Source of the DNA: an uncultured Pseudomonadota bacterium | GTDB taxonomy: Bacteria; Pseudomonadota; Gammaproteobacteria; Steroidobacterales; Woeseiaceae | Direction of reading: 5' to 3' | Assembly (NCBI GenBank): GCA_913055625.1 | Contig: CAJXJW010000003.1 | Location: forward strand, 1 to 64,000 | DNA: 64,000 nt | Shown: one piece after another, positions 1-64,000 of the stretch | Numbering within the stretch: the first letter of the stretch is position 1 | Layout of the letters: each line of letters opens with the position of its first letter | Notes under the pieces: model-generated | What the model was told of the DNA's origin: nothing | Database searches by the model: none | Seen by the model: the letters and a program-made list of their open reading frames with translations, nothing else | Translations under genes and position numbers: made by a program

Positions 1-323
1 ACCAGCGCGAGGCAGAAGCCCAGGCCAATCGCCCCCGGCAGGCCGATCAGGAGCATGCGCGACGGAATGCCGAAACTCCGCTTCAGCGCGGCCAGGTTCG
101 CGTTCGCCGCATCGACGAACAGAAACAGCGCCAGCGTGAGATCGGCCAGCACCCGCAACTCGGAGCCGGTGGCGGCACCCGGAAACCACCCGAGCACGGG
201 CCCGATGACGACGCCCGTGGTCACGAAAATCATCGGCCCGGAGAAGACGCTGCGTTCGACCCGCCCTGCGACAATGCTGAACAGGAAGACGAAGATCGCG
301 AGTACGGCGAGGTGTGCGTACAT
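1..323 (-). CDS. Cation:proton antiporter, N-terminal part (cut by window edge)
   Basis: The minus-strand frame starts with ATG at 323 and runs off the left edge, giving about 107 residues with no stop. The translation (MYAHLAVLAIFVFLFSIVAG...) is very hydrophobic and forms about three membrane helices. It contains LADLTLALFLFVDAANANL followed by PSRMLLIGLPGAIGLG, which is the pattern of the first helices of CPA1/NhaP-type sodium/proton exchangers. The family exchanges Na+ or K+ for protons across the inner membrane. The ion specificity and the C-terminal half lie outside the window. It points the same way as the glutaminase upstream, with a gap of about 45 bases, so cotranscription is possible. 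Confidence 0.72.
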   Translation of the reverse strand, partial: MYAHLAVLAIFVFLFSIVAGRVERSVFSGPMIFVTTGVVIGPVLGWFPGAATGSELRVLADLTLALFLFVDAANANLAALKRSFGIPSRMLLIGLPGAIGLGFCLAL

Positions 324-368
324 GGTGTTTCCTTCCGACTGTCGGCGCCGCCGATGCGACGTACGAAG

Positions 369-1388
369 TTACTCGACCGGCCCGAAGAGCCCGAGATCCA
401 GCCGGGCGGACAGGCTGCGAATGGCGAGCTGCGCGCGAACGCTGTTCCCCTGCTCGTCCAGCCGCGGCGAAAACGCAGCGATCGACATCTTACCCGGCAC
501 GATGGCGACGATTCCGCCGCCGACACCGGACTTGGCCGGCAGCCCGACCTCCCACGCCCATTCGCCGGCATCGTCGTACATGCCCGCCATGGTCATCACG
601 GCCAATACTGCCGAGACAGTCTCCGGCTCGAGCAGGCGCTGGCCGGTTGCCGGGTGCCTGCCCCCGTTCGCGAGCACCGCGCCCATCATCGCGAGCTGCT
701 CGGTCGTCACGTCGACGGAACTCTGCCGGTTGTAGATATCGCGCACGGCCTCCGGCTCGCCATAGAGCCGGCCGTACTCGCGCAACAGCGCGGCAATGGC
801 GCGGTTGCGCAGGCCGGTCTCGCGCACGGATGCGTAGACCGTCTCGTTCAGTTGCAGGTCGGCGCCGGCAAGCTGTCGGTACCAGCCGAGCAACCCGCTC
901 CATTGCGCGTCAGGACCGTCGCCCGCGAGCAGGCTGACGGTTGCCATCGCCCCCGCGTTGACGAGCGGATTGACCGAGCGCTCGGCGTGCGCCTCGATCG
1001 CGTCGATGGAATTGAACGGGTACCCGGTCGGCTCGACGCCGACCTTCTCCCGGATGACGCCCCGCCCTCTCTGTTTCATGACGAGCGCCGCGGTGAACGG
1101 CTTCGCAGCCGACATGATCGCGAACGGGTGCCGCGCATCGCCGACGCTGACCGTGCGACCGTCCGCGAAGACGACGGCTATGGCCAACAGGTCCGGGTCG
1201 ACATCCCCCAGCGCGGGTATGTAACCCGGCAGATTGCCGTCGCCGACGGGCTTCAGTTCCGCATGAATCACGGCCAGCAACGCGCGCATCTCGTCGACGG
1301 ACGATACTGCGTCCGCGCGGGCCGCAACGGCAAACGCGATGGCAATACTGCCGGCGAAAAAGCGCGCGCCCAGCAACTTCAGGTTCAT
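369..1388 (-). CDS. glsA: Exported glutaminase (GlsA family)
   Basis: The 339-residue product hydrolyses L-glutamine to glutamate and ammonia. Family signatures seen are the SxxK nucleophile motif SAAK at residues 93-96, EPTGYPFNS near 119, NPLVNAGAMAT, and GEWAWEVGLPAKSGVGGGI in the last third. The fold is that of serine beta-lactamase-like enzymes. Unlike the cytosolic enzymes of E. coli, this one begins with a clear signal peptide (ARFFAGSIAIAFAVAARADA), so a periplasmic location is inferred. The start ATG overlaps the stop of the upstream S9 peptidase by four bases (ATGA), which suggests translational coupling and a shared role in recovering glutamate from peptides and glutamine. Confidence 0.9.
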   Translation of the reverse strand: MNLKLLGARFFAGSIAIAFAVAARADAVSSVDEMRALLAVIHAELKPVGDGNLPGYIPALGDVDPDLLAIAVVFADGRTVSVGDARHPFAIMSAAKPFTAALVMKQRGRGVIREKVGVEPTGYPFNSIDAIEAHAERSVNPLVNAGAMATVSLLAGDGPDAQWSGLLGWYRQLAGADLQLNETVYASVRETGLRNRAIAALLREYGRLYGEPEAVRDIYNRQSSVDVTTEQLAMMGAVLANGGRHPATGQRLLEPETVSAVLAVMTMAGMYDDAGEWAWEVGLPAKSGVGGGIVAIVPGKMSIAAFSPRLDEQGNSVRAQLAIRSLSARLDLGLFGPVE

Positions 1389-3757
1389 GGCGCCGGCGCC
1401 CTTCCCGAGCCGATGGTCTTGTCCAGCCAGTCCAGCATCTCGGCCGAGGCGAGCAGCACGTTCTCGCGGGCCCAGTAGTGATGCCCTTCGACGGGCAGCT
1501 CGACGTAGCGGACCGTCGCGCCCTGGCCCAGGAGTGCGTGTACAAAGCGCCGGGCCTGCATTGGCGGAGTGCCCGGATTCGGGTCGCCGCCGCCGTGGAT
1601 CAGCAGGATCGGCTTCGTCAGCTTGTCTGCGTGAAAGAACGGCGAGACGTTCGCGTACATCTCGCCCGCGTCCCAGAACGACCGCCGCTCGTGCTGGAAG
1701 CCGTAAGGCGTCAGCGTGCGATTGTAGGCGCCGCTCATGCAGATCGCGGTCGCGAACAGGTCGGTGTGGATCAGCAGGTTCGCGGACGAAAACGAACCGT
1801 AGCTCCGCCCGGCGACCGCGACCCTCGAAGGGTCGGTTACGCCCAGCGACACGAGATGGTCCACCGCGGCTTCCAGGCTCGACGCGAGCTGCGGCAGGTA
1901 CGCGTCGTTCACCGTGCTGCCCTCGTACATTATCGGGACCGTCGGGTTCATGAGAACGGCGTAGCCGGCGACGACCGCGGCGAGTGGCGAGGGCCCCTTC
2001 ACGCGGTGGTACTGGAACGCCCGCAGGTCGAGTTGCTCAGCCTGCGCCCGGTCGGTGAATTCGTAGGGGTAGATCCACACGAGCGTCGGCACGCGCGTGC
2101 CCTTCCGGTAGCCTGCCGGCAGGTACAGCGTGCCGGACAACGCGATGCCATCGGCACGCTCGAAGTGCAACACTTCGCGCGTCACGCCGTCCAGCTGCGG
2201 ATACGGGTTCTCCTGTTTCGTCAGCGCCTCGCGCCCGGACGGGGTATGCAGGAACAGGCGCGGCGCGTCGGCCTCGGTTTCGCGCGCGGTCACGAACGTC
2301 GTGCGCGCCGGATCCAGAACACCCAGCACCCGCTCGAACTCGCCTGCCTTCGCTTCGAAGACGCGCCTCGTCTGCCCGGTCTTGAAGTCGAACGCGTCGA
2401 GGAACGGCCGCGGACCGCCGGGGCTCTCGCCGTCGCCGGCGAGGAAGATGACGCCGTTCGCCTCGAGCACGGGCCCGGACGCTCCGTCCACGCGCAGCGC
2501 CTGCCCCGGGTTCTCGTAGTCGTTGCCGGTCGTCCCGCTCCAGACCGCGCGCATGGCGCCATCGACCCGCGCGTGCAGGGTCACGCCGTTCTCTTCATCG
2601 GAGGACGTGGCATACCAGGGCGTGCCGGCGCTGGTCCAGCCGAAGCGCTTGATGACCCTGTCGCTCTGCACGACCTCGCGCCGCTCGCCGGTGAAAGGCG
2701 CGTCGAACTCGATCCAGTGGTGCACGCGCCCGCCGTCCTCGTCGCTCGACTCGATGTAGCCCAGCGTGACCGGCGTGCCGGATTTCCAGGACATTCGGGT
2801 CGGCCGGTCGCGGGCCTCGTCGTCCTCGACATTACCGTCGCCACCGGACGCGTACAGTCGGCGCCCGTTGCCGAGGTCCCAGATCTCGACGACGCTGGGA
2901 AAATGGCGTGCCGGTCGCAGCCGCGAGTACGGCTTTCCAACGCGCGTAACCGCGACATAGGCACCGTCCGGCGACACGTCGAACTTCTCGATGAGACCGT
3001 CGATCCCGGAAACGCGCCGGACCGACCCGTCCGTGCCGACGTGCGCGAAACCGACCGAGAAATGGTGCTCGAACAGCGCGTCGTCCCACTCGTTGTGCAG
3101 CAGGTTCGCATACGTGCGTACCGGGTCCGGCTCGCCTTCGTGCGAGATGACCATCGGTGCCGCAAAGGGTGCGGGCTCGGGCGCAACGTTCGCCGTTGTG
3201 ACGCGACAGAGCAGTCCGTCGTTGCCGGCCCAGCGGCACGGCTCGCCCCAGCCCGCGTGCACGCCGGCCTCGATCACGCGCTCCCTGCCACGCTCGATAT
3301 CGAACAGCCGCAGCTGTGACGATCCGCCGGACTGTGCCAGCGCGGACAACCAGCGGCCGTCCGGCGAGTACGCCACGAACTCGAGCAGGGCGCCGTCCGC
3401 GGGCCGCCACGTCCTTGTCACTTTCGTGCTGCCGTCCGCCGAGATGACATCGACGTGCGTGACGAGCGGTTCGATGCCGGACGTTCGAGACCCGGGCTCG
3501 TAACGAAAACCGGCGAGCCCGAGCCGCGGCCGCATCAGCCGTTCCATGCCGATCACGGGCTCGCGATACAGTAGCGCAACCCGCCGCGACGGCGGATGCA
3601 CCAGGAACTCCGGCGGACGCGCAGCCGTCAACAACGCCGTCACGTCGGGCGGCGGCTCACGGTAGTCGCCCGAGAGCTCGGCGGGCACCGCCGCTGATGC
3701 CATCGGGAACAGAAAACAGCCGAACACAAGACCCGCAGTTCGCGACCTTACGCCCAT
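1385..3757 (-). CDS. S9 family prolyl-oligopeptidase-like serine peptidase, exported
   Basis: The 790-residue protein has an N-terminal signal peptide (GLVFGCFLFPMASAAVPA), a long region of about 500 residues that looks like a beta-propeller, and a C-terminal alpha/beta hydrolase domain. The catalytic triad is visible: Ser652 in GRSYGSF, Asp725 in IHGGGDPNPGT and His759/760 in EGHHYW. The overall pattern, with MNPTVPIMYEGS before the serine, is closest to the glutamyl-endopeptidase-like branch of family S9. That subfamily assignment is inference. The product probably cleaves oligopeptides in the periplasm. Its stop overlaps the start of glsA. It diverges from the DcaP-like porin across about 50 bases. 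Confidence 0.88.
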   Translation of the reverse strand: MGVRSRTAGLVFGCFLFPMASAAVPAELSGDYREPPPDVTALLTAARPPEFLVHPPSRRVALLYREPVIGMERLMRPRLGLAGFRYEPGSRTSGIEPLVTHVDVISADGSTKVTRTWRPADGALLEFVAYSPDGRWLSALAQSGGSSQLRLFDIERGRERVIEAGVHAGWGEPCRWAGNDGLLCRVTTANVAPEPAPFAAPMVISHEGEPDPVRTYANLLHNEWDDALFEHHFSVGFAHVGTDGSVRRVSGIDGLIEKFDVSPDGAYVAVTRVGKPYSRLRPARHFPSVVEIWDLGNGRRLYASGGDGNVEDDEARDRPTRMSWKSGTPVTLGYIESSDEDGGRVHHWIEFDAPFTGERREVVQSDRVIKRFGWTSAGTPWYATSSDEENGVTLHARVDGAMRAVWSGTTGNDYENPGQALRVDGASGPVLEANGVIFLAGDGESPGGPRPFLDAFDFKTGQTRRVFEAKAGEFERVLGVLDPARTTFVTARETEADAPRLFLHTPSGREALTKQENPYPQLDGVTREVLHFERADGIALSGTLYLPAGYRKGTRVPTLVWIYPYEFTDRAQAEQLDLRAFQYHRVKGPSPLAAVVAGYAVLMNPTVPIMYEGSTVNDAYLPQLASSLEAAVDHLVSLGVTDPSRVAVAGRSYGSFSSANLLIHTDLFATAICMSGAYNRTLTPYGFQHERRSFWDAGEMYANVSPFFHADKLTKPILLIHGGGDPNPGTPPMQARRFVHALLGQGATVRYVELPVEGHHYWARENVLLASAEMLDWLDKTIGSGRAPAP

Positions 3758-3807
3758 AGTGCTACCCTTCGTCGGGTTCGGTACGAGACCAATACCGCGA
3801 GCCTAAC

Positions 3808-5154
3808 ATGAGCGAATCTTCGCGCGTGCTACCGACCTGCCTGCTGATGTTCCTGGGGATCACCGCTCTCCCTCCGGCATCCGCCGCCGATGCCGACATC
3901 GACTCGCTCGAGCGGGACCTCGCCCGGCAGAAAAAAGCACTGGCGGAACTCGAGGCCGAGCTCGACCGTCTCAAGGCTGCCGAAAGTGCCGGGACTGCGG
4001 ACAGCGTGAATTCCGTACCCGCGCCGGTCCCGACCTCGGTGGAAATCGCCGGGTATGCGAACGTCGACCTCATCTACGACTTCGACCGCGTGGCGCCCGA
4101 GTACGATGCCACGCTCGTGCCGACGACGATCCCCACGGTGCCCGGCCAGTACGGCAGCGACGGCAACTTCATCGGCAGCGTCAAGCAGACGAAGCTGTCG
4201 ATCACGAGCCGGGGCCACACGCCGCTGGGCGCGGTCAGCGCGTGGTTCGAGTTCGACCTGTTCGGCACCGGCTCCAATGCCGGCCAGACGACGTTCAACC
4301 TGCGGCACGCGTGGATCGAACTCGGGGACTGGGGTGTCGGGCAGACCTGGTCCAGCTTCATGGACATCTCGACCTGGCCGAACGTCTACGACTGGTGGGG
4401 GCCGTCGGCCATGGCGCTCAACCGCAACGTGCAGCTGCGCTACACGTTCCCGCAGAAGATCGGGGGCGGACAGCTCGCGCTGGCGATCGAGAAGCAGAAC
4501 GGCAGCTTCAACGTCGACCCCCTGAACGAACTCGCACCGGCGCTGGCGGAAAGCGTGTCGACGAAGAGCGAGCTACCGGACTTGATTGCGCGCTGGCGCC
4601 TCGAGCAGGACTGGGGTCATTTCCAGGCTGCCGGCGTGCTGCGCAAGCTGTCCTACGAGACGCTGCTGACGCCGAACAACAACCCGAGTGGCGACGAGAC
4701 CGGCTGGGGACTCAACCTGACCGGCAGCATCAATACCCTCGGGCGCGACCAGCTCAAGCTCGGCCTGGTGTTCGGCGACGGCATCGCGAGCTTCATCAAC
4801 GACGGCGGCGGCTCGAACCTGGCACTGGATTCCGAGGGTGCCGGCGTCGACGTCGTCGCGACGCGGTCGGTCGGCATCCTCGTGTACTACGACCACTACT
4901 GGTCCGACCAGTGGAGCTCGTCGATCGGCTTCTCGCAGAACGACAACGACCTGACGAGCGTGCAGGTCGACGAAGAACCGGACAAAGTCAGCTACGCGAG
5001 CACGAACCTCTTCTACACGGCATCGCCGGCGTTCGTTCTGGGCGTGGAGGCTCTTTACGGCAGGCTCGAAGTCGGCAATGGCTCCAGCGGCTCCGACTTC
5101 CGCATCCAGTTCACCGCGCGTTACAACTTCGCCCACGAAATCTTCACGAGATAG
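3808..5154 (+). CDS. DcaP-like trimeric outer-membrane porin
   Basis: The 448-residue precursor has a signal peptide ending at ASAADAD, then a coiled-coil segment (about residues 30-60, rich in Leu, Glu and Lys: LERDLARQKKALAELEAEL), then a beta-barrel beginning near VEIAGYANVDLIYDFD. The motifs AWFEFDLFGTGSNAG, LRHAWIELGDWGVGQTWSSF and the C-terminal Phe-rich strand (RYNFAHEIFTR) match the DcaP family of porins, which have an N-terminal coiled coil and take up dicarboxylates or other small anionic compounds. It is followed four bases later by the amidase gene, so the porin may import the amidase substrate. The substrate itself is unknown. Confidence 0.82.
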   Translation: MSESSRVLPTCLLMFLGITALPPASAADADIDSLERDLARQKKALAELEAELDRLKAAESAGTADSVNSVPAPVPTSVEIAGYANVDLIYDFDRVAPEYDATLVPTTIPTVPGQYGSDGNFIGSVKQTKLSITSRGHTPLGAVSAWFEFDLFGTGSNAGQTTFNLRHAWIELGDWGVGQTWSSFMDISTWPNVYDWWGPSAMALNRNVQLRYTFPQKIGGGQLALAIEKQNGSFNVDPLNELAPALAESVSTKSELPDLIARWRLEQDWGHFQAAGVLRKLSYETLLTPNNNPSGDETGWGLNLTGSINTLGRDQLKLGLVFGDGIASFINDGGGSNLALDSEGAGVDVVATRSVGILVYYDHYWSDQWSSSIGFSQNDNDLTSVQVDEEPDKVSYASTNLFYTASPAFVLGVEALYGRLEVGNGSSGSDFRIQFTARYNFAHEIFTR

Positions 5155-5158
5155 CCGC

Positions 5159-6871
5159 ATGAATCACCCGACCCTTCGCCGGCGATGCCTGCTGCTTGCC
5201 GGCCTGGTCGCCATCGTCGCGGCGTGCACGCAGGAACCGGCGCCGCAACCGCCATTCAGCGTCGTCGACGCCAGCATTCCGGAGATACAACAGGCCCTGG
5301 ACGACGGCCGCGTGACGTCCCGGGAGCTGGTCGAGCAGTACCTGCAGCGCATCGCGACCTACGAGCTCGGGCTGAACGCCACGATGGCGGTCAACCCGGC
5401 GGCGCTGGCGCTCGCCGACGAACTCGATGCCGAGCGCCGCGCCGGAAAATTGCGCGGCCCGCTGCACGGCATTCCCGTCGCACTCAAGGACAACATCCAG
5501 ACGCTGGACATGCCGACGACCGGTGGCGCGGTCGCGTTCGAAGGATTCATGGCGCCCTACGAGGCGACGATCGTCGAGAACCTCAGGAACGCCGGCGCGA
5601 TCATCCTCGCGAAGACGACGCTGACCGAGCTGGCGAACTGGGTCGCGACCGGCATGCCCGACAACTACAACGCGCTGCGCGGCTACGGCATGAATCCCTA
5701 CGACCCGCGCAGGGACCCGCGCGACGGCTTCGACGATGGACGCCCCGTCCTGTCGACCGGCGGGTCGAGTTCCGGCATCGGCACCGCGGTGAGCTTCTGG
5801 GCCGGCAGCGTCGGCACGCAGACGTCGGGCTCGCTGATGATCCCGTCCAACAACACGATGCTGGTGGGCATCGATCCGACGATCGGGCGCCTCAGCCGCC
5901 ACGGCATCATCCCGATCACGATGGACCAGGACTCTGCCGGCCCGATGGCCCGCACCGTCGCCGGCGCCGCCATCCTGCTCGGCGCGATGGAGAACCCGGC
6001 GAACGCGGACCCGAATGACCCGGCGATCGGCGCCTGCGATGCCGTGCCGGACCACGACTACACCGCCTTTCTCGACGCCGACGGCCTCGCCGGCGCGCGC
6101 ATCGGCGTCCCGCGCGCCTACTACTACGAGCCCGTGACACCGCCCGGGCAGGACAGCCCGAAGGGCGGCCTCACGCCCGAGGCCACGGCGCACATGGACG
6201 AGGTGATTTCGATCCTGGAATCCCGGGGCGCCGTGGTCGTCGACCCCGTCGAGATACCGAGCCACGTTGCGACCGACCCCGACGACAACCAGCTCCTGTT
6301 CGGCAACTGCTACGACACGCAGGTGCGCGGCAACGATGCGGACTGCTCGATCGTCATGAAGTACGGCATGAAGCGCGACTTCGATCGCTGGCTCGCGTCG
6401 CTCGGCGACAGCGCGCCGGTGCCGACGCTGACGGCGCTTCGCGAGTTCAATACGAACAACGCACAACGCAACGCGATCCGCTACGGCCAGCAGGAGCTCG
6501 ACTTTTCCGACGAGATGGACGTCGAACGCGACCGCGAGCGCTACGAGGCGGATCGCGCGAAAGACCTGCGGCTCACGCGCACGGAAGGCATCGATGCCGC
6601 GCTCGACGCGCACCAGCTCGACGCGCTGCTGATTCCGTCATGGGCCGGCGAACAGATCGCGGACAAGGCCGGCTACCCGCAGATCATCGTGCCGTTCGGT
6701 TGGGTGACCCGTACGTTCGACCCGCCGCTGCCGGAAGGCTTTGGCGCGGAGCAAATGCCGTTCGGCGTCGCCTTCATCGGCACCGCGTGCAGCGAACCCG
6801 CGTTGATCAGGATCGCCTACGCGTTCGAGCAGTCGACCGGGCGACGGGTGCCGCCGCCGGCGTTTCCGTGA
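5159..6871 (+). CDS. Amidase-signature family lipoprotein
   Basis: The 570-residue enzyme has the Ser-cisSer-Lys triad of amidase-signature hydrolases: Lys110 in HGIPVALKDNIQT, the cis-serine in STGGSSSG (200-206) and the nucleophile Ser225 in TSGSLMIPS. The family hydrolyses carboxamides to acid plus ammonia. An N-terminal lipobox (VAIVAAC, Cys23) marks it as a lipoprotein, so it acts outside the cytosol. The ATG at 5159 was chosen because it puts the signal peptide at the N terminus. A longer frame begins inside the porin gene and has no signal character. The start lies four bases after the porin stop, which suggests an operon. An insertion rich in Asp and Arg just before the GGSSSG loop is noticeable. 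Confidence 0.87.
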   Translation: MNHPTLRRRCLLLAGLVAIVAACTQEPAPQPPFSVVDASIPEIQQALDDGRVTSRELVEQYLQRIATYELGLNATMAVNPAALALADELDAERRAGKLRGPLHGIPVALKDNIQTLDMPTTGGAVAFEGFMAPYEATIVENLRNAGAIILAKTTLTELANWVATGMPDNYNALRGYGMNPYDPRRDPRDGFDDGRPVLSTGGSSSGIGTAVSFWAGSVGTQTSGSLMIPSNNTMLVGIDPTIGRLSRHGIIPITMDQDSAGPMARTVAGAAILLGAMENPANADPNDPAIGACDAVPDHDYTAFLDADGLAGARIGVPRAYYYEPVTPPGQDSPKGGLTPEATAHMDEVISILESRGAVVVDPVEIPSHVATDPDDNQLLFGNCYDTQVRGNDADCSIVMKYGMKRDFDRWLASLGDSAPVPTLTALREFNTNNAQRNAIRYGQQELDFSDEMDVERDRERYEADRAKDLRLTRTEGIDAALDAHQLDALLIPSWAGEQIADKAGYPQIIVPFGWVTRTFDPPLPEGFGAEQMPFGVAFIGTACSEPALIRIAYAFEQSTGRRVPPPAFP

Positions 6872-6971
6872 TTCCTTAACACACCGGCCTTCCTGCACGC
6901 TGAAACGCGGGAATACGGGTAGAATGACCGAAACAACAAGAATCGTGACGGTCGAGTCATGGCGCGACGGG

Positions 6972-8165
6972 ATGAAAGCTAGGATCAGGAATTACTGCAT
7001 TGCCGGCCTGGCAAGCTTCCTGGGGGCTTGCGCCGGCGAAGATCCGCCTCCGCCACCTCTGGATGTCGTCGTTGCGCCCGCCCGGGAATCGCACTTCCCC
7101 ATCTACGGCAACTACGTGGCCGTGACACAGCCGTCCCAGGATGTCGAGGTGCGCGCCAGGGTCGACGGCTTTGTCGAGGCGATCGAGTATCAGGAGGGTA
7201 GCTACGTTTCCGCGGGCGATCCGCTCTACCGAATCGACGACCGGCCGTACGTCGCCAAGATTGACCGCCTGCAGGCAAACCTGGCGAGCGAGATCGCGCA
7301 GCTCCGGAAAAGCGAACGCGATGTGGAACGCCTGCGTCCGCTGTACGCCGAGAATGCAGCCAGCCAGCTCGACCTCGATACCGCCGTCGCCGCAATGGAG
7401 CAATCCCAGGCCGGCGTCGCCGCGATCGAAGCCGAGCTGGCGGAAGCACAACTGGATCTCGAGTTTACCCGTGTGACGGCGCCGATCGACGGCCTGGTCG
7501 GGGCGCGCAATGTCGATATCGGGGGGCTTGTCGGCAGCTCGGGCCAATCGTTGCTGACGACCGTCAAGCAGATCGATCCGATGTATGTCGAGTTCCGAAT
7601 GACTGCGCTCGATTACCTGAACGCCCAGCGCCGTCGACAAAGTGTTCGCGAGCGGCAGGAGGCCGACGAAGAAGGACGCGCCGTCGAGGGATGGGTATCG
7701 ATCACTCTGCCGGACGACTCGACGTATGCCTATCGCGGCGACATCGCCTTCACCGAGCCGGAAGTCAACATCGAAACCGGCACGTTCGCGGTGCGCGCCG
7801 TCGTCCCGAACCCGAACCGGGTACTCCTGCCCGGACAATATACGCGCGCGCGGCTCGAGCTCGACGAGATCCAGAATGCCGTTTCCGTCGATGAAAAATC
7901 GATTCGCATTGAACAGGGCGGTAGCTACGTCATGGTTGTATTACCGGACGACACGGTCGAGCAACGATTCATCGTGCTCGGACCACAGAGCGGCGACAGC
8001 GTCGTCGTACGGTCCGGGCTGTCGGGGGGCGAGCGCATTATCGTCGAGGGCATGCACCGGGTGCGACACGGCCAGCGGGTAACAGCGCTCAGCAATGCGG
8101 AATACGAGCAGCGCAAGGAAGCCCTTTTGCAGGAGGCTGCACAGCAGACCGCGGGCGAACCATGA
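6972..8165 (+). CDS. RND efflux periplasmic adaptor lipoprotein (AcrA/MexA type)
   Basis: This membrane fusion protein links the inner-membrane pump to the outer-membrane channel. The ATG at 6972 gives a short lipoprotein signal with lipobox FLGAC, while an upstream in-frame ATG at 6924 would add 16 residues with no signal character. Visible domains in order are the first half of the lipoyl domain (FVEAIEYQEGSYVSAGDPLYRID), a coiled-coil hairpin (LASEIAQLRKSERDVERLRPLY to ELAEAQLDLEFT), the second lipoyl half (VTAPIDGLVGARNVDIGGLV) and the beta-barrel and membrane-proximal parts (LLPGQYTRARLEL, VVVRSGLSGGERIIVEG). The stop overlaps the start of the permease gene by four bases. Confidence 0.9.
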   Translation: MKARIRNYCIAGLASFLGACAGEDPPPPPLDVVVAPARESHFPIYGNYVAVTQPSQDVEVRARVDGFVEAIEYQEGSYVSAGDPLYRIDDRPYVAKIDRLQANLASEIAQLRKSERDVERLRPLYAENAASQLDLDTAVAAMEQSQAGVAAIEAELAEAQLDLEFTRVTAPIDGLVGARNVDIGGLVGSSGQSLLTTVKQIDPMYVEFRMTALDYLNAQRRRQSVRERQEADEEGRAVEGWVSITLPDDSTYAYRGDIAFTEPEVNIETGTFAVRAVVPNPNRVLLPGQYTRARLELDEIQNAVSVDEKSIRIEQGGSYVMVVLPDDTVEQRFIVLGPQSGDSVVVRSGLSGGERIIVEGMHRVRHGQRVTALSNAEYEQRKEALLQEAAQQTAGEP

Positions 8166-11100
8166 TCGCGCAACACTTCGTCGATCGCCCGGTGTTCGCG
8201 ACCGTCATTTCGGTCGTCATCACGCTGGTCGGTGCGATCGCGTTGTTCACGCTGCCGGTCGACCAGTATCCCTACGTCACACCGCCCGCCGTCAAGCTGT
8301 CGACGAGCTATCCGGGCGCCACGGCCATAACGGCCGCCGAATCGGTTGCGTCGCCGCTCGAAGAGGAAATCAACGGCGTGCCGAACATGATCTACATGCG
8401 TTCGCAAAGCACGCGCACCGGCGGCGTCACGATTACCGTGACTTTCGAAGTCGGCACGAACCCCGACCTGGCCGCCGTTGACGTCCAGAACAGTTCCGCA
8501 CAAGCAAATTCTGTGCTGCCAGCGGATGTACTGCAGGAAGGCGTTTCGATCGAAAAGGATGCCAGCGTCGAACTTCTCAAGATCGCGCTGACCTCCGACG
8601 ACCCGAGATTCGACGACATATACCTCAGCAACTACGTCGAGATTCACATCAACGCTGCTTTGCGCCGAATCCCGGGTGTCGGTCGCATTCGAAACACCGG
8701 GTCCAGGCGCTACTCAATGCGGATCTGGCTCCGCCCGGATCGAATGACATCCTTCGGGCTAACGACAACGGACGTCCTGAATGCCGTCCGAGAACAGAAC
8801 ACGTCTGCCGCCGCCGGTCAGCTCGGCGCGCAACCGGGTGACCCGTCGCTGGACCTTACGCTGCCTGTGTCGACGGAAGGTCGGTTGTCGTCAGCCCTCG
8901 ACTTCGCGAACATCGTGGTCCGCGCCTCGCCCGATGGGTCGTTGATCCGGCTCCGGGACATCGCGCGAGTGGAACTCGGTTCGCAGTACTACCGGTTGGA
9001 ATCGAAACTCGACGGCCGGGACGCGGCGATTACGCAGGTCTACCTGCTGCCCGGCGCGAATGCCCTGGAAGTGGCGGACGGCGTCAAGACGGCGCTCGAC
9101 GAGCTGTCGCAGGAGTTTCCGCAGGGAATCGACTGGTCCGTCTGGTACGACAGTTCGACGTTCATCAAGGCTTCGATCTACGAGGTGCTGATCACGCTGG
9201 TCGAGGCGCTCGTGCTCGTCATGCTCGTCGTATTCCTGTTTCTCCAGCGCTGGCGCGCAACCCTTATACCGGCGCTCGCCGTTCCGGTCTCCATCATCGG
9301 CACCTTCGCGGCCATGGCGGCGATGGGATTCACGATCAATACGGTCAACCTGCTGGCGCTGGTGCTTGCCATCGGCATTGTCGTCGATGACGCGATCGTC
9401 GTTGTCGAGAATGTCGAGCGCCTGATGAAGGACGAGGGACTGAGCCCGCGCGATGCAACACGCAAAGCGATGAAGGAACTCACCGGCGCACTCATCGCGA
9501 CGTCGCTGGTACTCGCGGCCGTGTTCGTGCCGGTTTCGTTTCTCGCGGGTGTCAACGGAATCATGTACCGCGAGTTCGCGCTGTCGATTACCGTGGCCGT
9601 ACTGATATCCACGGTCGTCGCACTGACGTTGAGCCCTGCGCTCTGTGCCGCGCTCTTGAAACCGGACCACGCGCCGCCGGGATGGCGAATATTCAACTGG
9701 GTCAACAACTTACTGGAGCGCTCTACCGGGCACTACACAACCGCCGTTGCCGGCACGTTGCGGCACGGTACGCTGGCACTGGCACTCTTCGCCGCCGCAA
9801 TGCTGGGCGCCGTGGTGCTGTTCCGCGCGCTGCCGGTCGGCTTCATGCCGGCCGAAGACCAGGGTCGGTTTTTCATCGACCTGCAATTGCCTGACGGTGC
9901 GTCGGTATCTCGTAGCCGCCGCATTGCCATGGAAGCACAGTCACTGGTGCAGGCGCATCCCGCGGTCAAACACGTGTTCAGCCTTGCCGGCGAAAGCAAG
10001 CGCAACGGCGAGGATGACTCGGCAGCTTTTCTCGAGGTCATTCTCGAGGACTGGGACAAACGCTCGCGAGACGGTTACGCCGTCACGCGCGTGATGCAGG
10101 AATTGCAGCCGAAGCTCAACGCCCTCATCGAGCCGATGGTCTCGATGTTCGAACCTCCTGCGATTGCCGGACTGGGCGCCGGCGCCGGCGTCGACCTCGA
10201 ACTCCAGGATCGCAGTGGCTCAAACCTCATCGGGCTGGGCGAAATGGCTGACATGCTCAGCAAGCAGGTCGAGGCACGCAAGGAGGTCGCGCAGATGACG
10301 AGCAGCCTGAAGCCGGAAGTGCCGCTGTACCTGCTCGACATCGATCGCGCCAAGGCAAAGGCGCTGGGTGTTCCGCTGAGTGACATATACAGCACGATGA
10401 ACGTTTTGACCGGCTCGACGCGGGTCAACGACTTCAACCTGTTCGGACGCGTCTACCGGGTCACCGCGCAAGCCGAGGCCGGCTTCCGCGACCGGCCGGA
10501 CAGCCTGTCGGATTACTCGGTTCGGTCGAGCAACGGCAGCATGGTGCCCCTGAACGTACTGGCGACGTTGCAGCGAACGACCGGGCCTGCCGCCGTTGTG
10601 CGCTACAACCTGTTCAGTTCCGCCAGTATCTCCGGCACGCCGGCACCGGGATACACCAGCGGTGACGTCATCGACGCCATCAACGAGGAAGCGGAGAAAC
10701 TGCTACCGCCGACGATGGGATACGAGTGGACAGGCATCACGTACCAGCAGATTCGCTCCGAGGGACAACTCAGTATCGCCATGGTTTTGGCCTGTGTTTT
10801 CGCCTTGCTGTTCCTGGCCGCCTTGTACGAGAACTGGACCATGCCGGTTGCCGTGCTGATGATCGCACCGGTCGCCATGGCGGGCGCATTGATTGCAACG
10901 CTCATTCGAGGCCTCGATAACGACCTGTTCTTCCAGATCGCATTCATCGCACTGATTGGTCTCGCCGCAAAAAACTCGATCCTGATCGTCGAGTTCGCCA
11001 AGCAGCTTGTCGACAGCGGCCGCGGCGTGCGCGATGCGGCACTCGAAGCCGCACGACTGCGGTTCCGCCCCATCATGATGACCGCGTTCTCGTTCATTCT

Positions 11101-11281
11101 CGGCGTAATGCCGTTGGTGATCTCGTCCGGCCCGGGGTCGATCAGCCGGCAGACGCTGTCCACCGCCATCCTGGGCGGTATGCTCGCGGCGACGACCATC
11201 GGCATCATCCTGGTCCCGTTGTTCTTCGAGATCTGCTCCCGGCTCGGACGGCGGCGCGCGAGGGCACTGGCCAGTGCTTAG
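8162..11281 (+). CDS. RND multidrug efflux transporter permease (AcrB/HAE1 family)
   Basis: The 1039-residue length is normal for the hydrophobe/amphiphile efflux family. The protein starts with the usual inner-membrane sequence (FVDRPVFATVISVVITLVG) and has about twelve membrane helices in two halves. The proton-relay residues are present: the Asp pair in LAIGIVVDDAIVVVENVERL and the helix-10 Lys in GLAAKNSILIVEFAKQL. The product exports hydrophobic drugs, solvents or bile-like compounds using the proton gradient. The specificity cannot be read from sequence. It overlaps the adaptor gene by four bases and the outer-membrane channel gene by eight. Confidence 0.95.
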   Translation: MIAQHFVDRPVFATVISVVITLVGAIALFTLPVDQYPYVTPPAVKLSTSYPGATAITAAESVASPLEEEINGVPNMIYMRSQSTRTGGVTITVTFEVGTNPDLAAVDVQNSSAQANSVLPADVLQEGVSIEKDASVELLKIALTSDDPRFDDIYLSNYVEIHINAALRRIPGVGRIRNTGSRRYSMRIWLRPDRMTSFGLTTTDVLNAVREQNTSAAAGQLGAQPGDPSLDLTLPVSTEGRLSSALDFANIVVRASPDGSLIRLRDIARVELGSQYYRLESKLDGRDAAITQVYLLPGANALEVADGVKTALDELSQEFPQGIDWSVWYDSSTFIKASIYEVLITLVEALVLVMLVVFLFLQRWRATLIPALAVPVSIIGTFAAMAAMGFTINTVNLLALVLAIGIVVDDAIVVVENVERLMKDEGLSPRDATRKAMKELTGALIATSLVLAAVFVPVSFLAGVNGIMYREFALSITVAVLISTVVALTLSPALCAALLKPDHAPPGWRIFNWVNNLLERSTGHYTTAVAGTLRHGTLALALFAAAMLGAVVLFRALPVGFMPAEDQGRFFIDLQLPDGASVSRSRRIAMEAQSLVQAHPAVKHVFSLAGESKRNGEDDSAAFLEVILEDWDKRSRDGYAVTRVMQELQPKLNALIEPMVSMFEPPAIAGLGAGAGVDLELQDRSGSNLIGLGEMADMLSKQVEARKEVAQMTSSLKPEVPLYLLDIDRAKAKALGVPLSDIYSTMNVLTGSTRVNDFNLFGRVYRVTAQAEAGFRDRPDSLSDYSVRSSNGSMVPLNVLATLQRTTGPAAVVRYNLFSSASISGTPAPGYTSGDVIDAINEEAEKLLPPTMGYEWTGITYQQIRSEGQLSIAMVLACVFALLFLAALYENWTMPVAVLMIAPVAMAGALIATLIRGLDNDLFFQIAFIALIGLAAKNSILIVEFAKQLVDSGRGVRDAALEAARLRFRPIMMTAFSFILGVMPLVISSGPGSISRQTLSTAILGGMLAATTIGIILVPLFFEICSRLGRRRARALASA

Positions 11282-12647
11282 GCGCCTGGCATTCTGTAGC
11301 CTGCTTGCAGGCTGTGCGGTGGGTCCGGACTATGAGCGCCCGAATCTCGCCATGCCCGACACGCACCGGGTGGAGCCGGGGCTCGAGTTGACCACGGGCG
11401 AATTGCCGAAGTGGAAAGCCGTGTTCCGGGATCCCCTGTTGCAGGCGCTGATTGAGCGCGGGTTGGAGAACAATCTGGACCTGGCCGCGGCTCGATCGAG
11501 ACTGCGCGAGGCAGAGGCCGAGCTGACGCGGGCGCGCGCGCCGCTCTACCCGTCGCTCGACGTGGCCGCTGGCGCAGAACGCGAGTACGAGTCCGAGCTG
11601 ACGGGCGGCGACGGCGAAACTGCCGATACCTACAGTTTTCTCGGTTTGCTGTCCTGGGAACTCGATATCTGGGGTTTCAATCGGCGCAGGGCCGAAGCCG
11701 CCGCGGCGGACCTGGAGTCGGCGCAATGGAGCGTGTACGCCCGGCAGGTCTCCCTGATCGGGGCAATCGCCGCATCGTACTTCAACCTCGTCGCGGTCAA
11801 TGAACAACTCTCCCTGACAAACTCCACGGTGGCCACGCGTATCCAGGCGCTGCGGATCCAGGAACTGCGCAACCAGAGCGGCATGATTTCGGGGCTCGAG
11901 GTCGCACAGGCAAAGGTGTCGCTGGCCGAGGCCGAAAAACAGATTCCGACACTGAAGAACAGCCGGCTGGTCTTCGAGAACCAGCTGCGGCGGCTGCTGG
12001 GCGAGATGCCGGCAAGCGTGAACACTTCGAGAAGCTTCGAGGACATTCCATTTGCGTCGGGCCTTCCGGCCGGCCTGCCGTCGGACCTCCTCGAGCGCCG
12101 CCCGGACGTCAGGGTCGCCGAACTCGGACTGGTGGCCGCGAACGCGGAGGTCGGGGTGGCGAAAGCCGACCTGTTTCCGCGCCTCACACTGACCGGCGAA
12201 TTCGGCACTGAAAGCGCCGACCTCTCGGACCTCCTGGATTCGGGCGGACGGGCCTGGGTCGCAACCCTCGGGGTCGCCCAGCCACTGTTCAACGCGGGGG
12301 CGCGGCGTGCCAGCCTCGACGCGGCGTGGGAAGCCAGGGAGCAGGCCCAGCTGGCTTACGCCGATACCGTACTCGCCTCCCTCGAAGAAGTATCGAATTC
12401 ACTCGACGGGCTGGCACGGTCCACGGAACTGGCAGCGTCCACCGCCCGCCTGCGTGATGCGACCCGCGAGTACCTGAAGCTCGCGTCCTCGCGATACAAC
12501 AACGGGGTCATCGGCTACATCGACGTGCTCGACGCGCAGCGCCAGTACTTCGATGCGGAGCTTTCACTTATCGACGCTGTTCGCGACCAGCACCTGCTGA
12601 TGGCCCAGCTCTACCGGGCCCTCGGCGGGGGTTGGGAGTTCGAGTAG
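11274..12647 (+). CDS. RND outer-membrane efflux lipoprotein (TolC/OprM/NodT family)
   Basis: The 457-residue channel completes the tripartite pump. It starts with GTG at 11274 inside the end of the permease gene. The N terminus carries a lipobox (FCSLLAGC) followed by AVGPDYERP, the hallmark of NodT-type outer-membrane factors. Two repeated halves with long helices are visible (AARSRLREAEAELTRARAPL and DLLERRPDVRVAELGLVAAN, the latter a conserved family motif). The C-terminal half contains EVSNSLDGLA and VLDAQRQYFDAELSL. No local regulator of the TetR or MarR type lies next to the operon inside the window. Confidence 0.93.
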   Translation: MLRRLAFCSLLAGCAVGPDYERPNLAMPDTHRVEPGLELTTGELPKWKAVFRDPLLQALIERGLENNLDLAAARSRLREAEAELTRARAPLYPSLDVAAGAEREYESELTGGDGETADTYSFLGLLSWELDIWGFNRRRAEAAAADLESAQWSVYARQVSLIGAIAASYFNLVAVNEQLSLTNSTVATRIQALRIQELRNQSGMISGLEVAQAKVSLAEAEKQIPTLKNSRLVFENQLRRLLGEMPASVNTSRSFEDIPFASGLPAGLPSDLLERRPDVRVAELGLVAANAEVGVAKADLFPRLTLTGEFGTESADLSDLLDSGGRAWVATLGVAQPLFNAGARRASLDAAWEAREQAQLAYADTVLASLEEVSNSLDGLARSTELAASTARLRDATREYLKLASSRYNNGVIGYIDVLDAQRQYFDAELSLIDAVRDQHLLMAQLYRALGGGWEFE

Positions 12648-12694
12648 GGGTCACGTCAACCGCCTGCACTGCACCGCGCTGGCGGCACGGCCGA

Positions 12695-14836
12695 CTACTT
12701 CGCGATTCGCGGCCCGCTCTGCCCGCGCGTATCCAGCACGTAACGCACGCCCACGAAGACCACGTGCGCCGTGTAGTCCCACGGGCTCGCGCCGAGCGAC
12801 AGCAGGTTCGGCACCGTGGCGGGCTGCACGCCGTCCAGGTGCCAGTCGTCCGTGTCGAAGTTCTCGTAGAAGTACTTGAACTGGACGCTCAGCGCATCGC
12901 TGTACTGGTAGTCGAGCCCGAGCTGGAACTGCTGGAGACTGGACTCGAACGTGGGAAAGCGCGAGGCGAGGCCGTTCGTGCTGTTCGCCGTGTCGCCTTC
13001 CGATTCCGTGATCGCAAATTGCGCATTGAAATCCAGCCGGTCGATGATGTCCGGGAACGTGACGCCGAGATTCCCGGTGAAGAAACTGTCGTCGGTCGTG
13101 CTGGTCCAGTCCGGCGTTGCAAAGCCCTGGCTGTTCGCCATGGTCGACTCGACGTCCTCCTGGTACACCGCGCCGTAAACCGACATGCCGGACGCCGCCG
13201 CGTACGACCCTTCGAGGCCGTAGCGCGAGTACTCGCTGGCCTGTAACCCGACCAGCGAATCCGTGTAGTCATCCTCATTGACTTCTGCGTTCAAACCGAC
13301 GTTGATGCGCTCCGTCACGTAGGCGGAGACCGTGCCCTTGACGCCGTCCCGCTCGCGGTCCGCCATGTTGTACTTGCGCATCAGCGGGTTCTGCGGCGTG
13401 GCGACATTCTCGATCGGCGTATAGACGGAGCCGTCGCGATCCTCGGTGTAGAGTTCGATATCGACGTCGAGGTGCGGGATCGCGCGCGTCCGCAACTGCA
13501 CCCAGAGGCGATCCGTATCCGTCGTCCCGCGCTCCTGGCCGCTCCGCTGGAACTCTTCGACGTCGAAACCGGCCTGCACCTTCGTGCGGGACAGGACACG
13601 GTACTCGCCGCGCAGCCGGAACTCGCTGCGCTCGTAGTCGTAGGCGATATTCGTGGCACTGTCGGCAGCGTTGAACAGGTCCGTGACGACGTAGTTGAAT
13701 TCCCGCTCGGCGGTGCGGTTGTCACGCTCGTTGTAGCGGAAATCGCCCTCGACAGTGAGTTTCCGCATCGGCGATGACGTCACGCGCAGACCGACACTCG
13801 TCGTCTCGACCTCGGCGTCGGCCGACTGCGACGGCAGCAGGCCCGTCGCGATCTGCGAGTTGATCGTGTACGGCAGGAAGCTCTCATCCTGTTCCATGCG
13901 CCCGATGCTCGCGTGCCCCACCAGCGTCGTTCGTGCCGGCAGGATCATCGAGCCCGCCACGCGCAACTGGTGCGAGTCGTTGTCCGGTGCCCGCGCAAGC
14001 CGGCCGCTGTCCGCACCGGGTGACACCGCCGAAAAAGGATTGTCGAACGTCAGGCTCGAGACGCCATTGTCGAAGAACGCGCCCCAGTAGCTCGCGCTGA
14101 GGTGCCAGGTCTCCGCGCTGTAGTTGACGACTGCTTCCAACTCGTCGGTCGTGTCGACCACCGGGGACGCGAACATGGCGGCATCGAAGAAGTACGCGCC
14201 CGACGACATCGACTGGCCATCACGTTTCTGCTGCCGGTAATTGACGTCGAACGCCCACTGGCTGCTGACCTCGTACGCCATGCCGAGCTGCAGGATCGCC
14301 CAGTCGCGCTTGATATCGACCGGCTCCAGCGACGTGCCGAGTGCCGTCATGCCCTGCGTGGTCGGGGACCGCACCCACCCGCTCACGAGGTTCAGCTCGT
14401 CGTCGCCGCTCCGCCGGAACGGGGTCGCGGTCGTGTCGTAGAAGCGGCGCGGGATGCCCTGGTAGGACACCCGGTACGCATAGTGCCCCTGCTTGCCACC
14501 CTCGGCGAAGATCGCCTGCGAATCGAGCCCCAGCCGGTAGCCCTCGACGCGGAAGAACCGTGCATCCTCCCCCAGGTAGCGCGCGAACAGGTTGCCGGCG
14601 AAATACAGGCCGCTGTCGTCGAGGCCGGTGTAGTCGCCGAAGTGAAACAGGTCGTCGCCGGACACGCCGGCGAACCCGCCGGAAAGGTCGAGCTCCCAGC
14701 CGCTGCCGGTCGGGCAGAGCTCGCAAGCCGGCACCGGATCGTCATCGGCGTGCGCCAAAGCTGCAAGCAGAAGGCCGGGCGCGGCACAGATCACGGCGGC
14801 ACGGCCGAAAGCGGTGAACTGGCTGCGAACTGTCAT
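12695..14836 (-). CDS. MtrB/PioB-family outer-membrane barrel, EET locus 1
   Basis: The 713-residue precursor has a signal peptide ending near LAALAHADDD and, just after it, the CELC pair (CxxC) known from MtrB proteins. The rest alternates polar and aromatic residues in a way typical of a large beta-barrel of more than 20 strands, ending in an aromatic-rich strand (VVFVGVRYVLD). MtrB forms the sheath around the MtrA/DmsE cytochrome so that electrons can cross the outer membrane. It is the last gene of a leftward operon (OmcA/MtrC, 18-heme protein, DmsE, MtrB), 16 bases after DmsE. It is a paralogue of the barrel at 43985-46105. Confidence 0.88.
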   Translation of the reverse strand: MTVRSQFTAFGRAAVICAAPGLLLAALAHADDDPVPACELCPTGSGWELDLSGGFAGVSGDDLFHFGDYTGLDDSGLYFAGNLFARYLGEDARFFRVEGYRLGLDSQAIFAEGGKQGHYAYRVSYQGIPRRFYDTTATPFRRSGDDELNLVSGWVRSPTTQGMTALGTSLEPVDIKRDWAILQLGMAYEVSSQWAFDVNYRQQKRDGQSMSSGAYFFDAAMFASPVVDTTDELEAVVNYSAETWHLSASYWGAFFDNGVSSLTFDNPFSAVSPGADSGRLARAPDNDSHQLRVAGSMILPARTTLVGHASIGRMEQDESFLPYTINSQIATGLLPSQSADAEVETTSVGLRVTSSPMRKLTVEGDFRYNERDNRTAEREFNYVVTDLFNAADSATNIAYDYERSEFRLRGEYRVLSRTKVQAGFDVEEFQRSGQERGTTDTDRLWVQLRTRAIPHLDVDIELYTEDRDGSVYTPIENVATPQNPLMRKYNMADRERDGVKGTVSAYVTERINVGLNAEVNEDDYTDSLVGLQASEYSRYGLEGSYAAASGMSVYGAVYQEDVESTMANSQGFATPDWTSTTDDSFFTGNLGVTFPDIIDRLDFNAQFAITESEGDTANSTNGLASRFPTFESSLQQFQLGLDYQYSDALSVQFKYFYENFDTDDWHLDGVQPATVPNLLSLGASPWDYTAHVVFVGVRYVLDTRGQSGPRIAK

Positions 14837-14852
14837 GGAATCCGGCCTCCCC

Positions 14853-15758
14853 TCACCGCATCAGCTTCGAGCCGGACGGATGGTTGGAGCCATGAACCTG
14901 CCGATGACAGTTCAGGCAGCTGCCGCCCACGACCATCGCCGATGGGTTGTTCCCGGGCAGGCTGTCCGGCGTGAACGAAATGCTCGGGTGGCCGCTTTGC
15001 GAATGGCACGACTGGCACAGCAACGGCGGGCTCCGCGTGAGGAGCGCCTGGTGTATCGAGCCGTGCGACTCGTGGCACAGCGAGCAGTCTTCGCTCGCCG
15101 GCGCGTGTTCGAACACGTACGGCCCCTTCAGGTCCGTGTGGCAACTCCAGCACAGCTCCGTCAGCGTATCCCGCTTCAGCAACGCATCCGTCGTCGAGTG
15201 GTGCGGGTTATGGCAGGACGTGCAGGCCATGACGTCGAAACGCACGGGGTGCGACGACGGCTTCATGCTGTCCGCCTGCTGCTCCCGGTGGCAGTCGAAA
15301 CAGACCTCGGCCTGCGAGGACTGCATCGTCACCGGGTCGGTGGGCTTGTGCACGCTGTGGCAATCGACACACGCGAGGTCGTTGCGCTCGTGGGCGCTCC
15401 CGTTCCACGGCAGGCCGACGTTGCCGGTGTGGCAGCCCATGCAGGCCGCGTTCTCGGACTCGGCCGTCGTACCGGGCTCATGATCGAAATTCACGACCGG
15501 CGCATGGCCGCCCCCGACGCCGCGCGTTCCCGCATGATCCTCGCCGGCGCCGTGGCAACTCTCGCACTGCTGGTTCGCGAACGGCGAATCCGGGTCCGCG
15601 CCCTGCCCGTGCGGCGTGCGGAAAATCAGCAGCATGCGCTCGTCGTTGTGACAGGTCAGGCAGGCATCCGCATCCACCCCGGGCTGCTGCGCATGACCGG
15701 GCGCGGCGAGCAACAGGCACAGGCCGAAGGCGCTGGCTACGGCGGCTAGCGGTCTCAT
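14853..15758 (-). CDS. DmsE/MtrA-type decaheme c-type cytochrome, EET locus 1
   Basis: The ATG at 15758 (MRPLAAVASAFGLCLLLAAP, signal cleaved near GHAQQ) gives 301 residues. Ten canonical CxxCH sites are present: CLTCH, CESCH, CMGCH, CVDCH, CFDCH, CTSCH, CWSCH, CSLCH, CQSCH and CLNCH. The protein ends with the family tail HGSNHPSGSKLMR. DmsE/MtrA proteins sit inside the MtrB barrel and form a ten-heme wire through the outer membrane. The start codon overlaps the stop of the 18-heme gene by four bases, so the two are translated together. An earlier in-frame start at 15842 was rejected because it would bury the signal peptide behind 28 residues. Confidence 0.92.
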   Translation of the reverse strand: MRPLAAVASAFGLCLLLAAPGHAQQPGVDADACLTCHNDERMLLIFRTPHGQGADPDSPFANQQCESCHGAGEDHAGTRGVGGGHAPVVNFDHEPGTTAESENAACMGCHTGNVGLPWNGSAHERNDLACVDCHSVHKPTDPVTMQSSQAEVCFDCHREQQADSMKPSSHPVRFDVMACTSCHNPHHSTTDALLKRDTLTELCWSCHTDLKGPYVFEHAPASEDCSLCHESHGSIHQALLTRSPPLLCQSCHSQSGHPSISFTPDSLPGNNPSAMVVGGSCLNCHRQVHGSNHPSGSKLMR

Positions 15759-17644
15759 CGTTGCTCCATCGTCGAGTGAATGGGTGCACCGCCCGCATGC
15801 TGGCGCGGAACGAGCTGGTGAACATCGTGACAGGTCGTGCAATTCAGCTGGTCGAAGACGATCGCCTTGTCAGCGAATCGCGGGTGCTCCGCGCGGCGGT
15901 CCTCGTGGCAGCCGTAGCAGCTCTCGGCCTGCGCCTGTCGGTCCTTGAGCACGTTGAACTCCGCGTGCACCGTGTGGCAACTCGCACACGCCAGGTCACC
16001 GGTCGCGTGAACGCTGTCGGTCCAGGCGATGGCCGCGACCCCGAGATCGGGCTCCGCGTGGCACGACGCGCAGTTTTCGGTCTGGCCGTGCGGGTCTTCC
16101 AGCAGGCTGCCGGCCACGTGCACCGTGTGACAACTCCGGCAGGAAACAGCGTCGTTCTCGTGCATGCTGCCTTCCCAGGCCACGAGCGGCGCCGCGTTGC
16201 CGGATTCGCTGTGGCAGTCGAGGCAGACACCCATTTCGTGCGTCGGGCTGGTCAGCAGGTTTGCTTCGGTATGCACCTGGTGGCAGTCGGTGCAGACCGC
16301 GTCGCGGCCATGCACCATGCCCGCCCAGGCGAGGTCCGTGAACCCGTCCTCGTGCCTATCATGGCAGCCGAGACAGGTATCGACCTGCGTCGAGAACGGC
16401 GTGTGTCCCTCGCGCCCGAACTCGATCATCGGCGGGCGTCCTTCGCCCCGGCTCGACTGCGATACGTGAATGCTGCCCGGGCCGTGGCAGGACTCACATT
16501 CCTGCTGGGCGAACGGCGAATGCGGGTTGCTGCGGTCGCCGTGCGGCGTCCGCTGGATCTGCGTCACGCGGTCGTCGGAATGGCAAAGCAGGCACTGCTC
16601 GGCACCGCGGGTCGTGAACGTGGCGTTCGGTCCGGGCGCGCCGGGCCCCTGCTGCGCCGACCGGGTGGCCGGGTGCATCGTGTGGCAGGTCGAACAGGAA
16701 ACGTCGTCGAAACCGGCGGACTTGCGGTGCGCGTCGATGGCGAGCATGGCGTCCCAGTCCGCGCGGTGGCAGCCCATGCAGGTCTGCTTCTGTTGCAGTA
16801 TCGGCGTCGCCGCGTTCTCGCCGAACGTGATCATGGCCGGCCTCGGGCCGCCCGCCGGCGAATTGACGTGCAGGCTGCCCTTCCCGTGGCAGGACTCGCA
16901 GCCCTGCTGCCCGTAGGGTGTCGCGGGATTGTTCGTATTGCCGTGCACGGTCCCGGCCATCCCGTGCATCCGCTGGTCGGCATGGCACAGCAGGCACTGC
17001 TCGGTGCCGCGTTCCGTGAACTGCGCGGTGCGCGTCAGGCGCTCGGCCAGCAGGGCCGATTCGGCGGTCACCTGCTCCGCGTGATCTGCCGTCACCTGGT
17101 GGATCGTATGGCAAGTCGAGCACGACAGGTCCATCATGTCGCCCGACACTCTCGCGTTGGCATGGCCGTCGATCTTCAGCAGTTCGTCCACGTGCTTGAC
17201 GTGGCAGCCCATGCACACTTCGACCTGCTGCTCGCGCGGCGTCCTGGCGCCCTCGCCGAACACGATCATCGGCGGCCGCCCCTGCCCTCGCCGGGACTGC
17301 GCCACGTGAAAGCTGCCAGGACCGTGACAGGACTCGCAACCGCGCTGGCCGAACGGCGTGTCCGGGTTACTGGCGTCACCGTGCGGCGTTTCGGCGATCA
17401 GCGTCATGCGCAGGCTTGCGTGGCAGAGGAGACAACGCCCGGCGCCTTCCTCGGTGTACTGCGGTGTCCTCGGATCAGTGTCGGCGCCCGCCTCCTGCGC
17501 CTGCACCACCGGTGCCGGCAGGATGAAGAAGATCAGGAGGCCGGCAATCGTCGCGGCAGCGCTCGCGAAGCCGCGACGCCTGTCAATCGACGGATTCGTC
17601 GGTCGTGGCGGCGTCAACGCCCTTCCTGTCTTCGCCGCAAACAT
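15755..17644 (-). CDS. 18-heme c-type cytochrome with triplicated DmsE-like tetraheme module
   Basis: The 629-residue protein has a long N-terminal signal/anchor (hydrophobic at about residues 28-45, possible cleavage at VVQAQ) and 18 CxxCH motifs, at Cys 71, 103, 144, 175, 217, 249, 289, 317, 351, 383, 424, 451, 474, 502, 525, 553, 576 and 602. The first twelve fall in three repeats of four with the same order (CLLCH, CESCH, CMGCH or CLGCH, CSTCH or CTDCH), near residues 65-190, 211-325 and 345-460. The last ten hemes (351-602) match the whole heme order of DmsE, so the protein is a DmsE with two extra tetraheme copies in front. It lies between the surface cytochrome gene and dmsE in one operon. 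A role as an extended periplasmic electron wire is inference. Confidence 0.93.
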   Translation of the reverse strand: MFAAKTGRALTPPRPTNPSIDRRRGFASAAATIAGLLIFFILPAPVVQAQEAGADTDPRTPQYTEEGAGRCLLCHASLRMTLIAETPHGDASNPDTPFGQRGCESCHGPGSFHVAQSRRGQGRPPMIVFGEGARTPREQQVEVCMGCHVKHVDELLKIDGHANARVSGDMMDLSCSTCHTIHQVTADHAEQVTAESALLAERLTRTAQFTERGTEQCLLCHADQRMHGMAGTVHGNTNNPATPYGQQGCESCHGKGSLHVNSPAGGPRPAMITFGENAATPILQQKQTCMGCHRADWDAMLAIDAHRKSAGFDDVSCSTCHTMHPATRSAQQGPGAPGPNATFTTRGAEQCLLCHSDDRVTQIQRTPHGDRSNPHSPFAQQECESCHGPGSIHVSQSSRGEGRPPMIEFGREGHTPFSTQVDTCLGCHDRHEDGFTDLAWAGMVHGRDAVCTDCHQVHTEANLLTSPTHEMGVCLDCHSESGNAAPLVAWEGSMHENDAVSCRSCHTVHVAGSLLEDPHGQTENCASCHAEPDLGVAAIAWTDSVHATGDLACASCHTVHAEFNVLKDRQAQAESCYGCHEDRRAEHPRFADKAIVFDQLNCTTCHDVHQLVPRQHAGGAPIHSTMEQR

Positions 17645-17657
17645 CGGTCAGCGCGCC

Positions 17658-19823
17658 TTAATCCACGTTCACGCTGTGCATGACCGCTACGTCGGCACTG
17701 CTTCCGGCGTCGTGACAGATCGTGCAGGTCTCCTGGATGACCGGTCCCGGGCTCCCACCCGCGCCACAGACATCCACGCGCACGCGGATCGTCCCGTCGT
17801 CCGCCTGGCAGGCGTCGAACGACCCGCCGTTCTGCTCCATGTGCGCCCGGGCCGTTTCGCTCGTATGGCAGGCGCCGCATGCCGAGGCATTCGGTGTAAC
17901 CCGAATGTTGTTGGACGGGTCGTCCAGGTCGCCGCCGGCATCAAAGCTGCTGGCCAGGACGCCGCTGTCCGGCGCGAGCGGGTAGAAGCCGTCGTCGGTA
18001 TGGCAGGCGACGCAGTTGCTCGAGCGCTGCGGATAACGCAGGCCGTCAGCCGTGTGCACTTCGTGAATGAACTTCTTGAAGTCGATGACACCGCCAATGC
18101 CACCGTGCAGGCCCACCGCCGCCGGGTCGTGGCACATGACACAGACCTGCAGATTGTTGGTCTGGTCGCCGTGGATGGCCAGCCGCTTGTGGCAATCGTT
18201 GCAGCGTTCGATATCGGCATTCATGCGCCGCGGCGTCGGGTTGGCCGGGTCGTCAGTGATGCCGAAGAACTCGTGCGTATTGTCCGGCCGCACGATGCCG
18301 ATCGGCTTGTCGATCCTGCCCGCAAACACGAGGCCGCCCGACCCCTCGGTGCCGAGCGGAATTCTTGCCAACGACATCGAGTACGTGAAGTCGCCATTGT
18401 CGGTGGCCTGCAGATCACCACCGACGATCGAATAGACCTCTGTCTGCGCCGCATGGCCGTCCAGCTGGCCCACGTTTTCGTAGTCCGTGGTCTCCCAGGC
18501 CATGTAGAACCTCAGGTGGCTGACGCCGCTCGAAAACTGAGGATCGTTGGCCAGGTCGTAGGGTGCGTCGCCATTGGTCGGATCGGTGACAGAGAACGTG
18601 ACCATGGGTTCTGTACCGGGCCCGAGAAAATCGATCGCGAGGATGTTCAGGCTGTAGCTGGCCGCGTCGAGTTCAGCCTCCAGCAGGTGCTTCTGGTACG
18701 CACCAAGCCCGCCCGTCGTATCCGGATCATGGCAGGTCGAGCAACGGTCGTTGCCCGACGGCCCGCCCGCGTGGCCAGCGCCGGTCGTGAAATCCACGTC
18801 GTCGTGGCAGGCGCCGCAGGCCTCCACCGTGGGTACCCGGTACCAGTTCGCGGCGTCAGGCGTTTCCGCATCGGCTTCGTCGTGGCAGGTCGTGCAGTTG
18901 CGTATGTCCTGCGGATGCGCAACATCGCCGTAACAATGCGCTTCGTCGTTCCTGCCGTAGATGCAGTAGTCGTCGCCACCGACGACGCTAGGCAGACCGG
19001 CGCCACGATGAATCTTGTGGATCATGACCGTCAAATCCACGGTGTTGCCGCTGTTCGCGTCCGTCGTACCGGGGTTGTGGCAGGTCTGGCACTGGTCCAC
19101 TTCAACCCGCGCGCCGCCGTGCAATGCCAGGTTCTCGTGGCAGGCGTTGCAGGATTCGGTCTTCACGATGGTCCGCGAGAAAATGCCCTCCGTCGCGCCA
19201 TCAGACGGACGGAACGTATAGACGGGGTTCGCGACCGGCGCATAGCCGCGGATCTCGAACGTCACGCGGTGCGTCAGGGCCGGGTCGTAGGCCACCGGGA
19301 TCGGGTCGGTGACGTTCGCAACGTCCGTCGCAAACGTGTACGTGTACGCGCCGTTACCGGACGAATCCTCTTCCAGCGTGCCGCTGCTGCCACTTTCGGT
19401 GCCGGCCTGCGCCACCGAAGCCGTGCCGGGTCCGGCGCCGGGGTCCTCGATCGAATTGATGTAGCTCTGCCACGCGCTCGCATTGCCGTCGGTGCCCGGC
19501 ACCAGTTTGGCCACCGTAAAGCTGATCGCGTCCGCCGGGAGGTTCCGGACCGGGGCGCCGTTCTGATCGAACAGCGTGAACGTGACGACCGGCGGGCTCG
19601 CGATGGTGACGCCGGTGATCTCGGCGACAATCTCTTCCGCGGCCGCGATGTCGACGCCCGACGGCGGGCCCGGCGGCCCCGGCGGGCCGGGCGGGCCCGC
19701 CGGTCCTGTCTCACCGTCATCGCCTTCGCAGGCGCCGAGCAACAGGGCCATGCAAACGAGTCCGGCAAGCGTCGCCGTGCGCGAGTGTTCGTTGCGGCCG
19801 AGGAAGGAGACGGTGCTCATCAT
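17658..19823 (-). CDS. OmcA/MtrC-family surface decaheme lipoprotein with collagen-like stalk, EET locus 1
   Basis: The 721-residue protein starts at ATG 19823 (a second ATG is adjacent at 19820), behind a GAAGAG ribosome site. A lipobox (LLLGAC, Cys32) is followed directly by Gly-Pro-Pro repeats (residues 38-54). Ten hemes fall in two groups of five: Cys 225, 245, 310, 336, 361 and Cys 541, 561, 604, 649, 700. They are separated by beta-rich domains, as in the four-domain MtrC/OmcA fold. Extra cysteine pairs (287/297 and 672/686) could form disulfides. Such proteins sit on the cell surface, take electrons from the MtrB/DmsE conduit and reduce metals, electrodes or other extracellular acceptors. 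The acceptor here is unknown. A much longer open frame upstream has no signal peptide and was not used. Confidence 0.92.
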   Translation of the reverse strand: MMSTVSFLGRNEHSRTATLAGLVCMALLLGACEGDDGETGPAGPPGPPGPPGPPSGVDIAAAEEIVAEITGVTIASPPVVTFTLFDQNGAPVRNLPADAISFTVAKLVPGTDGNASAWQSYINSIEDPGAGPGTASVAQAGTESGSSGTLEEDSSGNGAYTYTFATDVANVTDPIPVAYDPALTHRVTFEIRGYAPVANPVYTFRPSDGATEGIFSRTIVKTESCNACHENLALHGGARVEVDQCQTCHNPGTTDANSGNTVDLTVMIHKIHRGAGLPSVVGGDDYCIYGRNDEAHCYGDVAHPQDIRNCTTCHDEADAETPDAANWYRVPTVEACGACHDDVDFTTGAGHAGGPSGNDRCSTCHDPDTTGGLGAYQKHLLEAELDAASYSLNILAIDFLGPGTEPMVTFSVTDPTNGDAPYDLANDPQFSSGVSHLRFYMAWETTDYENVGQLDGHAAQTEVYSIVGGDLQATDNGDFTYSMSLARIPLGTEGSGGLVFAGRIDKPIGIVRPDNTHEFFGITDDPANPTPRRMNADIERCNDCHKRLAIHGDQTNNLQVCVMCHDPAAVGLHGGIGGVIDFKKFIHEVHTADGLRYPQRSSNCVACHTDDGFYPLAPDSGVLASSFDAGGDLDDPSNNIRVTPNASACGACHTSETARAHMEQNGGSFDACQADDGTIRVRVDVCGAGGSPGPVIQETCTICHDAGSSADVAVMHSVNVD

Positions 19824-19997
19824 GCCGGTACTCTTCGTGTTCTTGTTTGCGCCGCATAGTAATACGCCCGCGAGTGCGCTAGCAAACGCCGCCACGCGCG
19901 TTCTCAAGTAGACGGACGACAGGGCGATTCGTTCCGTTTGGCCGAAACCCCGCGTTCTGTTAGCCTCTGCCGGACCTGTAGGCCCGGTGCTGGAAAC

Positions 19998-20645
19998 ATG
20001 GTCGAAAAGAACGAGAAAGAACAGACCGAAGGCCGCCTGCAACGTCTCTGGCGGAAACCGAAGTACTGGTGGCTGCTCGGCATACCGGTCGGTGCCTGGG
20101 GCATGTTCGTCATCGGCCTCGCGTCGATGGTCGGCTTCGAAGTCATGATCCACGAGACCGGCACCGAGAAGTTCTGCGCCGGCGCCTGCCATTCGATGGA
20201 AGCGTTCACGGCCCCCGAGTACCGCGACTCCATTCACTACACCAGTGCCAGCGGCGTCCAGGCGACCTGCTCCGACTGCCACATCCCGCACGTCTACCCG
20301 CAGAAACTCTGGGTCAAGGCCACGAGCGGCACGCGTGACATCATCGGCGAGATTCGGGGCATCATTGATACCCGCGAGGAGTACGAAGCGAAACGGCAGC
20401 ACATGGCGGAGCGCGTCTGGGCGACCATGAAGGAAACCGACTCGCGCGAATGCCGCTACTGCCACAACGCCGAGGTGTTCGATATCTCGGCGCAAAGCGA
20501 ATTCGCAGCGCGCGCACACGAGCAGGGCCCGGCACAAGGCAAGACCTGTATCGACTGCCACAAGGGCATCGCGCATCTCTCGCCCGACGAGGCCGCCGTG
20601 AAGTTCGCCACCTCCGTTCCGGGCGCCGACACGGGCGCGGACTAG
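19998..20645 (+). CDS. NapC/NirT-family tetraheme quinol dehydrogenase with an atypical first heme site, EET locus 1
   Basis: The 215-residue protein has one N-terminal membrane helix (residues 25-47: WWLLGIPVGAWGMFVIGLAS) and a periplasmic heme domain. Three canonical heme sites are visible (CSDCH at 91, CRYCH at 152, CIDCH at 184). The first site reads C60-AGA-C64-H65, with three residues rather than two between the cysteines. NapC/CymA proteins oxidise menaquinol or ubiquinol and hand electrons to periplasmic cytochromes. The gene is divergent from the OmcA/MtrC operon across 174 bases and is the obvious quinone entry point for locus 1. The start at 19998 was chosen over an upstream ATG because it places a short charged tail before the helix. 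Its end overlaps the convergent TonB receptor by four bases. Confidence 0.9.
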   Translation: MVEKNEKEQTEGRLQRLWRKPKYWWLLGIPVGAWGMFVIGLASMVGFEVMIHETGTEKFCAGACHSMEAFTAPEYRDSIHYTSASGVQATCSDCHIPHVYPQKLWVKATSGTRDIIGEIRGIIDTREEYEAKRQHMAERVWATMKETDSRECRYCHNAEVFDISAQSEFAARAHEQGPAQGKTCIDCHKGIAHLSPDEAAVKFATSVPGADTGAD

Positions 20646-22741
20646 AACTCCAGCGTCAGCCGCAGACCGTAGGTTCGCGGTGGCTCCAGGAACGCATCGG
20701 CGTACGGTCCGAATTGGCCGGTCGTGGTTGCGGCAAGCACCGGCACGTTTTCGATGTTGCGGATCCAGGCGCCCAGCGTCCAGCCGTTGTCGTCGATGTA
20801 CGTGAGCGACGCATCAGACTTGAAGTAGTCCCCCTGCTGCGTGCCGCGCGCGTGGTTGAACGTGCCCCAGAAATCCGCTTCGAAGCGCGTCTCGGCGCGC
20901 GCACGGATGATGCCCTGCGCAATGCGGAAGTCGTGCTGGTACCCCGCCGAGACAGTCCACTCCGGCGCATACTGCAGCTGGTAGCCGCTGAAATCCCGCC
21001 GCGGCTCGCCGATGTTGATACCGTCCGGCACGAGGAAATCAACGTACTCCGCGTGCAGGTAGCCCACGGAGAAATTGACGCGGTCGACCTCCGTCAACTG
21101 CAGCAGCACGTCGAGTTGGTCACCGTAGACCTCGACCTCTTGCGCGTTGAACGTCGTCAGCAATGCCGTGTTCAGGTTGAACGACTGCACGAGCATGTTC
21201 TCGTAGTCGTAGAAGAAGATCTCGTTGTTCACCTGCAGGTGCCCGTCCAGCAGGCGCGACTTCACACCGATCGTGTAGGCCATCAGGTCCGCCGACGTGA
21301 CGTGATTGCTCTGCTCGGGTGTACTGGGAAACAGGTTGTAGGTGCCGGGCTGGTAGCCCGTCTGCGCCGTGGCGTACAGCATCGCCTCGTCGCTCACGGC
21401 GTACTGCGCACCGATCTTCCAGTCCAGCCCGTCGAAGTCCTGGTCGGCTTCAAAAGGCACGCCGAACGCGGTCAGCCCCTCGCCCTCGCGCTCGTCATCG
21501 CTGTAGCGGCCGCCAACCGTCACGTTCAGCGCATCGGTGATGGCATACGTCAGCTCGCCGAATGCCGCGATACCGGCGAGCCGGTTGTGCAGGACGTTTG
21601 CGAGCGGAAACCCACCCACTATGAACTGCCCGTCACCGGTCGTGCGATAGGCATAGAGGCCCGCCAGCCATTGCAGCCGCCGGCCCTCTTCGTTCGCGAG
21701 CCGCAGCTCGTGCGTGGCCTGGTTGTAGTTGCTGGACAGGAAAGCCGGGATGTCCTCCAGCCAGTAATTGCCCTCCCACTCGAGACGAACGTAGGACGGG
21801 ATATACGTCAGCGTCGCACCATCGAAGGACCAGTCGATCTGCGCACCGGCATTGAACTGCTCGTAGTCCTGTTCCCCGGCACCCGGTGCGTCCGGCGAAA
21901 TGGCGTCGTTCCACGGGTCGTCGGAATCGAAACTGTTCGGGTCGCCGTCGAAGTTGCCGTCGTTGTAGCCGCGCCGGACGAGGTTCGGCGAATGACCGTC
22001 CTTGTTCGCCCCGTGCGCCCAGGCATAGATCTCCAGCGCGTCAGCCGGCGCGTACACGGCCGACAGGCGCACTGCGTAGTCGTCCTTCGAGTCGGCACCC
22101 GTGGCCAGGTAACCATCGCGCCGGATGACGTCGAACGCACCGCGCAGCGCAAGCGCGTCCGTCAGCGGCAGGTTCTGCACAAACGTGCCGTGCAGCAACG
22201 AGTCACTCCCGGCTTCGAGCAGCGCCCGTGAATACAGCGTATCGCCAGGCCGATTGAACGAGACGTTTACCGTGCCGCCGAGAGCGCCCCGACCGTACAG
22301 CGTGCCCTGCGGCCCCGGCAACACCTCTAGCCGCTCGATGTCGAACAGCCCCACGCTCGTAGCCTCGCGCGGGATATAGACACCGTTGAAATTGAACGCG
22401 GTCGGCGGTTCGATGTTCGGCAGGTCGAGCGTCGACCCGACGCCGCGGATGTAGATCTCGGTGGACGCATTCTCGGCCTGGAAACGCACGGAAGGCACCA
22501 GGTTCTGTGCCTCGCGAATGTCGGTCACGCCCGCCGCCACGAGCGAATCGCCGGACAGCGCGGTGACGGCCGCCGGCGTGCGCTGCAGGTTTTCGCGCTG
22601 CTTGCGCGCGGTGACGACGATCTCTTCCAGTTTCGACGCCGCATCCTGCGTCTCGACATCGGCGTTCGACGCCGCACTCAACGTCACCAGCGCACACAGC
22701 ACGAAGACGGCCCGAGCGCAGCGATTGCACGATCTATTCAT
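20642..22741 (-). CDS. TonB-dependent outer-membrane receptor
   Basis: The 699-residue protein starts at ATG 22741 behind AGAAGGGTAACA. It has a signal peptide ending near LSAASNAD, then the plug domain with the TonB-box-like start KLEEIVVTARKQRENLQRTP, IYIRGVG, and the conserved IERLEVLPGPQGTLYGRGA. A 22-stranded barrel follows, closing with TYGLRLTLEF. The family imports siderophores, heme, vitamin B12 or oligosaccharides. The sequence is of the type common in environmental proteobacteria with unknown ligands. It converges on NapC and diverges from the cytochrome b/molybdoenzyme operon, with no regulator or TonB gene nearby, so no substrate is proposed. Confidence 0.92.
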   Translation of the reverse strand: MNRSCNRCARAVFVLCALVTLSAASNADVETQDAASKLEEIVVTARKQRENLQRTPAAVTALSGDSLVAAGVTDIREAQNLVPSVRFQAENASTEIYIRGVGSTLDLPNIEPPTAFNFNGVYIPREATSVGLFDIERLEVLPGPQGTLYGRGALGGTVNVSFNRPGDTLYSRALLEAGSDSLLHGTFVQNLPLTDALALRGAFDVIRRDGYLATGADSKDDYAVRLSAVYAPADALEIYAWAHGANKDGHSPNLVRRGYNDGNFDGDPNSFDSDDPWNDAISPDAPGAGEQDYEQFNAGAQIDWSFDGATLTYIPSYVRLEWEGNYWLEDIPAFLSSNYNQATHELRLANEEGRRLQWLAGLYAYRTTGDGQFIVGGFPLANVLHNRLAGIAAFGELTYAITDALNVTVGGRYSDDEREGEGLTAFGVPFEADQDFDGLDWKIGAQYAVSDEAMLYATAQTGYQPGTYNLFPSTPEQSNHVTSADLMAYTIGVKSRLLDGHLQVNNEIFFYDYENMLVQSFNLNTALLTTFNAQEVEVYGDQLDVLLQLTEVDRVNFSVGYLHAEYVDFLVPDGINIGEPRRDFSGYQLQYAPEWTVSAGYQHDFRIAQGIIRARAETRFEADFWGTFNHARGTQQGDYFKSDASLTYIDDNGWTLGAWIRNIENVPVLAATTTGQFGPYADAFLEPPRTYGLRLTLEF

Positions 22742-22884
22742 TGTTACCCTTCTGTTTGCATCGCCCGGATCTGCCACCGGGAGTTGCCGTTTGCGGTCAG
22801 CAGCGCTAGATTACCCGCACAACAATATCAATACATGCTGGCGGCGCGCGTCACTTACGCCGCTCTCCTCGGGAGGGATGCAGC

Positions 22885-23739
22885 GTGAGCACGAGCAGCG
22901 ATTCTGGCCTGAACTTCTTCGCTTACGCCAGAAACTTCTTCAGCAACGACTTTCTCCCGCAGCAGGTGACCTGGGCGTTTGCCCTCCTCCTGCTCTCGCT
23001 CGTCGCGGTGATGGCCGGGCTGGTCCTCGTCCGCCGTGCGTTCGGCATGCCGCGCCACAGCACGACGGGTGCCCTGCCGCCGTCGGAGGTCGTTACCGTC
23101 GAGCGTTACGAAATCGGCGCCCGGCTGTGGCACCTGGGCCTCGCCGGCATGATGCTCGCCCTGTGGATCTCGGGCGCCGCGTTCTATTCGCCCGGCATCG
23201 TTCCCGGCCCGGTGCCCATCATCGGCATGAGCTGGCTCTGGGTGCATCTCATCATGGCTGCCATGTTCATGGCCGGTCTCCTCGTGCACGTCATCAAGGC
23301 GCCGCTGATCGGCTGGCGCACGATGGTGTTCGACCGCGGCGACTGGAAGCAACTCGTCGCCACTACCCGCTACTACCTCGGCCTGCCACACGAAATTCCG
23401 AAGCTCGGCAAGTACGCGGTCTCGAGCAAGGTGTTTCATGTCCTGCTCATCGTACTCACGGTGGTCATGATCGTGACGGGCATCAGCCTCACGATGGGCA
23501 CGCTCGGCTGGTCGGACGTGGACCAGGAGTGGCAGCGCAAGCAGCGGTTGCTGCACGACATCGGGTCCTGGAGCTTCCTGGCCCTGATCGCCGGCCACGT
23601 GTTCTGGCAATTCCTGAAGAGCCGGTCCCAGATGAAGGCGATGGTCACCGGCACGATCGATGCCGAGACGTTCAGCGAGCATCACGACTGGGATCGCTGG
23701 AAGCCTGACGTGATCGAAACCAGGACGGGAAAGGATTAG
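22885..23739 (+). CDS. Di-heme-type membrane cytochrome b, partner of the molybdoenzyme
   Basis: The 284-residue membrane protein starts with GTG at 22885 behind GGGAGGG. Its hydrophobic segments are near residues 28-48, 80-100, 112-132, 184-205 and 225-243. Possible heme-ligand histidines lie in RLWHLGLAG, WVHLIMAAM, LLVHVIKAP, KVFHVLLIV, LLHDIGSW and IAGHVFW. This resembles the gamma subunits of formate dehydrogenases and the b-type subunits of hydrogenases, which exchange electrons between a periplasmic enzyme and the quinone pool. It sits seven bases before the exported molybdoenzyme gene, so it is probably that enzyme's membrane anchor and quinone link. The exact number of hemes is not certain. 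Confidence 0.82.
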   Translation: MSTSSDSGLNFFAYARNFFSNDFLPQQVTWAFALLLLSLVAVMAGLVLVRRAFGMPRHSTTGALPPSEVVTVERYEIGARLWHLGLAGMMLALWISGAAFYSPGIVPGPVPIIGMSWLWVHLIMAAMFMAGLLVHVIKAPLIGWRTMVFDRGDWKQLVATTRYYLGLPHEIPKLGKYAVSSKVFHVLLIVLTVVMIVTGISLTMGTLGWSDVDQEWQRKQRLLHDIGSWSFLALIAGHVFWQFLKSRSQMKAMVTGTIDAETFSEHHDWDRWKPDVIETRTGKD

Positions 23740-23746
23740 AGCGACG

Positions 23747-26700
23747 ATGGACGACAAGACCCGCAAAGAAAACGACGAGCCGGCTTCCACTTCCCGCCGA
23801 TCGTTCCTGACCGGCGCAGCCGGCGTCGGCGTCGCTGCCGTCGGCATCGGCGGCGCGAAGGTTGCGCTCGACGAAGCAAGGAAGGAACCGACTGCCGAAG
23901 CGTTGCGTGCGCCGGAAGCCGATTCACTCTCGGACATCACGCTGGAGGTCAACGGCAAGAGCGTGAACGTGTCCGTGCCCGACCACCGGTCGCTGCTGCT
24001 CGTCCTGCGCGAGGACCTGGGCCTGACTGGCACCAAGAAGGGCTGCAACCTGGGGGAGTGCGGCGCGTGCACCATCCTCGAGAACGGCAAACCCGTCTAC
24101 GCCTGCCTCAAGCTCGCCAAGGATGCCGTCGGCAGCCAGATCACGACCATCGAAGGGCTGGAAACTGAAGGCCGCCTGCACCCGCTGCAACAGGCGTTCA
24201 TCGACCACGCGGGAAGCCAGTGCGGCTTCTGCTCCCCGGCGATGATCATGAGCGGTGCCGGCCTGCTGCTCGAGAACCCGAATCCGACGCCGGAGGAAGT
24301 ACGCACCGCCATTTCGGGCGTCATCTGCCGCTGCGGCAATTATCCCCACGAAGTCGACGCGATCCTGGCCGCGGCGAAGACGCCGACCGGAACGGTAGCC
24401 GCCGCTGCCGCGGGCGCCACAGCCTACATGCCGCGAACCACCGGGCAGAACAAGCCGTATCCCCGGAACGAGATCGATCCGCGCGTCGAGATCAAGCGGG
24501 TCGACGACACCGAGAACCTGGCCGCCCTCCACCGGCCGGTGAAGCCGCTGGACGGCTACGCGAAAGCGACCGGCCGCGCGCGGTATTCCGGCGACATCGG
24601 CTTCCATTCCGACGACCCGCTGCGCGACCCGCTGTGCGCGAAGGCGCTGCGCTGCCCGCATGCGCACGCGCAGGTCGTGAGCTTCGATGACAGCAAGGCC
24701 CGCGCACTGCCGGGTGTCCGGGCGATCGTCTCGTTCAAGGATGTCGTCGAATCCGAGCGGCGCCAGCGGGCCTTCCTGTCCGGCCACGCCCGCTTCGTCG
24801 GCGAGGCCATCGCCGTGGTGGCGGCCGACACGCAGGATATTGCGCAGCAGGCGCTGGAACTGATCGACGTCCGCTGGAAGGTGCTCGAGACGTTCGGCGA
24901 TGCCGAAGAGAACCTGCGGACGGACAATCGGCAGATTCACGCCACCGGCAGCGTCTGCGGCTTCGGCGGTTCGCAGCCGGCCGACGTGCCGACCTGGGAG
25001 GCGCGCGTCGGCGACCTCAACGCCGGCTTCGCGGAGGCCGACCACATCATCGAGGGGCGCTACGCGATGGGCCGGCAGGTCACGCTGCCGATCGAGACGC
25101 ACGTCTGCACCGCACTGTGGAAGGGCGACGACCTGCACCTGTGGGACTGCCAGCAGAGCGTGTTCGCGGCCCGCACGACCATCGCCGACACGCTGGACAT
25201 GCCGGAGGAAAAAGTTCACATCTACGCCGACTACATCGGCGGCGGCTTCGGCGGCAAGTGCCTCGACTATCCGGACGAAGACCTCTACCAGTTGTACGCC
25301 GCGATCCTCGCGAAGAAGACCGGCAAGGCGGTGCGCTACGAGTTCACGCTGAGCGAGGAAATGGCTGCCGGCGACAGTCGTCACCCGTTCATCTTCGAAA
25401 CGAAGTGGGGCGTCAAGAACGACGGCACGATTACGGCCCAGTACTGGAACGTGATCGCCGATACCGGTGGTTACGGGTCCTCGGGACCCGCGGTCGTGCT
25501 GATCGCCTGCCTGCGGCTCGTCGGCGCCTACCGTACGCCGAACTACACGGTGGAGGCCTACGGCGTCTACACGAACAACCAGGTCGGCGGCGAATTCCGT
25601 GGCTTCGGCGGCCTTCAGGGAACAGTCGCGCAGGAACTGCACGCGGACAAGGTCGCGCACGAACTCGGCCTCGACCCGATGGAGTTCCGGCTGAAGAACA
25701 CGAAGCGCCCCGGCGACCTGATCAACAATGACGACCCGTTCGGCTACGCGGACATCGACTCGACCGTGCGCCTCGCCGCGGAGCGCATCGGCTGGGAGAA
25801 CTGGCAGCCGCCGTCCGCGAAGACCGGTTACAAGCGCCGCGGGCTCGGCATGATGCAGGGCCCGATGCCGAGCGGTCGCGAAGCGAGCGACGGGCTCGTC
25901 TGGATTGATCGCAACGGCACGGTGCACGTCCGGCTCGGTGCCGGCAACCTCGGCAATCTCGCGCACACCGGCATGTCTGTGATCGTGTCCGAGGTACTCG
26001 GCGTACCGGTCGAAGACATGCGCGTGACCTGGGCGAACTCCGATCGTGACGCCTGGACGTTCACCACCGACTCGTCGCGCACGGTACCCTGCGACGGCAA
26101 GGCCGTGTACGGCGCCGCCAAGGACTGCGAACGACAGCTACTCGCGCTCGCCGCACAGCATTTCGGCGTCCCCGAGGGCGAGCTCGAAGTACGCGCCGGA
26201 ACGGTCGGCAAACGCGGCTCGGGCGAGTCCGTCGATTTCCGGACGCTCGCGCGACTGGCCGAGCCTCGCACCGAGTTCGACCCCTGGTGGGAGGAGACCG
26301 ATCAGAACCCGTGGTTCGACCAGAACACCGGCAAGATCGACCCCAAGCCGAAGATGGTGTGCACGGAATCGACGCAGAACGCCGCACGTCGCGCATTGGC
26401 CGAGGGCGGCGGCATCGTCGGCCTCGGTCGCTACGTGTACGACCTGACGACGAATGCCTGGGGCTCGTGCTTCGCCGAAGTCGAGGTCGACATGCGCACC
26501 GGCCAGGTCGACATCCTGAAACTCGTTGTTGCACACGACGTGGGCCGCGTGCTGTACCCGGCCGGCGCCGAGGGACAGATCCACGGCGGCGCGCTGCAGG
26601 GACTGGGCTACGCGATGACCGAGGACCTGCTCCTCGACCCGCATTCGCGTGCGGCCGTCAACACGTCCTTCCACGAGTACCGGCCGCCGACATCCCTGGA

Positions 26701-26926
26701 CTATCCCGAGATGGTGCCGATCCTGGTCGAGGCGCCGAGCCGCAGCGGCCCATTCGGCGCCAAGGGGCTGGGCGAAAGCCCGATCATGGGCCCGGCGCCC
26801 GCGATCGGCAATGCAATACTCAACGCCACCGGCGTGTTGTGCCCGCACATTCCCTACACGTGGGACCGGGTCCACGACACCCTGAAAGCCGCCGGAAAAC
26901 TCATGACCGGGGAAGCCAGCGCATGA
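23747..26926 (+). CDS. Tat-exported fused [2Fe-2S]/molybdopterin hydroxylase (xanthine oxidase family)
   Basis: The 1059-residue protein fuses what are normally two subunits. A twin-arginine signal (SRRSFLTGAAG, Arg17-Arg18) is followed by a two-cluster ferredoxin module: Cys100, 105, 108 and 120 for the plant-type [2Fe-2S], and Cys159, 162, 194 and 196 (QCGFC and CRCG) for the second. The molybdopterin domains begin near residue 250 (RPVKPLDGYAKATGRARYSG). They contain YIGGGFGGK, EFRGFGGLQG and, near the C terminus, FGAKGLGESPI with the likely active-site Glu. The organisation recalls periplasmic aldehyde oxidoreductase PaoABC, but with PaoA and PaoC joined. It overlaps the FAD subunit gene by four bases. 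The substrate (aldehyde, N-heterocycle or aromatic) cannot be read from sequence. Confidence 0.88.
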   Translation: MDDKTRKENDEPASTSRRSFLTGAAGVGVAAVGIGGAKVALDEARKEPTAEALRAPEADSLSDITLEVNGKSVNVSVPDHRSLLLVLREDLGLTGTKKGCNLGECGACTILENGKPVYACLKLAKDAVGSQITTIEGLETEGRLHPLQQAFIDHAGSQCGFCSPAMIMSGAGLLLENPNPTPEEVRTAISGVICRCGNYPHEVDAILAAAKTPTGTVAAAAAGATAYMPRTTGQNKPYPRNEIDPRVEIKRVDDTENLAALHRPVKPLDGYAKATGRARYSGDIGFHSDDPLRDPLCAKALRCPHAHAQVVSFDDSKARALPGVRAIVSFKDVVESERRQRAFLSGHARFVGEAIAVVAADTQDIAQQALELIDVRWKVLETFGDAEENLRTDNRQIHATGSVCGFGGSQPADVPTWEARVGDLNAGFAEADHIIEGRYAMGRQVTLPIETHVCTALWKGDDLHLWDCQQSVFAARTTIADTLDMPEEKVHIYADYIGGGFGGKCLDYPDEDLYQLYAAILAKKTGKAVRYEFTLSEEMAAGDSRHPFIFETKWGVKNDGTITAQYWNVIADTGGYGSSGPAVVLIACLRLVGAYRTPNYTVEAYGVYTNNQVGGEFRGFGGLQGTVAQELHADKVAHELGLDPMEFRLKNTKRPGDLINNDDPFGYADIDSTVRLAAERIGWENWQPPSAKTGYKRRGLGMMQGPMPSGREASDGLVWIDRNGTVHVRLGAGNLGNLAHTGMSVIVSEVLGVPVEDMRVTWANSDRDAWTFTTDSSRTVPCDGKAVYGAAKDCERQLLALAAQHFGVPEGELEVRAGTVGKRGSGESVDFRTLARLAEPRTEFDPWWEETDQNPWFDQNTGKIDPKPKMVCTESTQNAARRALAEGGGIVGLGRYVYDLTTNAWGSCFAEVEVDMRTGQVDILKLVVAHDVGRVLYPAGAEGQIHGGALQGLGYAMTEDLLLDPHSRAAVNTSFHEYRPPTSLDYPEMVPILVEAPSRSGPFGAKGLGESPIMGPAPAIGNAILNATGVLCPHIPYTWDRVHDTLKAAGKLMTGEASA

Positions 26927-28002
26927 CCAGCCCAATCGACGAGCCGCGTCCGTTCAAGTTCACGTCACCCACCAGCGTGGCGGAGGCTGTTGCGCTGTGG
27001 CACGAGAAGCCCGGGGACGCGATGTACATCGCGGGCGGCGGCGACGTCATCGACATCGTCAAGCGCCACCACGCCCGGCCGTCGACACTGCTGGACCTGA
27101 AACGCATCCCGGCGCTCCGCGGCATCGAGGTCGACATCGCGGCCTCGCAGCCCAGCATCACGATCGGCGCTCTCACGACGCTGCAGGAACTGGCGGAGAA
27201 CGAGAATATCCGCCGCTACCTGCCAGCGCTGGCAACAGCGGCATCGCGTGTCGCAACGCCGCAGATCCGTAATATCGGCACGATCGGCGGGAACCTCCTG
27301 CAGGAGAACCGCTGCCCGTACTTCCGCGGCCCGTGGCATTGCTACCGCCACGGTGGCATGCACTGCTACGCGCATCACGGCATCAACCGCGAACACGCGA
27401 TCTTCGAAGGCGACCGTTGCTACGTCGTGACGCCGTCCGACATCGCGCCCGTGGTCGTGGCCGGCAATGCCCTTATCCACGTAGAGGGGAAGGACGGCCC
27501 GCGCACGATCGATGCCGAGGACCTGTTCATGCCGGCGAGCCAGAACCTGATGCGCATGCACGTGCTCGACGACGGCGAGGTGTTGACGGCCGTCGAGTTC
27601 CGCGTCCGCGAGCCGGCGGCGCCGCGCGAGCGCGACCCGAAAGACCTCGGCATTCGCGGCACGATTTCGCCCATCCCCGTCGACAAGCGCTTCCCGTCCG
27701 TCTTCATCAAGTACGCGATGCGCAACTCGTTCGACTTTGCACTGGCCAACGTCGCCGTATTCCTGGACCGGGAGGGCCACCGCGTCCACCGGTGCCGCAT
27801 CGCGCTCGGTGGCGTCGCGGCGACACCCTATCGTCCGCGGGAAGCCGAGCGTCTGGTTGCCGGCAGTATCCTGGACGACGACCTCATCCAGGCCGCCGGC
27901 CGGGCCGCGACCCAGGGGGCCGAGCCGCTGGACCTGAACGCGTACAAGGTGAGCCTGGTGGAGAAACTCGTGGTCGAAGCTCTGCAGGAACTGAATCGAT
28001 GA
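26923..28002 (+). CDS. FAD-binding subunit of the molybdenum hydroxylase, with a [4Fe-4S]-type four-Cys loop
   Basis: The 359-residue protein starts at ATG 26923, overlapping the large subunit stop. It has the FAD_binding_5 domain (KFTSPTSVAEAVALW, YIAGGGDVID, IRNIGTIGGNLLQ) and a CO-dehydrogenase-flavoprotein C-terminal domain (VRVHRCRIALGGVAATP-like pattern). Between them are four cysteines, 131, 140, 148 and 166. This is the position where 4-hydroxybenzoyl-CoA reductase HcrB and PaoB carry an extra [4Fe-4S] cluster. The subunit would relay electrons from the iron-sulfur module. It has no signal peptide, so it would have to leave the cell with the folded Tat-bearing subunit, as reported for PaoABC. 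That export route is inference. Confidence 0.88.
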   Translation: MTSPIDEPRPFKFTSPTSVAEAVALWHEKPGDAMYIAGGGDVIDIVKRHHARPSTLLDLKRIPALRGIEVDIAASQPSITIGALTTLQELAENENIRRYLPALATAASRVATPQIRNIGTIGGNLLQENRCPYFRGPWHCYRHGGMHCYAHHGINREHAIFEGDRCYVVTPSDIAPVVVAGNALIHVEGKDGPRTIDAEDLFMPASQNLMRMHVLDDGEVLTAVEFRVREPAAPRERDPKDLGIRGTISPIPVDKRFPSVFIKYAMRNSFDFALANVAVFLDREGHRVHRCRIALGGVAATPYRPREAERLVAGSILDDDLIQAAGRAATQGAEPLDLNAYKVSLVEKLVVEALQELNR

Positions 28003-28226
28003 AACGCAAACACCACGATACCCTGGGCCTGCTGAAGCAGGGACCGATCGACCTGGTCGGCCACGGGGCCGAGCCGGTACTCGCCGCGGGGTACTCGACG
28101 CTCGAACTGGAGCGCGCGGGCCTGACGGTCGAGAAGGCCCGCGAGCTCGGTATACCGGTCGACGCCGGGCGCTGCAGCGGCGTCGGCGCCAACGTCATGC
28201 AACTGCGGGCGCTACTGACGTCCTAG
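27999..28226 (+). CDS. Small protein resembling the C-terminal part of ribosomal protein L13e
   Basis: A 75-residue frame starts at ATG 27999, overlapping the FAD-subunit stop (ATGA), so it is translationally coupled to the molybdoenzyme operon. The first half (KRKHHDTLGLLKQGPIDLVG) is basic. The second half, LELERAGLTVEKARELGIPVD followed by GRCSGVGANVMQLRALL, resembles the helix-turn-helix-like end of archaeal/eukaryotic ribosomal protein L13e (a GFT-LEE-LK-AGI ... IGI-VD-RR ... S ... NV-RL pattern). This was judged by eye only. A role in the molybdoenzyme, for example in maturation, is suggested only by position. There is no signal peptide and no metal-binding motif apart from a single Cys. 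Confidence 0.7.
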   Translation: MKRKHHDTLGLLKQGPIDLVGHGAEPVLAAGYSTLELERAGLTVEKARELGIPVDAGRCSGVGANVMQLRALLTS

Positions 28227-28395
28227 GCACCGTGGCGCGCTGCCGAAGTGGCGGCTACTCGTCCTCGCGCGCGGCTTCGTCGCCTTCCGTGCAATCGCGC
28301 CTGCGTTTTCGGCATTCGGCGCGCGCTGTGGAGACACCCGGACCGCCGTAGCATGCCCGGTCAATAATAGACATCGTTGAACGAGGAGACAGATC

Positions 28396-29103
28396 ATGAA
28401 CGAGAACAAGAGAGTCGGTGTCATACTCAGCACGATTGCGGGAGCCGCCATCATGCTTGCGGCAACCGGCGCGCCCGCGCAGGAAAACGAACTCGGCTGG
28501 TCCATGGACTCCGCCGTCAAGCAGCTCGACCGCCAGGGCAGCGACCTCGAGTCGGTGCTGGCGGAGGTCGTCATCGAGTATTCCGGAAGCGACGAATCGC
28601 TCGCGCCGGTAAAGAGCGGCCGCATCTACTTCAATGACAAGGGCGAGTTCCGCTTGAATGCGAGCGACCCGAGCAGTCTCGTTGTTCTGCTGGAAGGCCG
28701 CACCGTGCATCACTACAACTCGACGCTCGCCCGGGTCGACGAGTACAGCCTGTCGAAGCACCCGGCGCGCCTCGAGCCGTTCCTGCCGCTCGGTTTCAGC
28801 ACCACTGGCCGCGATCTCGACAGGGACTACCTCGTCACGTTCATCGGCGAGGAGAGCGCCGGCGGGCAGCGCCTGCTGGGCCTCGAACTGACACCGAAGA
28901 GCGATGACCTGCGCGCGGTGGTGGCCAAGGTGCAGATCTGGGTCGACGAGGCGTCGTGGCTGCCGGCCCGGCAGATCATCACGCACAACGCCGGCCAGGA
29001 CACGCTGACGATCCACTACTCGGGCCTCGCGCGTAACCTGAACCTGAATAGCGACCTGTTCCGCGACGACTGGCCGCGTGACACCCAGAAAGTCCGCAAG
29101 TAA
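28396..29103 (+). CDS. LolA-like outer-membrane lipoprotein-sorting family protein
   Basis: The 235-residue precursor starts at ATG 28396 behind GAGGAGA and has a signal peptide (VILSTIAGAAIMLAATGAPAQ). The mature part is a predicted all-beta half-barrel (VVIEYSGSDESLAPVKSGRIYF, NPSSLVVLLEG-like segment, HHYNSTLARVDEYSL, QIWVDEASWLPARQIITH). This is the layout of LolA/LolB and of the wider outer-membrane lipoprotein-sorting family. Whether it is the cell's actual LolA or a paralogue with another hydrophobic ligand is not settled. The next gene, nine bases on, encodes an outer-membrane barrel, so the two may act together at the outer membrane. Confidence 0.7.
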   Translation: MNENKRVGVILSTIAGAAIMLAATGAPAQENELGWSMDSAVKQLDRQGSDLESVLAEVVIEYSGSDESLAPVKSGRIYFNDKGEFRLNASDPSSLVVLLEGRTVHHYNSTLARVDEYSLSKHPARLEPFLPLGFSTTGRDLDRDYLVTFIGEESAGGQRLLGLELTPKSDDLRAVVAKVQIWVDEASWLPARQIITHNAGQDTLTIHYSGLARNLNLNSDLFRDDWPRDTQKVRK

Positions 29104-29112
29104 GCGCATGTT

Positions 29113-30282
29113 GTGTCTAGCCGGGCGCAGCGCCCGATCTTGAGGCTGCCTCGCCTGGTCGCGGCGCTGGCCGCGTGCGCCGCCGGCGGGCTCGCGTGCA
29201 CGGCCGCCGCCGCGGAAGAGGAAGACGAGCGCCGCTTCGTCGATCCCGAAGACGGGAAATTCGACGTCAGCAATTTCCTCGACACGGCCTACGGGTTCCT
29301 GCCGGTCGTCATTCCGATCACCGAGCCGGCCGTCGGCTACGGCGCGGGCGCGGCGCTGGTGTTCATCGACAGGCCGCCGGTAACGCCGGACGGCAGGTTT
29401 CATCGACCGAACATGACGGTCGCCGGCGGCCTCAGGACCGAGAACGGCACGGACGGGCTGTTCGGTGGCCACCTCGGCACCTGGCGCGACGGGCGACTGC
29501 GCACGCTGGCGGCCGTCGCCGACATGGACGTGAACCTCGAGTTCTTCGGGCTCGGCGGCGACCGGATTCCGGGGTCGGGCGTCGAGTACACGGTCGAGGG
29601 AACCGGCGGCGTGCTCGGCGGGTCCTGGCGGCTTGGCGCATCGAACCTGTGGCTGGGCGCGCGCTATGCCCTGTTCGAGACCGAGGTATCGCTGCGCGAC
29701 GAAGGTTCGGGCCTTCCGGGCGTGTCGCCGGCAGATTTCGGCCTCGAGCTCGCGGCCATCACGCCCACGGTGACGCTGGACCGTCGCAACAATTTCTTCA
29801 CACCGACGGACGGGTGGTACCTCGACCTGTCGATGCCGCTGTACCGCGAGTCGGTCGGCAGCGACCGCGACTTCGAGAAAGCAACGCTGACCGGCATGTA
29901 TTTCCAGCCGCTGTCCGACACCCTGTACCTCGGCGTGCGTTCGACGGTGAAGTACAGTTCTGACGGTACGCCGTTCTACCTCCGCCCGTACGTGGCGCTG
30001 CGCGGCATCCAGGCCCTGCGCTACCAGGGCGAGGAAAGCATCGAGGCCGAGGTCGAGTTCCGCTGGCAGTTCAACCCACGTTTCAGCGCCGTCTTCTTCG
30101 GCGGCGCGGGCGTCGCGCGAGGCGGAACCGGGGACGAGGATGAATCCGCCGTCTCGGGCGGCACCGGGTTCCGCTATCTCATCGCACGCCGCCACGGCCT
30201 GCACGTCGGCCTCGACGTGGCCGCCGGTCCGGACGGCGGTGCGGTGTACGTGATCGTCGGCAGCGCCTGGATGCGGCCGTAA
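29113..30282 (+). CDS. BamA/TamA-like outer-membrane barrel without visible POTRA domains
   Basis: The 389-residue protein starts at GTG 29113, with a signal peptide (VAALAACAAGGLACTAAAA). The rest is one barrel domain: FLPVVIPITEPAVGYGAGAALVFI at the start, PTVTLDRRNNFFTPTDGWYLDL in the middle (the conserved DRRNNFFTPT-G turn of Omp85 barrels) and RYQGEESIEAEVEFRWQF near the end. POTRA repeats are absent, so it is a short member of the surface-antigen family, like the gene at 33897-35084. Its function is unknown. The start is uncertain, since the GTG has only a weak ribosome site. It ends 10 bases before the convergent guanine deaminase. Confidence 0.75.
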   Translation: MSSRAQRPILRLPRLVAALAACAAGGLACTAAAAEEEDERRFVDPEDGKFDVSNFLDTAYGFLPVVIPITEPAVGYGAGAALVFIDRPPVTPDGRFHRPNMTVAGGLRTENGTDGLFGGHLGTWRDGRLRTLAAVADMDVNLEFFGLGGDRIPGSGVEYTVEGTGGVLGGSWRLGASNLWLGARYALFETEVSLRDEGSGLPGVSPADFGLELAAITPTVTLDRRNNFFTPTDGWYLDLSMPLYRESVGSDRDFEKATLTGMYFQPLSDTLYLGVRSTVKYSSDGTPFYLRPYVALRGIQALRYQGEESIEAEVEFRWQFNPRFSAVFFGGAGVARGGTGDEDESAVSGGTGFRYLIARRHGLHVGLDVAAGPDGGAVYVIVGSAWMRP

Positions 30283-30292
30283 GCCTGCGGGG

Positions 30293-31627
30293 CTAGCGCC
30301 CGGCCCGCTCGTACAGCAGATTTCCCGCCACCCAGGTGGCCTGCACGGCCCGATCATCGCCGAGCGTCATCTGGACGAAGAGTGCCTCGTGGACGTCGTC
30401 CACGAAGCCCATGCGGTAGTCGATGATCGGCGTCGACTTCATGTCGAGCACGACGAGGTCCGCCTCCATGCCCGGCGCGATGCTGCCGACCTTGTCGTCG
30501 ATGTACATGGCCTGCGCGGTACCGCGCGTGGCGAGGTAGTACGCGTGCGCGGCACCGAGCGAATGGTTGTTCAGTTGCGCCGCCTTGTAGGCCTCGTTCA
30601 GCGTCACCAGGACCGAGAACGAGGTTCCGGCGCCCAGGTCCGTGCCCAGGCCGACGCGTACCGGCCGCCTCTCGTCCCGGGCCCGGAACACGTCGAAGCA
30701 ACCGCTGCCGAGGAAGAAGTTCGACGTCGGGCAATGCGCAATGGACGAGCCCTTGCGGTGCATGCAATGGAGCTCGTCGTCGGTGAGGTGGATGCCGTGG
30801 CCGAAGATCGCGCGCGGGCGGCACAGGCCGCTGTGATCGTAGACGTCGAGGTAGCCGGCCCGCTCCGGAAACAATTCCCTGACCCATGCAATCTCCGACC
30901 GGCTTTCGGACACGTGCGTCTGCAGGTAGCAGTCGGGAAACTCGGTCCACAGCTCGCCGGCGGCGTCGAGCTGGTCGTCCGTGCTGGTCGGCGCGAAGCG
31001 CGGCGTGATGGCGTACATCAGCCGGCCGCGGCCGTGCCACCGGTCGATCAGTGCCTTCGAATCGTCGTAGCCGCTCTGGGTCGTATCGAGCAGGTCGTCC
31101 GGCGCATTGCGGTTCATCAGGACCTTGCCCGCTGCGAGGCGTAGCCCGAGCCGCTCCGCCTCCTCGAACAACGCATCGACGGACTGCGGGAAGACCGTGC
31201 AGTACACGCAGCTCGTCGTGATGCCGTTCCTGAGGCATTCCTCCAGGAATACCTTTGCCACTGATGCGGCAAACGCCTTGTCGGCGTACTTGCGTTCCGT
31301 GGGGAACGTGTACTTGTCAAGCCAGTGGAGCAACTGCTCGCCGGCGGCCGCGATCATCGGCGTTTGCGGAAAATGGACATGGCTGTCGAGGAAGCCGGCC
31401 GATATCAGCGCATCACGGCCGTAGTCTTTCACCTCGATGTCGGCGGGCAGTTCCCGTTCGACGCGGTCGGCCGGGCCGAAGTGCGTGATGACACCGCCGC
31501 CGAACGCCACGATGGCGTCGGACTCGTACACCATGGTGTCTTCGACGCCGTCCCTGAAGGGATCCCCCGTGAACGTGAGTGCGGGTCCGCGAATCGCGCC
31601 GTCCGGCTTTCGGTGTCCTGCTGTCAT
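30293..31627 (-). CDS. guaD: Guanine deaminase
   Basis: The 444-residue amidohydrolase converts guanine to xanthine and ammonia. Metal- and substrate-binding motifs are clear: SHVHFPQT (first metal histidines), THVSES, IFGHGIHL and GLGTDLGAGTSFS (the last metal Asp), as well as the family-specific WLDKYTFPTE. ATG 31627 was preferred over an in-frame TTG at 31657, which lies against the end of the upstream gene. The upstream gene, 33 bases away, encodes a Tsx-like nucleoside channel and points the same way. The pair therefore reads as a purine salvage or catabolism module. Confidence 0.93.
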   Translation of the reverse strand: MTAGHRKPDGAIRGPALTFTGDPFRDGVEDTMVYESDAIVAFGGGVITHFGPADRVERELPADIEVKDYGRDALISAGFLDSHVHFPQTPMIAAAGEQLLHWLDKYTFPTERKYADKAFAASVAKVFLEECLRNGITTSCVYCTVFPQSVDALFEEAERLGLRLAAGKVLMNRNAPDDLLDTTQSGYDDSKALIDRWHGRGRLMYAITPRFAPTSTDDQLDAAGELWTEFPDCYLQTHVSESRSEIAWVRELFPERAGYLDVYDHSGLCRPRAIFGHGIHLTDDELHCMHRKGSSIAHCPTSNFFLGSGCFDVFRARDERRPVRVGLGTDLGAGTSFSVLVTLNEAYKAAQLNNHSLGAAHAYYLATRGTAQAMYIDDKVGSIAPGMEADLVVLDMKSTPIIDYRMGFVDDVHEALFVQMTLGDDRAVQATWVAGNLLYERAGR

Positions 31628-31660
31628 CGGTCTGCCAAGCGACGTCCGGCCGTTCAACGG

Positions 31661-32545
31661 CTACAGGTGGTACTTCGCGAGGAGACTGATCGCCGCCTGG
31701 TTCGTATCGAACCCCGGCGAGTTGCCGATCTGGTACTTGTTCCACCAGAGGTCGAACTCGACGCCCACGAACAGCCTGCCCGGTTTCCGCCAGGCGGCAC
31801 CGAGATCCATCGTCACCTGCGGATTGAGGTGGAAGGTCCAGTCCCGGTTGCCGAGTCCGAGCGACCAGTCGAAATAACCGTCCACCAGGAACTGGCTGCG
31901 GCCGATCGAGAACGGGTAGCTGGCCACCATCGTGAACTGCAGGTCGCTGAAACCGCTGTCGCCGCTCGGCGTCAGGTCCGCGCGCCCGTACACGTTGAGT
32001 TGCACGTAGTTGAACTTGTTGAGACCGCCGAGTATTCCCACTTCCCGCACGTCGAGATCGAACCCGACGCCGACCAGGAGCGCCTCGGCCGCGTCAGCGT
32101 CTTCGCCCCGCTCGTACTGCGTCGCCAGGAGCACGTCCTTGACCTCGAACAGGCTCCGCTTGAACAGCGTGCGGGAGAGATCCTTGCCGAGCATCTTGCC
32201 GAAGCTGAAGCGGGGGCCGATCTCACCGTACCAGTTGCTGTCGTCGGTGGCGGCCCCGTGGAAGCTCGCGTAGTCGATGAACATGAAGAAGTCACCGATC
32301 GCCGACGCATGCGCGTGCTCGAACGTCACCGTCGACTGCTCCGCGGGATCGACGACGAAGCCGTCGCCGTACGGCAGCAGCGACAGGCTGGAGTCCGTCC
32401 AGAAGAAGAAGCCGGGTTTCGCGGCAGCGGCCGCATCATCGCCGTCGCGCGCCGGCGCTTCCTGCGCACCCGCCGGAGCGGCGACGAGCACGAGTATCGC
32501 GGCCACCGTGAGCGCGAATCTGCGTATCGCGTCAAGTTCAGTCAT
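31661..32545 (-). CDS. Tsx/OmpK-like nucleoside-specific outer-membrane channel
   Basis: The 294-residue precursor starts at ATG 32545 behind GGAG and has a signal peptide (LTVAAILVLVAAPAGAQ). The barrel begins FFFWTDSSLSLLPYGDGF and continues STVTFEHAHASAIGDFFMFID, which is the pattern of the Tsx/OmpK nucleoside-channel family. It ends in a terminal strand LLAKYHL. Tsx-type channels let nucleosides and related compounds across the outer membrane. The adjacent guanine deaminase gene supports purine uptake. An in-frame GTG three codons earlier is a less likely start. Confidence 0.85.
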   Translation of the reverse strand: MTELDAIRRFALTVAAILVLVAAPAGAQEAPARDGDDAAAAAKPGFFFWTDSSLSLLPYGDGFVVDPAEQSTVTFEHAHASAIGDFFMFIDYASFHGAATDDSNWYGEIGPRFSFGKMLGKDLSRTLFKRSLFEVKDVLLATQYERGEDADAAEALLVGVGFDLDVREVGILGGLNKFNYVQLNVYGRADLTPSGDSGFSDLQFTMVASYPFSIGRSQFLVDGYFDWSLGLGNRDWTFHLNPQVTMDLGAAWRKPGRLFVGVEFDLWWNKYQIGNSPGFDTNQAAISLLAKYHL

Positions 32546-32678
32546 GAAAGCCACTCCGAGGTTTCGCCACTGTTTCGATGGGGTGAGTCGATATCCGGCC
32601 GCGCTGCACCGAATGACCGAAAGTCTATCGCGAATTCACACGTGCGGCACCGTGCGCGCAGGATCGACGATGGCCCGG

Positions 32679-33890
32679 TCAATAAAACCACTGCGCGCGA
32701 AACAACAGCAGCTTCGTATTGCCGCTGGAATCGAAGCGATCGAGGTCGGCATCACCCCATGACGCGCCGAACTTCCACTGCGGCGACACCCACCAGTTGG
32801 CGCCATAGTGCCATTTCCGCAGGACACCACCGTCGATGCCGTCGTGGGTCAGGTCGAGGTGTGAATAGCGCAGCACGAGTTCGAGCGCGCCGAATCGCGA
32901 CGACGGCGTGATCGCACCGGTCGTGCCGGCGACACGGATGTAGGGACGGCTCTCGCCGGTCACCACCCACGAGGCTGCGAGGTAGCTGCCCGAAAAGCGC
33001 GGGTCGCCGTACCGGATCGACTTCGCGCGCGCCTCGATGTGTTCCGCCACCAGCAGGAACGGGCCGCGATCCCACGCGATCTCGAGGCCGATCTCGGAGA
33101 GGTAGTCCCCCTCGAACGCACCGGTATCGACGTAGCGGTCGGCAACGTTCGATTCCGGCCGCCCGGAGAGCTGCAGAAGCCCCGCGTCCGCGCCGACACG
33201 CCGCACACTGAGGCCGACATGCAGGAAATCGAGATTGTCGTTCGACGCACTGAGGAGACCCGTCAACCGAGCCGCGAGTTCGTCACCGTTGTCGTCGAAG
33301 GACAGGTCAGTGTCGAGCCAGTCGTTGAACCAGCCTGCCGCCCAGGTCATCCGGTCGTCCGCGAACTCGCCGGACGCCATGACCCCGATACTGCGCGTCA
33401 CGAAGAACGGCGACAGTATGCGTTCCTGTTGCGGCTTCAACAATGACAGGCCGGGAATCTCGAACGAGAACGGCTGCTTCATCTTGCCGATGTCGAACTT
33501 CACCGGCCCCACCGGCAGGCGCAGCCGCAGGTCGAACAGCCGGAACGCTTCCTTCTCGCGGGTGCGAGGCTCCTGGTAGTCGAGGATGAACAACAGCTCC
33601 CACGGGTAGCCGCGCGTGGAGCGTGAGATGAAGCCCACGCGCCCGGCGCGAAGATCGAACGTATCCTCCTGCAGGCCGACCTGTGCCAGGCTGGGCTCGT
33701 CCTGATCGAAAAACGTGTAGTCGGTGACGATCGCGATGACGGGCTTGATCCGGAAGCGGTTCGTCTCGTAAACCAGGGCCTCGCCGGGAAGGTCGGCGAG
33801 CATGTAGTCGGGAGCATCCTCCTCGTCAGCCAACGCAGGCGCATGGACAACAAAGAGTCCGGCGATCAGCAGTCCCGGGCCCGTCCGCAT
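32679..33890 (-). CDS. OprP/OprO-like (phosphate-selective) porin
   Basis: The 403-residue precursor has a signal peptide (LLIAGLFVVHAPALADEE) and a barrel with LRAGRVGFISRSTRGYPWELLFILDYQ, LRLRLPVGPVKFDIGKMKQPFSFE and RILSPFFVTRSIGVMASG. These are conserved features of the OprP/OprO porin family, including the signature region around GKMKQPFS. It ends with the aromatic RAQWFY. Proteins of this family import phosphate or polyphosphate, but many environmental members have other anion specificity. The gene lies six bases after the BamA-like gene in the same direction. The 124 bases between it and the Tsx-like gene show no clear terminator. Confidence 0.82.
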   Translation of the reverse strand: MRTGPGLLIAGLFVVHAPALADEEDAPDYMLADLPGEALVYETNRFRIKPVIAIVTDYTFFDQDEPSLAQVGLQEDTFDLRAGRVGFISRSTRGYPWELLFILDYQEPRTREKEAFRLFDLRLRLPVGPVKFDIGKMKQPFSFEIPGLSLLKPQQERILSPFFVTRSIGVMASGEFADDRMTWAAGWFNDWLDTDLSFDDNGDELAARLTGLLSASNDNLDFLHVGLSVRRVGADAGLLQLSGRPESNVADRYVDTGAFEGDYLSEIGLEIAWDRGPFLLVAEHIEARAKSIRYGDPRFSGSYLAASWVVTGESRPYIRVAGTTGAITPSSRFGALELVLRYSHLDLTHDGIDGGVLRKWHYGANWWVSPQWKFGASWGDADLDRFDSSGNTKLLLFRAQWFY

Positions 33891-33896
33891 GGCTTG

Positions 33897-35084
33897 CTAG
33901 AACGCCTCGCCGACCGACAGGTGGATCGCGTCGTCGTCCTTCGACCGGGCCAGGTCGAGGCGCACGTTGACCCGCTTTGCCGGCAATACAGAAAAGCGCA
34001 CGCCAACACCGTAGCTCGGAATCGTATCGCGATTGCGATAACCGGTGAACGAGGCGCCAATTTCACCCGCCCCGCCGAAGGCCACCAGACCCCAGCGCCT
34101 TGACAGCCACCAGCGTGCCTCCGCCTGTCCGAGGTACGACGACTTGCCGAGATAGTTCGTTGCCGGGAAGCCGCGCAAGCCGATCGTGCATGAGTCCCAC
34201 AGCGGTACCCGACCGACACGCTGACAGCCGTGCAGTTCCCAGGCGAGGACGACCGAGTCCGTCCACTGGTGGTAGGCGCGATACTCGATCTCGTAGGACT
34301 GGTAGGTCTCGTTGCTGCCGATTGCCTCGTCATTGAACAGGCCCTCGACCTTGAAATAGCGGCCGGCGTACGAATTGATCGGCATGTCGCGGCTGTCGTA
34401 TTCCAGCGTCAGGCCGACGCCGACCGAGCGGACGTCCGACGTATCGAAATCGACCGAACCCGCTTCGAATTCGAGGCTCTGATTGGCGTCGATGACGCGC
34501 GTGAACCCTCCGCCGTACCAGTTGCCCAGCAGGTTCCTCGACAGCCGCGCCAGGAGAAACGCCCCGTCAACGCGCCAGTCGAGTTTCTCCAATGCCGCGT
34601 CCTCTGTGGGCGCGAGGAGAGACAGGCGCAGGTCGGCCCCGCCGATCGCCCCGGTGAAGCGCCAGCGGTCCTTTTTCCAGTAGCTCTGCTGCGCGATGGC
34701 CAGCGCGCGGCTGTCGTTATTCGTGTACATGCCCGCGACGGCGGTCGCGGACGCCGGTTGCACCGCCTGCTGTTCTTCGGATTGCGCGTAGAAGTACGCG
34801 GAGCCCGCGACGAGACCGGTCCCCAGCGTCGGGTCCGAAATCGGGATCGGCACAGCGACGAAGTTGCCCTTCTGCAGCTTGAGCGCCGTATCGTCTTCGC
34901 GAATGTCAGGCGCCATCGTCGGCCGTGTGTCGGCCGTCATTTCGTCCGCGAAGACCTCGCCGCCGAACCCCCACAGTAACGCATGCGTCACCGCGGCAAC
35001 GGCGAGTGCCCGGCTCCATTCCTGAGACTCCAACGCGTCCCCTTCGGTAATGACTGGCGGTTCGACAAAATCATCCGCCAGCAC
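33897..35084 (-). CDS. BamA/TamA-like outer-membrane barrel without visible POTRA domains (second copy)
   Basis: The frame opens with GTG at 35084 (395 residues). The signal peptide WSRALAVAAVTHALLWGFGGEVFADE sits about 20 residues in, so a later start (for example the TTG in ALESQEW) may be the true one. The barrel contains KGNFVAVPIPISDPTLGTGLVAGSAYF and GVGLTLEYDSRDMPINSYAGRYFKVE (the Omp85 DSRD-P-NS-G turn), and ends with VNVRLDLARSKDDDAIHLSVGEAF. It is similar in layout to 29113-30282. It is followed by the OprP-like porin gene. A role in surface assembly or secretion is only a family-level guess. Confidence 0.75.
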   Translation of the reverse strand: MLADDFVEPPVITEGDALESQEWSRALAVAAVTHALLWGFGGEVFADEMTADTRPTMAPDIREDDTALKLQKGNFVAVPIPISDPTLGTGLVAGSAYFYAQSEEQQAVQPASATAVAGMYTNNDSRALAIAQQSYWKKDRWRFTGAIGGADLRLSLLAPTEDAALEKLDWRVDGAFLLARLSRNLLGNWYGGGFTRVIDANQSLEFEAGSVDFDTSDVRSVGVGLTLEYDSRDMPINSYAGRYFKVEGLFNDEAIGSNETYQSYEIEYRAYHQWTDSVVLAWELHGCQRVGRVPLWDSCTIGLRGFPATNYLGKSSYLGQAEARWWLSRRWGLVAFGGAGEIGASFTGYRNRDTIPSYGVGVRFSVLPAKRVNVRLDLARSKDDDAIHLSVGEAF

Positions 35085-35190
35085 ACCCGCACAATCAAGC
35101 CGGTGCCCGCCGTGCTATTCTCAGGCTCCGGCCCCGGCCCCGGCGCCGGGAAGAACACGAATCCCGTCACCACAGCGCGAAGGACTTCCA

Positions 35191-35688
35191 ATGGCCATCA
35201 GCAGCACCCTGCAGCCCGTGTCCGCCCAGGTACCGACGACCGCCCAGGCGCTGTTCGTGCGCTACCTGCTCGCGGTCCTGATCGACCTCGTTGTCCTGTG
35301 CCTGTTCGACGAGTACTCGGAGAGGGTGCAGGTCGATACGTTCACGACCGCGTTGCTGGCGGCCATACTGCTCCAGTTCCTGCTGAAAGTGACACTCGTC
35401 ATCGAACATCGCATCGCCGACTGGTTCAAGACGAAGCCCGGCGCGCTGTGGCGCATCACGCGTTTCCTGTCAGCCTGGCTGATCCTTTTCGGCTCGAAAT
35501 TCGTGATTCTCGAAGCGATCGTCTTCGCATTCGGCGACGGGGTGCAATTCTTCGGCGCCCTGCACGGCGTCGTCGCGCTGATCGTCGTGCTGATCGTGAT
35601 GATCCTGGCCGAAGAGGTGGTGGCCCGCACCTATCGCCGGCTGGCCGGCTGGGGCGAAACACCGTCCGGGCAGGGCGGCGCCGCGTAA
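35191..35688 (+). CDS. Small integral membrane protein of unknown function
   Basis: The 165-residue protein starts at ATG 35191 with GAAGGA nine bases upstream. It has four hydrophobic segments: FVRYLLAVLIDLVVLCLF, TALLAAILLQFLLKVTLVI, FLSAWLILFGSKFVILEAIVF and VVALIVVLIVMILAEEVVA. Between the second and third are basic residues (EHRIADWFKTKPGALWRITR) that would face the cytosol. No domain was recognised. It diverges from the BamA-like gene and converges on the TPR gene, with 12 bases between the stops. A GC-rich inverted segment just upstream (35120-35150) lies in the leader. Confidence 0.72.
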   Translation: MAISSTLQPVSAQVPTTAQALFVRYLLAVLIDLVVLCLFDEYSERVQVDTFTTALLAAILLQFLLKVTLVIEHRIADWFKTKPGALWRITRFLSAWLILFGSKFVILEAIVFAFGDGVQFFGALHGVVALIVVLIVMILAEEVVARTYRRLAGWGETPSGQGGAA

Positions 35689-35700
35689 GACACGGCCCGC

Positions 35701-37905
35701 TCAGCTGTTCGACTGCAGGTCCCGGAGGAATGCCGCAACGCTCGCGCGAATGTCGGCTTCCTCCTGCTCCCAGCGTCGCATGGCAGCCTGCACGCGCGGG
35801 TCCGCCACGACCTCAGCATACTGGGCCTGGTTGAAAGTGCGTTCCCAGCCGAGGCTGCCCGCCACCGAGCGGCTGAAGATGTCCGTCAATGCAACCTGCA
35901 CGGCTTCCTGCACTTCCCCGCGCATCGCGTGGATGTTCATGCGTGTGAACGGGTCATTCGCGACGCCGAAACCCATCGATTCACCGAGCTGCAACAGGCG
36001 ATCGAGCCGCCGCAAGAGCTCCTCGCGCGGCAGCGAAACATACCAGGCATCCATGGCAACGGCCTGGGCCGTGCGGTACTTGGCCGGCACAGACGCGCCG
36101 TCGATGTCGAAGATGCCGGGACTCCTGGCTTCCAGCCAGGCCTCTTCCGACGGGATCGAGCCGGACGCAATCGCTTCACGGAGCAGGTGCTGAACGGCAC
36201 CGCCGTAGGCAAAGTACCTCGACTCGACGCCATCCTCGATCGCACGGCGCGCGCTGCGGTCGGCCGCTTCCGCATCACCACGCGCCAGCGCGCGCGTCAG
36301 TTCCGTGCGATACGCGATCTCGCTCGTCGGCGCGATCGTCACGACACGCGCGCGGAAATCGTCGCCCTCCTCGACCAGTTCCAGTCCGTAGAGGAAGTCG
36401 GCGATCAGGCCCGGCAGGTCCTGGTCACGCGGATCGACGGCGAGTGCCTCGAGGAGATTCCTGACGTACGCCACACCGTCGCCTTCCTGGGCACTGATGA
36501 GGGCGAGCTGCACGTAGGCGTTCGGCTGCGCCGACTCGATCTGCAGGGAACGCTGCAGCGCGTCGCGAGCCGCCTCGAAATTCTCAAGACGCATGTACGC
36601 GGAACCGAGCTCGTAGAGAATCTGCGCGTTGAACGGATCGCGGGCGAGCGCAGTCTGCAATGCCGTGACGGCCTTCTCGTCCTGCTGCGCGAGCTGGTAC
36701 GCGCGCACCAGCAGAATGCAGGTCTGCGCATCGTCCGGTGCCCGGGCGACGAGGGCCTCGAGTTGCGCGACGAGCGCCTTTACGTCGACGGGATCGCCCG
36801 CCAGCGCGCCGGCCAGCGTGCCGACGTACGCGTGGATCGCGTTGGCCACGACGTCGTCGGGGTCCACTTCGAGAACCTGCGCCGTGATCGCGCGGATCTC
36901 GGGGTACGCCTGCGCGGGTGCGCGCAGCCCTGTTTCCACCTGGCGGATGTAGCTGGAAGCGAGTTCCGTCTTCGCCTCGGTGAAGTCCGGGTCGATCAGC
37001 AACGCACCCTTCAGCAGGTCTTCCGCGCCGCGCAAGCCGCCGTACGAATACGTCAGGTGTTCCTTGCGCGCCTGCAGGTACAGATCGTACGCGTCGGGGT
37101 TGTTGGTCTCGACGCCGTCCAGCCGCCCGTTGGCGGCGCCGAGCAATGACGCCGTAAGCTCGGCGCCGACCTTGCGCGCGATCTCGTCCTGGATCGCGAA
37201 GATGTCGTCGAGGGTCCGGTCATAGCTCGACGACCACACGTGAAAGCCGTCGCTCGCCCGAATCAGCTGCGCCGTGATGCGTACGCGATTGCCCGATTTC
37301 TGCACGCTGCCCTCGAGCACGTGTGCCACGCCGAGCGCCGACGCGATCTCTCCAATGCTCTTGTTCTGCCCGCGGAAAGCGAAACTCGACGTCCTTGCCG
37401 CCACCTTCAGGCGTGGCACCTGCGCCAGCATGTGCAACAGCGTCTCGGCCAGCCCCTCGGAGAAGTAGTCCTCGTCCTCGCTCGACAGGTTGTCGAACGG
37501 CAGTACGGCAACGGACGCGACATCCACATTCGAGGCAACCAGCGGTTGAACGTCGTCGCCGGAGTGCCGGGCGCTGAACAGACCCAGGAACACGATGAGC
37601 AGGACGACACCACCGATCGTCACGTAGTCCAGCGGGCCGGCACCGACGCGTCGTGTCCGGTCTTCGTCGCGGATGTCGGCCTCGCGCTTGATGCCATCCG
37701 GCGTCAGTTCGTAGAACCACGACAGCGCGGCTGCGGGGATCAGTCCGAGCGCAAAGATGAGCACGACCGCGCGCTCCGCCCAGTCCGGCGCGCCGAGCGT
37801 CGGCAGCAGCGTGGTCAGGACCTCTGTCAGCAGCCAGCCGGCCACGAGATAGGCCGCGACCACGCGAAAGACGCCCCGACGCCTGAGTTCGGCGAAAAAC
37901 GGCAC
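35701..37905 (-). CDS. Membrane TPR protein with TolB/FlgO-like domain
   Basis: The 734-residue protein begins with FFAELRRRGVFRVVAAYLVAGWLL and has three membrane helices (about residues 14-34, 45-63 and 96-112). A periplasmic TolB N-terminal/FlgO-like domain follows (SVAVLPFDNLSSEDEDYFSEGLAETLLHMLAQ, LEGSVQKSGNRVRITAQLIRA, VWSSSYDRTLDDIFAIQDEIA). The C-terminal half is a run of TPR-like helices (ALARDPFNAQILYELGSAYM). This architecture is frequent in gammaproteobacteria, often fused to cyclase or DNA-binding domains, but neither is present here. Its role is unknown, possibly a scaffold or sensor. It ends 12 bases from the convergent membrane protein gene. Confidence 0.82.
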   Translation of the reverse strand: MPFFAELRRRGVFRVVAAYLVAGWLLTEVLTTLLPTLGAPDWAERAVVLIFALGLIPAAALSWFYELTPDGIKREADIRDEDRTRRVGAGPLDYVTIGGVVLLIVFLGLFSARHSGDDVQPLVASNVDVASVAVLPFDNLSSEDEDYFSEGLAETLLHMLAQVPRLKVAARTSSFAFRGQNKSIGEIASALGVAHVLEGSVQKSGNRVRITAQLIRASDGFHVWSSSYDRTLDDIFAIQDEIARKVGAELTASLLGAANGRLDGVETNNPDAYDLYLQARKEHLTYSYGGLRGAEDLLKGALLIDPDFTEAKTELASSYIRQVETGLRAPAQAYPEIRAITAQVLEVDPDDVVANAIHAYVGTLAGALAGDPVDVKALVAQLEALVARAPDDAQTCILLVRAYQLAQQDEKAVTALQTALARDPFNAQILYELGSAYMRLENFEAARDALQRSLQIESAQPNAYVQLALISAQEGDGVAYVRNLLEALAVDPRDQDLPGLIADFLYGLELVEEGDDFRARVVTIAPTSEIAYRTELTRALARGDAEAADRSARRAIEDGVESRYFAYGGAVQHLLREAIASGSIPSEEAWLEARSPGIFDIDGASVPAKYRTAQAVAMDAWYVSLPREELLRRLDRLLQLGESMGFGVANDPFTRMNIHAMRGEVQEAVQVALTDIFSRSVAGSLGWERTFNQAQYAEVVADPRVQAAMRRWEQEEADIRASVAAFLRDLQSNS

Positions 37906-37973
37906 GTAAACTCCGAAAATCTTTTCCTGAGCGTAGGTTACACCGCTTAGATGCAGCGACGCAGGAAATCGTT

Positions 37974-37997
37974 AAAAAGCGGGGCAAGGCGCCCCGC
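37974..37997 (-). terminator. Rho-independent terminator after the GMC oxidoreductase gene
   Basis: Read on the minus strand, a 7-bp stem (GCGGGGC / GCCCCGC) with a 5-base loop is followed directly by a run of five T. It begins nine bases after the stop codon of the GMC oxidoreductase gene. This is the best intrinsic terminator I can see in the window. Confidence 0.8.
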
Positions 37998-38005
37998 CCG
38001 CGCCG

Positions 38006-39688
38006 TCAGAGCGCGCCGGCGCGCACCAGTTCCACGGCGTGACTCGCCGCCCTTGCCGTGATCGCCATGTACGTAATCGACGGGTTCACGCAGGAACCCG
38101 AGGTCATGCACGCGCCGTCCGTCACGAACAGGTTCGGCACCTCGTGCGCCTGGTTCCAGCCGTTCAGTACGGACGTCGCCGGATCGTGGCCCATGCGTGC
38201 CGTGCCCATCTCGTGGACGCCGCTGCCCATGATCATCGGGCCCGGCCAGGCATGGACATTGGTGGCGCCGGCGGCTTTCAGCATCTCGGTGCCGCGCGCC
38301 ATGATGTCGTCGATCATCTTCTTCTCGTTGTCCTTGTACTCGACGCTGACGTGCACCTGCGGAATGCCGAAACGGTCGACCTTCTTCTCGTCGAGCGTCA
38401 CCTGGTTGTCCGCGTAGGGCAGGATCTCGCCGAAGCCGCTCATGTACATGACCCACGGACCGGGCTTCGAGACGGTGTCCTTGAAGTCCTTGCCGAACCC
38501 GGGCACGTCCCGGCTCCAGCCCTCGCGGCGTGCCGCACCCTGGAACCCGTAGCCGCGCAGGAAATTCGCATCATCGTCCTGCCCGTCCAGGTTTCGGAAA
38601 CGCGGGATGTAGATACCGTTCGGGCGCTGGCCGATCGTATTGCGGTCCTGGAACCCGGGCATGACGCCGCCCACGCCGGTCGCAAACGTGTGGTCCATCA
38701 GGTAGCGGCCGAGCGCGCCACTGCCGTTCGCGAGCCCGTTCGGGTGCTGCTCGCTCTTCGAGTTCATCAGGATCTGGGTGCTGCCGATGGCCGATGCGCA
38801 GAGAAATACGACCCGGCTCGTGAACCGGTGACGTTCCTTCGTTTTGGCGTCGATCACGTCGACACCCGTCACGCGTCCGGTCTCGGGGTCCGTCTCCAGG
38901 CGCTCGACCACGCTGTCCGGCCGGATCGTGACGTTGCCGGTCGCCTTTGCCGCCGGCAGCGTCGTCGTGAGGCTGCAGAAATAGGAGGCTGTCGAACAAC
39001 CGTAGTGACACGGGCCGCAGTAATGGCACGGCGCCCGGCCGTTGTGCGGCTCGGTCAGCACCGCGACCCGGCCGATGGTCATCGTGCGTCCCGGGTAATT
39101 TTCCTCGATGGCCGCCTTGACGTGCTTCTCGACCGAGTTCATCGGCATCGGCTTCAGGAACTCGCCGTCCGGAAGCTGCGGCAGGCCTTCCGCCTGGCCG
39201 GAAATCCCGGCGTACTTCTCGACGTAGGCATACCAGGGCTCGATGTCCTTGTAGCGGATCGGCCAGTCGATGCCGTGCCCGTCTCGCTTGTTCGCCTCGA
39301 AGTCCAGGTCGCTCCAGCGATAGCACTGCCGTCCCCAGAGGATGGAACGGCCGCCGAGCGCGTCCGCGCGCACCCAGTTGAACGGCTTGCCTTCCGCCTG
39401 CACGTACGGGTTCAACCGGTCGTTGTTCCAGAACTGCCGGTTGTGGTCGTTGAACCAGCCGAACTTGCTCTGGATCGGGTAGTCGGTCTCGTGCAGCTTG
39501 CGGTCGCCGTAGTCGCGGAACCGGTAGTGCCAGGGCGGCTGGTGCTCGCCCTGGTAGTCGCGGATGTGCTCGACGTGGTGGCCCCGCTCGAGCACCAGGG
39601 TCTTCAGGCCCTTCTCACTGAGCTCCTTCGCGGCCCAGCCTCCGGAAATGCCGGAGCCAATTACGATCGCGTCGAATTCCATGCTCAT
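38006..39688 (-). CDS. GMC-family FAD-dependent oxidoreductase (gluconate dehydrogenase-like large subunit)
   Basis: The 560-residue flavoprotein has an N-terminal Rossmann motif (AIVIGSGISGGWAAKELSEK, then LVLERG). It carries CHYCGPCHYGC in the middle, a cysteine-rich segment typical of the gluconate-2-dehydrogenase/sorbosone-like branch, and the C-terminal GSGVHEMGTARMG and CVNPSITYMAITARA, which carry the catalytic His/Asn pair. The family oxidises sugar or alcohol groups, often in the periplasm with electrons passed to a cytochrome. No signal peptide is present, but the next gene upstream (12 bp away at 39698) encodes the small subunit with a twin-arginine signal that could carry it out. 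No cytochrome c subunit lies beside it. Confidence 0.9.
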   Translation of the reverse strand: MSMEFDAIVIGSGISGGWAAKELSEKGLKTLVLERGHHVEHIRDYQGEHQPPWHYRFRDYGDRKLHETDYPIQSKFGWFNDHNRQFWNNDRLNPYVQAEGKPFNWVRADALGGRSILWGRQCYRWSDLDFEANKRDGHGIDWPIRYKDIEPWYAYVEKYAGISGQAEGLPQLPDGEFLKPMPMNSVEKHVKAAIEENYPGRTMTIGRVAVLTEPHNGRAPCHYCGPCHYGCSTASYFCSLTTTLPAAKATGNVTIRPDSVVERLETDPETGRVTGVDVIDAKTKERHRFTSRVVFLCASAIGSTQILMNSKSEQHPNGLANGSGALGRYLMDHTFATGVGGVMPGFQDRNTIGQRPNGIYIPRFRNLDGQDDDANFLRGYGFQGAARREGWSRDVPGFGKDFKDTVSKPGPWVMYMSGFGEILPYADNQVTLDEKKVDRFGIPQVHVSVEYKDNEKKMIDDIMARGTEMLKAAGATNVHAWPGPMIMGSGVHEMGTARMGHDPATSVLNGWNQAHEVPNLFVTDGACMTSGSCVNPSITYMAITARAASHAVELVRAGAL

Positions 39689-39697
39689 CGTCGTCTC

Positions 39698-40222
39698 CTA
39701 GGACCAGCGGCCGGTGGTGGCGTCGTACACGACTTCCTTGTAGACGCCCGGCATCGGGTCGTAGCCCGGTTGCGACGTGGCCCCCAATTCCGACGTGAAA
39801 TAGCCGTTTACGACGAGGCTCTTCAGCACCTTGAACATCTCGGAATCCTGCACGGCGCCGAGCGCCACTGCCTGTTCGTCGGCGCTGCATGCCGCGAAGC
39901 CCCGACCGTGCTTCTCGAAACAGGCATCGTCCAGTGCAAGCATGCCGTCGAGCACCGGTTGCCGCTCTTCCGGCGTGTACCAGTCCGAGAGGATCAGTTC
40001 GGCGAATTGCGGCACGCCGGCGGTGATTGCGCCGGGCGTGTCCGTTTCCGGGATGATGCATTCGGCGATCGCCGATAGAACGCGACGGAGATCGGCATCC
40101 AGCACGGTCTGGTCCGGAATCGCGTCGAGGTTCGCGCCGGCAAGGCAGGCCCGGTGCAACCCCACCAGCGCAAGCCCGGTCCCGCCGCCGATTGCGGCGC
40201 GCAACAATTCGCGTCGATTCAT
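39698..40222 (-). CDS. Gluconate 2-dehydrogenase subunit 3-family protein, Tat signal
   Basis: The 174-residue product starts at ATG 40222. The N terminus MNRRELLRAAIGGGTGLALV is a twin-arginine signal. The mature protein contains LSAIAECIIPETDTPGAITAGVPQF, DWYTPEERQPVL and YFTSELGATSQPGYDPMPG, the conserved pattern of the small subunit that partners GMC dehydrogenases. It probably guides export of the flavoprotein encoded next. It ends with TTGRWS, nine bases before the GMC start. An in-frame start further upstream would give 40 extra residues before the signal and was rejected. Confidence 0.88.
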   Translation of the reverse strand: MNRRELLRAAIGGGTGLALVGLHRACLAGANLDAIPDQTVLDADLRRVLSAIAECIIPETDTPGAITAGVPQFAELILSDWYTPEERQPVLDGMLALDDACFEKHGRGFAACSADEQAVALGAVQDSEMFKVLKSLVVNGYFTSELGATSQPGYDPMPGVYKEVVYDATTGRWS

Positions 40223-40366
40223 TCTGAAAGTCCCCCTGTCCGGCATCGGGTTCCCGTCGCCGCGCATCGCCGGTCGACGGCTGCGCCGGGCCGAGCGCCA
40301 TGTTAACCGGTGCAACGCGTGGGCGCGCCATTGATTTCTCATGGAACCTTTCGCCGCCGGTTCCGC

Positions 40367-40395
40367 TTTACATAAGCAAATTTGTTTCCTACACT
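40367..40395 (+). promoter_or_regulatory. Sigma-70-type promoter for the FHA/ATPase gene
   Basis: TTTACA (40367-40372) and TACACT (40390-40395) are separated by exactly 17 bases in an unusually AT-rich stretch, so transcription would start near 40402. A small palindrome, CAAATTTG, sits in the spacer and could be an operator. Confidence 0.6.
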
Positions 40396-40404
40396 CGGTC
40401 GCCT

Positions 40405-40444
40405 AATAACAAGAAACAAGAAGAGCTCATAACACTCTGTTATT
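40405..40444 (+). promoter_or_regulatory. Inverted repeat in the leader of the FHA/ATPase gene
   Basis: AATAACA (40405-40411) and TGTTATT (40438-40444) are perfect 7-base inverted copies, 26 bases apart, just downstream of the predicted transcription start and about 20 bases before the ATG. They could be a regulator half-site pair or the base of a leader stem. No regulator is known. Confidence 0.35.
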
Positions 40445-40466
40445 TAAGAGCCTGAGGGGATTCCGA

Positions 40467-41672
40467 ATGTCCGTTCAAGCCGTGGCCGGCGACCTGCTGG
40501 CAGACGATTTCATCGGCGAGTTTTCCGCACCGTGGGCCGTCCCGCACGACCGGGATGCCGTCGCGGGCCTGCTGTCAGCCTACGACGAACGCCGTCCGTT
40601 GACGTTGCTCGTCGGTGACGGCAAGTCGAGCCGCAAGGCGGTCATCGACCACTTCCGGGTTGCCGTCATCGACAACCCGACGATGATCCGCACCGCCGGT
40701 GCGGCGGTCGACGCGGAAGACTTCTTGCGCGAAGTCATCCACGACCTGGGGTTCAGCACGAAGGATCTCGGCAAGCGCGACCTGGTCGGGATCCTCGAAC
40801 TGTTCCTCGCGTTTCAGAAAAAGCACGGGCGACGGACCATCCTGTGCGTCGAAGACGCCTCCGAATGCGTCTACGACGTCCTCGACGAACTCCTGCGCCT
40901 GGTCGACCTGGAGTGCGTGGACGCCTTCGGCCTTTTCATCGTCCTGACCGGACCGCGTGCACTCGAGGACCGGCTGGATCGCGATGCGTTTCGTGCGGTC
41001 ATGAAGTACGCCGGCCAGCCGGTGCGGATCGCCCGCGCGACGGTTGCAGAAACCCGCGCCCTCGTCGCAAGGCACCTGCGTTCCGTCTACGGCGACACGG
41101 CGGGGCACGCCATCGAGGGCGGTGCCGTTGATCGGCTGCACCGGGTTACCGGCGGCAACTGGGACGCGATTTACGGCATGTGTGACAAGAGCGTCGAACT
41201 TGCGACGGAACTGTCGGCATGGCCGATTTCAGAGAATACCGTCGTCGAGGCGGCGAACGAACTGGGCCTGCTGTCCGATCACCGCGAGGACGAAGCGCTG
41301 AGTATCGATTCTAGCGAGGAGCCCACGGGCAGGTTCGGTGCGCTGAGGATCCAGGACCAGGAAAAGCGGCCGTATCGGTTCCTCCTGGACAAGGACGTCG
41401 TCACGATCGGGCGGGACAAGTCGAGCGACGTACACCTGCCCAGCCTGATGATCAGCCGCCAGCACGCGGTGCTCTACTCGGGCCCCTACGGCGTGCGGAT
41501 CGTGGACCTGCACAGCACGAACGGCACGCACGTGAACGGCCAGAAGGTCATGTCGCACACGTTGTCGCACGGCGATCGGGTCGTCGTCGGCAATTTCGCC
41601 ATCGAGTTCGTTGCCGAGACCGGCCGGCTCGACGAGATCGTCGCGAGCGAGATCCTGGCGCTGGCGCGTTGA
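40467..41672 (+). CDS. ExeA-like ATPase domain with degenerate P-loop, fused to an FHA domain
   Basis: The 401-residue protein starts at ATG 40467 behind GAGGGG. Residues about 20-270 look like a AAA/ExeA-type ATPase: LTLLVGDGKSSRK stands where the Walker A should be but lacks its first glycine, and TILCVEDASE is a plausible Walker B. Residues about 305-385 form an FHA domain (VTIGRDKSSDVHLPS, ISRQHAVLY, HSTNGTHVNGQKV), which binds phosphothreonine peptides. All the usual FHA residues (GR, S, H, N-G) are present. This suggests a phospho-signalling scaffold linked to a reduced ATPase. No kinase gene lies next to it. Its partner and role are unknown. Confidence 0.75.
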   Translation: MSVQAVAGDLLADDFIGEFSAPWAVPHDRDAVAGLLSAYDERRPLTLLVGDGKSSRKAVIDHFRVAVIDNPTMIRTAGAAVDAEDFLREVIHDLGFSTKDLGKRDLVGILELFLAFQKKHGRRTILCVEDASECVYDVLDELLRLVDLECVDAFGLFIVLTGPRALEDRLDRDAFRAVMKYAGQPVRIARATVAETRALVARHLRSVYGDTAGHAIEGGAVDRLHRVTGGNWDAIYGMCDKSVELATELSAWPISENTVVEAANELGLLSDHREDEALSIDSSEEPTGRFGALRIQDQEKRPYRFLLDKDVVTIGRDKSSDVHLPSLMISRQHAVLYSGPYGVRIVDLHSTNGTHVNGQKVMSHTLSHGDRVVVGNFAIEFVAETGRLDEIVASEILALAR

Positions 41673-41676
41673 GCGC

Positions 41677-41695
41677 TCGCCGCGGGGTGCGGCGA
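41677..41695. terminator. Hairpin between convergent genes (weak terminator candidate)
   Basis: TCGCCGC and GCGGCGA form a perfect 7-bp stem with loop GGGGT, four bases after the FHA gene stop and before the cupin stop. There is no T run on either side, so it is at best a weak bidirectional terminator. Confidence 0.3.
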
Positions 41696-41715
41696 ACGCG
41701 ACCCGGACAGGTGCG

Positions 41716-42081
41716 TCAGGCCTGGTAGATCACGTAAATCTTGCGTGTCGTCTCGATCACTTCCCACTCGCCCTCGAACCCGGCAGGAATCACGAAGTCG
41801 TCGCCCGCTTGCAGCGTGATCTCGGTGCCGGCACCGTCGCGCAGCACGGAGCGGCCGGACAGGATCCGGCAGTATTCGTTTTCGGTGTACTGGATGCGCC
41901 AGCAACCCGGTTCAGCTTCCCACGTACCGGCAAAGAACTTGTCGTCGGCGCTCGTGAAATGATGCCAGGTGCGTTGCACCGGCTGCCCGGACACGCAGCG
42001 ATCCGCCGGCGTGAGGCTTTCGCTGAACTCCGGTTCGTGACGGTCGAAGAAGACGAGATCGGCGGCGGTCTTGGCTGACAT
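41716..42081 (-). CDS. Cupin-domain protein (DUF861-like)
   Basis: The 121-residue product starts at ATG 42081 with GGAGCGAACC just upstream. It is a single cupin: GTWEAEPGCWRIQYTENEYCRILSG forms the first part and LQAGDDFVIPAGFEGEWEVIET the second. The pattern is that of the small cupin family related to the ureidoglycine aminohydrolase domain. The first motif retains Glu in place of the His pair, which is common in this subgroup, so metal binding is uncertain. Its substrate is unknown. It converges on the FHA gene and diverges from the YjdF-like gene. Confidence 0.82.
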   Translation of the reverse strand: MSAKTAADLVFFDRHEPEFSESLTPADRCVSGQPVQRTWHHFTSADDKFFAGTWEAEPGCWRIQYTENEYCRILSGRSVLRDGAGTEITLQAGDDFVIPAGFEGEWEVIETTRKIYVIYQA

Positions 42082-42180
42082 GGTTCGCTCCTGGCGGCGT
42101 TTCGGCGCCGGCAGTCCGGCACCGCGATTGTAGCGCGTCCGGCACTTGCGCTCGCACGCCCGGCAAACCATGCTGCACCG

Positions 42181-42873
42181 ATGGGTGAGAACGACGCATC
42201 GGCAGCAGACACCGGCCACGACCCCGCCGCCCGCATCCATCGCTGGATTTCGCTGATTATCGTCACGATCATCGGCATCGATTTCGTCTTCGTCGTCGTC
42301 GAGGGTCAATGGCTGAGCGCGGCGCTGATCCTGATCATCGCCGGCATCCTGCTCGCGCCGGCACTGTTCGGGGACCGGGTTTCCGTGACCGTGCCCTACG
42401 AATTCCAGCTCGTAATCCTGCTGTTCGTGTTCGCCGCGCTGTTCCTCGGCGAAGTGCGCAGCTACTACGACCGCTTCTGGTGGTGGGACATCGTGCTGCA
42501 CACGGCGTCGGGCTTCCTGCTCGGCATCTTCGGATTCCTGCTGGTCTACGTCCTGAACGAAAACCGCCGAGTCGAGCTGTCGATGCGCCCGCGCTTCGTC
42601 GCCCTGTTCGCATTTCTCTTCGCGGTGGCCGCCGGCGCGCTCTGGGAGATCTTCGAGTTCACGATGGACCAGGTCTTCGACACGAACATGCAGAAGCCGA
42701 TGCTCGGCGACCCGTCGGGCCTCACCGACACGATGTGGGATCTTGTCGTCGACATGCTCGGCGCCGCCGCGATCTCGCTGCTCGGCTGGTCGGCCATGCA
42801 GGGTCGGCGGCGGTCCTTCATCGGCGCGTGGATCGCGAAGTTCATCGCACGCAATCCCCGCCTGTTCCACTGA
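42181..42873 (+). CDS. YjdF-like integral membrane protein (DUF2238)
   Basis: The 230-residue protein has about six membrane helices, with WISLIIVTIIGIDFVFVVV first. The conserved block runs from FWWWDIVLHTASGFLLGIFG through FAVAAGALWEIFEFTMDQ to LTDTMWDLVVDMLGAAAIS. Histidine and acidic residues inside the helices (DIVLH, EIFEF, DLVVD) are conserved in the YjdF/DUF2238 family, whose function is not established. No strong ribosome site precedes the ATG. It is followed 24 bases later by apbE, which may be cotranscribed. Confidence 0.8.
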   Translation: MGENDASAADTGHDPAARIHRWISLIIVTIIGIDFVFVVVEGQWLSAALILIIAGILLAPALFGDRVSVTVPYEFQLVILLFVFAALFLGEVRSYYDRFWWWDIVLHTASGFLLGIFGFLLVYVLNENRRVELSMRPRFVALFAFLFAVAAGALWEIFEFTMDQVFDTNMQKPMLGDPSGLTDTMWDLVVDMLGAAAISLLGWSAMQGRRRSFIGAWIAKFIARNPRLFH

Positions 42874-42897
42874 ACGCGCGTATCGGAACTCCTGTAC

Positions 42898-43980
42898 ATG
42901 TTGTACGCATCTGTCCATACCGAGGCCGCCGTGTCGCCGCCCCGCCCGACGTATGCCCTTAACATCCTCGCCGTCGTCGCCCTGGTCGTCGTCGCCGCCT
43001 GCGACACCGCGCCGCAGCGTGACGTCATCGAGATCGACGGTCTCGCCATGGGAACCTCCTGGACGGTCAAGATCGCGGCACCGGCCTCCGGCCTCGACCC
43101 GGATGCGCTGGCTGCCGGCATCGCCGGCCGCATCGAAGCCATCGAACAATCCATGTCGACGTACCGCCCGGAATCCGCGCTCACCCGCTTCAACGACCAG
43201 CGCGGCACGGACTGGGTACCGGTGCCGGGTGAGCTCTGCGACGTCGTGGCCTCGGCGATCGCCATCAGCCGTGCGTCCGGCGGCGCATTCGACGCAACCG
43301 TGGGGCCGCTGGTCGACCTGTGGGGCTTCGGCCCGGCCGTGACCCCGGACGAGCCACCGCCGCCGGAGTTGATCGACGCCGCCCGTGCGGGCAGTGGCTA
43401 CGAGAAACTGGACGCGGACTGTGCGCAGCCGGCGCTCAGGAAATCAGTGCCGGAGCTGCGCGTCGACCTGTCCGCGATCGCGAAGGGTTACGCCGTCGAT
43501 GCGGTGGCCGACGTGCTCGACGAGTACGCGGTGATCGACTACCTGGTCGAAATCGGCGGCGAGGTTCGTGCCCGCGGCCGCAACGCCGCCGGGCGGCCGT
43601 GGGCGATCGGCATCGAGGTCCCGGATCGATCGGCCCGCCACGTCACCCGCGTCATCGAACTCGACGACACGTCGTTGGCCACGTCGGGTGACTACCGCAA
43701 TTTCTTCGAGCATGACGGTCGCTTCTACTCGCACACGATCGACCCGCGCACCGGCGCGCCCGCGCTGCACGATCTCGCCGCCGTTTCCGTCGTGCACGCA
43801 GCCGCGATGGAAGCCGACGCATGGGCGACGGCGCTGCTGGTTCTCGGCCCCGAGGAAGGTCCCACGCTCGCCCGGGAACTCGGCCTGGCCGCGCTCTTCC
43901 AGCGCCGCACCGACGACGGCGTCGCCGAGGAGATGACGGGGGAATTCGAAGCGCTGTTGCGGGAGCGCCAGGCCCGGTAA
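42898..43980 (+). CDS. apbE: FAD:protein FMN transferase ApbE, lipoprotein
   Basis: ApbE attaches FMN from FAD to a Thr or Ser of exported flavoproteins. The 360-residue frame starts at ATG 42898. A GTG at 42931 would give a more usual lipoprotein signal (ALNILAVVALVVVAAC) and may be the real start. Family motifs are GLAMGTSWTVKI, EQSMSTYRPESALTRFN, GGAFDATVGPLVDLWGFGP, VDLSAIAKGYAVDAVAD, YLVEIGGEVRARGRN and SGDYRNFFEHDGRFYSHTID. The likely targets in this window are NqrB and NqrC, although the nqr operon lies about 14 kb away and apbE is often next to nqrF. No other FMN-binding motif was found near the gene. Confidence 0.93.
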   Translation: MLYASVHTEAAVSPPRPTYALNILAVVALVVVAACDTAPQRDVIEIDGLAMGTSWTVKIAAPASGLDPDALAAGIAGRIEAIEQSMSTYRPESALTRFNDQRGTDWVPVPGELCDVVASAIAISRASGGAFDATVGPLVDLWGFGPAVTPDEPPPPELIDAARAGSGYEKLDADCAQPALRKSVPELRVDLSAIAKGYAVDAVADVLDEYAVIDYLVEIGGEVRARGRNAAGRPWAIGIEVPDRSARHVTRVIELDDTSLATSGDYRNFFEHDGRFYSHTIDPRTGAPALHDLAAVSVVHAAAMEADAWATALLVLGPEEGPTLARELGLAALFQRRTDDGVAEEMTGEFEALLRERQAR

Positions 43981-43984
43981 CCGG

Positions 43985-46105
43985 CTATTCGCCGGCGGCG
44001 GTCGCGGCGAGATCGTAGCGGAAACCGATGCCGAACAGGACCTGCTCGTCGTCATACGGCGTCGCACCAAGCGACAACACGGACGGAATCGTCGCGGGCC
44101 CGACACCGTCGAGCATCCAGTCGTCCGCCTCGAACATCTGCCACGTCAGGCCGAACTCGAGCAGCAAGCGTTCGGACCAGCGATAGTCGACGCCAACGTG
44201 CAGCGCATCCTGTCGCGTCTCGAATTCGGGAAACGTGTCGGCGCCGCCGGCCAGGGAGTCGATGCGCGTTTCCGACGCGCTGTCCGACTCGCGGTAGTCG
44301 ATGCGCAGGTCGGCCTTGTCGGCAATCTGGCGAATCCGGATCCCGGTGCCGACCGTCGCGAAATCATCCTCGACGTCCGCCGACCAGTCCGGATCGCCGA
44401 ACGATTCGCTACCCACCTGCCGCGACTCCATCGTGTCGATGCCGATGTCGACGTACCACGACACCGTTTCACTGATCGTCCAGTTCAGGTCGGCCGTGAA
44501 GCGCGTTTCCTTGCCCTCGGTCACGCCGAGGCGCGACTCCGTGTAGCTGTCGTCTGCATACAGGCCGTTCAACGCCACGGTGATCGGCCAGTCCACCGGC
44601 GTGATGCCCGCGGTGAAGCGCGCGAACTCGCGGTAGCGGTACGCGAGGTTGTACTTGCGCAGCAGCGGGTTCTGCCCGAGCGACGTGGCGACGGTCTCGT
44701 CGTAGCGGCCGACGTCGCGCTTCTCGGCGCCGCCGCGTCCGTCGAGGGACAGCCAGTCCCAGGGACGCCAGCGGAACCCTAGCCAGCCGGTATCCTGCGT
44801 CTGCTCGGCCACCTCCTGGAAATCGCGGTCCGTCTCGCGACGCGATACCCCGCCGAGCAGTTTCAGGCTGCTGAAGAGCCGGTAACCCGCCTCTGCGGAC
44901 AGCAGTTGCTGCTGATAGCTGTACGGCGTGTTGAGCTCGTTGTCGCCGCTCGGGAAGGCATCCACGATCACTCGCTGCCAGGTCGCGCGCGCCGAGGTGT
45001 TGTCACGTTCGTCGGAACGGTAGAGAAGACGTACGTTTGCCTTCGGCAGTGGCCGCGATGACACCGAGAGCGCAAGATGGGTGACATCAACGCTGCCGTC
45101 CAGGTTCGGCCGTGGCAACGGGTCCGCGGCGATCGTCGTGTTCGTGGTGTACGCGAGGAACGGCGTGTCCTGCGTGATCTCGCCGATGGACGCCGACGCA
45201 CTGACGCTCGTCCGGAACAGCGGCATGTTCACGCCGCCACTCAATGTCAGCTGCTGGTAGCGGCTGTCGGGCGCCTGCGCGAGGGCCGGCATCTCCGCGC
45301 CCGCGGGCACGACGAACGGGTCCTGCCAGGCGAGCGCCGAACTCGCGCTCGACAGGTCGGACAGGAACCAGTCGAGTGCCACGCGCGCCGATTCGCCCTG
45401 GTAGGCCACGCGCAGCTCGATCTCGTCAGTCGTGTAGTCATAAGGGGCTGGCAACAGGCTTGCCGTCGTGTACGACGAGCCGCCCAGCGTCCGCGTGCCC
45501 TCGTTCTCGTGACGACGGAAGTCGACGGAAGCCACGATGCGCGGCGTCAGCGCGTAACGCACGCCGGCCCGCAGATCCGTGCGGTCTCCCTCGATGGCGA
45601 TGCCAGCGAGGCTCGACGCCAGCATCGAGAAGCCTGAGGTCTGCGGTGCCGCAATCCAGTCCGAAGGCAGCGAAAGCAGCGAATCCGAGGATGCGAACAC
45701 CGTTTCCGTCGTGAAATACTCGCGCCGAGGCAGCGCGTTGTACGACGCGTGGTAGCCGAAGCGACCCTGGCCGCCGTCGACCCGGGCGCTGCGCGAATCG
45801 AGCAGCAGGTCCACCGCATCCCAGCGGAGATAGTAGGCATCGCTGCTCAGCGTGCCGCGGCTGTCGAGGTTGCCGTACGCGCCGGACTCGTCGTAGCCCG
45901 TCGCGTCGCCGAAATAGGCCGAGTCGTCGCTGGCGCCGGTCGCACCCGCGGCAACGTCACCGTCGTAGCCGCCGTCGAACGGGCACAGCTCGCAGACCCA
46001 CTCGCTGGTGTCGACAGACTGCGCGTGCGCTGCCGCCGCACCGCCGATCACGAGGATCGCTGCGGTGCACGAGGAAATCAGCCGGCCTTGAAAGTGCGTG
46101 GTCAT
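43985..46105 (-). CDS. MtrB/PioB-family outer-membrane barrel, EET locus 2
   Basis: The 706-residue precursor has a signal peptide (ILVIGGAAAAHAQS), followed closely by CELCP, the same N-terminal CxxC as in the barrel at 12695-14836. Long alternating barrel strands fill the rest, ending FGIGFRYDLAATAAGE. Shared landmarks with the first copy include PRREYFTTETVF (first copy PRRFYDTTATPF), NPLLRKYNLAYR (NPLMRKYNMADR) and the end segment DGVGPATIPSVLSLGA (DGVQPATVPNLLSLGA). It starts six bases after the DmsE gene stop, so the three locus-2 genes form one leftward operon. Its role is the outer-membrane sheath of the electron conduit. Confidence 0.88.
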   Translation of the reverse strand: MTTHFQGRLISSCTAAILVIGGAAAAHAQSVDTSEWVCELCPFDGGYDGDVAAGATGASDDSAYFGDATGYDESGAYGNLDSRGTLSSDAYYLRWDAVDLLLDSRSARVDGGQGRFGYHASYNALPRREYFTTETVFASSDSLLSLPSDWIAAPQTSGFSMLASSLAGIAIEGDRTDLRAGVRYALTPRIVASVDFRRHENEGTRTLGGSSYTTASLLPAPYDYTTDEIELRVAYQGESARVALDWFLSDLSSASSALAWQDPFVVPAGAEMPALAQAPDSRYQQLTLSGGVNMPLFRTSVSASASIGEITQDTPFLAYTTNTTIAADPLPRPNLDGSVDVTHLALSVSSRPLPKANVRLLYRSDERDNTSARATWQRVIVDAFPSGDNELNTPYSYQQQLLSAEAGYRLFSSLKLLGGVSRRETDRDFQEVAEQTQDTGWLGFRWRPWDWLSLDGRGGAEKRDVGRYDETVATSLGQNPLLRKYNLAYRYREFARFTAGITPVDWPITVALNGLYADDSYTESRLGVTEGKETRFTADLNWTISETVSWYVDIGIDTMESRQVGSESFGDPDWSADVEDDFATVGTGIRIRQIADKADLRIDYRESDSASETRIDSLAGGADTFPEFETRQDALHVGVDYRWSERLLLEFGLTWQMFEADDWMLDGVGPATIPSVLSLGATPYDDEQVLFGIGFRYDLAATAAGE

Positions 46106-46111
46106 AACAAC

Positions 46112-47038
46112 CTACCGCATCAGCTTCGAGCCCGACGGGTGGTTCGACCCGTGGACCTGCGAATGACAGTTGAGGCAGCTCTCGCCCAGCAGAAAGCGCG
46201 ATGGCGTGCCGGACGCGAGGCCGCCCGTGTCCATCGCCACGCTGGGGTGGCCCGTTTGCGAATGGCAGGACTGGCACAGGACCGGCGCCCGCTGTGTCAG
46301 CATCGCCGGCTGGTTCGACCCGTGCGGCGAATGGCAGGTCGTGCAGTCTTCCGCGACCGGGGCATGCTCCCAGAGATACGGGCCGCGCTTCTCGGCGTGG
46401 CACTGGTCGCAGGTCTCGTTCACCGTGGCACGCACGAGCTCGCTGCCCACCACATCGCCGTGCGGGCTGTGGCAGGACGTGCAGGCCATCTTGTCCTCGA
46501 CGACGGGATGCGCGAACGCCTTGTGCATTTCAGTGCGCGTCGGCTGGTGGCACTCGTAGCAGACGTCCGCCTGCGAATCGGCCTGCCTCACCGGGTCGAA
46601 CGGGTCGTGCAGCCTGTGACAATCGACGCAGGCCAGGTCCTCGAAATTGTGTGCCGCATCGTGCCAGCCGAAGCCGACATCGCTGCCGTGGCAAGCGAGG
46701 CACTGGGCATTGCCGGCTTCGGCACTGCCCGTTCCGCTGCTCGCGAAGTGCGGCACCGGCGGTCGCTCCTGGCCGCGGCGCACACGACCCGCGTGGTCGT
46801 CGCCCGGCCCGTGGCACGCTTCGCATTGCAGCTGGCCCTGGCCGAACGGGCCGGTGTTCTGTCCCGGCCGGCCGTGCGGCGTGCGAAAGATCGCGTACAC
46901 CGCATCGGCCTCGTGGCAGGACAGGCAGGTATCGGCGCCTTTACGGCTGAAGTCCGGCGATTCCTCGTCTTGAGACGAGACTGGCCCTGGCGCCATGAGC
47001 GCCAGGGCCAGCAACAGACCGATCCGTCGCAGCGGCAC
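46112..47038 (-). CDS. DmsE/MtrA-type decaheme c-type cytochrome, EET locus 2
   Basis: The 308-residue precursor probably starts with GTG at 47038, giving a signal peptide (PLRRIGLLLALALMAPGPVSSQ) and an overlap of 18 nt with the end of the OmcA/MtrC gene. No suitable ATG exists. Ten CxxCH sites are present: CLSCH, CEACH, CLACH, CVDCH, CYECH, CTSCH, CDQCH, CTTCH, CQSCH and CLNCH. The C-terminal tail HGSNHPSGSKLMR is identical to that of the locus-1 DmsE. It would fill the MtrB barrel encoded next. Locus 2 has no 18-heme partner between OmcA/MtrC and DmsE, the main difference from locus 1. Confidence 0.9.
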   Translation of the reverse strand: MPLRRIGLLLALALMAPGPVSSQDEESPDFSRKGADTCLSCHEADAVYAIFRTPHGRPGQNTGPFGQGQLQCEACHGPGDDHAGRVRRGQERPPVPHFASSGTGSAEAGNAQCLACHGSDVGFGWHDAAHNFEDLACVDCHRLHDPFDPVRQADSQADVCYECHQPTRTEMHKAFAHPVVEDKMACTSCHSPHGDVVGSELVRATVNETCDQCHAEKRGPYLWEHAPVAEDCTTCHSPHGSNQPAMLTQRAPVLCQSCHSQTGHPSVAMDTGGLASGTPSRFLLGESCLNCHSQVHGSNHPSGSKLMR

Positions 47039-47052
47039 AGGTGGCCGAGCCC

Positions 47053-49272
47053 CTAGTTGAACTCGAACCCGTCGACGCCGTGCATGTCCCGGACATCCGA
47101 CGAGCGGCCGGGGCCGTGGCAGAGACTGCAAGTCTCGACGCCTGACGATACCAGCGCACCGGTCTCCGCCTTGGTCGCCGTGAAGTCGCCACCATTCTGG
47201 AGCATGTGCTGACTCGCAACGTCCGACGTGTGACAGCTCGAACAGACCGACGCGTTCGGCGAAATGACAACATCGTCCGCCAGGCTCGACCGGTCCGCAC
47301 CGACATCCACCGTCGTCCCCGGAATGACCGCCGGGTCGACCGGGTAGTACGTATCCTCGAGGTGGCAGCCTTCGCAGTTGTTCAGGTGCCCCGGGTATAC
47401 GATGCCGTTGTAGTCGTGCGCGGAGTTGTTGTAGCCGCAGATACCGACGTTGCCGGCATGAATCCGGTGAATCATCCGCTTCAGGTCGATGGCTTCGTCG
47501 TCCAGGCCAAGTTCCATGTCACAGGCCGAACCCGCCACGCGGCGATTGACGTCCGTCGCATTCGGGTTGTGGCAGGTTGAACACACCTCGGTGTTGCCGC
47601 TGCGGTTGTCACCGTGCAACGCCAGGTTCTTGTGGCAGTCGTTGCACTTGTCGATGTCGACTATGCTGCGACGGGATACGGCCGTGGCATCCGTGATGCC
47701 GAAGGCGAGCACGGCCGACGACACCGGCAGGTTGTCGAGCGCACCGTCGACGTCCACCGCCGCGCGCCCTTCGAGGACGGCGAGGCCGGAGCCGGTAATG
47801 CCCGTCGGTACCGCCACGTCGGCCGACTTGGTGAACGTGTTCGAGCCGTCGTTCGTCGCGCCGGACTGGAAGTTGATCTGGATCGGCGCGAACGGCGCAC
47901 CGCTGGCGGCTGGCCGCGCGAGGTCGTCATTCGGGTCGACGTTGCCGAGCGCGGTCGTCGTCCAGGCGAGATCCAGGTTCAGGCGCGAACTGCCGATCTG
48001 GAACGGGCCCGCCGGGTCGTTGATGTCGTAGGACGTTCCGTCCTGCGGATTCGTCACCCGGATCGTCGCCTCGGGAATCTGTCCGGGGGCGGTGTTCGTC
48101 ACGCTGACGACTTCGTAGGCAAAAGCCTCGTTCGCGACGACTTCCTTGAGCTCGTGCGCCTTGGCGACCTGAACGTCGCCATTGTTCACGGTCGCGTCAG
48201 GGCCGTGGCAATCGAGGCACTGCGTATCGTCCGTGAACGTGAAGCCGCCCGGGTGACCGCCGTTCGCCCAGTCGATGTCGTCGTGGCAGGTGCCGCAGGC
48301 CGCGCGGTTCGCAACCAGCCGCCAGTTGCTGGCGTCGGGCGTGTCGGCATCAGACTCCTCGTGGCAGGTCGTGCAGTTGCGCACGTCCTGCGGGAAAACG
48401 ATGTCCGAGTAGTCGTGCACGCTGCCGCCGTGACCGACGACGAAATAGCCCTCCGACAGGTTCACGCCGTAGTGGATCTTGTGGATCATCACCTTCATGT
48501 CGACGGAGCCGCCCCACGCCTCGGCCGCGGTGTCGCCGTCGATCGAGTAGGGATTGTGGCAGGTCACGCAATAGGTCACGTCGGTGCGCGGCCCGCCATG
48601 GAACTCGAGACGGTCGTGACACGCGTCGCAGGTGTCGTTGTCCACGATATTGCGTGTGAACGTCGGGGCGCCGCCCGCTGGCACGAAGTCGTAGATGCCG
48701 TTCGAGGAATTCGGCGCCTGGTTGCGGATCTCGATGCCGATCCGGTGTGACTTCATCTCGTCGTAGGTCGGGCCGGCCGGGTACGCCGTCAGCGCGTTCG
48801 CGAACGTGTAGGTGTAGGTGCCGTCGTCGTTGTCCGTGAACGTGCCGGCCGTGGCGGTCTCGGTGGTCGCCTGCGCGTTTGCGATACCGCCGCTGTCACG
48901 GGTCACGTAGGACTGCCACTCGCTCGAGCCGCCCGCGCTGCCGGGCGAGAGCTGCGAGATCATGAAGCGGATGTCGCCGGCGGGCAGGCCGACGAGCCCC
49001 TGGTCGAGGTCATTGGTCAGCGTCAGTTCGACGGTCGGCGCGCCCCCGCCAGCGGGGACCGTGACGCTGCCGATCTGGATATTGATCTTGTCGGCGCTGT
49101 CGACGGGAATGCCGCCACCGCTGCCTCCCGGCGGCCCGGGCGGCCCCGGAGGACCCGCCGGTCCAGCCGGCCCCTGGGCGCCTGTCGCCCCGTCATCACC
49201 CTCGCAGCCCACCAGCATCAGCGCGGCAGCCAGCACGGCCAGCCATGCGCCTCCAGACGCGCGTATTTTCAT
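47053..49272 (-). CDS. OmcA/MtrC-family surface decaheme lipoprotein with collagen-like stalk, EET locus 2
   Basis: The 739-residue protein starts at ATG 49272 behind GAGGG. It has a lipobox (ALMLVGC), then GDDGATGAQGPAGPAGPPG and more Gly-X-Y triplets ending in a glycine-rich linker. Ten hemes occur as five plus five: CDACH, CVTCH, CTTCH, CGTCH, CLDCH and CNDCH, CSTCH, CEGCH, CSSCH, CSLCH, separated by beta-rich domains. It is a paralogue of the locus-1 surface cytochrome: both have MIHKIH after heme 2, FPQDVRNCTTCH or HPQDIRNCTTCH at heme 3, and a similar domain order. It would be the extracellular terminal reductase of locus 2. A 289-base divergent region separates it from the diheme cytochrome operon. 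Confidence 0.92.
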   Translation of the reverse strand: MKIRASGGAWLAVLAAALMLVGCEGDDGATGAQGPAGPAGPPGPPGPPGGSGGGIPVDSADKINIQIGSVTVPAGGGAPTVELTLTNDLDQGLVGLPAGDIRFMISQLSPGSAGGSSEWQSYVTRDSGGIANAQATTETATAGTFTDNDDGTYTYTFANALTAYPAGPTYDEMKSHRIGIEIRNQAPNSSNGIYDFVPAGGAPTFTRNIVDNDTCDACHDRLEFHGGPRTDVTYCVTCHNPYSIDGDTAAEAWGGSVDMKVMIHKIHYGVNLSEGYFVVGHGGSVHDYSDIVFPQDVRNCTTCHEESDADTPDASNWRLVANRAACGTCHDDIDWANGGHPGGFTFTDDTQCLDCHGPDATVNNGDVQVAKAHELKEVVANEAFAYEVVSVTNTAPGQIPEATIRVTNPQDGTSYDINDPAGPFQIGSSRLNLDLAWTTTALGNVDPNDDLARPAASGAPFAPIQINFQSGATNDGSNTFTKSADVAVPTGITGSGLAVLEGRAAVDVDGALDNLPVSSAVLAFGITDATAVSRRSIVDIDKCNDCHKNLALHGDNRSGNTEVCSTCHNPNATDVNRRVAGSACDMELGLDDEAIDLKRMIHRIHAGNVGICGYNNSAHDYNGIVYPGHLNNCEGCHLEDTYYPVDPAVIPGTTVDVGADRSSLADDVVISPNASVCSSCHTSDVASQHMLQNGGDFTATKAETGALVSSGVETCSLCHGPGRSSDVRDMHGVDGFEFN

Positions 49273-49479
49273 GACAGCACCCTCAATTCGCACCGGATTC
49301 GGCGCGTCCCCTGGTTTCCCGGTCTTCGCCCAGTCTGGACTCGTTTTAGCAAACCCGGTGCGGCATTCTTATTACGGGTTGTACCTATCGCTCCCGGAAC
49401 GCACCCTGGCGTTGCGGCAAGTACTTACGTGCTTGTAACGCGCGGGTCTTTGCAAGGGTGCTAACGTTGGCCGTGGCGC

Positions 49480-49517
49480 TATAATCAGGTGCCGATCAGC
49501 CTGCAACGCTGATCGGC
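49480..49517 (+). promoter_or_regulatory. -10 box followed by a 10-bp perfect inverted repeat
   Basis: TATAAT lies at 49480-49485. Immediately after the expected transcription start is GCCGATCAGC (49491-49500) and its exact inverse GCTGATCGGC (49508-49517), with a 7-base loop. No good -35 box is found at 17 bases, so an activator may be needed. The repeat could be an operator or a 5' mRNA hairpin of the diheme cytochrome operon. Confidence 0.45.
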
Positions 49518-49561
49518 CGCGGCGGCGTGGCGCGCCACCGTCTTCGCAGGAGTCCATAACG

Positions 49562-50170
49562 ATGAATCGCCCTACCCTCTTCTCTATTCTTGCGCTGGCT
49601 TGCGTATCCGCCCCGATGTCCGCGGCTGCCGTGGAGGAACTCGCGAGCGAGTGCAACGATTGCCACGGTGACAACGGAGTCAGCCAGTGGAGCGACATGC
49701 CCACGATCGCCGGCATCGACGCCTTCACCAGTTCCGAGGCACTGTACGCCTACCGCGACGAAGCACGCCCGTGCCACGAGTCGACATGGCGCCAGGGCGA
49801 CACGAGCCGCCCGGCGACGACGATGTGCGCGGAGACCACTGACCTCACCGACGAGCAGATCGAGGCGATCGCCGAACACTACGCCGGCTTGCCGTTCGTC
49901 GCCGCGAAGCAGGATTTCGACGCGGCACTCGCCGCCAAGGGCAAGGCCGTGCATGACGCCGGCTGCGACCGCTGCCATTCCGACGGCGGCTCGAACGTGG
50001 ACGACGAAGCCAGCATCCTCGCCGGCCAGCAGATGGGCTACCTGAAACTGGCGATGGCCGAGTACCGTTCGGGCGAGCGCGATCAGCCGGACAAAATGCA
50101 GGAAGAAATCGGCAAGCTCTCGGACGACGACGTCAAGGCGCTGCTGCACTACTACGCCAGCCAGCAATGA
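49562..50170 (+). CDS. Periplasmic diheme cytochrome c (c4-like)
   Basis: The 202-residue precursor starts at ATG 49562 with AGGAG nine bases upstream. It has a signal peptide (ILALACVSAPMSAAA) and two class-I cytochrome c domains with heme sites CNDCHG (Cys31) and CDRCHS (Cys135). The first domain is longer and contains extra cysteines (71 and 89). The closest families are cytochrome c4 and the diheme subunit of flavocytochrome c. It opens the rightward operon of locus 2 and probably shuttles electrons in the periplasm between NapC, the conduit and other partners. Its stop overlaps the next start by four bases. Confidence 0.87.
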   Translation: MNRPTLFSILALACVSAPMSAAAVEELASECNDCHGDNGVSQWSDMPTIAGIDAFTSSEALYAYRDEARPCHESTWRQGDTSRPATTMCAETTDLTDEQIEAIAEHYAGLPFVAAKQDFDAALAAKGKAVHDAGCDRCHSDGGSNVDDEASILAGQQMGYLKLAMAEYRSGERDQPDKMQEEIGKLSDDDVKALLHYYASQQ

Positions 50171-50559
50171 GTTCGGCACCGGATGTCGCGGGTCATGTCC
50201 GCGAACTGTTTGCGACCATCGACCGCAAGGACACGGACGGCTTCGTCGATTTCCTGACGGAGGATGCGGTCATTCGCTTCGGTTCCGGGCCGTCCGTCGA
50301 AGGGCGTGCCGGCATTCGCGAAATGATCGGCGGATTTTTCGCCAGCATCCAGGCCGTGGCGCACGATCTCGCCTTTGCAGAGCAGGTCGACAACCGGCTC
50401 ATTTGCGAAGGCACCGTCACCTACACGCGGCACGACGATTCCGCGGTGACACTCCCGTTCGCGAACGTGCTGGACCTGGCCGGCGACGGCCCGCGGCCGC
50501 CGATCCGGCACTACAAGGTCTACATCGACATCGCACCGCTGTACGCCGGCGGGGACTGA
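50167..50559 (+). CDS. SnoaL-like (NTF2-fold) protein
   Basis: The 130-residue product overlaps the cytochrome c stop (ATGA). It reads as a single cone-shaped NTF2/SnoaL domain: VRELFATIDRKDTDGFVDFLTEDAVIRFG, then VEGRAGIREMIGGFFASIQAV, then ICEGTVTYTRHDDSAVTLPFANVLDL and HYKVYIDIAPLYA. Family members include small isomerases, hydrolases and binding proteins. There is no signal peptide, so it is cytosolic despite its place in a cytochrome operon. Its role there is unknown. Confidence 0.82.
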   Translation: MSSAPDVAGHVRELFATIDRKDTDGFVDFLTEDAVIRFGSGPSVEGRAGIREMIGGFFASIQAVAHDLAFAEQVDNRLICEGTVTYTRHDDSAVTLPFANVLDLAGDGPRPPIRHYKVYIDIAPLYAGGD

Positions 50560-50581
50560 TCCAACCAGCGGCCGGCTTGTC

Positions 50582-51868
50582 GTGAGTGTCGACGCCGTCA
50601 TCGCGAACGTCGCTCGACGGCTCAACCGCCAGTTCCTCGCGTCGACCACCCCGTCCGGCCCGGTCGCCTTGCCGCCGCCGGACCCGGACGCGACCTACCT
50701 GCTCTACCTGCACATCCCGTTCTGCCGCTCTTTGTGCCCGTTCTGCTCGTTTCACAGGGTCCGGTTCTCCGCGGGCCCGGCGCATGCGTATTTCGACTGT
50801 CTCGACCGCGAGATCGAGACCGTGGCAGCGCAGGGCTACCGTTTCGACGAGGTCTACGTCGGCGGCGGCACGCCGACCGTTCTGCCGGATCGCCTCCTCG
50901 ACACCATCACGCGGCTGCGGCAAGCGCACCCGGTCCGTGACGTGTCCGTGGAAACGAACCCCAACGAACTGACCCGTGCGGACCACGAACGGCTGGCGGC
51001 CGCCGGCGTATCGCGCCTGTCCATCGGCGTGCAGAGCTTCGACGACAGCCTGCTGCGCGAAATGCACCGCTACGAACCCTACGGCAGCGGCGACGACGTG
51101 TGCCGCCACATCGAGGAACTGCGCGGCGTGTACGACACGGTCAACGTGGACATGATCTTCAACCTGCCGCACCAGGACGAGGCGGCGTTGGCGGCCGACC
51201 TCGACATCCTGACGCGTCGCCTCGCCGCGGACCAGGTCTCGTTCTACCCGCTGATGGCGGCCGGCGACGCACGCGTGGCGGTGGAACAGACCATGGGCCG
51301 GGTGGGCCACAAGCGCGAGCGGCGCTACTACGAGCAGATCGCGGGGCGCTTCGCCGACGCCGGGTATACGCGAAATTCCGCATGGTGCTTCTCCCGCGGC
51401 ACCGGCATGGTCGACGAGTACATCGTCCAGCGGGAGGAGTACGTGGGGCTCGGAAGCGGCGCCTTCAGCTTTCTCCGCGGTGCGATGTACGCGAGCACGT
51501 TCTCGAACCGGCAGTACGCGAAGCACGTCGCTGCAGGCGGTACCGGGACCGTCCTCGAACGGCACATGGGCAATCGCGAGCAAATGCGCTATTACCTGTT
51601 GATGCAGCTGTTCGGGGGCGACCTCGATATCGCCGCGGCTGAGCAGCGCTTCGGCGGGCGTTTCGAGAAGCACCTCTGGCCCGAGATTTCGGCTTTACGG
51701 CTGATCGGGGCGGTGCAAGCGGAAGACGGCAGGCTTCGGCTGACGGAGCGAGGTTTTTACCTGTGGGTGGTTCTGATGCGCGAGTTCTTCACCGGCATCA
51801 ACCGCCTGCGCCAGAACTTGCGGCAGCAGCAGGCGCCGGGCCTGCGAGCCGCGCATGCAGGGGAGTAA
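50582..51868 (+). CDS. HemN-like radical SAM protein (coproporphyrinogen III oxidase family)
   Basis: The 428-residue protein starts with GTG at 50582. The radical SAM motif is C48-x3-C52-x2-C55 in LHIPFCRSLCPFCSFHRV. Other family marks are VYVGGGTPTVL, VSVETNPNELT, SRLSIGVQSFDDSLLREMHR and the phenylalanine in NVDMIFNLPHQ. Relatives are anaerobic coproporphyrinogen oxidase HemN, the heme chaperone HemW and the heme-degrading HutW/ChuW. The C-terminal part differs from HemN and has a winged-helix-like end. Its place between cytochrome genes suggests heme supply or heme handling for the multiheme proteins, but which of the three activities it has is not clear. Confidence 0.85.
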   Translation: MSVDAVIANVARRLNRQFLASTTPSGPVALPPPDPDATYLLYLHIPFCRSLCPFCSFHRVRFSAGPAHAYFDCLDREIETVAAQGYRFDEVYVGGGTPTVLPDRLLDTITRLRQAHPVRDVSVETNPNELTRADHERLAAAGVSRLSIGVQSFDDSLLREMHRYEPYGSGDDVCRHIEELRGVYDTVNVDMIFNLPHQDEAALAADLDILTRRLAADQVSFYPLMAAGDARVAVEQTMGRVGHKRERRYYEQIAGRFADAGYTRNSAWCFSRGTGMVDEYIVQREEYVGLGSGAFSFLRGAMYASTFSNRQYAKHVAAGGTGTVLERHMGNREQMRYYLLMQLFGGDLDIAAAEQRFGGRFEKHLWPEISALRLIGAVQAEDGRLRLTERGFYLWVVLMREFFTGINRLRQNLRQQQAPGLRAAHAGE

Positions 51869-51872
51869 GACG

Positions 51873-52514
51873 ATGGCTGACGACGACAACGATACGCTGT
51901 CCGGGAGACTCTGGCAGCGTCCGAAGAGCAAATGGCTGCTGGGCATCCCGATCGGCGGCTTTCTCGCGCTGGGACTCGGGGCGATCCTGCTCGGCACGAT
52001 GAACTACACGCTGCACAAGACCAGTGAGACGGAGTTCTGCTACGTCTGCCACTCGCACGAGCAGTTCATCAAACCGGAGTACGAGGCCTCGTCGCACTTC
52101 AGCAATGCGTCGGGCGTGCGCGCGGGTTGCGCCGATTGCCACCTGCCGCACGACAACTGGTTCTCACTGGTCAGCACCAAGATCATCGTGTCCTTCGACA
52201 TCATTCCGGAGCTGATGGGCAAGATCGATACGGCCGAGAAGTACGAGGAACACCGCGCGGAGATGGCGCAGGCCGTCTGGCGCGAGTTCAAGGAAAACGA
52301 CTCCGCGTTCTGCCGCAGCTGCCATGCGTTCGACGCCATGGATTTCGAGGCGCAGGACCGGCGCACTGCCCGCGGGCACCAGCGCGCGGCCGAGAAGGGC
52401 GAGACCTGCATCGATTGCCACTACGGCATCGTGCACAAGGAACCCGAGAACGCCTCCGAGCTGATGCGCGAAATCGCCGCCGAGTTCGCCGATGGCGACG
52501 CTGCCGGCGGCTGA
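51873..52514 (+). CDS. NapC/NirT-family tetraheme quinol dehydrogenase, EET locus 2
   Basis: The 213-residue protein starts at ATG 51873 behind AGGGGAG. An earlier ATG at 51855 overlaps the upstream gene and has no ribosome site. One N-terminal membrane helix (WLLGIPIGGFLALGLGAILLG) is followed by four canonical hemes at Cys56 (CYVCH), Cys86 (CADCH), Cys147 (CRSCH) and Cys179 (CIDCH). It is a paralogue of the NapC at 19998-20645 (shared KWLLGIP or YWWLLGIP, SASGVQ or NASGVR before heme 2, CIDCH-GI-H at heme 4). It would draw electrons from the quinol pool for the locus-2 conduit. It overlaps the following frdC start by 23 bases. Confidence 0.9.
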   Translation: MADDDNDTLSGRLWQRPKSKWLLGIPIGGFLALGLGAILLGTMNYTLHKTSETEFCYVCHSHEQFIKPEYEASSHFSNASGVRAGCADCHLPHDNWFSLVSTKIIVSFDIIPELMGKIDTAEKYEEHRAEMAQAVWREFKENDSAFCRSCHAFDAMDFEAQDRRTARGHQRAAEKGETCIDCHYGIVHKEPENASELMREIAAEFADGDAAGG

Positions 52515-53247
52515 TGCCGACGACGCATTTGCCGGGCGCAATTCGGCGCGGCGGCAACGCGTATTCGAGCTGATCAGCGGGCTGTCGGGGCTCGGCCTCG
52601 CCCTGTTCATGTGGGGCCACATGCTGCTCGTCGGCAGCATCCTGACCGGCGAACGCGGCTTCGACTGGCTGGCCACGTCCCTCGAGGACTACACGATCGC
52701 GCAGCCCACGGTTGCGATCATCCTCGTCCTGTTTCTCGTGCATGCCGTGTTCGCAGCGCGCAAGATACCGGCCAAACTCGAGGAGCGCCGGCGACTCGCA
52801 CAACTCGCCCGCAGCCTGAACGGGCCGGATGCCGGTGGCGGCCCCGCACACACCGAATCGCTGCTGTGGATCTGGCAGGTGCGCACCGGCATGGTCGTGC
52901 TGGTCCTCGGCAGCTTTCACATCATCCTGCTCGGGCTCGACGTGTTCACGCCCCTGTTCGGCGAACACGCGGGCATCGAGGCCGTGACGAGCATGGAACG
53001 TGTGCGCGTCGGCCTGTGGCTGCCCTACGCGATCCTGCTCGTGTGCGTGGAATTCCATGCGAGCGTGGGCCTGTACCGCCTGGCCGTGAAGTGGGGCGTC
53101 GGCCAGCGCCTGTCGCGCACCGTCGCCCACCGCGTCGAGACCGTGTTGCTGTGGTTTTTCCTCGGCCTTGGCGCGCTTGTGCTGCTGGTCCTCGCCGGCG
53201 TCGTGCCGCCGCCGCTGGGTTTCCTGACCGCGGGAGGGCCGGCGTGA
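52492..53247 (+). CDS. frdC: Quinol:fumarate reductase/succinate dehydrogenase cytochrome b subunit
   Basis: The 251-residue membrane protein has five hydrophobic segments: ISGLSGLGLALFMWGHMLLV, PTVAIILVLFLVHAVFAA, TGMVVLVLGSFHIILLGLDV, GLWLPYAILLVCVEFHASVGLYR and VLLWFFLGLGALVLLVLAGV. Histidines in the helices (WGHM, LVHAVF, SFHIIL, EFHASVG) fit the diheme b subunit of Wolinella-type fumarate reductase. It anchors FrdAB and exchanges electrons with the quinone pool. It overlaps napC upstream, and its stop overlaps the frdA start (GTGA). Confidence 0.87.
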   Translation: MATLPAADADDAFAGRNSARRQRVFELISGLSGLGLALFMWGHMLLVGSILTGERGFDWLATSLEDYTIAQPTVAIILVLFLVHAVFAARKIPAKLEERRRLAQLARSLNGPDAGGGPAHTESLLWIWQVRTGMVVLVLGSFHIILLGLDVFTPLFGEHAGIEAVTSMERVRVGLWLPYAILLVCVEFHASVGLYRLAVKWGVGQRLSRTVAHRVETVLLWFFLGLGALVLLVLAGVVPPPLGFLTAGGPA

Positions 53248-55187
53248 GCGAGTGCATACACGTCACGGACGTACTCGTCATCGGCGGCGGGCTGGCCGGC
53301 GAACGCTGCGCAATCGAGGCCGCGGCTGCCGGCCACGACGTCACGATCCTGAGCCTGGTACCACCGCGGCGCAGCCACAGCTGCGCGGCCCAGGGCGGCA
53401 TGCAGGCGTCGCTCGGCAACTGCGCGAAAGCCGACGGCGACAACCCGACCCTGCACTTCCTCGACACGGTGCGCGGCTCCGACTGGGGCGCGGACCAGGA
53501 AGTCGCGCGCATCTTCGCGGAAGAGGCGCCGCGCGCCGTGCGCGAGCTCGCTGCGTTCGGCGTGCCGTGGACGCGGGTGCGCGGCGGCAGGAACCGCTAC
53601 TTCATCCGCGGCGAATCCGTCGAGATCGACGAGGCCCCGGAGAACGACGGCCTGATCATGCACCGTGACTTCGGCGGCACCGCGAAGTGGCGCGCCTGCT
53701 ATGCGGCGGCCGGCACCGGGCACGCGGTGCTGTACGCCATCGACAGCCAGGTCGTGAGGCTCGGCATCACGGTGCGGGACCGCATGGAGGCCGTGGAGCT
53801 GTTGCACGACGGCAGCCGCTGCTCCGGCGCCGTGGCGCGCTGCCTGCGCACCGGCCGGCACGAGGCCTACGTCGCCCGCGCGACGGTCATCGCGACCGGC
53901 GGCTACGGCCGGATCTACGGGCAGTACACGACGAACGCCACGATCAACGAGGGCATGGGCGCGGTCATCGCGCTCGACACCGGGCTCGTGCCGCTCGGCA
54001 ACATGGAGGCCGTGCAGTTCCACCCGACCGCGCTCGCGCCTAGCGGCATCCTGATCACGGAAGGCTGCCGCGGCGACGGCGGCTACCTGCTGGACCGCGA
54101 CGGGCACCGCTTCATGGTCGATGCGGAACCCGAGAAACAGGAGCTCGCGAGCCGCGACGTGGTGTCGCGGCACATGCAGCAGCGCATGCGCGACGGCTTC
54201 GGCGTCGACACGCCCTACGGCCCGCACCTTTGGCTGGACCTGCGGCACCTCGGCAGCGCGCATCTCACGACGAAACTGCGCGAGGTGTGGGAGATCTGCC
54301 GCGACTTCGTCGGCATCGACCCGGCCGAGGACCTGATCCCCGTACGCCCGACGCAGCACTACTCGATGGGCGGCGTGCGCGTGAACAAGGACGGCGAGGC
54401 CTACGGGCTGGCCGGCCTCTACGCCGCCGGCGAAGCGGCATGCTGGGACATGCACGGCTTCAACCGTCTGGGCGGCAACAGCCTGGCGGAGACGATCGTC
54501 GCCGGCCGCATCGTGGGACGCAGCGTCGCGCGCCGCGCGGCCGACACCGATCTCGCGTTGTCGCTGGGCAGCGTGGAAGACGCGCTGCGGCGCGCTGCGG
54601 CGCGGGCAAAGGGCTGGCTTGCGCGCCGAGGCGAGGGTCGGAGCGTCTACGAGCTTCGCGACGCAATGGCCGAGATCATGATGCACAAGGTCGGCATCTT
54701 CCGAACCGGGACCGAGCTCGCTGCAGCCGTCGAGGAGCTCGCCGAACTCGAGGAACAGTCGCGCTCCGCCGTGCTCTTGTCGACAGCGCCCGGCATGAAC
54801 CCCGAACTGACGTTCGCGCTTCGCCTGACCGGCATGCTGCGCCTCGCCCGCGTGACGGCCGAGGGCGCACTTCGGCGTACCGAGAGCCGGGGCGCGCACT
54901 GCCGCGAGGACTTCCCGCTGCGTAACGACCGCGACTGGCTGAGCCGCACGCTGGTGCGCTGGCACGCCGAAGCGGCCGCACCGGACTTCAGCTACGAGCC
55001 GGTCGGGCTGATCGATTTGCCGCCGGGCTTCCGCGGCTATGGCGCGGACGAGCGCATCGAGATGGAGACTGGCATCGACGAGTACAACCGGGGCGTCCCC
55101 GACGCACAGGCCGGGCACGGGCGACTGGACGCGGAACAGCCGATGGGCAGCCGGATGGCCTGGCGCGCCTGGGAGGCGGCCTCATGA
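53244..55187 (+). CDS. frdA: Fumarate reductase/succinate dehydrogenase flavoprotein subunit
   Basis: The 647-residue flavoprotein starts with GTG at 53244, with GGGAGGG just upstream. The N terminus DVLVIGGGLAGERCAIEAA binds FAD. HSCAAQGGMQASLGN carries the histidine for covalent FAD. The active-site segments are VQFHPTALAP, ITEGCRGDGGYLLDRDGHRFM (catalytic Arg) and VRPTQHYSMGGVRV. The C-terminal Frd/Sdh domain contains DAMAEIMMHKVGIFRTG. No signal peptide is present, so it faces the cytosol. The direction, fumarate reduction or succinate oxidation, cannot be read from sequence alone. It overlaps frdB by four bases. Confidence 0.93.
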   Translation: MSECIHVTDVLVIGGGLAGERCAIEAAAAGHDVTILSLVPPRRSHSCAAQGGMQASLGNCAKADGDNPTLHFLDTVRGSDWGADQEVARIFAEEAPRAVRELAAFGVPWTRVRGGRNRYFIRGESVEIDEAPENDGLIMHRDFGGTAKWRACYAAAGTGHAVLYAIDSQVVRLGITVRDRMEAVELLHDGSRCSGAVARCLRTGRHEAYVARATVIATGGYGRIYGQYTTNATINEGMGAVIALDTGLVPLGNMEAVQFHPTALAPSGILITEGCRGDGGYLLDRDGHRFMVDAEPEKQELASRDVVSRHMQQRMRDGFGVDTPYGPHLWLDLRHLGSAHLTTKLREVWEICRDFVGIDPAEDLIPVRPTQHYSMGGVRVNKDGEAYGLAGLYAAGEAACWDMHGFNRLGGNSLAETIVAGRIVGRSVARRAADTDLALSLGSVEDALRRAAARAKGWLARRGEGRSVYELRDAMAEIMMHKVGIFRTGTELAAAVEELAELEEQSRSAVLLSTAPGMNPELTFALRLTGMLRLARVTAEGALRRTESRGAHCREDFPLRNDRDWLSRTLVRWHAEAAAPDFSYEPVGLIDLPPGFRGYGADERIEMETGIDEYNRGVPDAQAGHGRLDAEQPMGSRMAWRAWEAAS

Positions 55188-55921
55188 CCGGCGAGCCGAC
55201 CACGGCCGGACGCCTGCTCCGGTTCGAGATCTTCCGCTATAACCCGGAGGACCCGGCATCGGTGCCGCGCATGCAGACTTTCGAGCTGCGCGAGACGCCG
55301 TACCTGTCGCTGTTCATTGCGCTGAACCGCATCCGCGAGGAACAGGACCCGAGCCTGCAGTTCGACTTTGCCTGCCGGTCCGCGATCTGCGGCTCCTGCG
55401 GCATGCTCGTGAACGGCCGGCCGGCGCTCGGCTGCAAGACGCTGACATCCGCCCTGCCCGACGTCATTCGCCTTCACCCGCTGCCAGTGTTCAAGCTGAT
55501 CGGCGATCTCTCCGTCGACACCGGCACGTGGTTCCGCGAAATGGTGGAAAAGACGGCCGGCTGGATCGAGCCGAAGTCCGCGTTTGATCCGGACGCCGAA
55601 GAAGAGCGGATGGACGACGACCTGTCACAGGCGATCTACGAGCGCGACCGCTGCATTGAATGCGGCTGCTGTATCGCGGCCTGCGGCGTCTCGAACCTGA
55701 ACGCGGATTTCCTGGGCCCGGCGGGCCTCAACCGCGTCGCGCGCTTCATGCTGGACCCGCGCGATGCACGGGCCGACGGCGACTGGTTCGAAGTGGTGGC
55801 CGGCGCCGATGGCGTGTTCGGCTGCATTGGCATGATGGCCTGCGAGGACACCTGCCCGAAAGAACTGCCCCTCCTCGAGGTCAACGCCTACCTGCGCAGG
55901 AAGATGCTGACGACCCGCTAG
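55184..55921 (+). CDS. frdB: Fumarate reductase/succinate dehydrogenase iron-sulfur subunit
   Basis: The 245-residue subunit has the plant-type [2Fe-2S] motif CRSAICGSCGMLVNG with the last ligand in ALGC. The [4Fe-4S] motif is CIECGCCIAAC, and the third-cluster set ends in GCIGMMACEDTCPKELP. It carries electrons from the flavin of FrdA to the hemes of FrdC. It is the last gene of the rightward operon that starts with the diheme cytochrome c. No clear terminator follows, and the next 400 bases hold only repeat-like sequence. Confidence 0.93.
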   Translation: MTGEPTTAGRLLRFEIFRYNPEDPASVPRMQTFELRETPYLSLFIALNRIREEQDPSLQFDFACRSAICGSCGMLVNGRPALGCKTLTSALPDVIRLHPLPVFKLIGDLSVDTGTWFREMVEKTAGWIEPKSAFDPDAEEERMDDDLSQAIYERDRCIECGCCIAACGVSNLNADFLGPAGLNRVARFMLDPRDARADGDWFEVVAGADGVFGCIGMMACEDTCPKELPLLEVNAYLRRKMLTTR

Positions 55922-56320
55922 GCGTTACCGCTGTTCGACGTGAGCGGAAATCGTGAGACGACGCATTGCGCCCAACCCTCGGAACGGCTTGAGTTGAACG
56001 CACTCACCCGGTAGGAGCGCGCTTGCGCGCGAGCATCGCGGCTTTGCCGCGATGCAGGAGCCCGAACGGCTCCATCCCGACCGCGCATCAACCGCCCACT
56101 TACCCGGAACTCCTAAAGCATTTTCGAGGAAACCCCTCCGCGAGGGGTAATTGAGCGACCTGAAAAAGATGTTTCCGCGGTAACGCCCGGTTGCCGCTAT
56201 TTCCGAAAGCCGTCATTCGAGCAGCTGCTTTCTGGATCAGCAATCAGGCGGCTCACGGCCAGGAGCCGCCGTTCATTGCGCCTCTATTGTTCCAACAAGA
56301 AACTGCAAATTCTTAGCGCT
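55922..56320. other. Intergenic region of about 400 bases with REP-like element and hairpin
   Basis: No gene was found. It holds the left REP-like element (56011-56057) and a GC hairpin at 56133-56147 (CCCCTC, loop CGC, GAGGGG) without a T run. Base composition drops sharply to the right of about 56200; one 60-base line counted by hand is 43% G+C. Confidence 0.6.
56011..56057 (+). repeat. REP-like palindromic element, left copy
   Basis: A 47-base unit begins GTAGGAGCGCGCTTGCGCGC. It holds one GC-rich hairpin and then a perfect 10-bp stem (56033-56042 with 56046-56055) with loop TTT. The GTAGGAGCGCGC core is like REP elements known in pseudomonads and xanthomonads. An inverted copy lies at 58081-58127, with 42 of 47 bases identical. 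Confidence 0.75.
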
Positions 56321-56665
56321 TCACTCACAGTCAAACGCGTCCCGAACCCCCCTGTTGAATGCGAAGTACCCGAGGACCAGTTCATATGGGTACAGAAAGA
56401 AAGCTGCTACTGCGAAGTTTGCCGAACTGCGACCGAAGCAACCGGCAAGTCGACCGTAGGCTACGCAGCACCATACGTATATCACCAAGACTACAGGGAC
56501 AACGTAAATCCAAGAGACGTTGGTATTCGACGTTAGTTGACTCAAGAGCCCGAGTACGAGCCACGCGCCCAAAAGGGCGACATTGGCGTTTCGGAAGCTA
56601 TAGAAACGCTCGCGGATCTCTGGAGCAGAAGCGGTCGGCTCGAATCCTTGAAGCGAAGATCTCAC
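56321..56665 (-). CDS. Small hypothetical membrane protein in the low-GC islet
   Basis: A 114-residue frame starts with GTG at 56665. The N terminus (LQGFEPTASAPEIRERFYSFRN) is polar, then three hydrophobic segments follow: VALLGAWLVLGLLSQL, WIYVVPVVLVIYVWCCVAY and ANFAVAAFFLYPYELVLGYFAF. The composition looks like a real membrane protein rather than chance, and the opposite-strand frame over the same bases is polar with no known features. No family was recognised. The base composition is lower in G+C than the flanking operons, which hints at separate ancestry. Confidence 0.5.
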   Translation of the reverse strand: MRSSLQGFEPTASAPEIRERFYSFRNANVALLGAWLVLGLLSQLTSNTNVSWIYVVPVVLVIYVWCCVAYGRLAGCFGRSSANFAVAAFFLYPYELVLGYFAFNRGVRDAFDCE

Positions 56666-56906
56666 GATTGCGCGACCGTCTCCATTGGGTCAACGGCAGA
56701 AATTATACCGCACGCGACGCGACCGGCAGCTTTAGTAGCCTAAGCGGAAGTCATTCAACGACAAGGGCGACCGCCGCGGTGCGGCCATATCCAGTCATCG
56801 AGAACTCGCCAAAGAGCCAGACAGGACCATAAATTAGTCAATAAATTTGAAGGTTTTTGGGATTGCGCGGCACTAACCAAGCATACTTCTTACGGAAGGA
56901 ACGGCA

Positions 56907-57458
56907 ATGGCAGTCTCGCAAAACCCACGGCAGTCACTGGAAGATCAGCTCAAGGCACTTCGATCCGCCGATACGGTCAACTCGGCACAGCATGTCTTGA
57001 ATGGCGTACAGCAACGAGTTCGATCGCAGAAGCGCCAGGTAATCGCGGCTGCGCTAGGTGCATGTGTTGCCTCAGTCGGCGTGTTGCATTTTGCGTTGAA
57101 CGGCGACCCATTTGGTTTCATTGGTTCGATTCTCAGTACGGCAGTCATGATCGTTGTTACCTCGAAATCAGCACGTGCCGCGGCTGGCCTGACCTCGCTC
57201 GAATCCGGTAAGTCGCTTCTCGCGGCCTGGCGGACAGAACTGGAGCGCCAACTCCAACACACTTTCATCGCGCAGCTTTGTGCAGTGCTATTCTTGGCGC
57301 TGACCCTGTGGGTGGTGTGGCGCAATGCGTTCCCAAGCCTGAAATCGATTTTGTTCCTCGTGATGGCCGCAGTAATTTGCACGTTCGCGACCTATCAGCG
57401 CCTCGTGATGAAACCCACGCTTGAAAGAGAACTGGAGGGTCTCCAGGAGGATGGTTAA
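56907..57458 (+). CDS. Hypothetical membrane protein overlapping an ECF sigma factor gene
   Basis: The 183-residue protein starts at ATG 56907 with GGAAGGAACGGCA upstream. It has a polar N-terminal region (SLEDQLKALRSADTVNSAQHVLNGVQQRVRSQKRQ), then two hydrophobic stretches (VIAAALGACVASVGVLHFAL and FGFIGSILSTAVMIVVTS), a cytosolic-looking loop and two more (FIAQLCAVLFLALTLWVVW and ILFLVMAAVICTFATY). Its stop overlaps the sigma factor start by eight bases. By position it could be the membrane partner (anti-sigma factor) of that sigma factor. It lacks a zinc-finger motif, so this is inference. Confidence 0.65.
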   Translation: MAVSQNPRQSLEDQLKALRSADTVNSAQHVLNGVQQRVRSQKRQVIAAALGACVASVGVLHFALNGDPFGFIGSILSTAVMIVVTSKSARAAAGLTSLESGKSLLAAWRTELERQLQHTFIAQLCAVLFLALTLWVVWRNAFPSLKSILFLVMAAVICTFATYQRLVMKPTLERELEGLQEDG

Positions 57459-57903
57459 TCATCCGGAGCAGGTATTTCGAGACCACTTCCATAGCGTCTA
57501 CCGAGTCGCACTAAGTATGTCTGGGAACCATGCGGATGCTGAGGACATTGCGCAGGAAGTATTCGTCGCGATTATTCGGGCGCTGCCCAGGTTTCGTGGC
57601 GATGCAAAGCTCAGTACGTGGATATATCGCATAACCATGCGCATCGGCACGAGATGGTTAGCCAGGCGCGGTGCGGCTACGGAGGTTGCGCCGAGCCCCT
57701 CTGCTGCGGACAGCGCAATCCCGATTGACCTGGTTAATGCACTTCGCAAGCTACCGACTAACCTGAGGATGGTGATCCAGCTCGTCGGAATCGAGGGCTT
57801 GTCACATGCCGAGGCAGCCGATGTGCTCGCTATTCCTGAAGGCACGGTCGCCTCCCGGATGCACTATGCCCGCAAGCGTCTCATAGAATTACTTGGCGAC
57901 TGA
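57451..57903 (+). CDS. ECF-type RNA polymerase sigma factor
   Basis: The 150-residue protein has sigma region 2 (FRDHFHSVYRVALSMSGNHADAEDIAQEVF, then RFRGDAKLSTWIYRITMR) and region 4 (LRKLPTNLRMVIQLVGIEGL, then SHAEAADVLAIPEGTVASRM, a helix-turn-helix). It belongs to the group IV (ECF) sigma factors, which direct RNA polymerase to a small set of promoters. The ATG at 57451 has GGAGG 12 bases upstream and AGGAGG directly against it, so translation may be coupled to the overlapping membrane protein gene. The order, membrane gene before sigma gene, is the reverse of the common arrangement. No autoregulated promoter motif was recognised. Confidence 0.85.
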   Translation: MVNHPEQVFRDHFHSVYRVALSMSGNHADAEDIAQEVFVAIIRALPRFRGDAKLSTWIYRITMRIGTRWLARRGAATEVAPSPSAADSAIPIDLVNALRKLPTNLRMVIQLVGIEGLSHAEAADVLAIPEGTVASRMHYARKRLIELLGD

Positions 57904-58150
57904 CCGATAGATCTTCACCGACGTCTCCTTCGGGTCACAAGCCGTCAGATTACAATAGTCGGCGCGAAAGGCGACTATGCCAAGTGAAGCGGTCACCGAT
58001 CCGCCACGTGGCGGATTTGACTGAGTCCCATTCGTACGAGCTGATCTTGTGGAGTCAAAGCATTCAGGGCCTTTGAAGCCCTGCATTGCGGCTGCGCCGC
58101 AATGCTCGCGCGCAAGCGCGCTCCTACCGCACGAGACGAACGCGACCTGG
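57904..58150. other. Intergenic hairpin cluster downstream of the sigma factor gene
   Basis: No gene was seen. From left to right it holds an inverted repeat ATAGTCG/CGACTAT (57955-57961 and 57972-57978), an 18-base perfect palindrome ATCCGCCACGTGGCGGAT (57999-58016), a CAGGGC/GCCCTG hairpin (58065-58083) and the right REP-like element. Confidence 0.6.
58081..58127 (-). repeat. REP-like palindromic element, right inverted copy
   Basis: Read on the minus strand, this is the same 47-base unit as at 56011-56057, in opposite orientation. The five differences are the three loop bases and one base pair of the 10-bp stem, where both partners have changed (C-G to T-A), so the stem is kept. Confidence 0.75.
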
Positions 58151-58552
58151 TCAGGTCGAGAGCTCGAGCAACGCCCGCAGCACGTCGCGGCGGCTGATCT
58201 GGCCGACGACGCGGTTGTCCTTCAGCACCGGGTAGCGGCGGAGCCTGGATTCCTGGAACAGTTGCGCGAGGTCCACGATGCTCATGTCCGCGTCGACGGT
58301 TTTCACGCCGGGCGCCATCAGCTCCGCCACCGGGCCTCCCGGGTCGCCGTGATAGCCCGCGGCCAGCACGACCTTCAGGCAATCGAACTCGGACAGCATG
58401 CCGACGAGATGCCCGTGATCGTCGATGACCGGCGCCCCCGAAATCTTGTGGTGGACGAGCTCCCGCATCGCATCCAGCACATCCGTCTGCGGGCTGAACG
58501 TCACGAGCCGGCCGCTCATGTAGTCCCGCACCTTCGCCGATTTTATCGCCAC
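58151..58552 (-). CDS. Tandem CBS-domain protein
   Basis: The 133-residue protein starts with GTG at 58552 behind AGAGGGGG, one base after the nqrM stop. Two CBS domains fill it: VRDYMSGRLVTFSPQTDVLDAMRELV with SGAPVIDDHGHLVGMLSEFDC, and VAELMAPGVKTVDADMSIVDLA with RRYPVLKDNRVVGQISRRDVL. CBS pairs bind adenine nucleotides and act as energy or redox sensors. Its position as the last gene of the nqr operon suggests a link to sodium-pump control or assembly, which is inference. An earlier in-frame start at 58594 would overlap nqrM and lacks support. Confidence 0.87.
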   Translation of the reverse strand: MAIKSAKVRDYMSGRLVTFSPQTDVLDAMRELVHHKISGAPVIDDHGHLVGMLSEFDCLKVVLAAGYHGDPGGPVAELMAPGVKTVDADMSIVDLAQLFQESRLRRYPVLKDNRVVGQISRRDVLRALLELST

Positions 58553-58553
58553 G

Positions 58554-58736
58554 CTACGCCCCCTCTTTGACGTCCTTTTCGGGGCAGGTACCACTGCACA
58601 GTTCGCAGCCCTCCCCGTTCAGCCCCCCGCAACTGCCCTTGATCGGGGCACGTCGCGCCATGACGCCGACCGACATCGCCGCAATGGCGAGGCCGATGAC
58701 GGCAAAACTCAGCAGCATCGTGATGACGGCGGTCAT
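58554..58736 (-). CDS. nqrM: Na+-NQR maturation factor NqrM
   Basis: The 60-residue protein has one N-terminal membrane helix (ITMLLSFAVIGLAIAAMSVGV) and four conserved cysteines, Cys36 in GSCGGL, then Cys44, Cys47 and Cys51 in GCELCSGTCP. This is the NqrM (DUF539) pattern. NqrM is needed to insert the iron centre that lies between NqrD and NqrE. The gene touches nqrF, with its start next to the nqrF stop, as is usual for the last gene of nqr operons. It ends just before the CBS gene. Confidence 0.92.
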   Translation of the reverse strand: MTAVITMLLSFAVIGLAIAAMSVGVMARRAPIKGSCGGLNGEGCELCSGTCPEKDVKEGA

Positions 58737-59981
58737 TCAGCCCCCGAAGTCATCGAGCATGATGTGATCCCGCGTGACGCCGAGATCCTCGAGCATCTTG
58801 ATCACCGCCGAGTTCATCATCGGCGGGCCGCACAGGTAATACTCGCAGTCCTCGGGAGCCGGGTGCGACTCGAGGTAGTTCTTGAGCAGCACCGTGTGGA
58901 TGAAGCCGACGGGCCCGGTCCAGTTGTCCTCGGGCAGGGGCTCCGACAACGCGAGGTGCCACTCGAAGTTGTCGTTCTCGGCGGCGAGCTTGTCGAACTC
59001 GTCGACGTAGAACGCCTCGCGCAGGCTGCGCGCGCCGTACCAGAACGTCATCTTGCGGTTCGTGTGGATGCGCTTGAGCTGGTCGAAAATGTGTGCGCGC
59101 ATCGGCGCCATGCCGGCGCCACCGCCGACGAACACCATTTCGTTGTCGGTGTCTTTCGCGAAGAAGTCGCCAAACGGGCCGGCAATCGTGACGTGATCGC
59201 CCGGCTTCAGCCCGAACACGTAGGACGAAACCACGCCCGGCGGCACGCTCTTGTCGGCGCCGGGCGGCGGCGTCGCGATGCGCACGTTGAGCTTGATCTG
59301 GCCCTTCTCCAGCGGGAAGTTCGCCATCGAGTAGGCGCGCGACGTGGGCTCCTTCACGTGCGACTCGAAACGCCACAGGTCGTAGCGGTCCCACTCGGCC
59401 TTGAAGCGCTCATCGATGTCGAAGTCGCTGAACTTCAGGTCGTAGGCCGGCACTTCCACCTGGACGTAGCCGCCCGCGCGGAAGTCCATTTCCTCTCCCG
59501 GCTGCAGGTTCAGCGTGAGCTCCTTGATGAAGCTCGCGACGTTGCGGTTCGATGCCACGGTGCACTCGAACTTGCGCACGCCGAACACCTCGTCCGGCAC
59601 CTGCACGACGAGATCCTGCTTGACCGCCACCTGGCACGACAGGCGGTAGTGATCGGCAGCATCGCGCTTGTTGATGAGTGAGCGCTCCGTCGGCAGGATC
59701 GCGCCGCCGCCGGACATCACGCGCACGCGGCACTGGCCGCACGTCCCGCCGCCCGCACAGGCGGACGGTACCAGGATGCCGGAGTCGGCGAGCCCCTGCA
59801 GCAGGCGCGTGCCCACCGGCATCTCGACGTCCCGCTCGCTGTTGATCAGGACGTGCGCATTGCCCGACGTGACGAGCCGCGACCGGGCCGCAAGGATCAC
59901 GGCGACCAGCACCAGGATGACGGTCGTGAACAGGCCGATACCGAGGCCGATCTCGACGATAGCGGGCGTGCCGCCGGTCAC
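58737..59981 (-). CDS. nqrF: Na+-translocating NADH:quinone oxidoreductase subunit F
   Basis: The 414-residue NADH-entry subunit has an N-terminal membrane helix ([20 protein letters not shown]), a [2Fe-2S] ferredoxin domain with Cys75, 81, 84 and 116 ([10 protein letters not shown]), an FAD domain (RAYSMANFP) and an NADH-binding domain ([21 protein letters not shown]). Electrons pass from NADH through FAD and the cluster to the flavins of NqrC and NqrB. Its start overlaps the nqrE stop by four bases. Its length is normal for the family. Confidence 0.96.
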
Positions 59982-60586
59982 AGCTGGATCCCCGACAGGC
60001 CCATGAAGCCCAGCGACATGAGGCCCGCGATGATGAACGTGATACCGAGCCCCTGCAGGCCGTCCGGCACGTCGCTGTAGCGCAGCTTCTCGCGGATGCC
60101 CGCCAACGCAACCAGCGCCACCGCCCAGCCGAAGCCGCTGCCGGCGCCGTAGACGACGCTCTCGGAGAAGTCGTACTGGCGTTCGACCATGAACAGCGTG
60201 CCGCCGAGGATCGCGCAGTTGACGGTGATCAGCGGCAGGAAGATGCCGAGCGCGTTGTACAGCGCCGGGAAGAATCGATCGAGCGTCATCTCCAGGATCT
60301 GCACGAGCGCCGCGATCACGCCGATGTAGCTGACGAGACCGAGGAAGCTCAGGTCGACGTCACCGAGCCCCGCCCAGGCCAGCGCACCGTCCGCGAGCAG
60401 GAAGTGGTTGATCAGGTAATTCACCGGCACCGTGATCGCCTGCACGGCGACCACCGCCGCACCGAGGCCGAGCGCGATGTCCACGCGCTTCGAGATCGCG
60501 AGAAACGTGCACATGCCGAGGAAGAACGTGAGCGCGAGGTTCTCGACGAACGCCGCGGTGACGAACAGGTTGAAGTGCGCCGCCAT
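59978..60586 (-). CDS. nqrE: Na+-NQR subunit E
   Basis: The 202-residue integral membrane subunit starts at ATG 60586 with a GGTCCTC-type complement upstream (GAGGTCC on the minus strand). It has six membrane helices, with [19 protein letters not shown] carrying the conserved Cys that helps bind the membrane iron centre shared with NqrD, and [13 protein letters not shown] carrying the second. A longer open frame extends into nqrD but lacks NqrE character. It shares two bases of its start with the nqrD stop. Confidence 0.95.
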
Positions 60587-61245
60587 CAGAGGACCTCCGT
60601 GCGGTGCACCTGGTGGATCTGGTACTCGGCCTTTTCGACCTGCTTCGGCCGCATCGACCGCACGCCCCAGATCATCAGCCCGATGATGAAGAATGCACTG
60701 GGCGGCAGGAGCATGAGGCCGTTCGCCTCGTACCACCCGCCGTTCGCGGCGAGCGGCAGGATCTCCACGCCGAACAGCGTGCCCGCACCGAACAACTCGC
60801 GGGCGGTCGCGACGACCAGCAAGACCACGCTGTAGCCCAGGCCGTTTCCGAGGCCGTCGAGCATGCTCATGCCCACGCCGTTCTTCATCGCGAACGCCTC
60901 GGCGCGTCCGAGCACGATGCAGTTCGTGATGATCAGTCCGACGAAGACGGAAAGCTGCTTGCTGGTTTCGAACGCGTAGGCCTTCAGGAGCTGGTCGACG
61001 ACGATCACGAAGGACGCGATGATCGTCATCTGCACAATGATGCGAATGTTGTTCGGGATGATGCCGCGGATGGCGCTGATCGCGCCGCCGGACAGCACCA
61101 CGACGCTGGTCAGCGCGATGCACATCAGCAGCGCGGGCAGCAGCGACGTCGTGACGGCGAGCGCGGAGCAGATGCCGAGCACCTGCAGCGTGATCGGATT
61201 GTTGTCGACGATCGGCTCGAGCAGGATTTTCTTGGGTTCAGCCAT
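60586..61245 (-). CDS. nqrD: Na+-NQR subunit D
   Basis: The 219-residue membrane subunit starts with [30 protein letters not shown], the typical NqrD N terminus including one of the iron-binding cysteines. The second is in [17 protein letters not shown]. It forms a pair with NqrE in the sodium pump. The start overlaps the nqrC stop by eight bases, which fits tight cotranslation of the operon. Confidence 0.95.
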
Positions 61246-62032
61246 CGTGCGCTTCCCGTTCGCGAAATTGTTCGAGGTAGGGCCCGAAACCGTGCGGGCC
61301 GAGCCAGTAATGCAGCAGGTCCGTGACGCCGCGGCCGGTGAGCGTCGCGCCGGCCAGGCCGTCGATCTCGTACTCCGCCGACGGGCCGGGCTGCACGTTG
61401 CCCTTGATCACAGAGATACGCGGCTCGCCGTCCTCGCCATAGGCCGTCTTGCCATCCCACATTGCCCGCCAGTCGGGCTTGTCCACCTGGTCGCCCAGGC
61501 CCGGCGTTTCACCGTGCTCGTAGAACTGCAGGCCGCGAATCGTCGTACCGTCGGCGGCCAGCGCCAGGTACCCGTACATCGTCGACCACAAGCCCTTGCC
61601 ATAGACCGGCAGGATGATCTCCTGCAGGTCGTCGCCGTCCCGCACGAGGTAGACCGCGGCGTAGTTCGCGCGCCGGCCGATGCGCGCGGAGTCCGCCGCC
61701 GCCGGTATCGCCGTGCTCGCGGCCGGGTCGTTAGCGGCGGCCAGCGCGTCGAACGTGGCCGCGTTGACGGCGTCCGTATAGTCGCCGGTCTCGAGGTCGA
61801 CAACGCGGGTCTCGACCTGCGCGAACAGCTCGCTGACGGGCCGGCTCTCGTCGTACAGGCCGGCCACTTCGAGCACGATGCGCTGCCGGTACTCGCCGGC
61901 GTTCTTCTCCTGCAGCGGTTTCAGCGCGATCGCCGCCACGGACACGAGGACGGAGCACACGAGGCTCACGCCGACGGCCACGATGAGCGTGTTCGACAGG
62001 CTGTTGCGGTCGCGTTTCTTTTGCTCAGCCAC
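61238..62032 (-). CDS. nqrC: Na+-NQR subunit C, covalent FMN subunit
   Basis: The 264-residue subunit has one N-terminal membrane helix ([20 protein letters not shown]) and a periplasmic FMN-binding domain. The flavinylation motif is [12 protein letters not shown], with Thr230 as the likely FMN attachment residue (the consensus has Ser where this has Ala before GAT). ApbE performs the modification. [16 protein letters not shown] and [14 protein letters not shown] are other conserved blocks. The start overlaps the nqrB stop by eight bases. Confidence 0.95.
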
Positions 62033-63233
62033 TGCGCTTCACCCTCCGCCGGACGTTGGCGCGCACCACGAAGTAGTCGATGAGCGGCGCGAAGATATTG
62101 CCGAGCAGGATCGCGAGCATGATGCCCTCGGGAAAGGCCGGGTTGATGACGCGGATGACCCAGGTCAGCGCCCCGATCAGCAGGCCGAAGATCCAGTGAC
62201 CCAGCATCGTGTCCGGCGCACTGACCGGGTCCGTCGCCATGAACACGGCGCCGAACGCGAAGCCGCCGAGCGCGAAGTGCCAGTACCACGGCATCGTCAG
62301 CATCGGGTTGCTGCTGCCCGGGTCCGCGAAAAGCAGCGCCGGTATCAGCAGCCCCGCGAACACGCCGGCGATGATGCGCCACGAGGCGATGCGCGCGAAG
62401 ACGAGGAATGCGCCGCCCGCGAGACACAGGATCATCGAGGTCTCGCCGAGCGAGCCCTGGATCTGCCCGATCGCAGCGTTCGCGTACGTGATGCCGGCAT
62501 CGCGGATGCCCTGCATGCCCTCGATTGCGCCGATGCCGAGCGGCGTGGCGCCGCTGAAGCCGTCGACCGCCGTCCAGACCGCGTCGCCCGACATCTGCAC
62601 CGGGTACGCGAAATACAGGAACGCCCGGCCGGTCAGCGCCGGGTTCAGGAAATTCTTGCCGGTACCGCCGAACACCTCCTTGCCGATGACGACGCCGAAG
62701 CTGATGCCCAGTGCCACCTGCCACAGCGGCGTCGAAGCCGGCAGGATGAGCGCGTACAGGATGGACGTGACGAAGAAGCCCTCGTTCACCTCGTGATTGC
62801 GCACGCTGGCGAACAGCACCTCCCAGAACCCGCCGGCCGCCATCGTCACCGCGTAAATCGGCAGGAAATACACGAGGCCGTGCAGCAGGTTGTCGTACAG
62901 GCTCTGCGGGTCGACGCCGGCGCCGAGCAGCGCAAGCAGCGCGCCGCGCCAGCCGGGCACGCTGTCGAGGCCCATGGCCAGCATCGCCGAGTTCGCCTGG
63001 AAGCCCGTATTCCACATGCCGAATAGCGTGCACGGCGTCACGGCGAACACGACGAGGATCATGACGCGCTTCAGGTCGAGTGCGTCGCGCACGTGCGGCG
63101 AGCCTGGCGTCACGTCGGGCGGCGAGTAGAACAGCGTGTCGACCATCTCGAAGATGGCCCCGAATTTCTCGAAGCGGCCGCCCCGGGTGAACAGCGGCTC
63201 CAGCCGGTCGAGCAGTTTCCGGAAGCCCCGCAT
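62025..63233 (-). CDS. nqrB: Na+-NQR subunit B, covalent FMN and sodium channel subunit
   Basis: The 402-residue membrane subunit has about ten helices. Its flavinylation motif is DGFSGATPLG, with Thr230 as the FMN attachment residue. Other family landmarks are FEMVDTLFYSPPDVTPGSPHVRD, GKNFLNPALTGRAFLYFAYP and PDTMLGHWIFGLLIG. NqrB carries the quinone site and the sodium path. It shares one base with the nqrA stop. Confidence 0.96.
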   Translation of the reverse strand: MRGFRKLLDRLEPLFTRGGRFEKFGAIFEMVDTLFYSPPDVTPGSPHVRDALDLKRVMILVVFAVTPCTLFGMWNTGFQANSAMLAMGLDSVPGWRGALLALLGAGVDPQSLYDNLLHGLVYFLPIYAVTMAAGGFWEVLFASVRNHEVNEGFFVTSILYALILPASTPLWQVALGISFGVVIGKEVFGGTGKNFLNPALTGRAFLYFAYPVQMSGDAVWTAVDGFSGATPLGIGAIEGMQGIRDAGITYANAAIGQIQGSLGETSMILCLAGGAFLVFARIASWRIIAGVFAGLLIPALLFADPGSSNPMLTMPWYWHFALGGFAFGAVFMATDPVSAPDTMLGHWIFGLLIGALTWVIRVINPAFPEGIMLAILLGNIFAPLIDYFVVRANVRRRVKRSG

Positions 63234-64000
63234 CAGCCGTTCACCTCGATTTCATTCAATACCATGCGCAGGTACGGACCGTACTCGTACTTGCCGTTGC
63301 AGACGAACGAGCACAACGACAGGTCCTCCTCGTCGAGTTCCAGGCAACCGAGTTCGCGTGCGCGGTCCGTGTCGCCGACCAGCAGTGCCTTGAGGAGCGG
63401 CGTCGGCAGGACGTCGAGCGGCACGACCCGTTCGAAACTGCCGATGGGCACCATCGCGCGGGCGCTGCCGTTCTGTGTCGTCGTCAGCGCGAAACCCTCG
63501 CGGCTGAACGGCTTGCCGACGTAGGCCCGCATCGCCGAATACTTGCCGACGCCCGGGCGCATCCAGTGCATGAACAGCCGCGAACGGTCCTCGGAAATCA
63601 GCGACACCTGGTCGTGGTAGCGGCCGAGGAAGGCCAGCGGTCCCGCGGCGCGGTGCCCCGACAATACCGAACCGCTGATGACGCGCACCGGGCCTTTCGC
63701 CACTTCGCTCTCGAGAAACTCCTCCGTGGCGGCGCCGAGCCGCGTGCGAAGCAGGCGCGGCTTTACCGCCATCGGGCCGCCGACCGCGACGACGCGCTCC
63801 GTCGGCAATCGTCCGGTCGCGAACAGGCCGCCGATCGCGATGACGTCCTGGTAGCCGAGGTGCCACGCGGTCCGCGTGCCGCCGACCGGCGCGAGGCAGT
63901 GTATGTGCGTGCCGACCAGCCCGGCCGGGTGCGGACCGTCGAACTCGGCGTGCAGCAGGCGGGCATCGTCGACGGCCGGGATGCCCGAATTCGGCGCCGT
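63233..64000 (-). CDS. nqrA: Na+-NQR subunit A, C-terminal part (cut by window edge)
   Basis: The frame is open from the right edge of the window to the stop at 63233, giving 255 residues of a protein usually about 445 long. The N terminus lies outside. PHPAGLVGTHIHCLAPVGG, WHLGYQDVIAIGGLF, RVISGSVLSGH and SAMRAYVGKPFSREGFALT are typical of NqrA, the peripheral cytosolic subunit without known cofactor. It is the first gene of the operon nqrABCDEF-nqrM-CBS, whose promoter must lie to the right of the window. The C-terminal end (YGPYLRMVLNEIEVNG) fits the family. Confidence 0.94.
   Translation of the reverse strand, partial: TAPNSGIPAVDDARLLHAEFDGPHPAGLVGTHIHCLAPVGGTRTAWHLGYQDVIAIGGLFATGRLPTERVVAVGGPMAVKPRLLRTRLGAATEEFLESEVAKGPVRVISGSVLSGHRAAGPLAFLGRYHDQVSLISEDRSRLFMHWMRPGVGKYSAMRAYVGKPFSREGFALTTTQNGSARAMVPIGSFERVVPLDVLPTPLLKALLVGDTDRARELGCLELDEEDLSLCSFVCNGKYEYGPYLRMVLNEIEVNG

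Follow-up and report, generated by a model that had tools for sequence, protein, structure and literature searches.

In the MtrCAB structure (6R2Q), MtrA spans 80 Å with 10 hemes, or about 8.9 Å per step; its C-terminal hemes face MtrC, with heme 10 placed for electron hand-over, and heme 1 stands approximately 20 Å into the periplasm, at the point of docking for soluble donors (PMC7198977). Superposition pairs Escherichia coli NrfB with hemes 1-5 of MtrA; Edwards et al. proposed that NrfB, STC and MtrA descend from a common ancestor, with MtrA arising by duplication (PMC7198977). In Shewanella the periplasm is 235 Å wide (PMC12114092), and the electrons of Mtr-type respiration may cross such a compartment either by means of small, diffusing cytochromes or through a fixed chain. 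Periplasm-spanning cytochromes are already known as an idea from PCC3, whose members have been proposed to bridge this compartment and carry a median of 21 hemes according to one study (PMC5566968) and 21-27 according to another (PMC10734462).

The locus described here bears on this choice, as the two arrangements seem to coexist in one genome, on conduits that are homologous to each other. Its distinguishing component is an 18-heme cytochrome that, judged from its sequence, is an uncommon, elongated form of a periplasmic NrfB-like cytochrome with six hemes rather than an enlarged MtrA.

An 18-heme cytochrome gene within an Mtr operon

The DNA analyzed is a stretch of 64,000 nucleotides (the window) from an uncultured, marine-sediment-type member of the Woeseiaceae, whose relevant features are collected in Table 1. 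In agreement with the number originally predicted, a single minus-strand reading frame, intact throughout, contains exactly 18 CxxCH sites between residues 71 and 602. Another 28 histidines reside outside these motifs, which is sufficient for bis-His ligation of all 18 hemes. The N-terminus carries a Sec-type signal, the cleavage site of which was read from the sequence by eye, and no lipobox was seen there on the same reading; the protein is thus predicted to be soluble and periplasmic. Because the GC and GC3 values of the gene are those of its neighbors, recent horizontal transfer is not claimed.

The gene is the second of four in a metal-respiration operon with the order OmcA/MtrC1, 18-heme protein, DmsE1, MtrB1. 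These genes are separated by gaps of only 13 and 16 bp, and the 18-heme stop codon and the DmsE1 start share a 4-bp ATGA overlap. A NapC/NirT-type gene (NapC1) diverges from the operon. The first heme site of NapC1 is CX3CH (CAGACH) instead of CxxCH, whereas NapC2 has CYVCH at this position.

A second Mtr cluster in the window, of a type that occurs across the family, lacks an 18-heme gene and serves as the comparison. It includes a gene for a PdsA-like diheme shuttle; unlike in cluster 2, no PdsA-like gene was recognized by cluster 1. After cluster 2 come genes of fumarate-reductase type, one for a cytochrome b (52492-53247) and one for an iron-sulfur subunit (55184-55921), and the region from 43985 to 55921 can be read as a putative anaerobic respiration island. 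Elsewhere in the window (22885-26926), a gene for a formate-dehydrogenase-gamma-like cytochrome b adjoins one for a fused FeS/molybdopterin protein resembling xanthine/aldehyde dehydrogenases, which has a Tat-like N-terminus.

Table 1. Positions in the window of the 18-heme cytochrome, its repeat units and the genes of both Mtr clusters.
Feature	Position	Strand	Details
18-heme cytochrome gene	15755-17644	minus	629 aa, mature ~579 aa; 32 aa per heme; apo 62 kDa
Sec-type signal peptide	17495-17644	minus	residues 1-50; putative cleavage between ...ILPAPVVQAQ and EAG, read from sequence
Module M1, hemes 1-4 (a b c d)	17096-17461	minus	module profile 235 bits
Module M2, hemes 5-8 (a b c d)	16670-17023	minus	module profile 218 bits
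Module M3, hemes 9-12 (a b c d)	16268-16621	minus	module profile 210 bits
Three diheme (d e) repeats, hemes 12-17	15905-16333	minus	residues 438-478, 488-530, 538-580
Terminal e-f unit and C-terminus	15803-15943	minus	HPRF..I.FD.L.C..CHDVHQL; common to hexahemes, absent from DmsE
OmcA/MtrC1 decaheme lipoprotein	17658-19820	minus (start 19820)	TIGR03507, 468 bits
DmsE1/MtrA	14853-15758	minus	301 aa, 10 hemes, C-terminus complete; 6r2q_A, E 1.5e-74
MtrB1 outer-membrane barrel	12695-14836	minus	TIGR03509, 446 bits
NapC/NirT-type inner-membrane cytochrome (NapC1)	19998-20645	plus	divergent from operon 1
Second Mtr cluster, without 18-heme protein	43985-52514	mixed	family-typical; comparison cluster
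MtrB2	43985-46105	minus	second Mtr cluster
DmsE2	46112-47131	minus	second Mtr cluster
OmcA2	47053-49293	minus	second Mtr cluster
PdsA-like diheme shuttle	49562-50170	plus	second Mtr cluster
NapC2	51855-52514	plus	second Mtr cluster

Tandem tetraheme modules and a probable hexaheme ancestry

As had been proposed from the order of the heme motifs, the first twelve hemes form three tandem four-heme repeats (M1-M3). Amino acid identity is 56% between M1 and M2, 52% between M1 and M3 and 47% between M2 and M3, and the alignments score 17-25 standard deviations above shuffles in which every heme motif was held in place. Linkers join M1 to M2 and M2 to M3, the latter being rich in glycine and proline. 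The modules also align above background with the neighboring DmsE1: M3 and the first four DmsE1 hemes are 45% identical (z = 18), M1 and M3 share 41-45% identity with DmsE1, and the first part of DmsE1 is homologous to all three modules.

Closer counterparts emerged from a scan of a species-genome collection with the module alignment. Six-heme NrfB-like proteins with the heme order abcdef are present in three genomes, with motif spacings of 32, 41, 28, 23 and 26 (39 in second place in one protein). The gene order is OmcA, hexaheme, DmsE, MtrB, nqrABC in Kangiellaceae OB12 (locus L059); OmcA, hexaheme, nqrA in the gammaproteobacterial MAG Dive96_bin10.204 (L057, L058); and nqrCDEF, a CBS-domain gene, hexaheme in Woeseiaceae MO_071.B18 (L060), where gene names other than OmcA, DmsE and MtrB reflect a reading of the translations. 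The L060 hexaheme is the same protein as that found in a genome (G1047) of the window's own genus. In two of the three genomes the hexaheme gene is not adjacent to DmsE, and no named family was found for the hexahemes of L057-L060.

The resemblance extends to the C-terminal portion of the 18-heme protein. A profile of the hexaheme d-e pair scores 25, 40 and 53 bits on its three successive diheme repeats, and a profile of the hexaheme tail scores 73 bits at residues 568-614, compared with 26 bits in DmsE1. The protein can be parsed as abcd-abcd-abcde-de-de-f, a putative expansion of abcdef. Heme order, C-terminus and, apart from the added units, spacing are shared with the hexahemes, and between its OmcA and DmsE genes L059 has the hexaheme in the position that the 18-heme gene takes here. 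In contrast, the hexahemes have six hemes and a single copy each of the abcd module and the de pair, where the 18-heme protein has eighteen hemes and three copies of each; relative to that group it is an expanded form rather than a plain member.

A tree built from 85 modules unites M1-M3 with the hexahemes in a single clade (support 100/97), separate from the DmsE rows, with M1 and M2 as sisters (96/94). DmsE1 pairs with the DmsE of L059 (97/80); DmsE2 groups with DmsE proteins from the host's own family. OmcA1 is likewise 52% identical to the L059 OmcA, as against 36% to OmcA2 in its own genome. An AU test did not reject a topology in which M1-M3 are held with DmsE1 (p 0.24), and so hexaheme ancestry rests on the clade support together with the C-terminus. 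The protein would have originated from a hexaheme abcdef by the gain of two extra N-terminal abcd copies and two extra internal de pairs.

Genes for the Na+-translocating NADH:quinone reductase (NQR) recur near Mtr clusters. They adjoin the clusters of L057-L059, lie beside the hexaheme in L060, and are no more than a few kb away in four of the ten relatives from the order (L115, L116, L118 and L120); in the window they occupy 58737-64000, approximately 6-9 kb from cluster 2. NQR and extracellular electron transfer may be functionally connected. A specific link between the hexaheme and NQR is weakened, since these four sister loci lack a hexaheme and are also near nqr.

A putative periplasmic relay

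The 18-heme protein is probably a soluble periplasmic relay of the Mtr pathway, derived from a hexaheme, that passes electrons from NapC1 to DmsE1; its partners and the direction of flow are inferred. Electrons from the quinol pool would enter NapC1 at the inner membrane and be handed to the 18-heme protein in the periplasm, which would in turn reduce heme 1 of the separate DmsE1/MtrA1 inside MtrB1. From there they would pass to OmcA/MtrC1 outside, and the whole path would run in reverse during uptake. By analogy, the protein would take the place probably held in cluster 2 by the diheme PdsA-like protein. Against such a role, nine sister OmcA-DmsE-MtrB loci presumably work without a gene of this kind. 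Within this reading, we favor a carrier of several flexibly joined modules that also stores electrons over a rigid wire: the M2-M3 linker is rich in glycine and proline, and the AlphaFold2 models are too poor for extension to be assessed (full protein, 6-row alignment, pLDDT 35.8 and pTM 0.23; M3 plus tail, 19-row alignment, pLDDT 51.6 and pTM 0.34).

Alternatively, the protein could be a static trans-periplasmic wire, its 18-heme chain touching both NapC1 and heme 1 of DmsE1 with no diffusing shuttle. At the MtrA step of about 8.9 Å, 18 fully extended hemes could reach approximately 150 Å; with heme 1 of MtrA some 20 Å inside a periplasm of 235 Å, about 65 Å would be left for NapC and the contacts, so that a fixed chain from NapC through the 18-heme protein to DmsE is just possible. 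That a PdsA-like gene was recognized by cluster 2 and not by cluster 1 is consistent with a wire, as is the proposal that the PCC3 cytochromes, with 21-27 hemes, act in this way (PMC10734462, PMC5566968). However, the arrangement demands full extension of a chain whose M2-M3 linker may be flexible, the periplasmic width is a Shewanella value that may not be that of this host, and the structural models are poor. A wire is therefore unlikely, although the likeliest of the alternatives to a mobile relay. Equally unlikely would be the fuller version, in which such a wire, evolved from a hexaheme carrier through duplication of modules, joins NapC to a separate MtrA-MtrB-MtrC conduit in a genome that also keeps a PdsA shuttle pathway, which would amount to a natural side-by-side of wire and shuttle.

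Less probable still is a loose connection to the Mtr conduit, the 18-heme protein acting as an electron store or as a donor to another periplasmic reductase. NrfB is the electron donor to NrfA, and the 18-heme protein scores 116.9 bits on the general NrfB-like domain PF22678, well above its cut-off of 27, but falls below the curated NrfB cut-offs (TIGR03146, 91.7 of 166.6; PRK11659, 127.7 of 184). Electron storage has also been suggested for large periplasmic cytochromes (PMC10734462). The four-gene operon with OmcA, DmsE and MtrB argues against so loose a connection; among the adjoining genes, neither nrfA nor another gene for a terminal reductase was recognized.

The last ten hemes in relation to DmsE

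The original prediction described the protein as DmsE plus two extra modules, with a 4+4+10 layout in which the last ten hemes follow the order seen in DmsE. Of these ten, alignment with DmsE reaches no further than about the first five. Residues 348-591 align with DmsE1 at 34% identity. From heme 3 onward, DmsE proteins have spacings of 24, 23, 26, 24, 22 and 23 with few exceptions (approximately 60 relatives, including both DmsE proteins of the window). The corresponding series in the 18-heme protein is 27, 23, 28, 23, 28, 23 and 26, and its last six hemes align with the last six of DmsE at chance level (z = 1.1). A profile of DmsE hemes 9-10 and C-terminus scores 91 and 98 bits in the two window DmsE proteins and nowhere exceeds 11 bits in the 18-heme protein, which lacks the C-terminal half of DmsE/MtrA, including heme 10 and the SCLNCHxQVHGSNHPSG end. 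Given these mismatches, 4+4+10 holds as a count of hemes, but the "10" is not a DmsE.

The DmsE family profile TIGR03508 leads to the same assignment. Its score on the 18-heme protein (281.8 bits; cut-off 192.2) adds up five separate stretches, and the best one covers positions 1-127 of 258, whereas DmsE1 matches positions 2-258 in one stretch and aligns with 6r2q_A to the final residue. By its match pattern, the 18-heme protein is not a whole-profile member of TIGR03508. The summed score is an annotation trap that would name it a "DmsE family decaheme cytochrome". Variants of DmsE-like layout were seen elsewhere: verrucomicrobial seven-heme proteins (L076, L079, L080, L081) have DmsE-like spacings of 32, 29-31, 26, 27, 22 and 23, and a DmsE-like protein in L061 (7608-8834) has an eleventh CxxCH about 99 residues ahead of the usual first heme.

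That the protein is itself an MtrA/DmsE with two added modules, inserted in MtrB, is thus highly improbable, in spite of the summed profile score and the 34% identity. Neither its spacing nor its C-terminus fits; moreover, its gene is overlapped by that of a complete DmsE, and the cluster has a single MtrB, directly after DmsE1. As the DmsE identity is unsupported, so is the idea that MtrA has been extended within MtrB. The long wire of the original prediction could exist in a different form, as a separate periplasmic protein bridging NapC and DmsE.

Distribution of the 18-heme form

Neither the complete protein nor the module profile retrieved a second multi-module protein from 296 genomes of the order, 369 of the class, 398 of the phylum and 107 of the family (overlapping samples; 1,915 genome searches counted in all). 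Nor did any of these samples yield an MtrA homolog of the same triplicated layout. A contig scan with the whole 18-heme protein returned 223 pattern matches and no relatives, and a plasmid collection returned only a Photobacterium DmsE.

Within the order, ten further genomes carry an OmcA1-type gene. Nine have DmsE and MtrB immediately after it, without an intervening cytochrome, and the contig of the tenth shows just OmcA and other cytochromes. The 18-heme gene is thus an occasional insert in an otherwise common OmcA-DmsE-MtrB operon. In one family of the order (f16), additional 13-heme and 5-heme cytochromes adjoin OmcA1-type genes (L120, 10363-13891; L123, 2955-6523).

Although the 18-heme form was seen in one genome only, an assembly or prediction artefact is scarcely credible: M1-M3 are just 68-70% identical in DNA with a longest exact common run of 13-16 bases, so the repeats are old rather than an assembly fault, the GC content agrees with that of adjacent genes, the frame is intact, all hemes are kept and the operon spacing is tight. 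Text searches of the open-access literature returned no description of such a protein. As far as these searches reach, a large, repeat-built NrfB-like cytochrome in an OmcA-DmsE-MtrB operon, with a six-heme counterpart at the same place in an operon elsewhere, is new.

Comparison with known systems

DmsE/MtrA (TIGR03508; Shewanella baltica MtrA, 6R2Q) shares with the 18-heme protein its first four or five hemes, which are homologous, and a low number of residues per heme, but differs in spacing and in the half that bears hemes 6-10 and the conserved end. NrfB (2OZY, TIGR03146/PRK11659) and NetB (NF049875), which are soluble periplasmic donors, have an a-e heme order like that of the 18-heme protein; NrfB, however, has 5 hemes, and no NrfA gene was recognized in the 18-heme cluster.

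The PCC3 of Sideroxydans and other Gallionellaceae, compared here by description, is also a repeat-built periplasmic cytochrome of an outer-membrane conduit. It differs in having 21-27 hemes, another porin and a five-helix inner-membrane b-type protein, in place of which the 18-heme cluster has MtrB (by its TIGR03509 match) and a NapC-type cytochrome. PdsA (NF049874), FccA and STC/CctA probably share the role proposed here, the carriage of electrons from NapC/CymA to MtrA, but are small proteins of 2-4 hemes with another layout (STC and FccA were compared by description). With both arrangements apparently present in one genome, and a hexaheme in the same slot in another, the dependence of reach and redox capacity on module number becomes testable in comparable systems.
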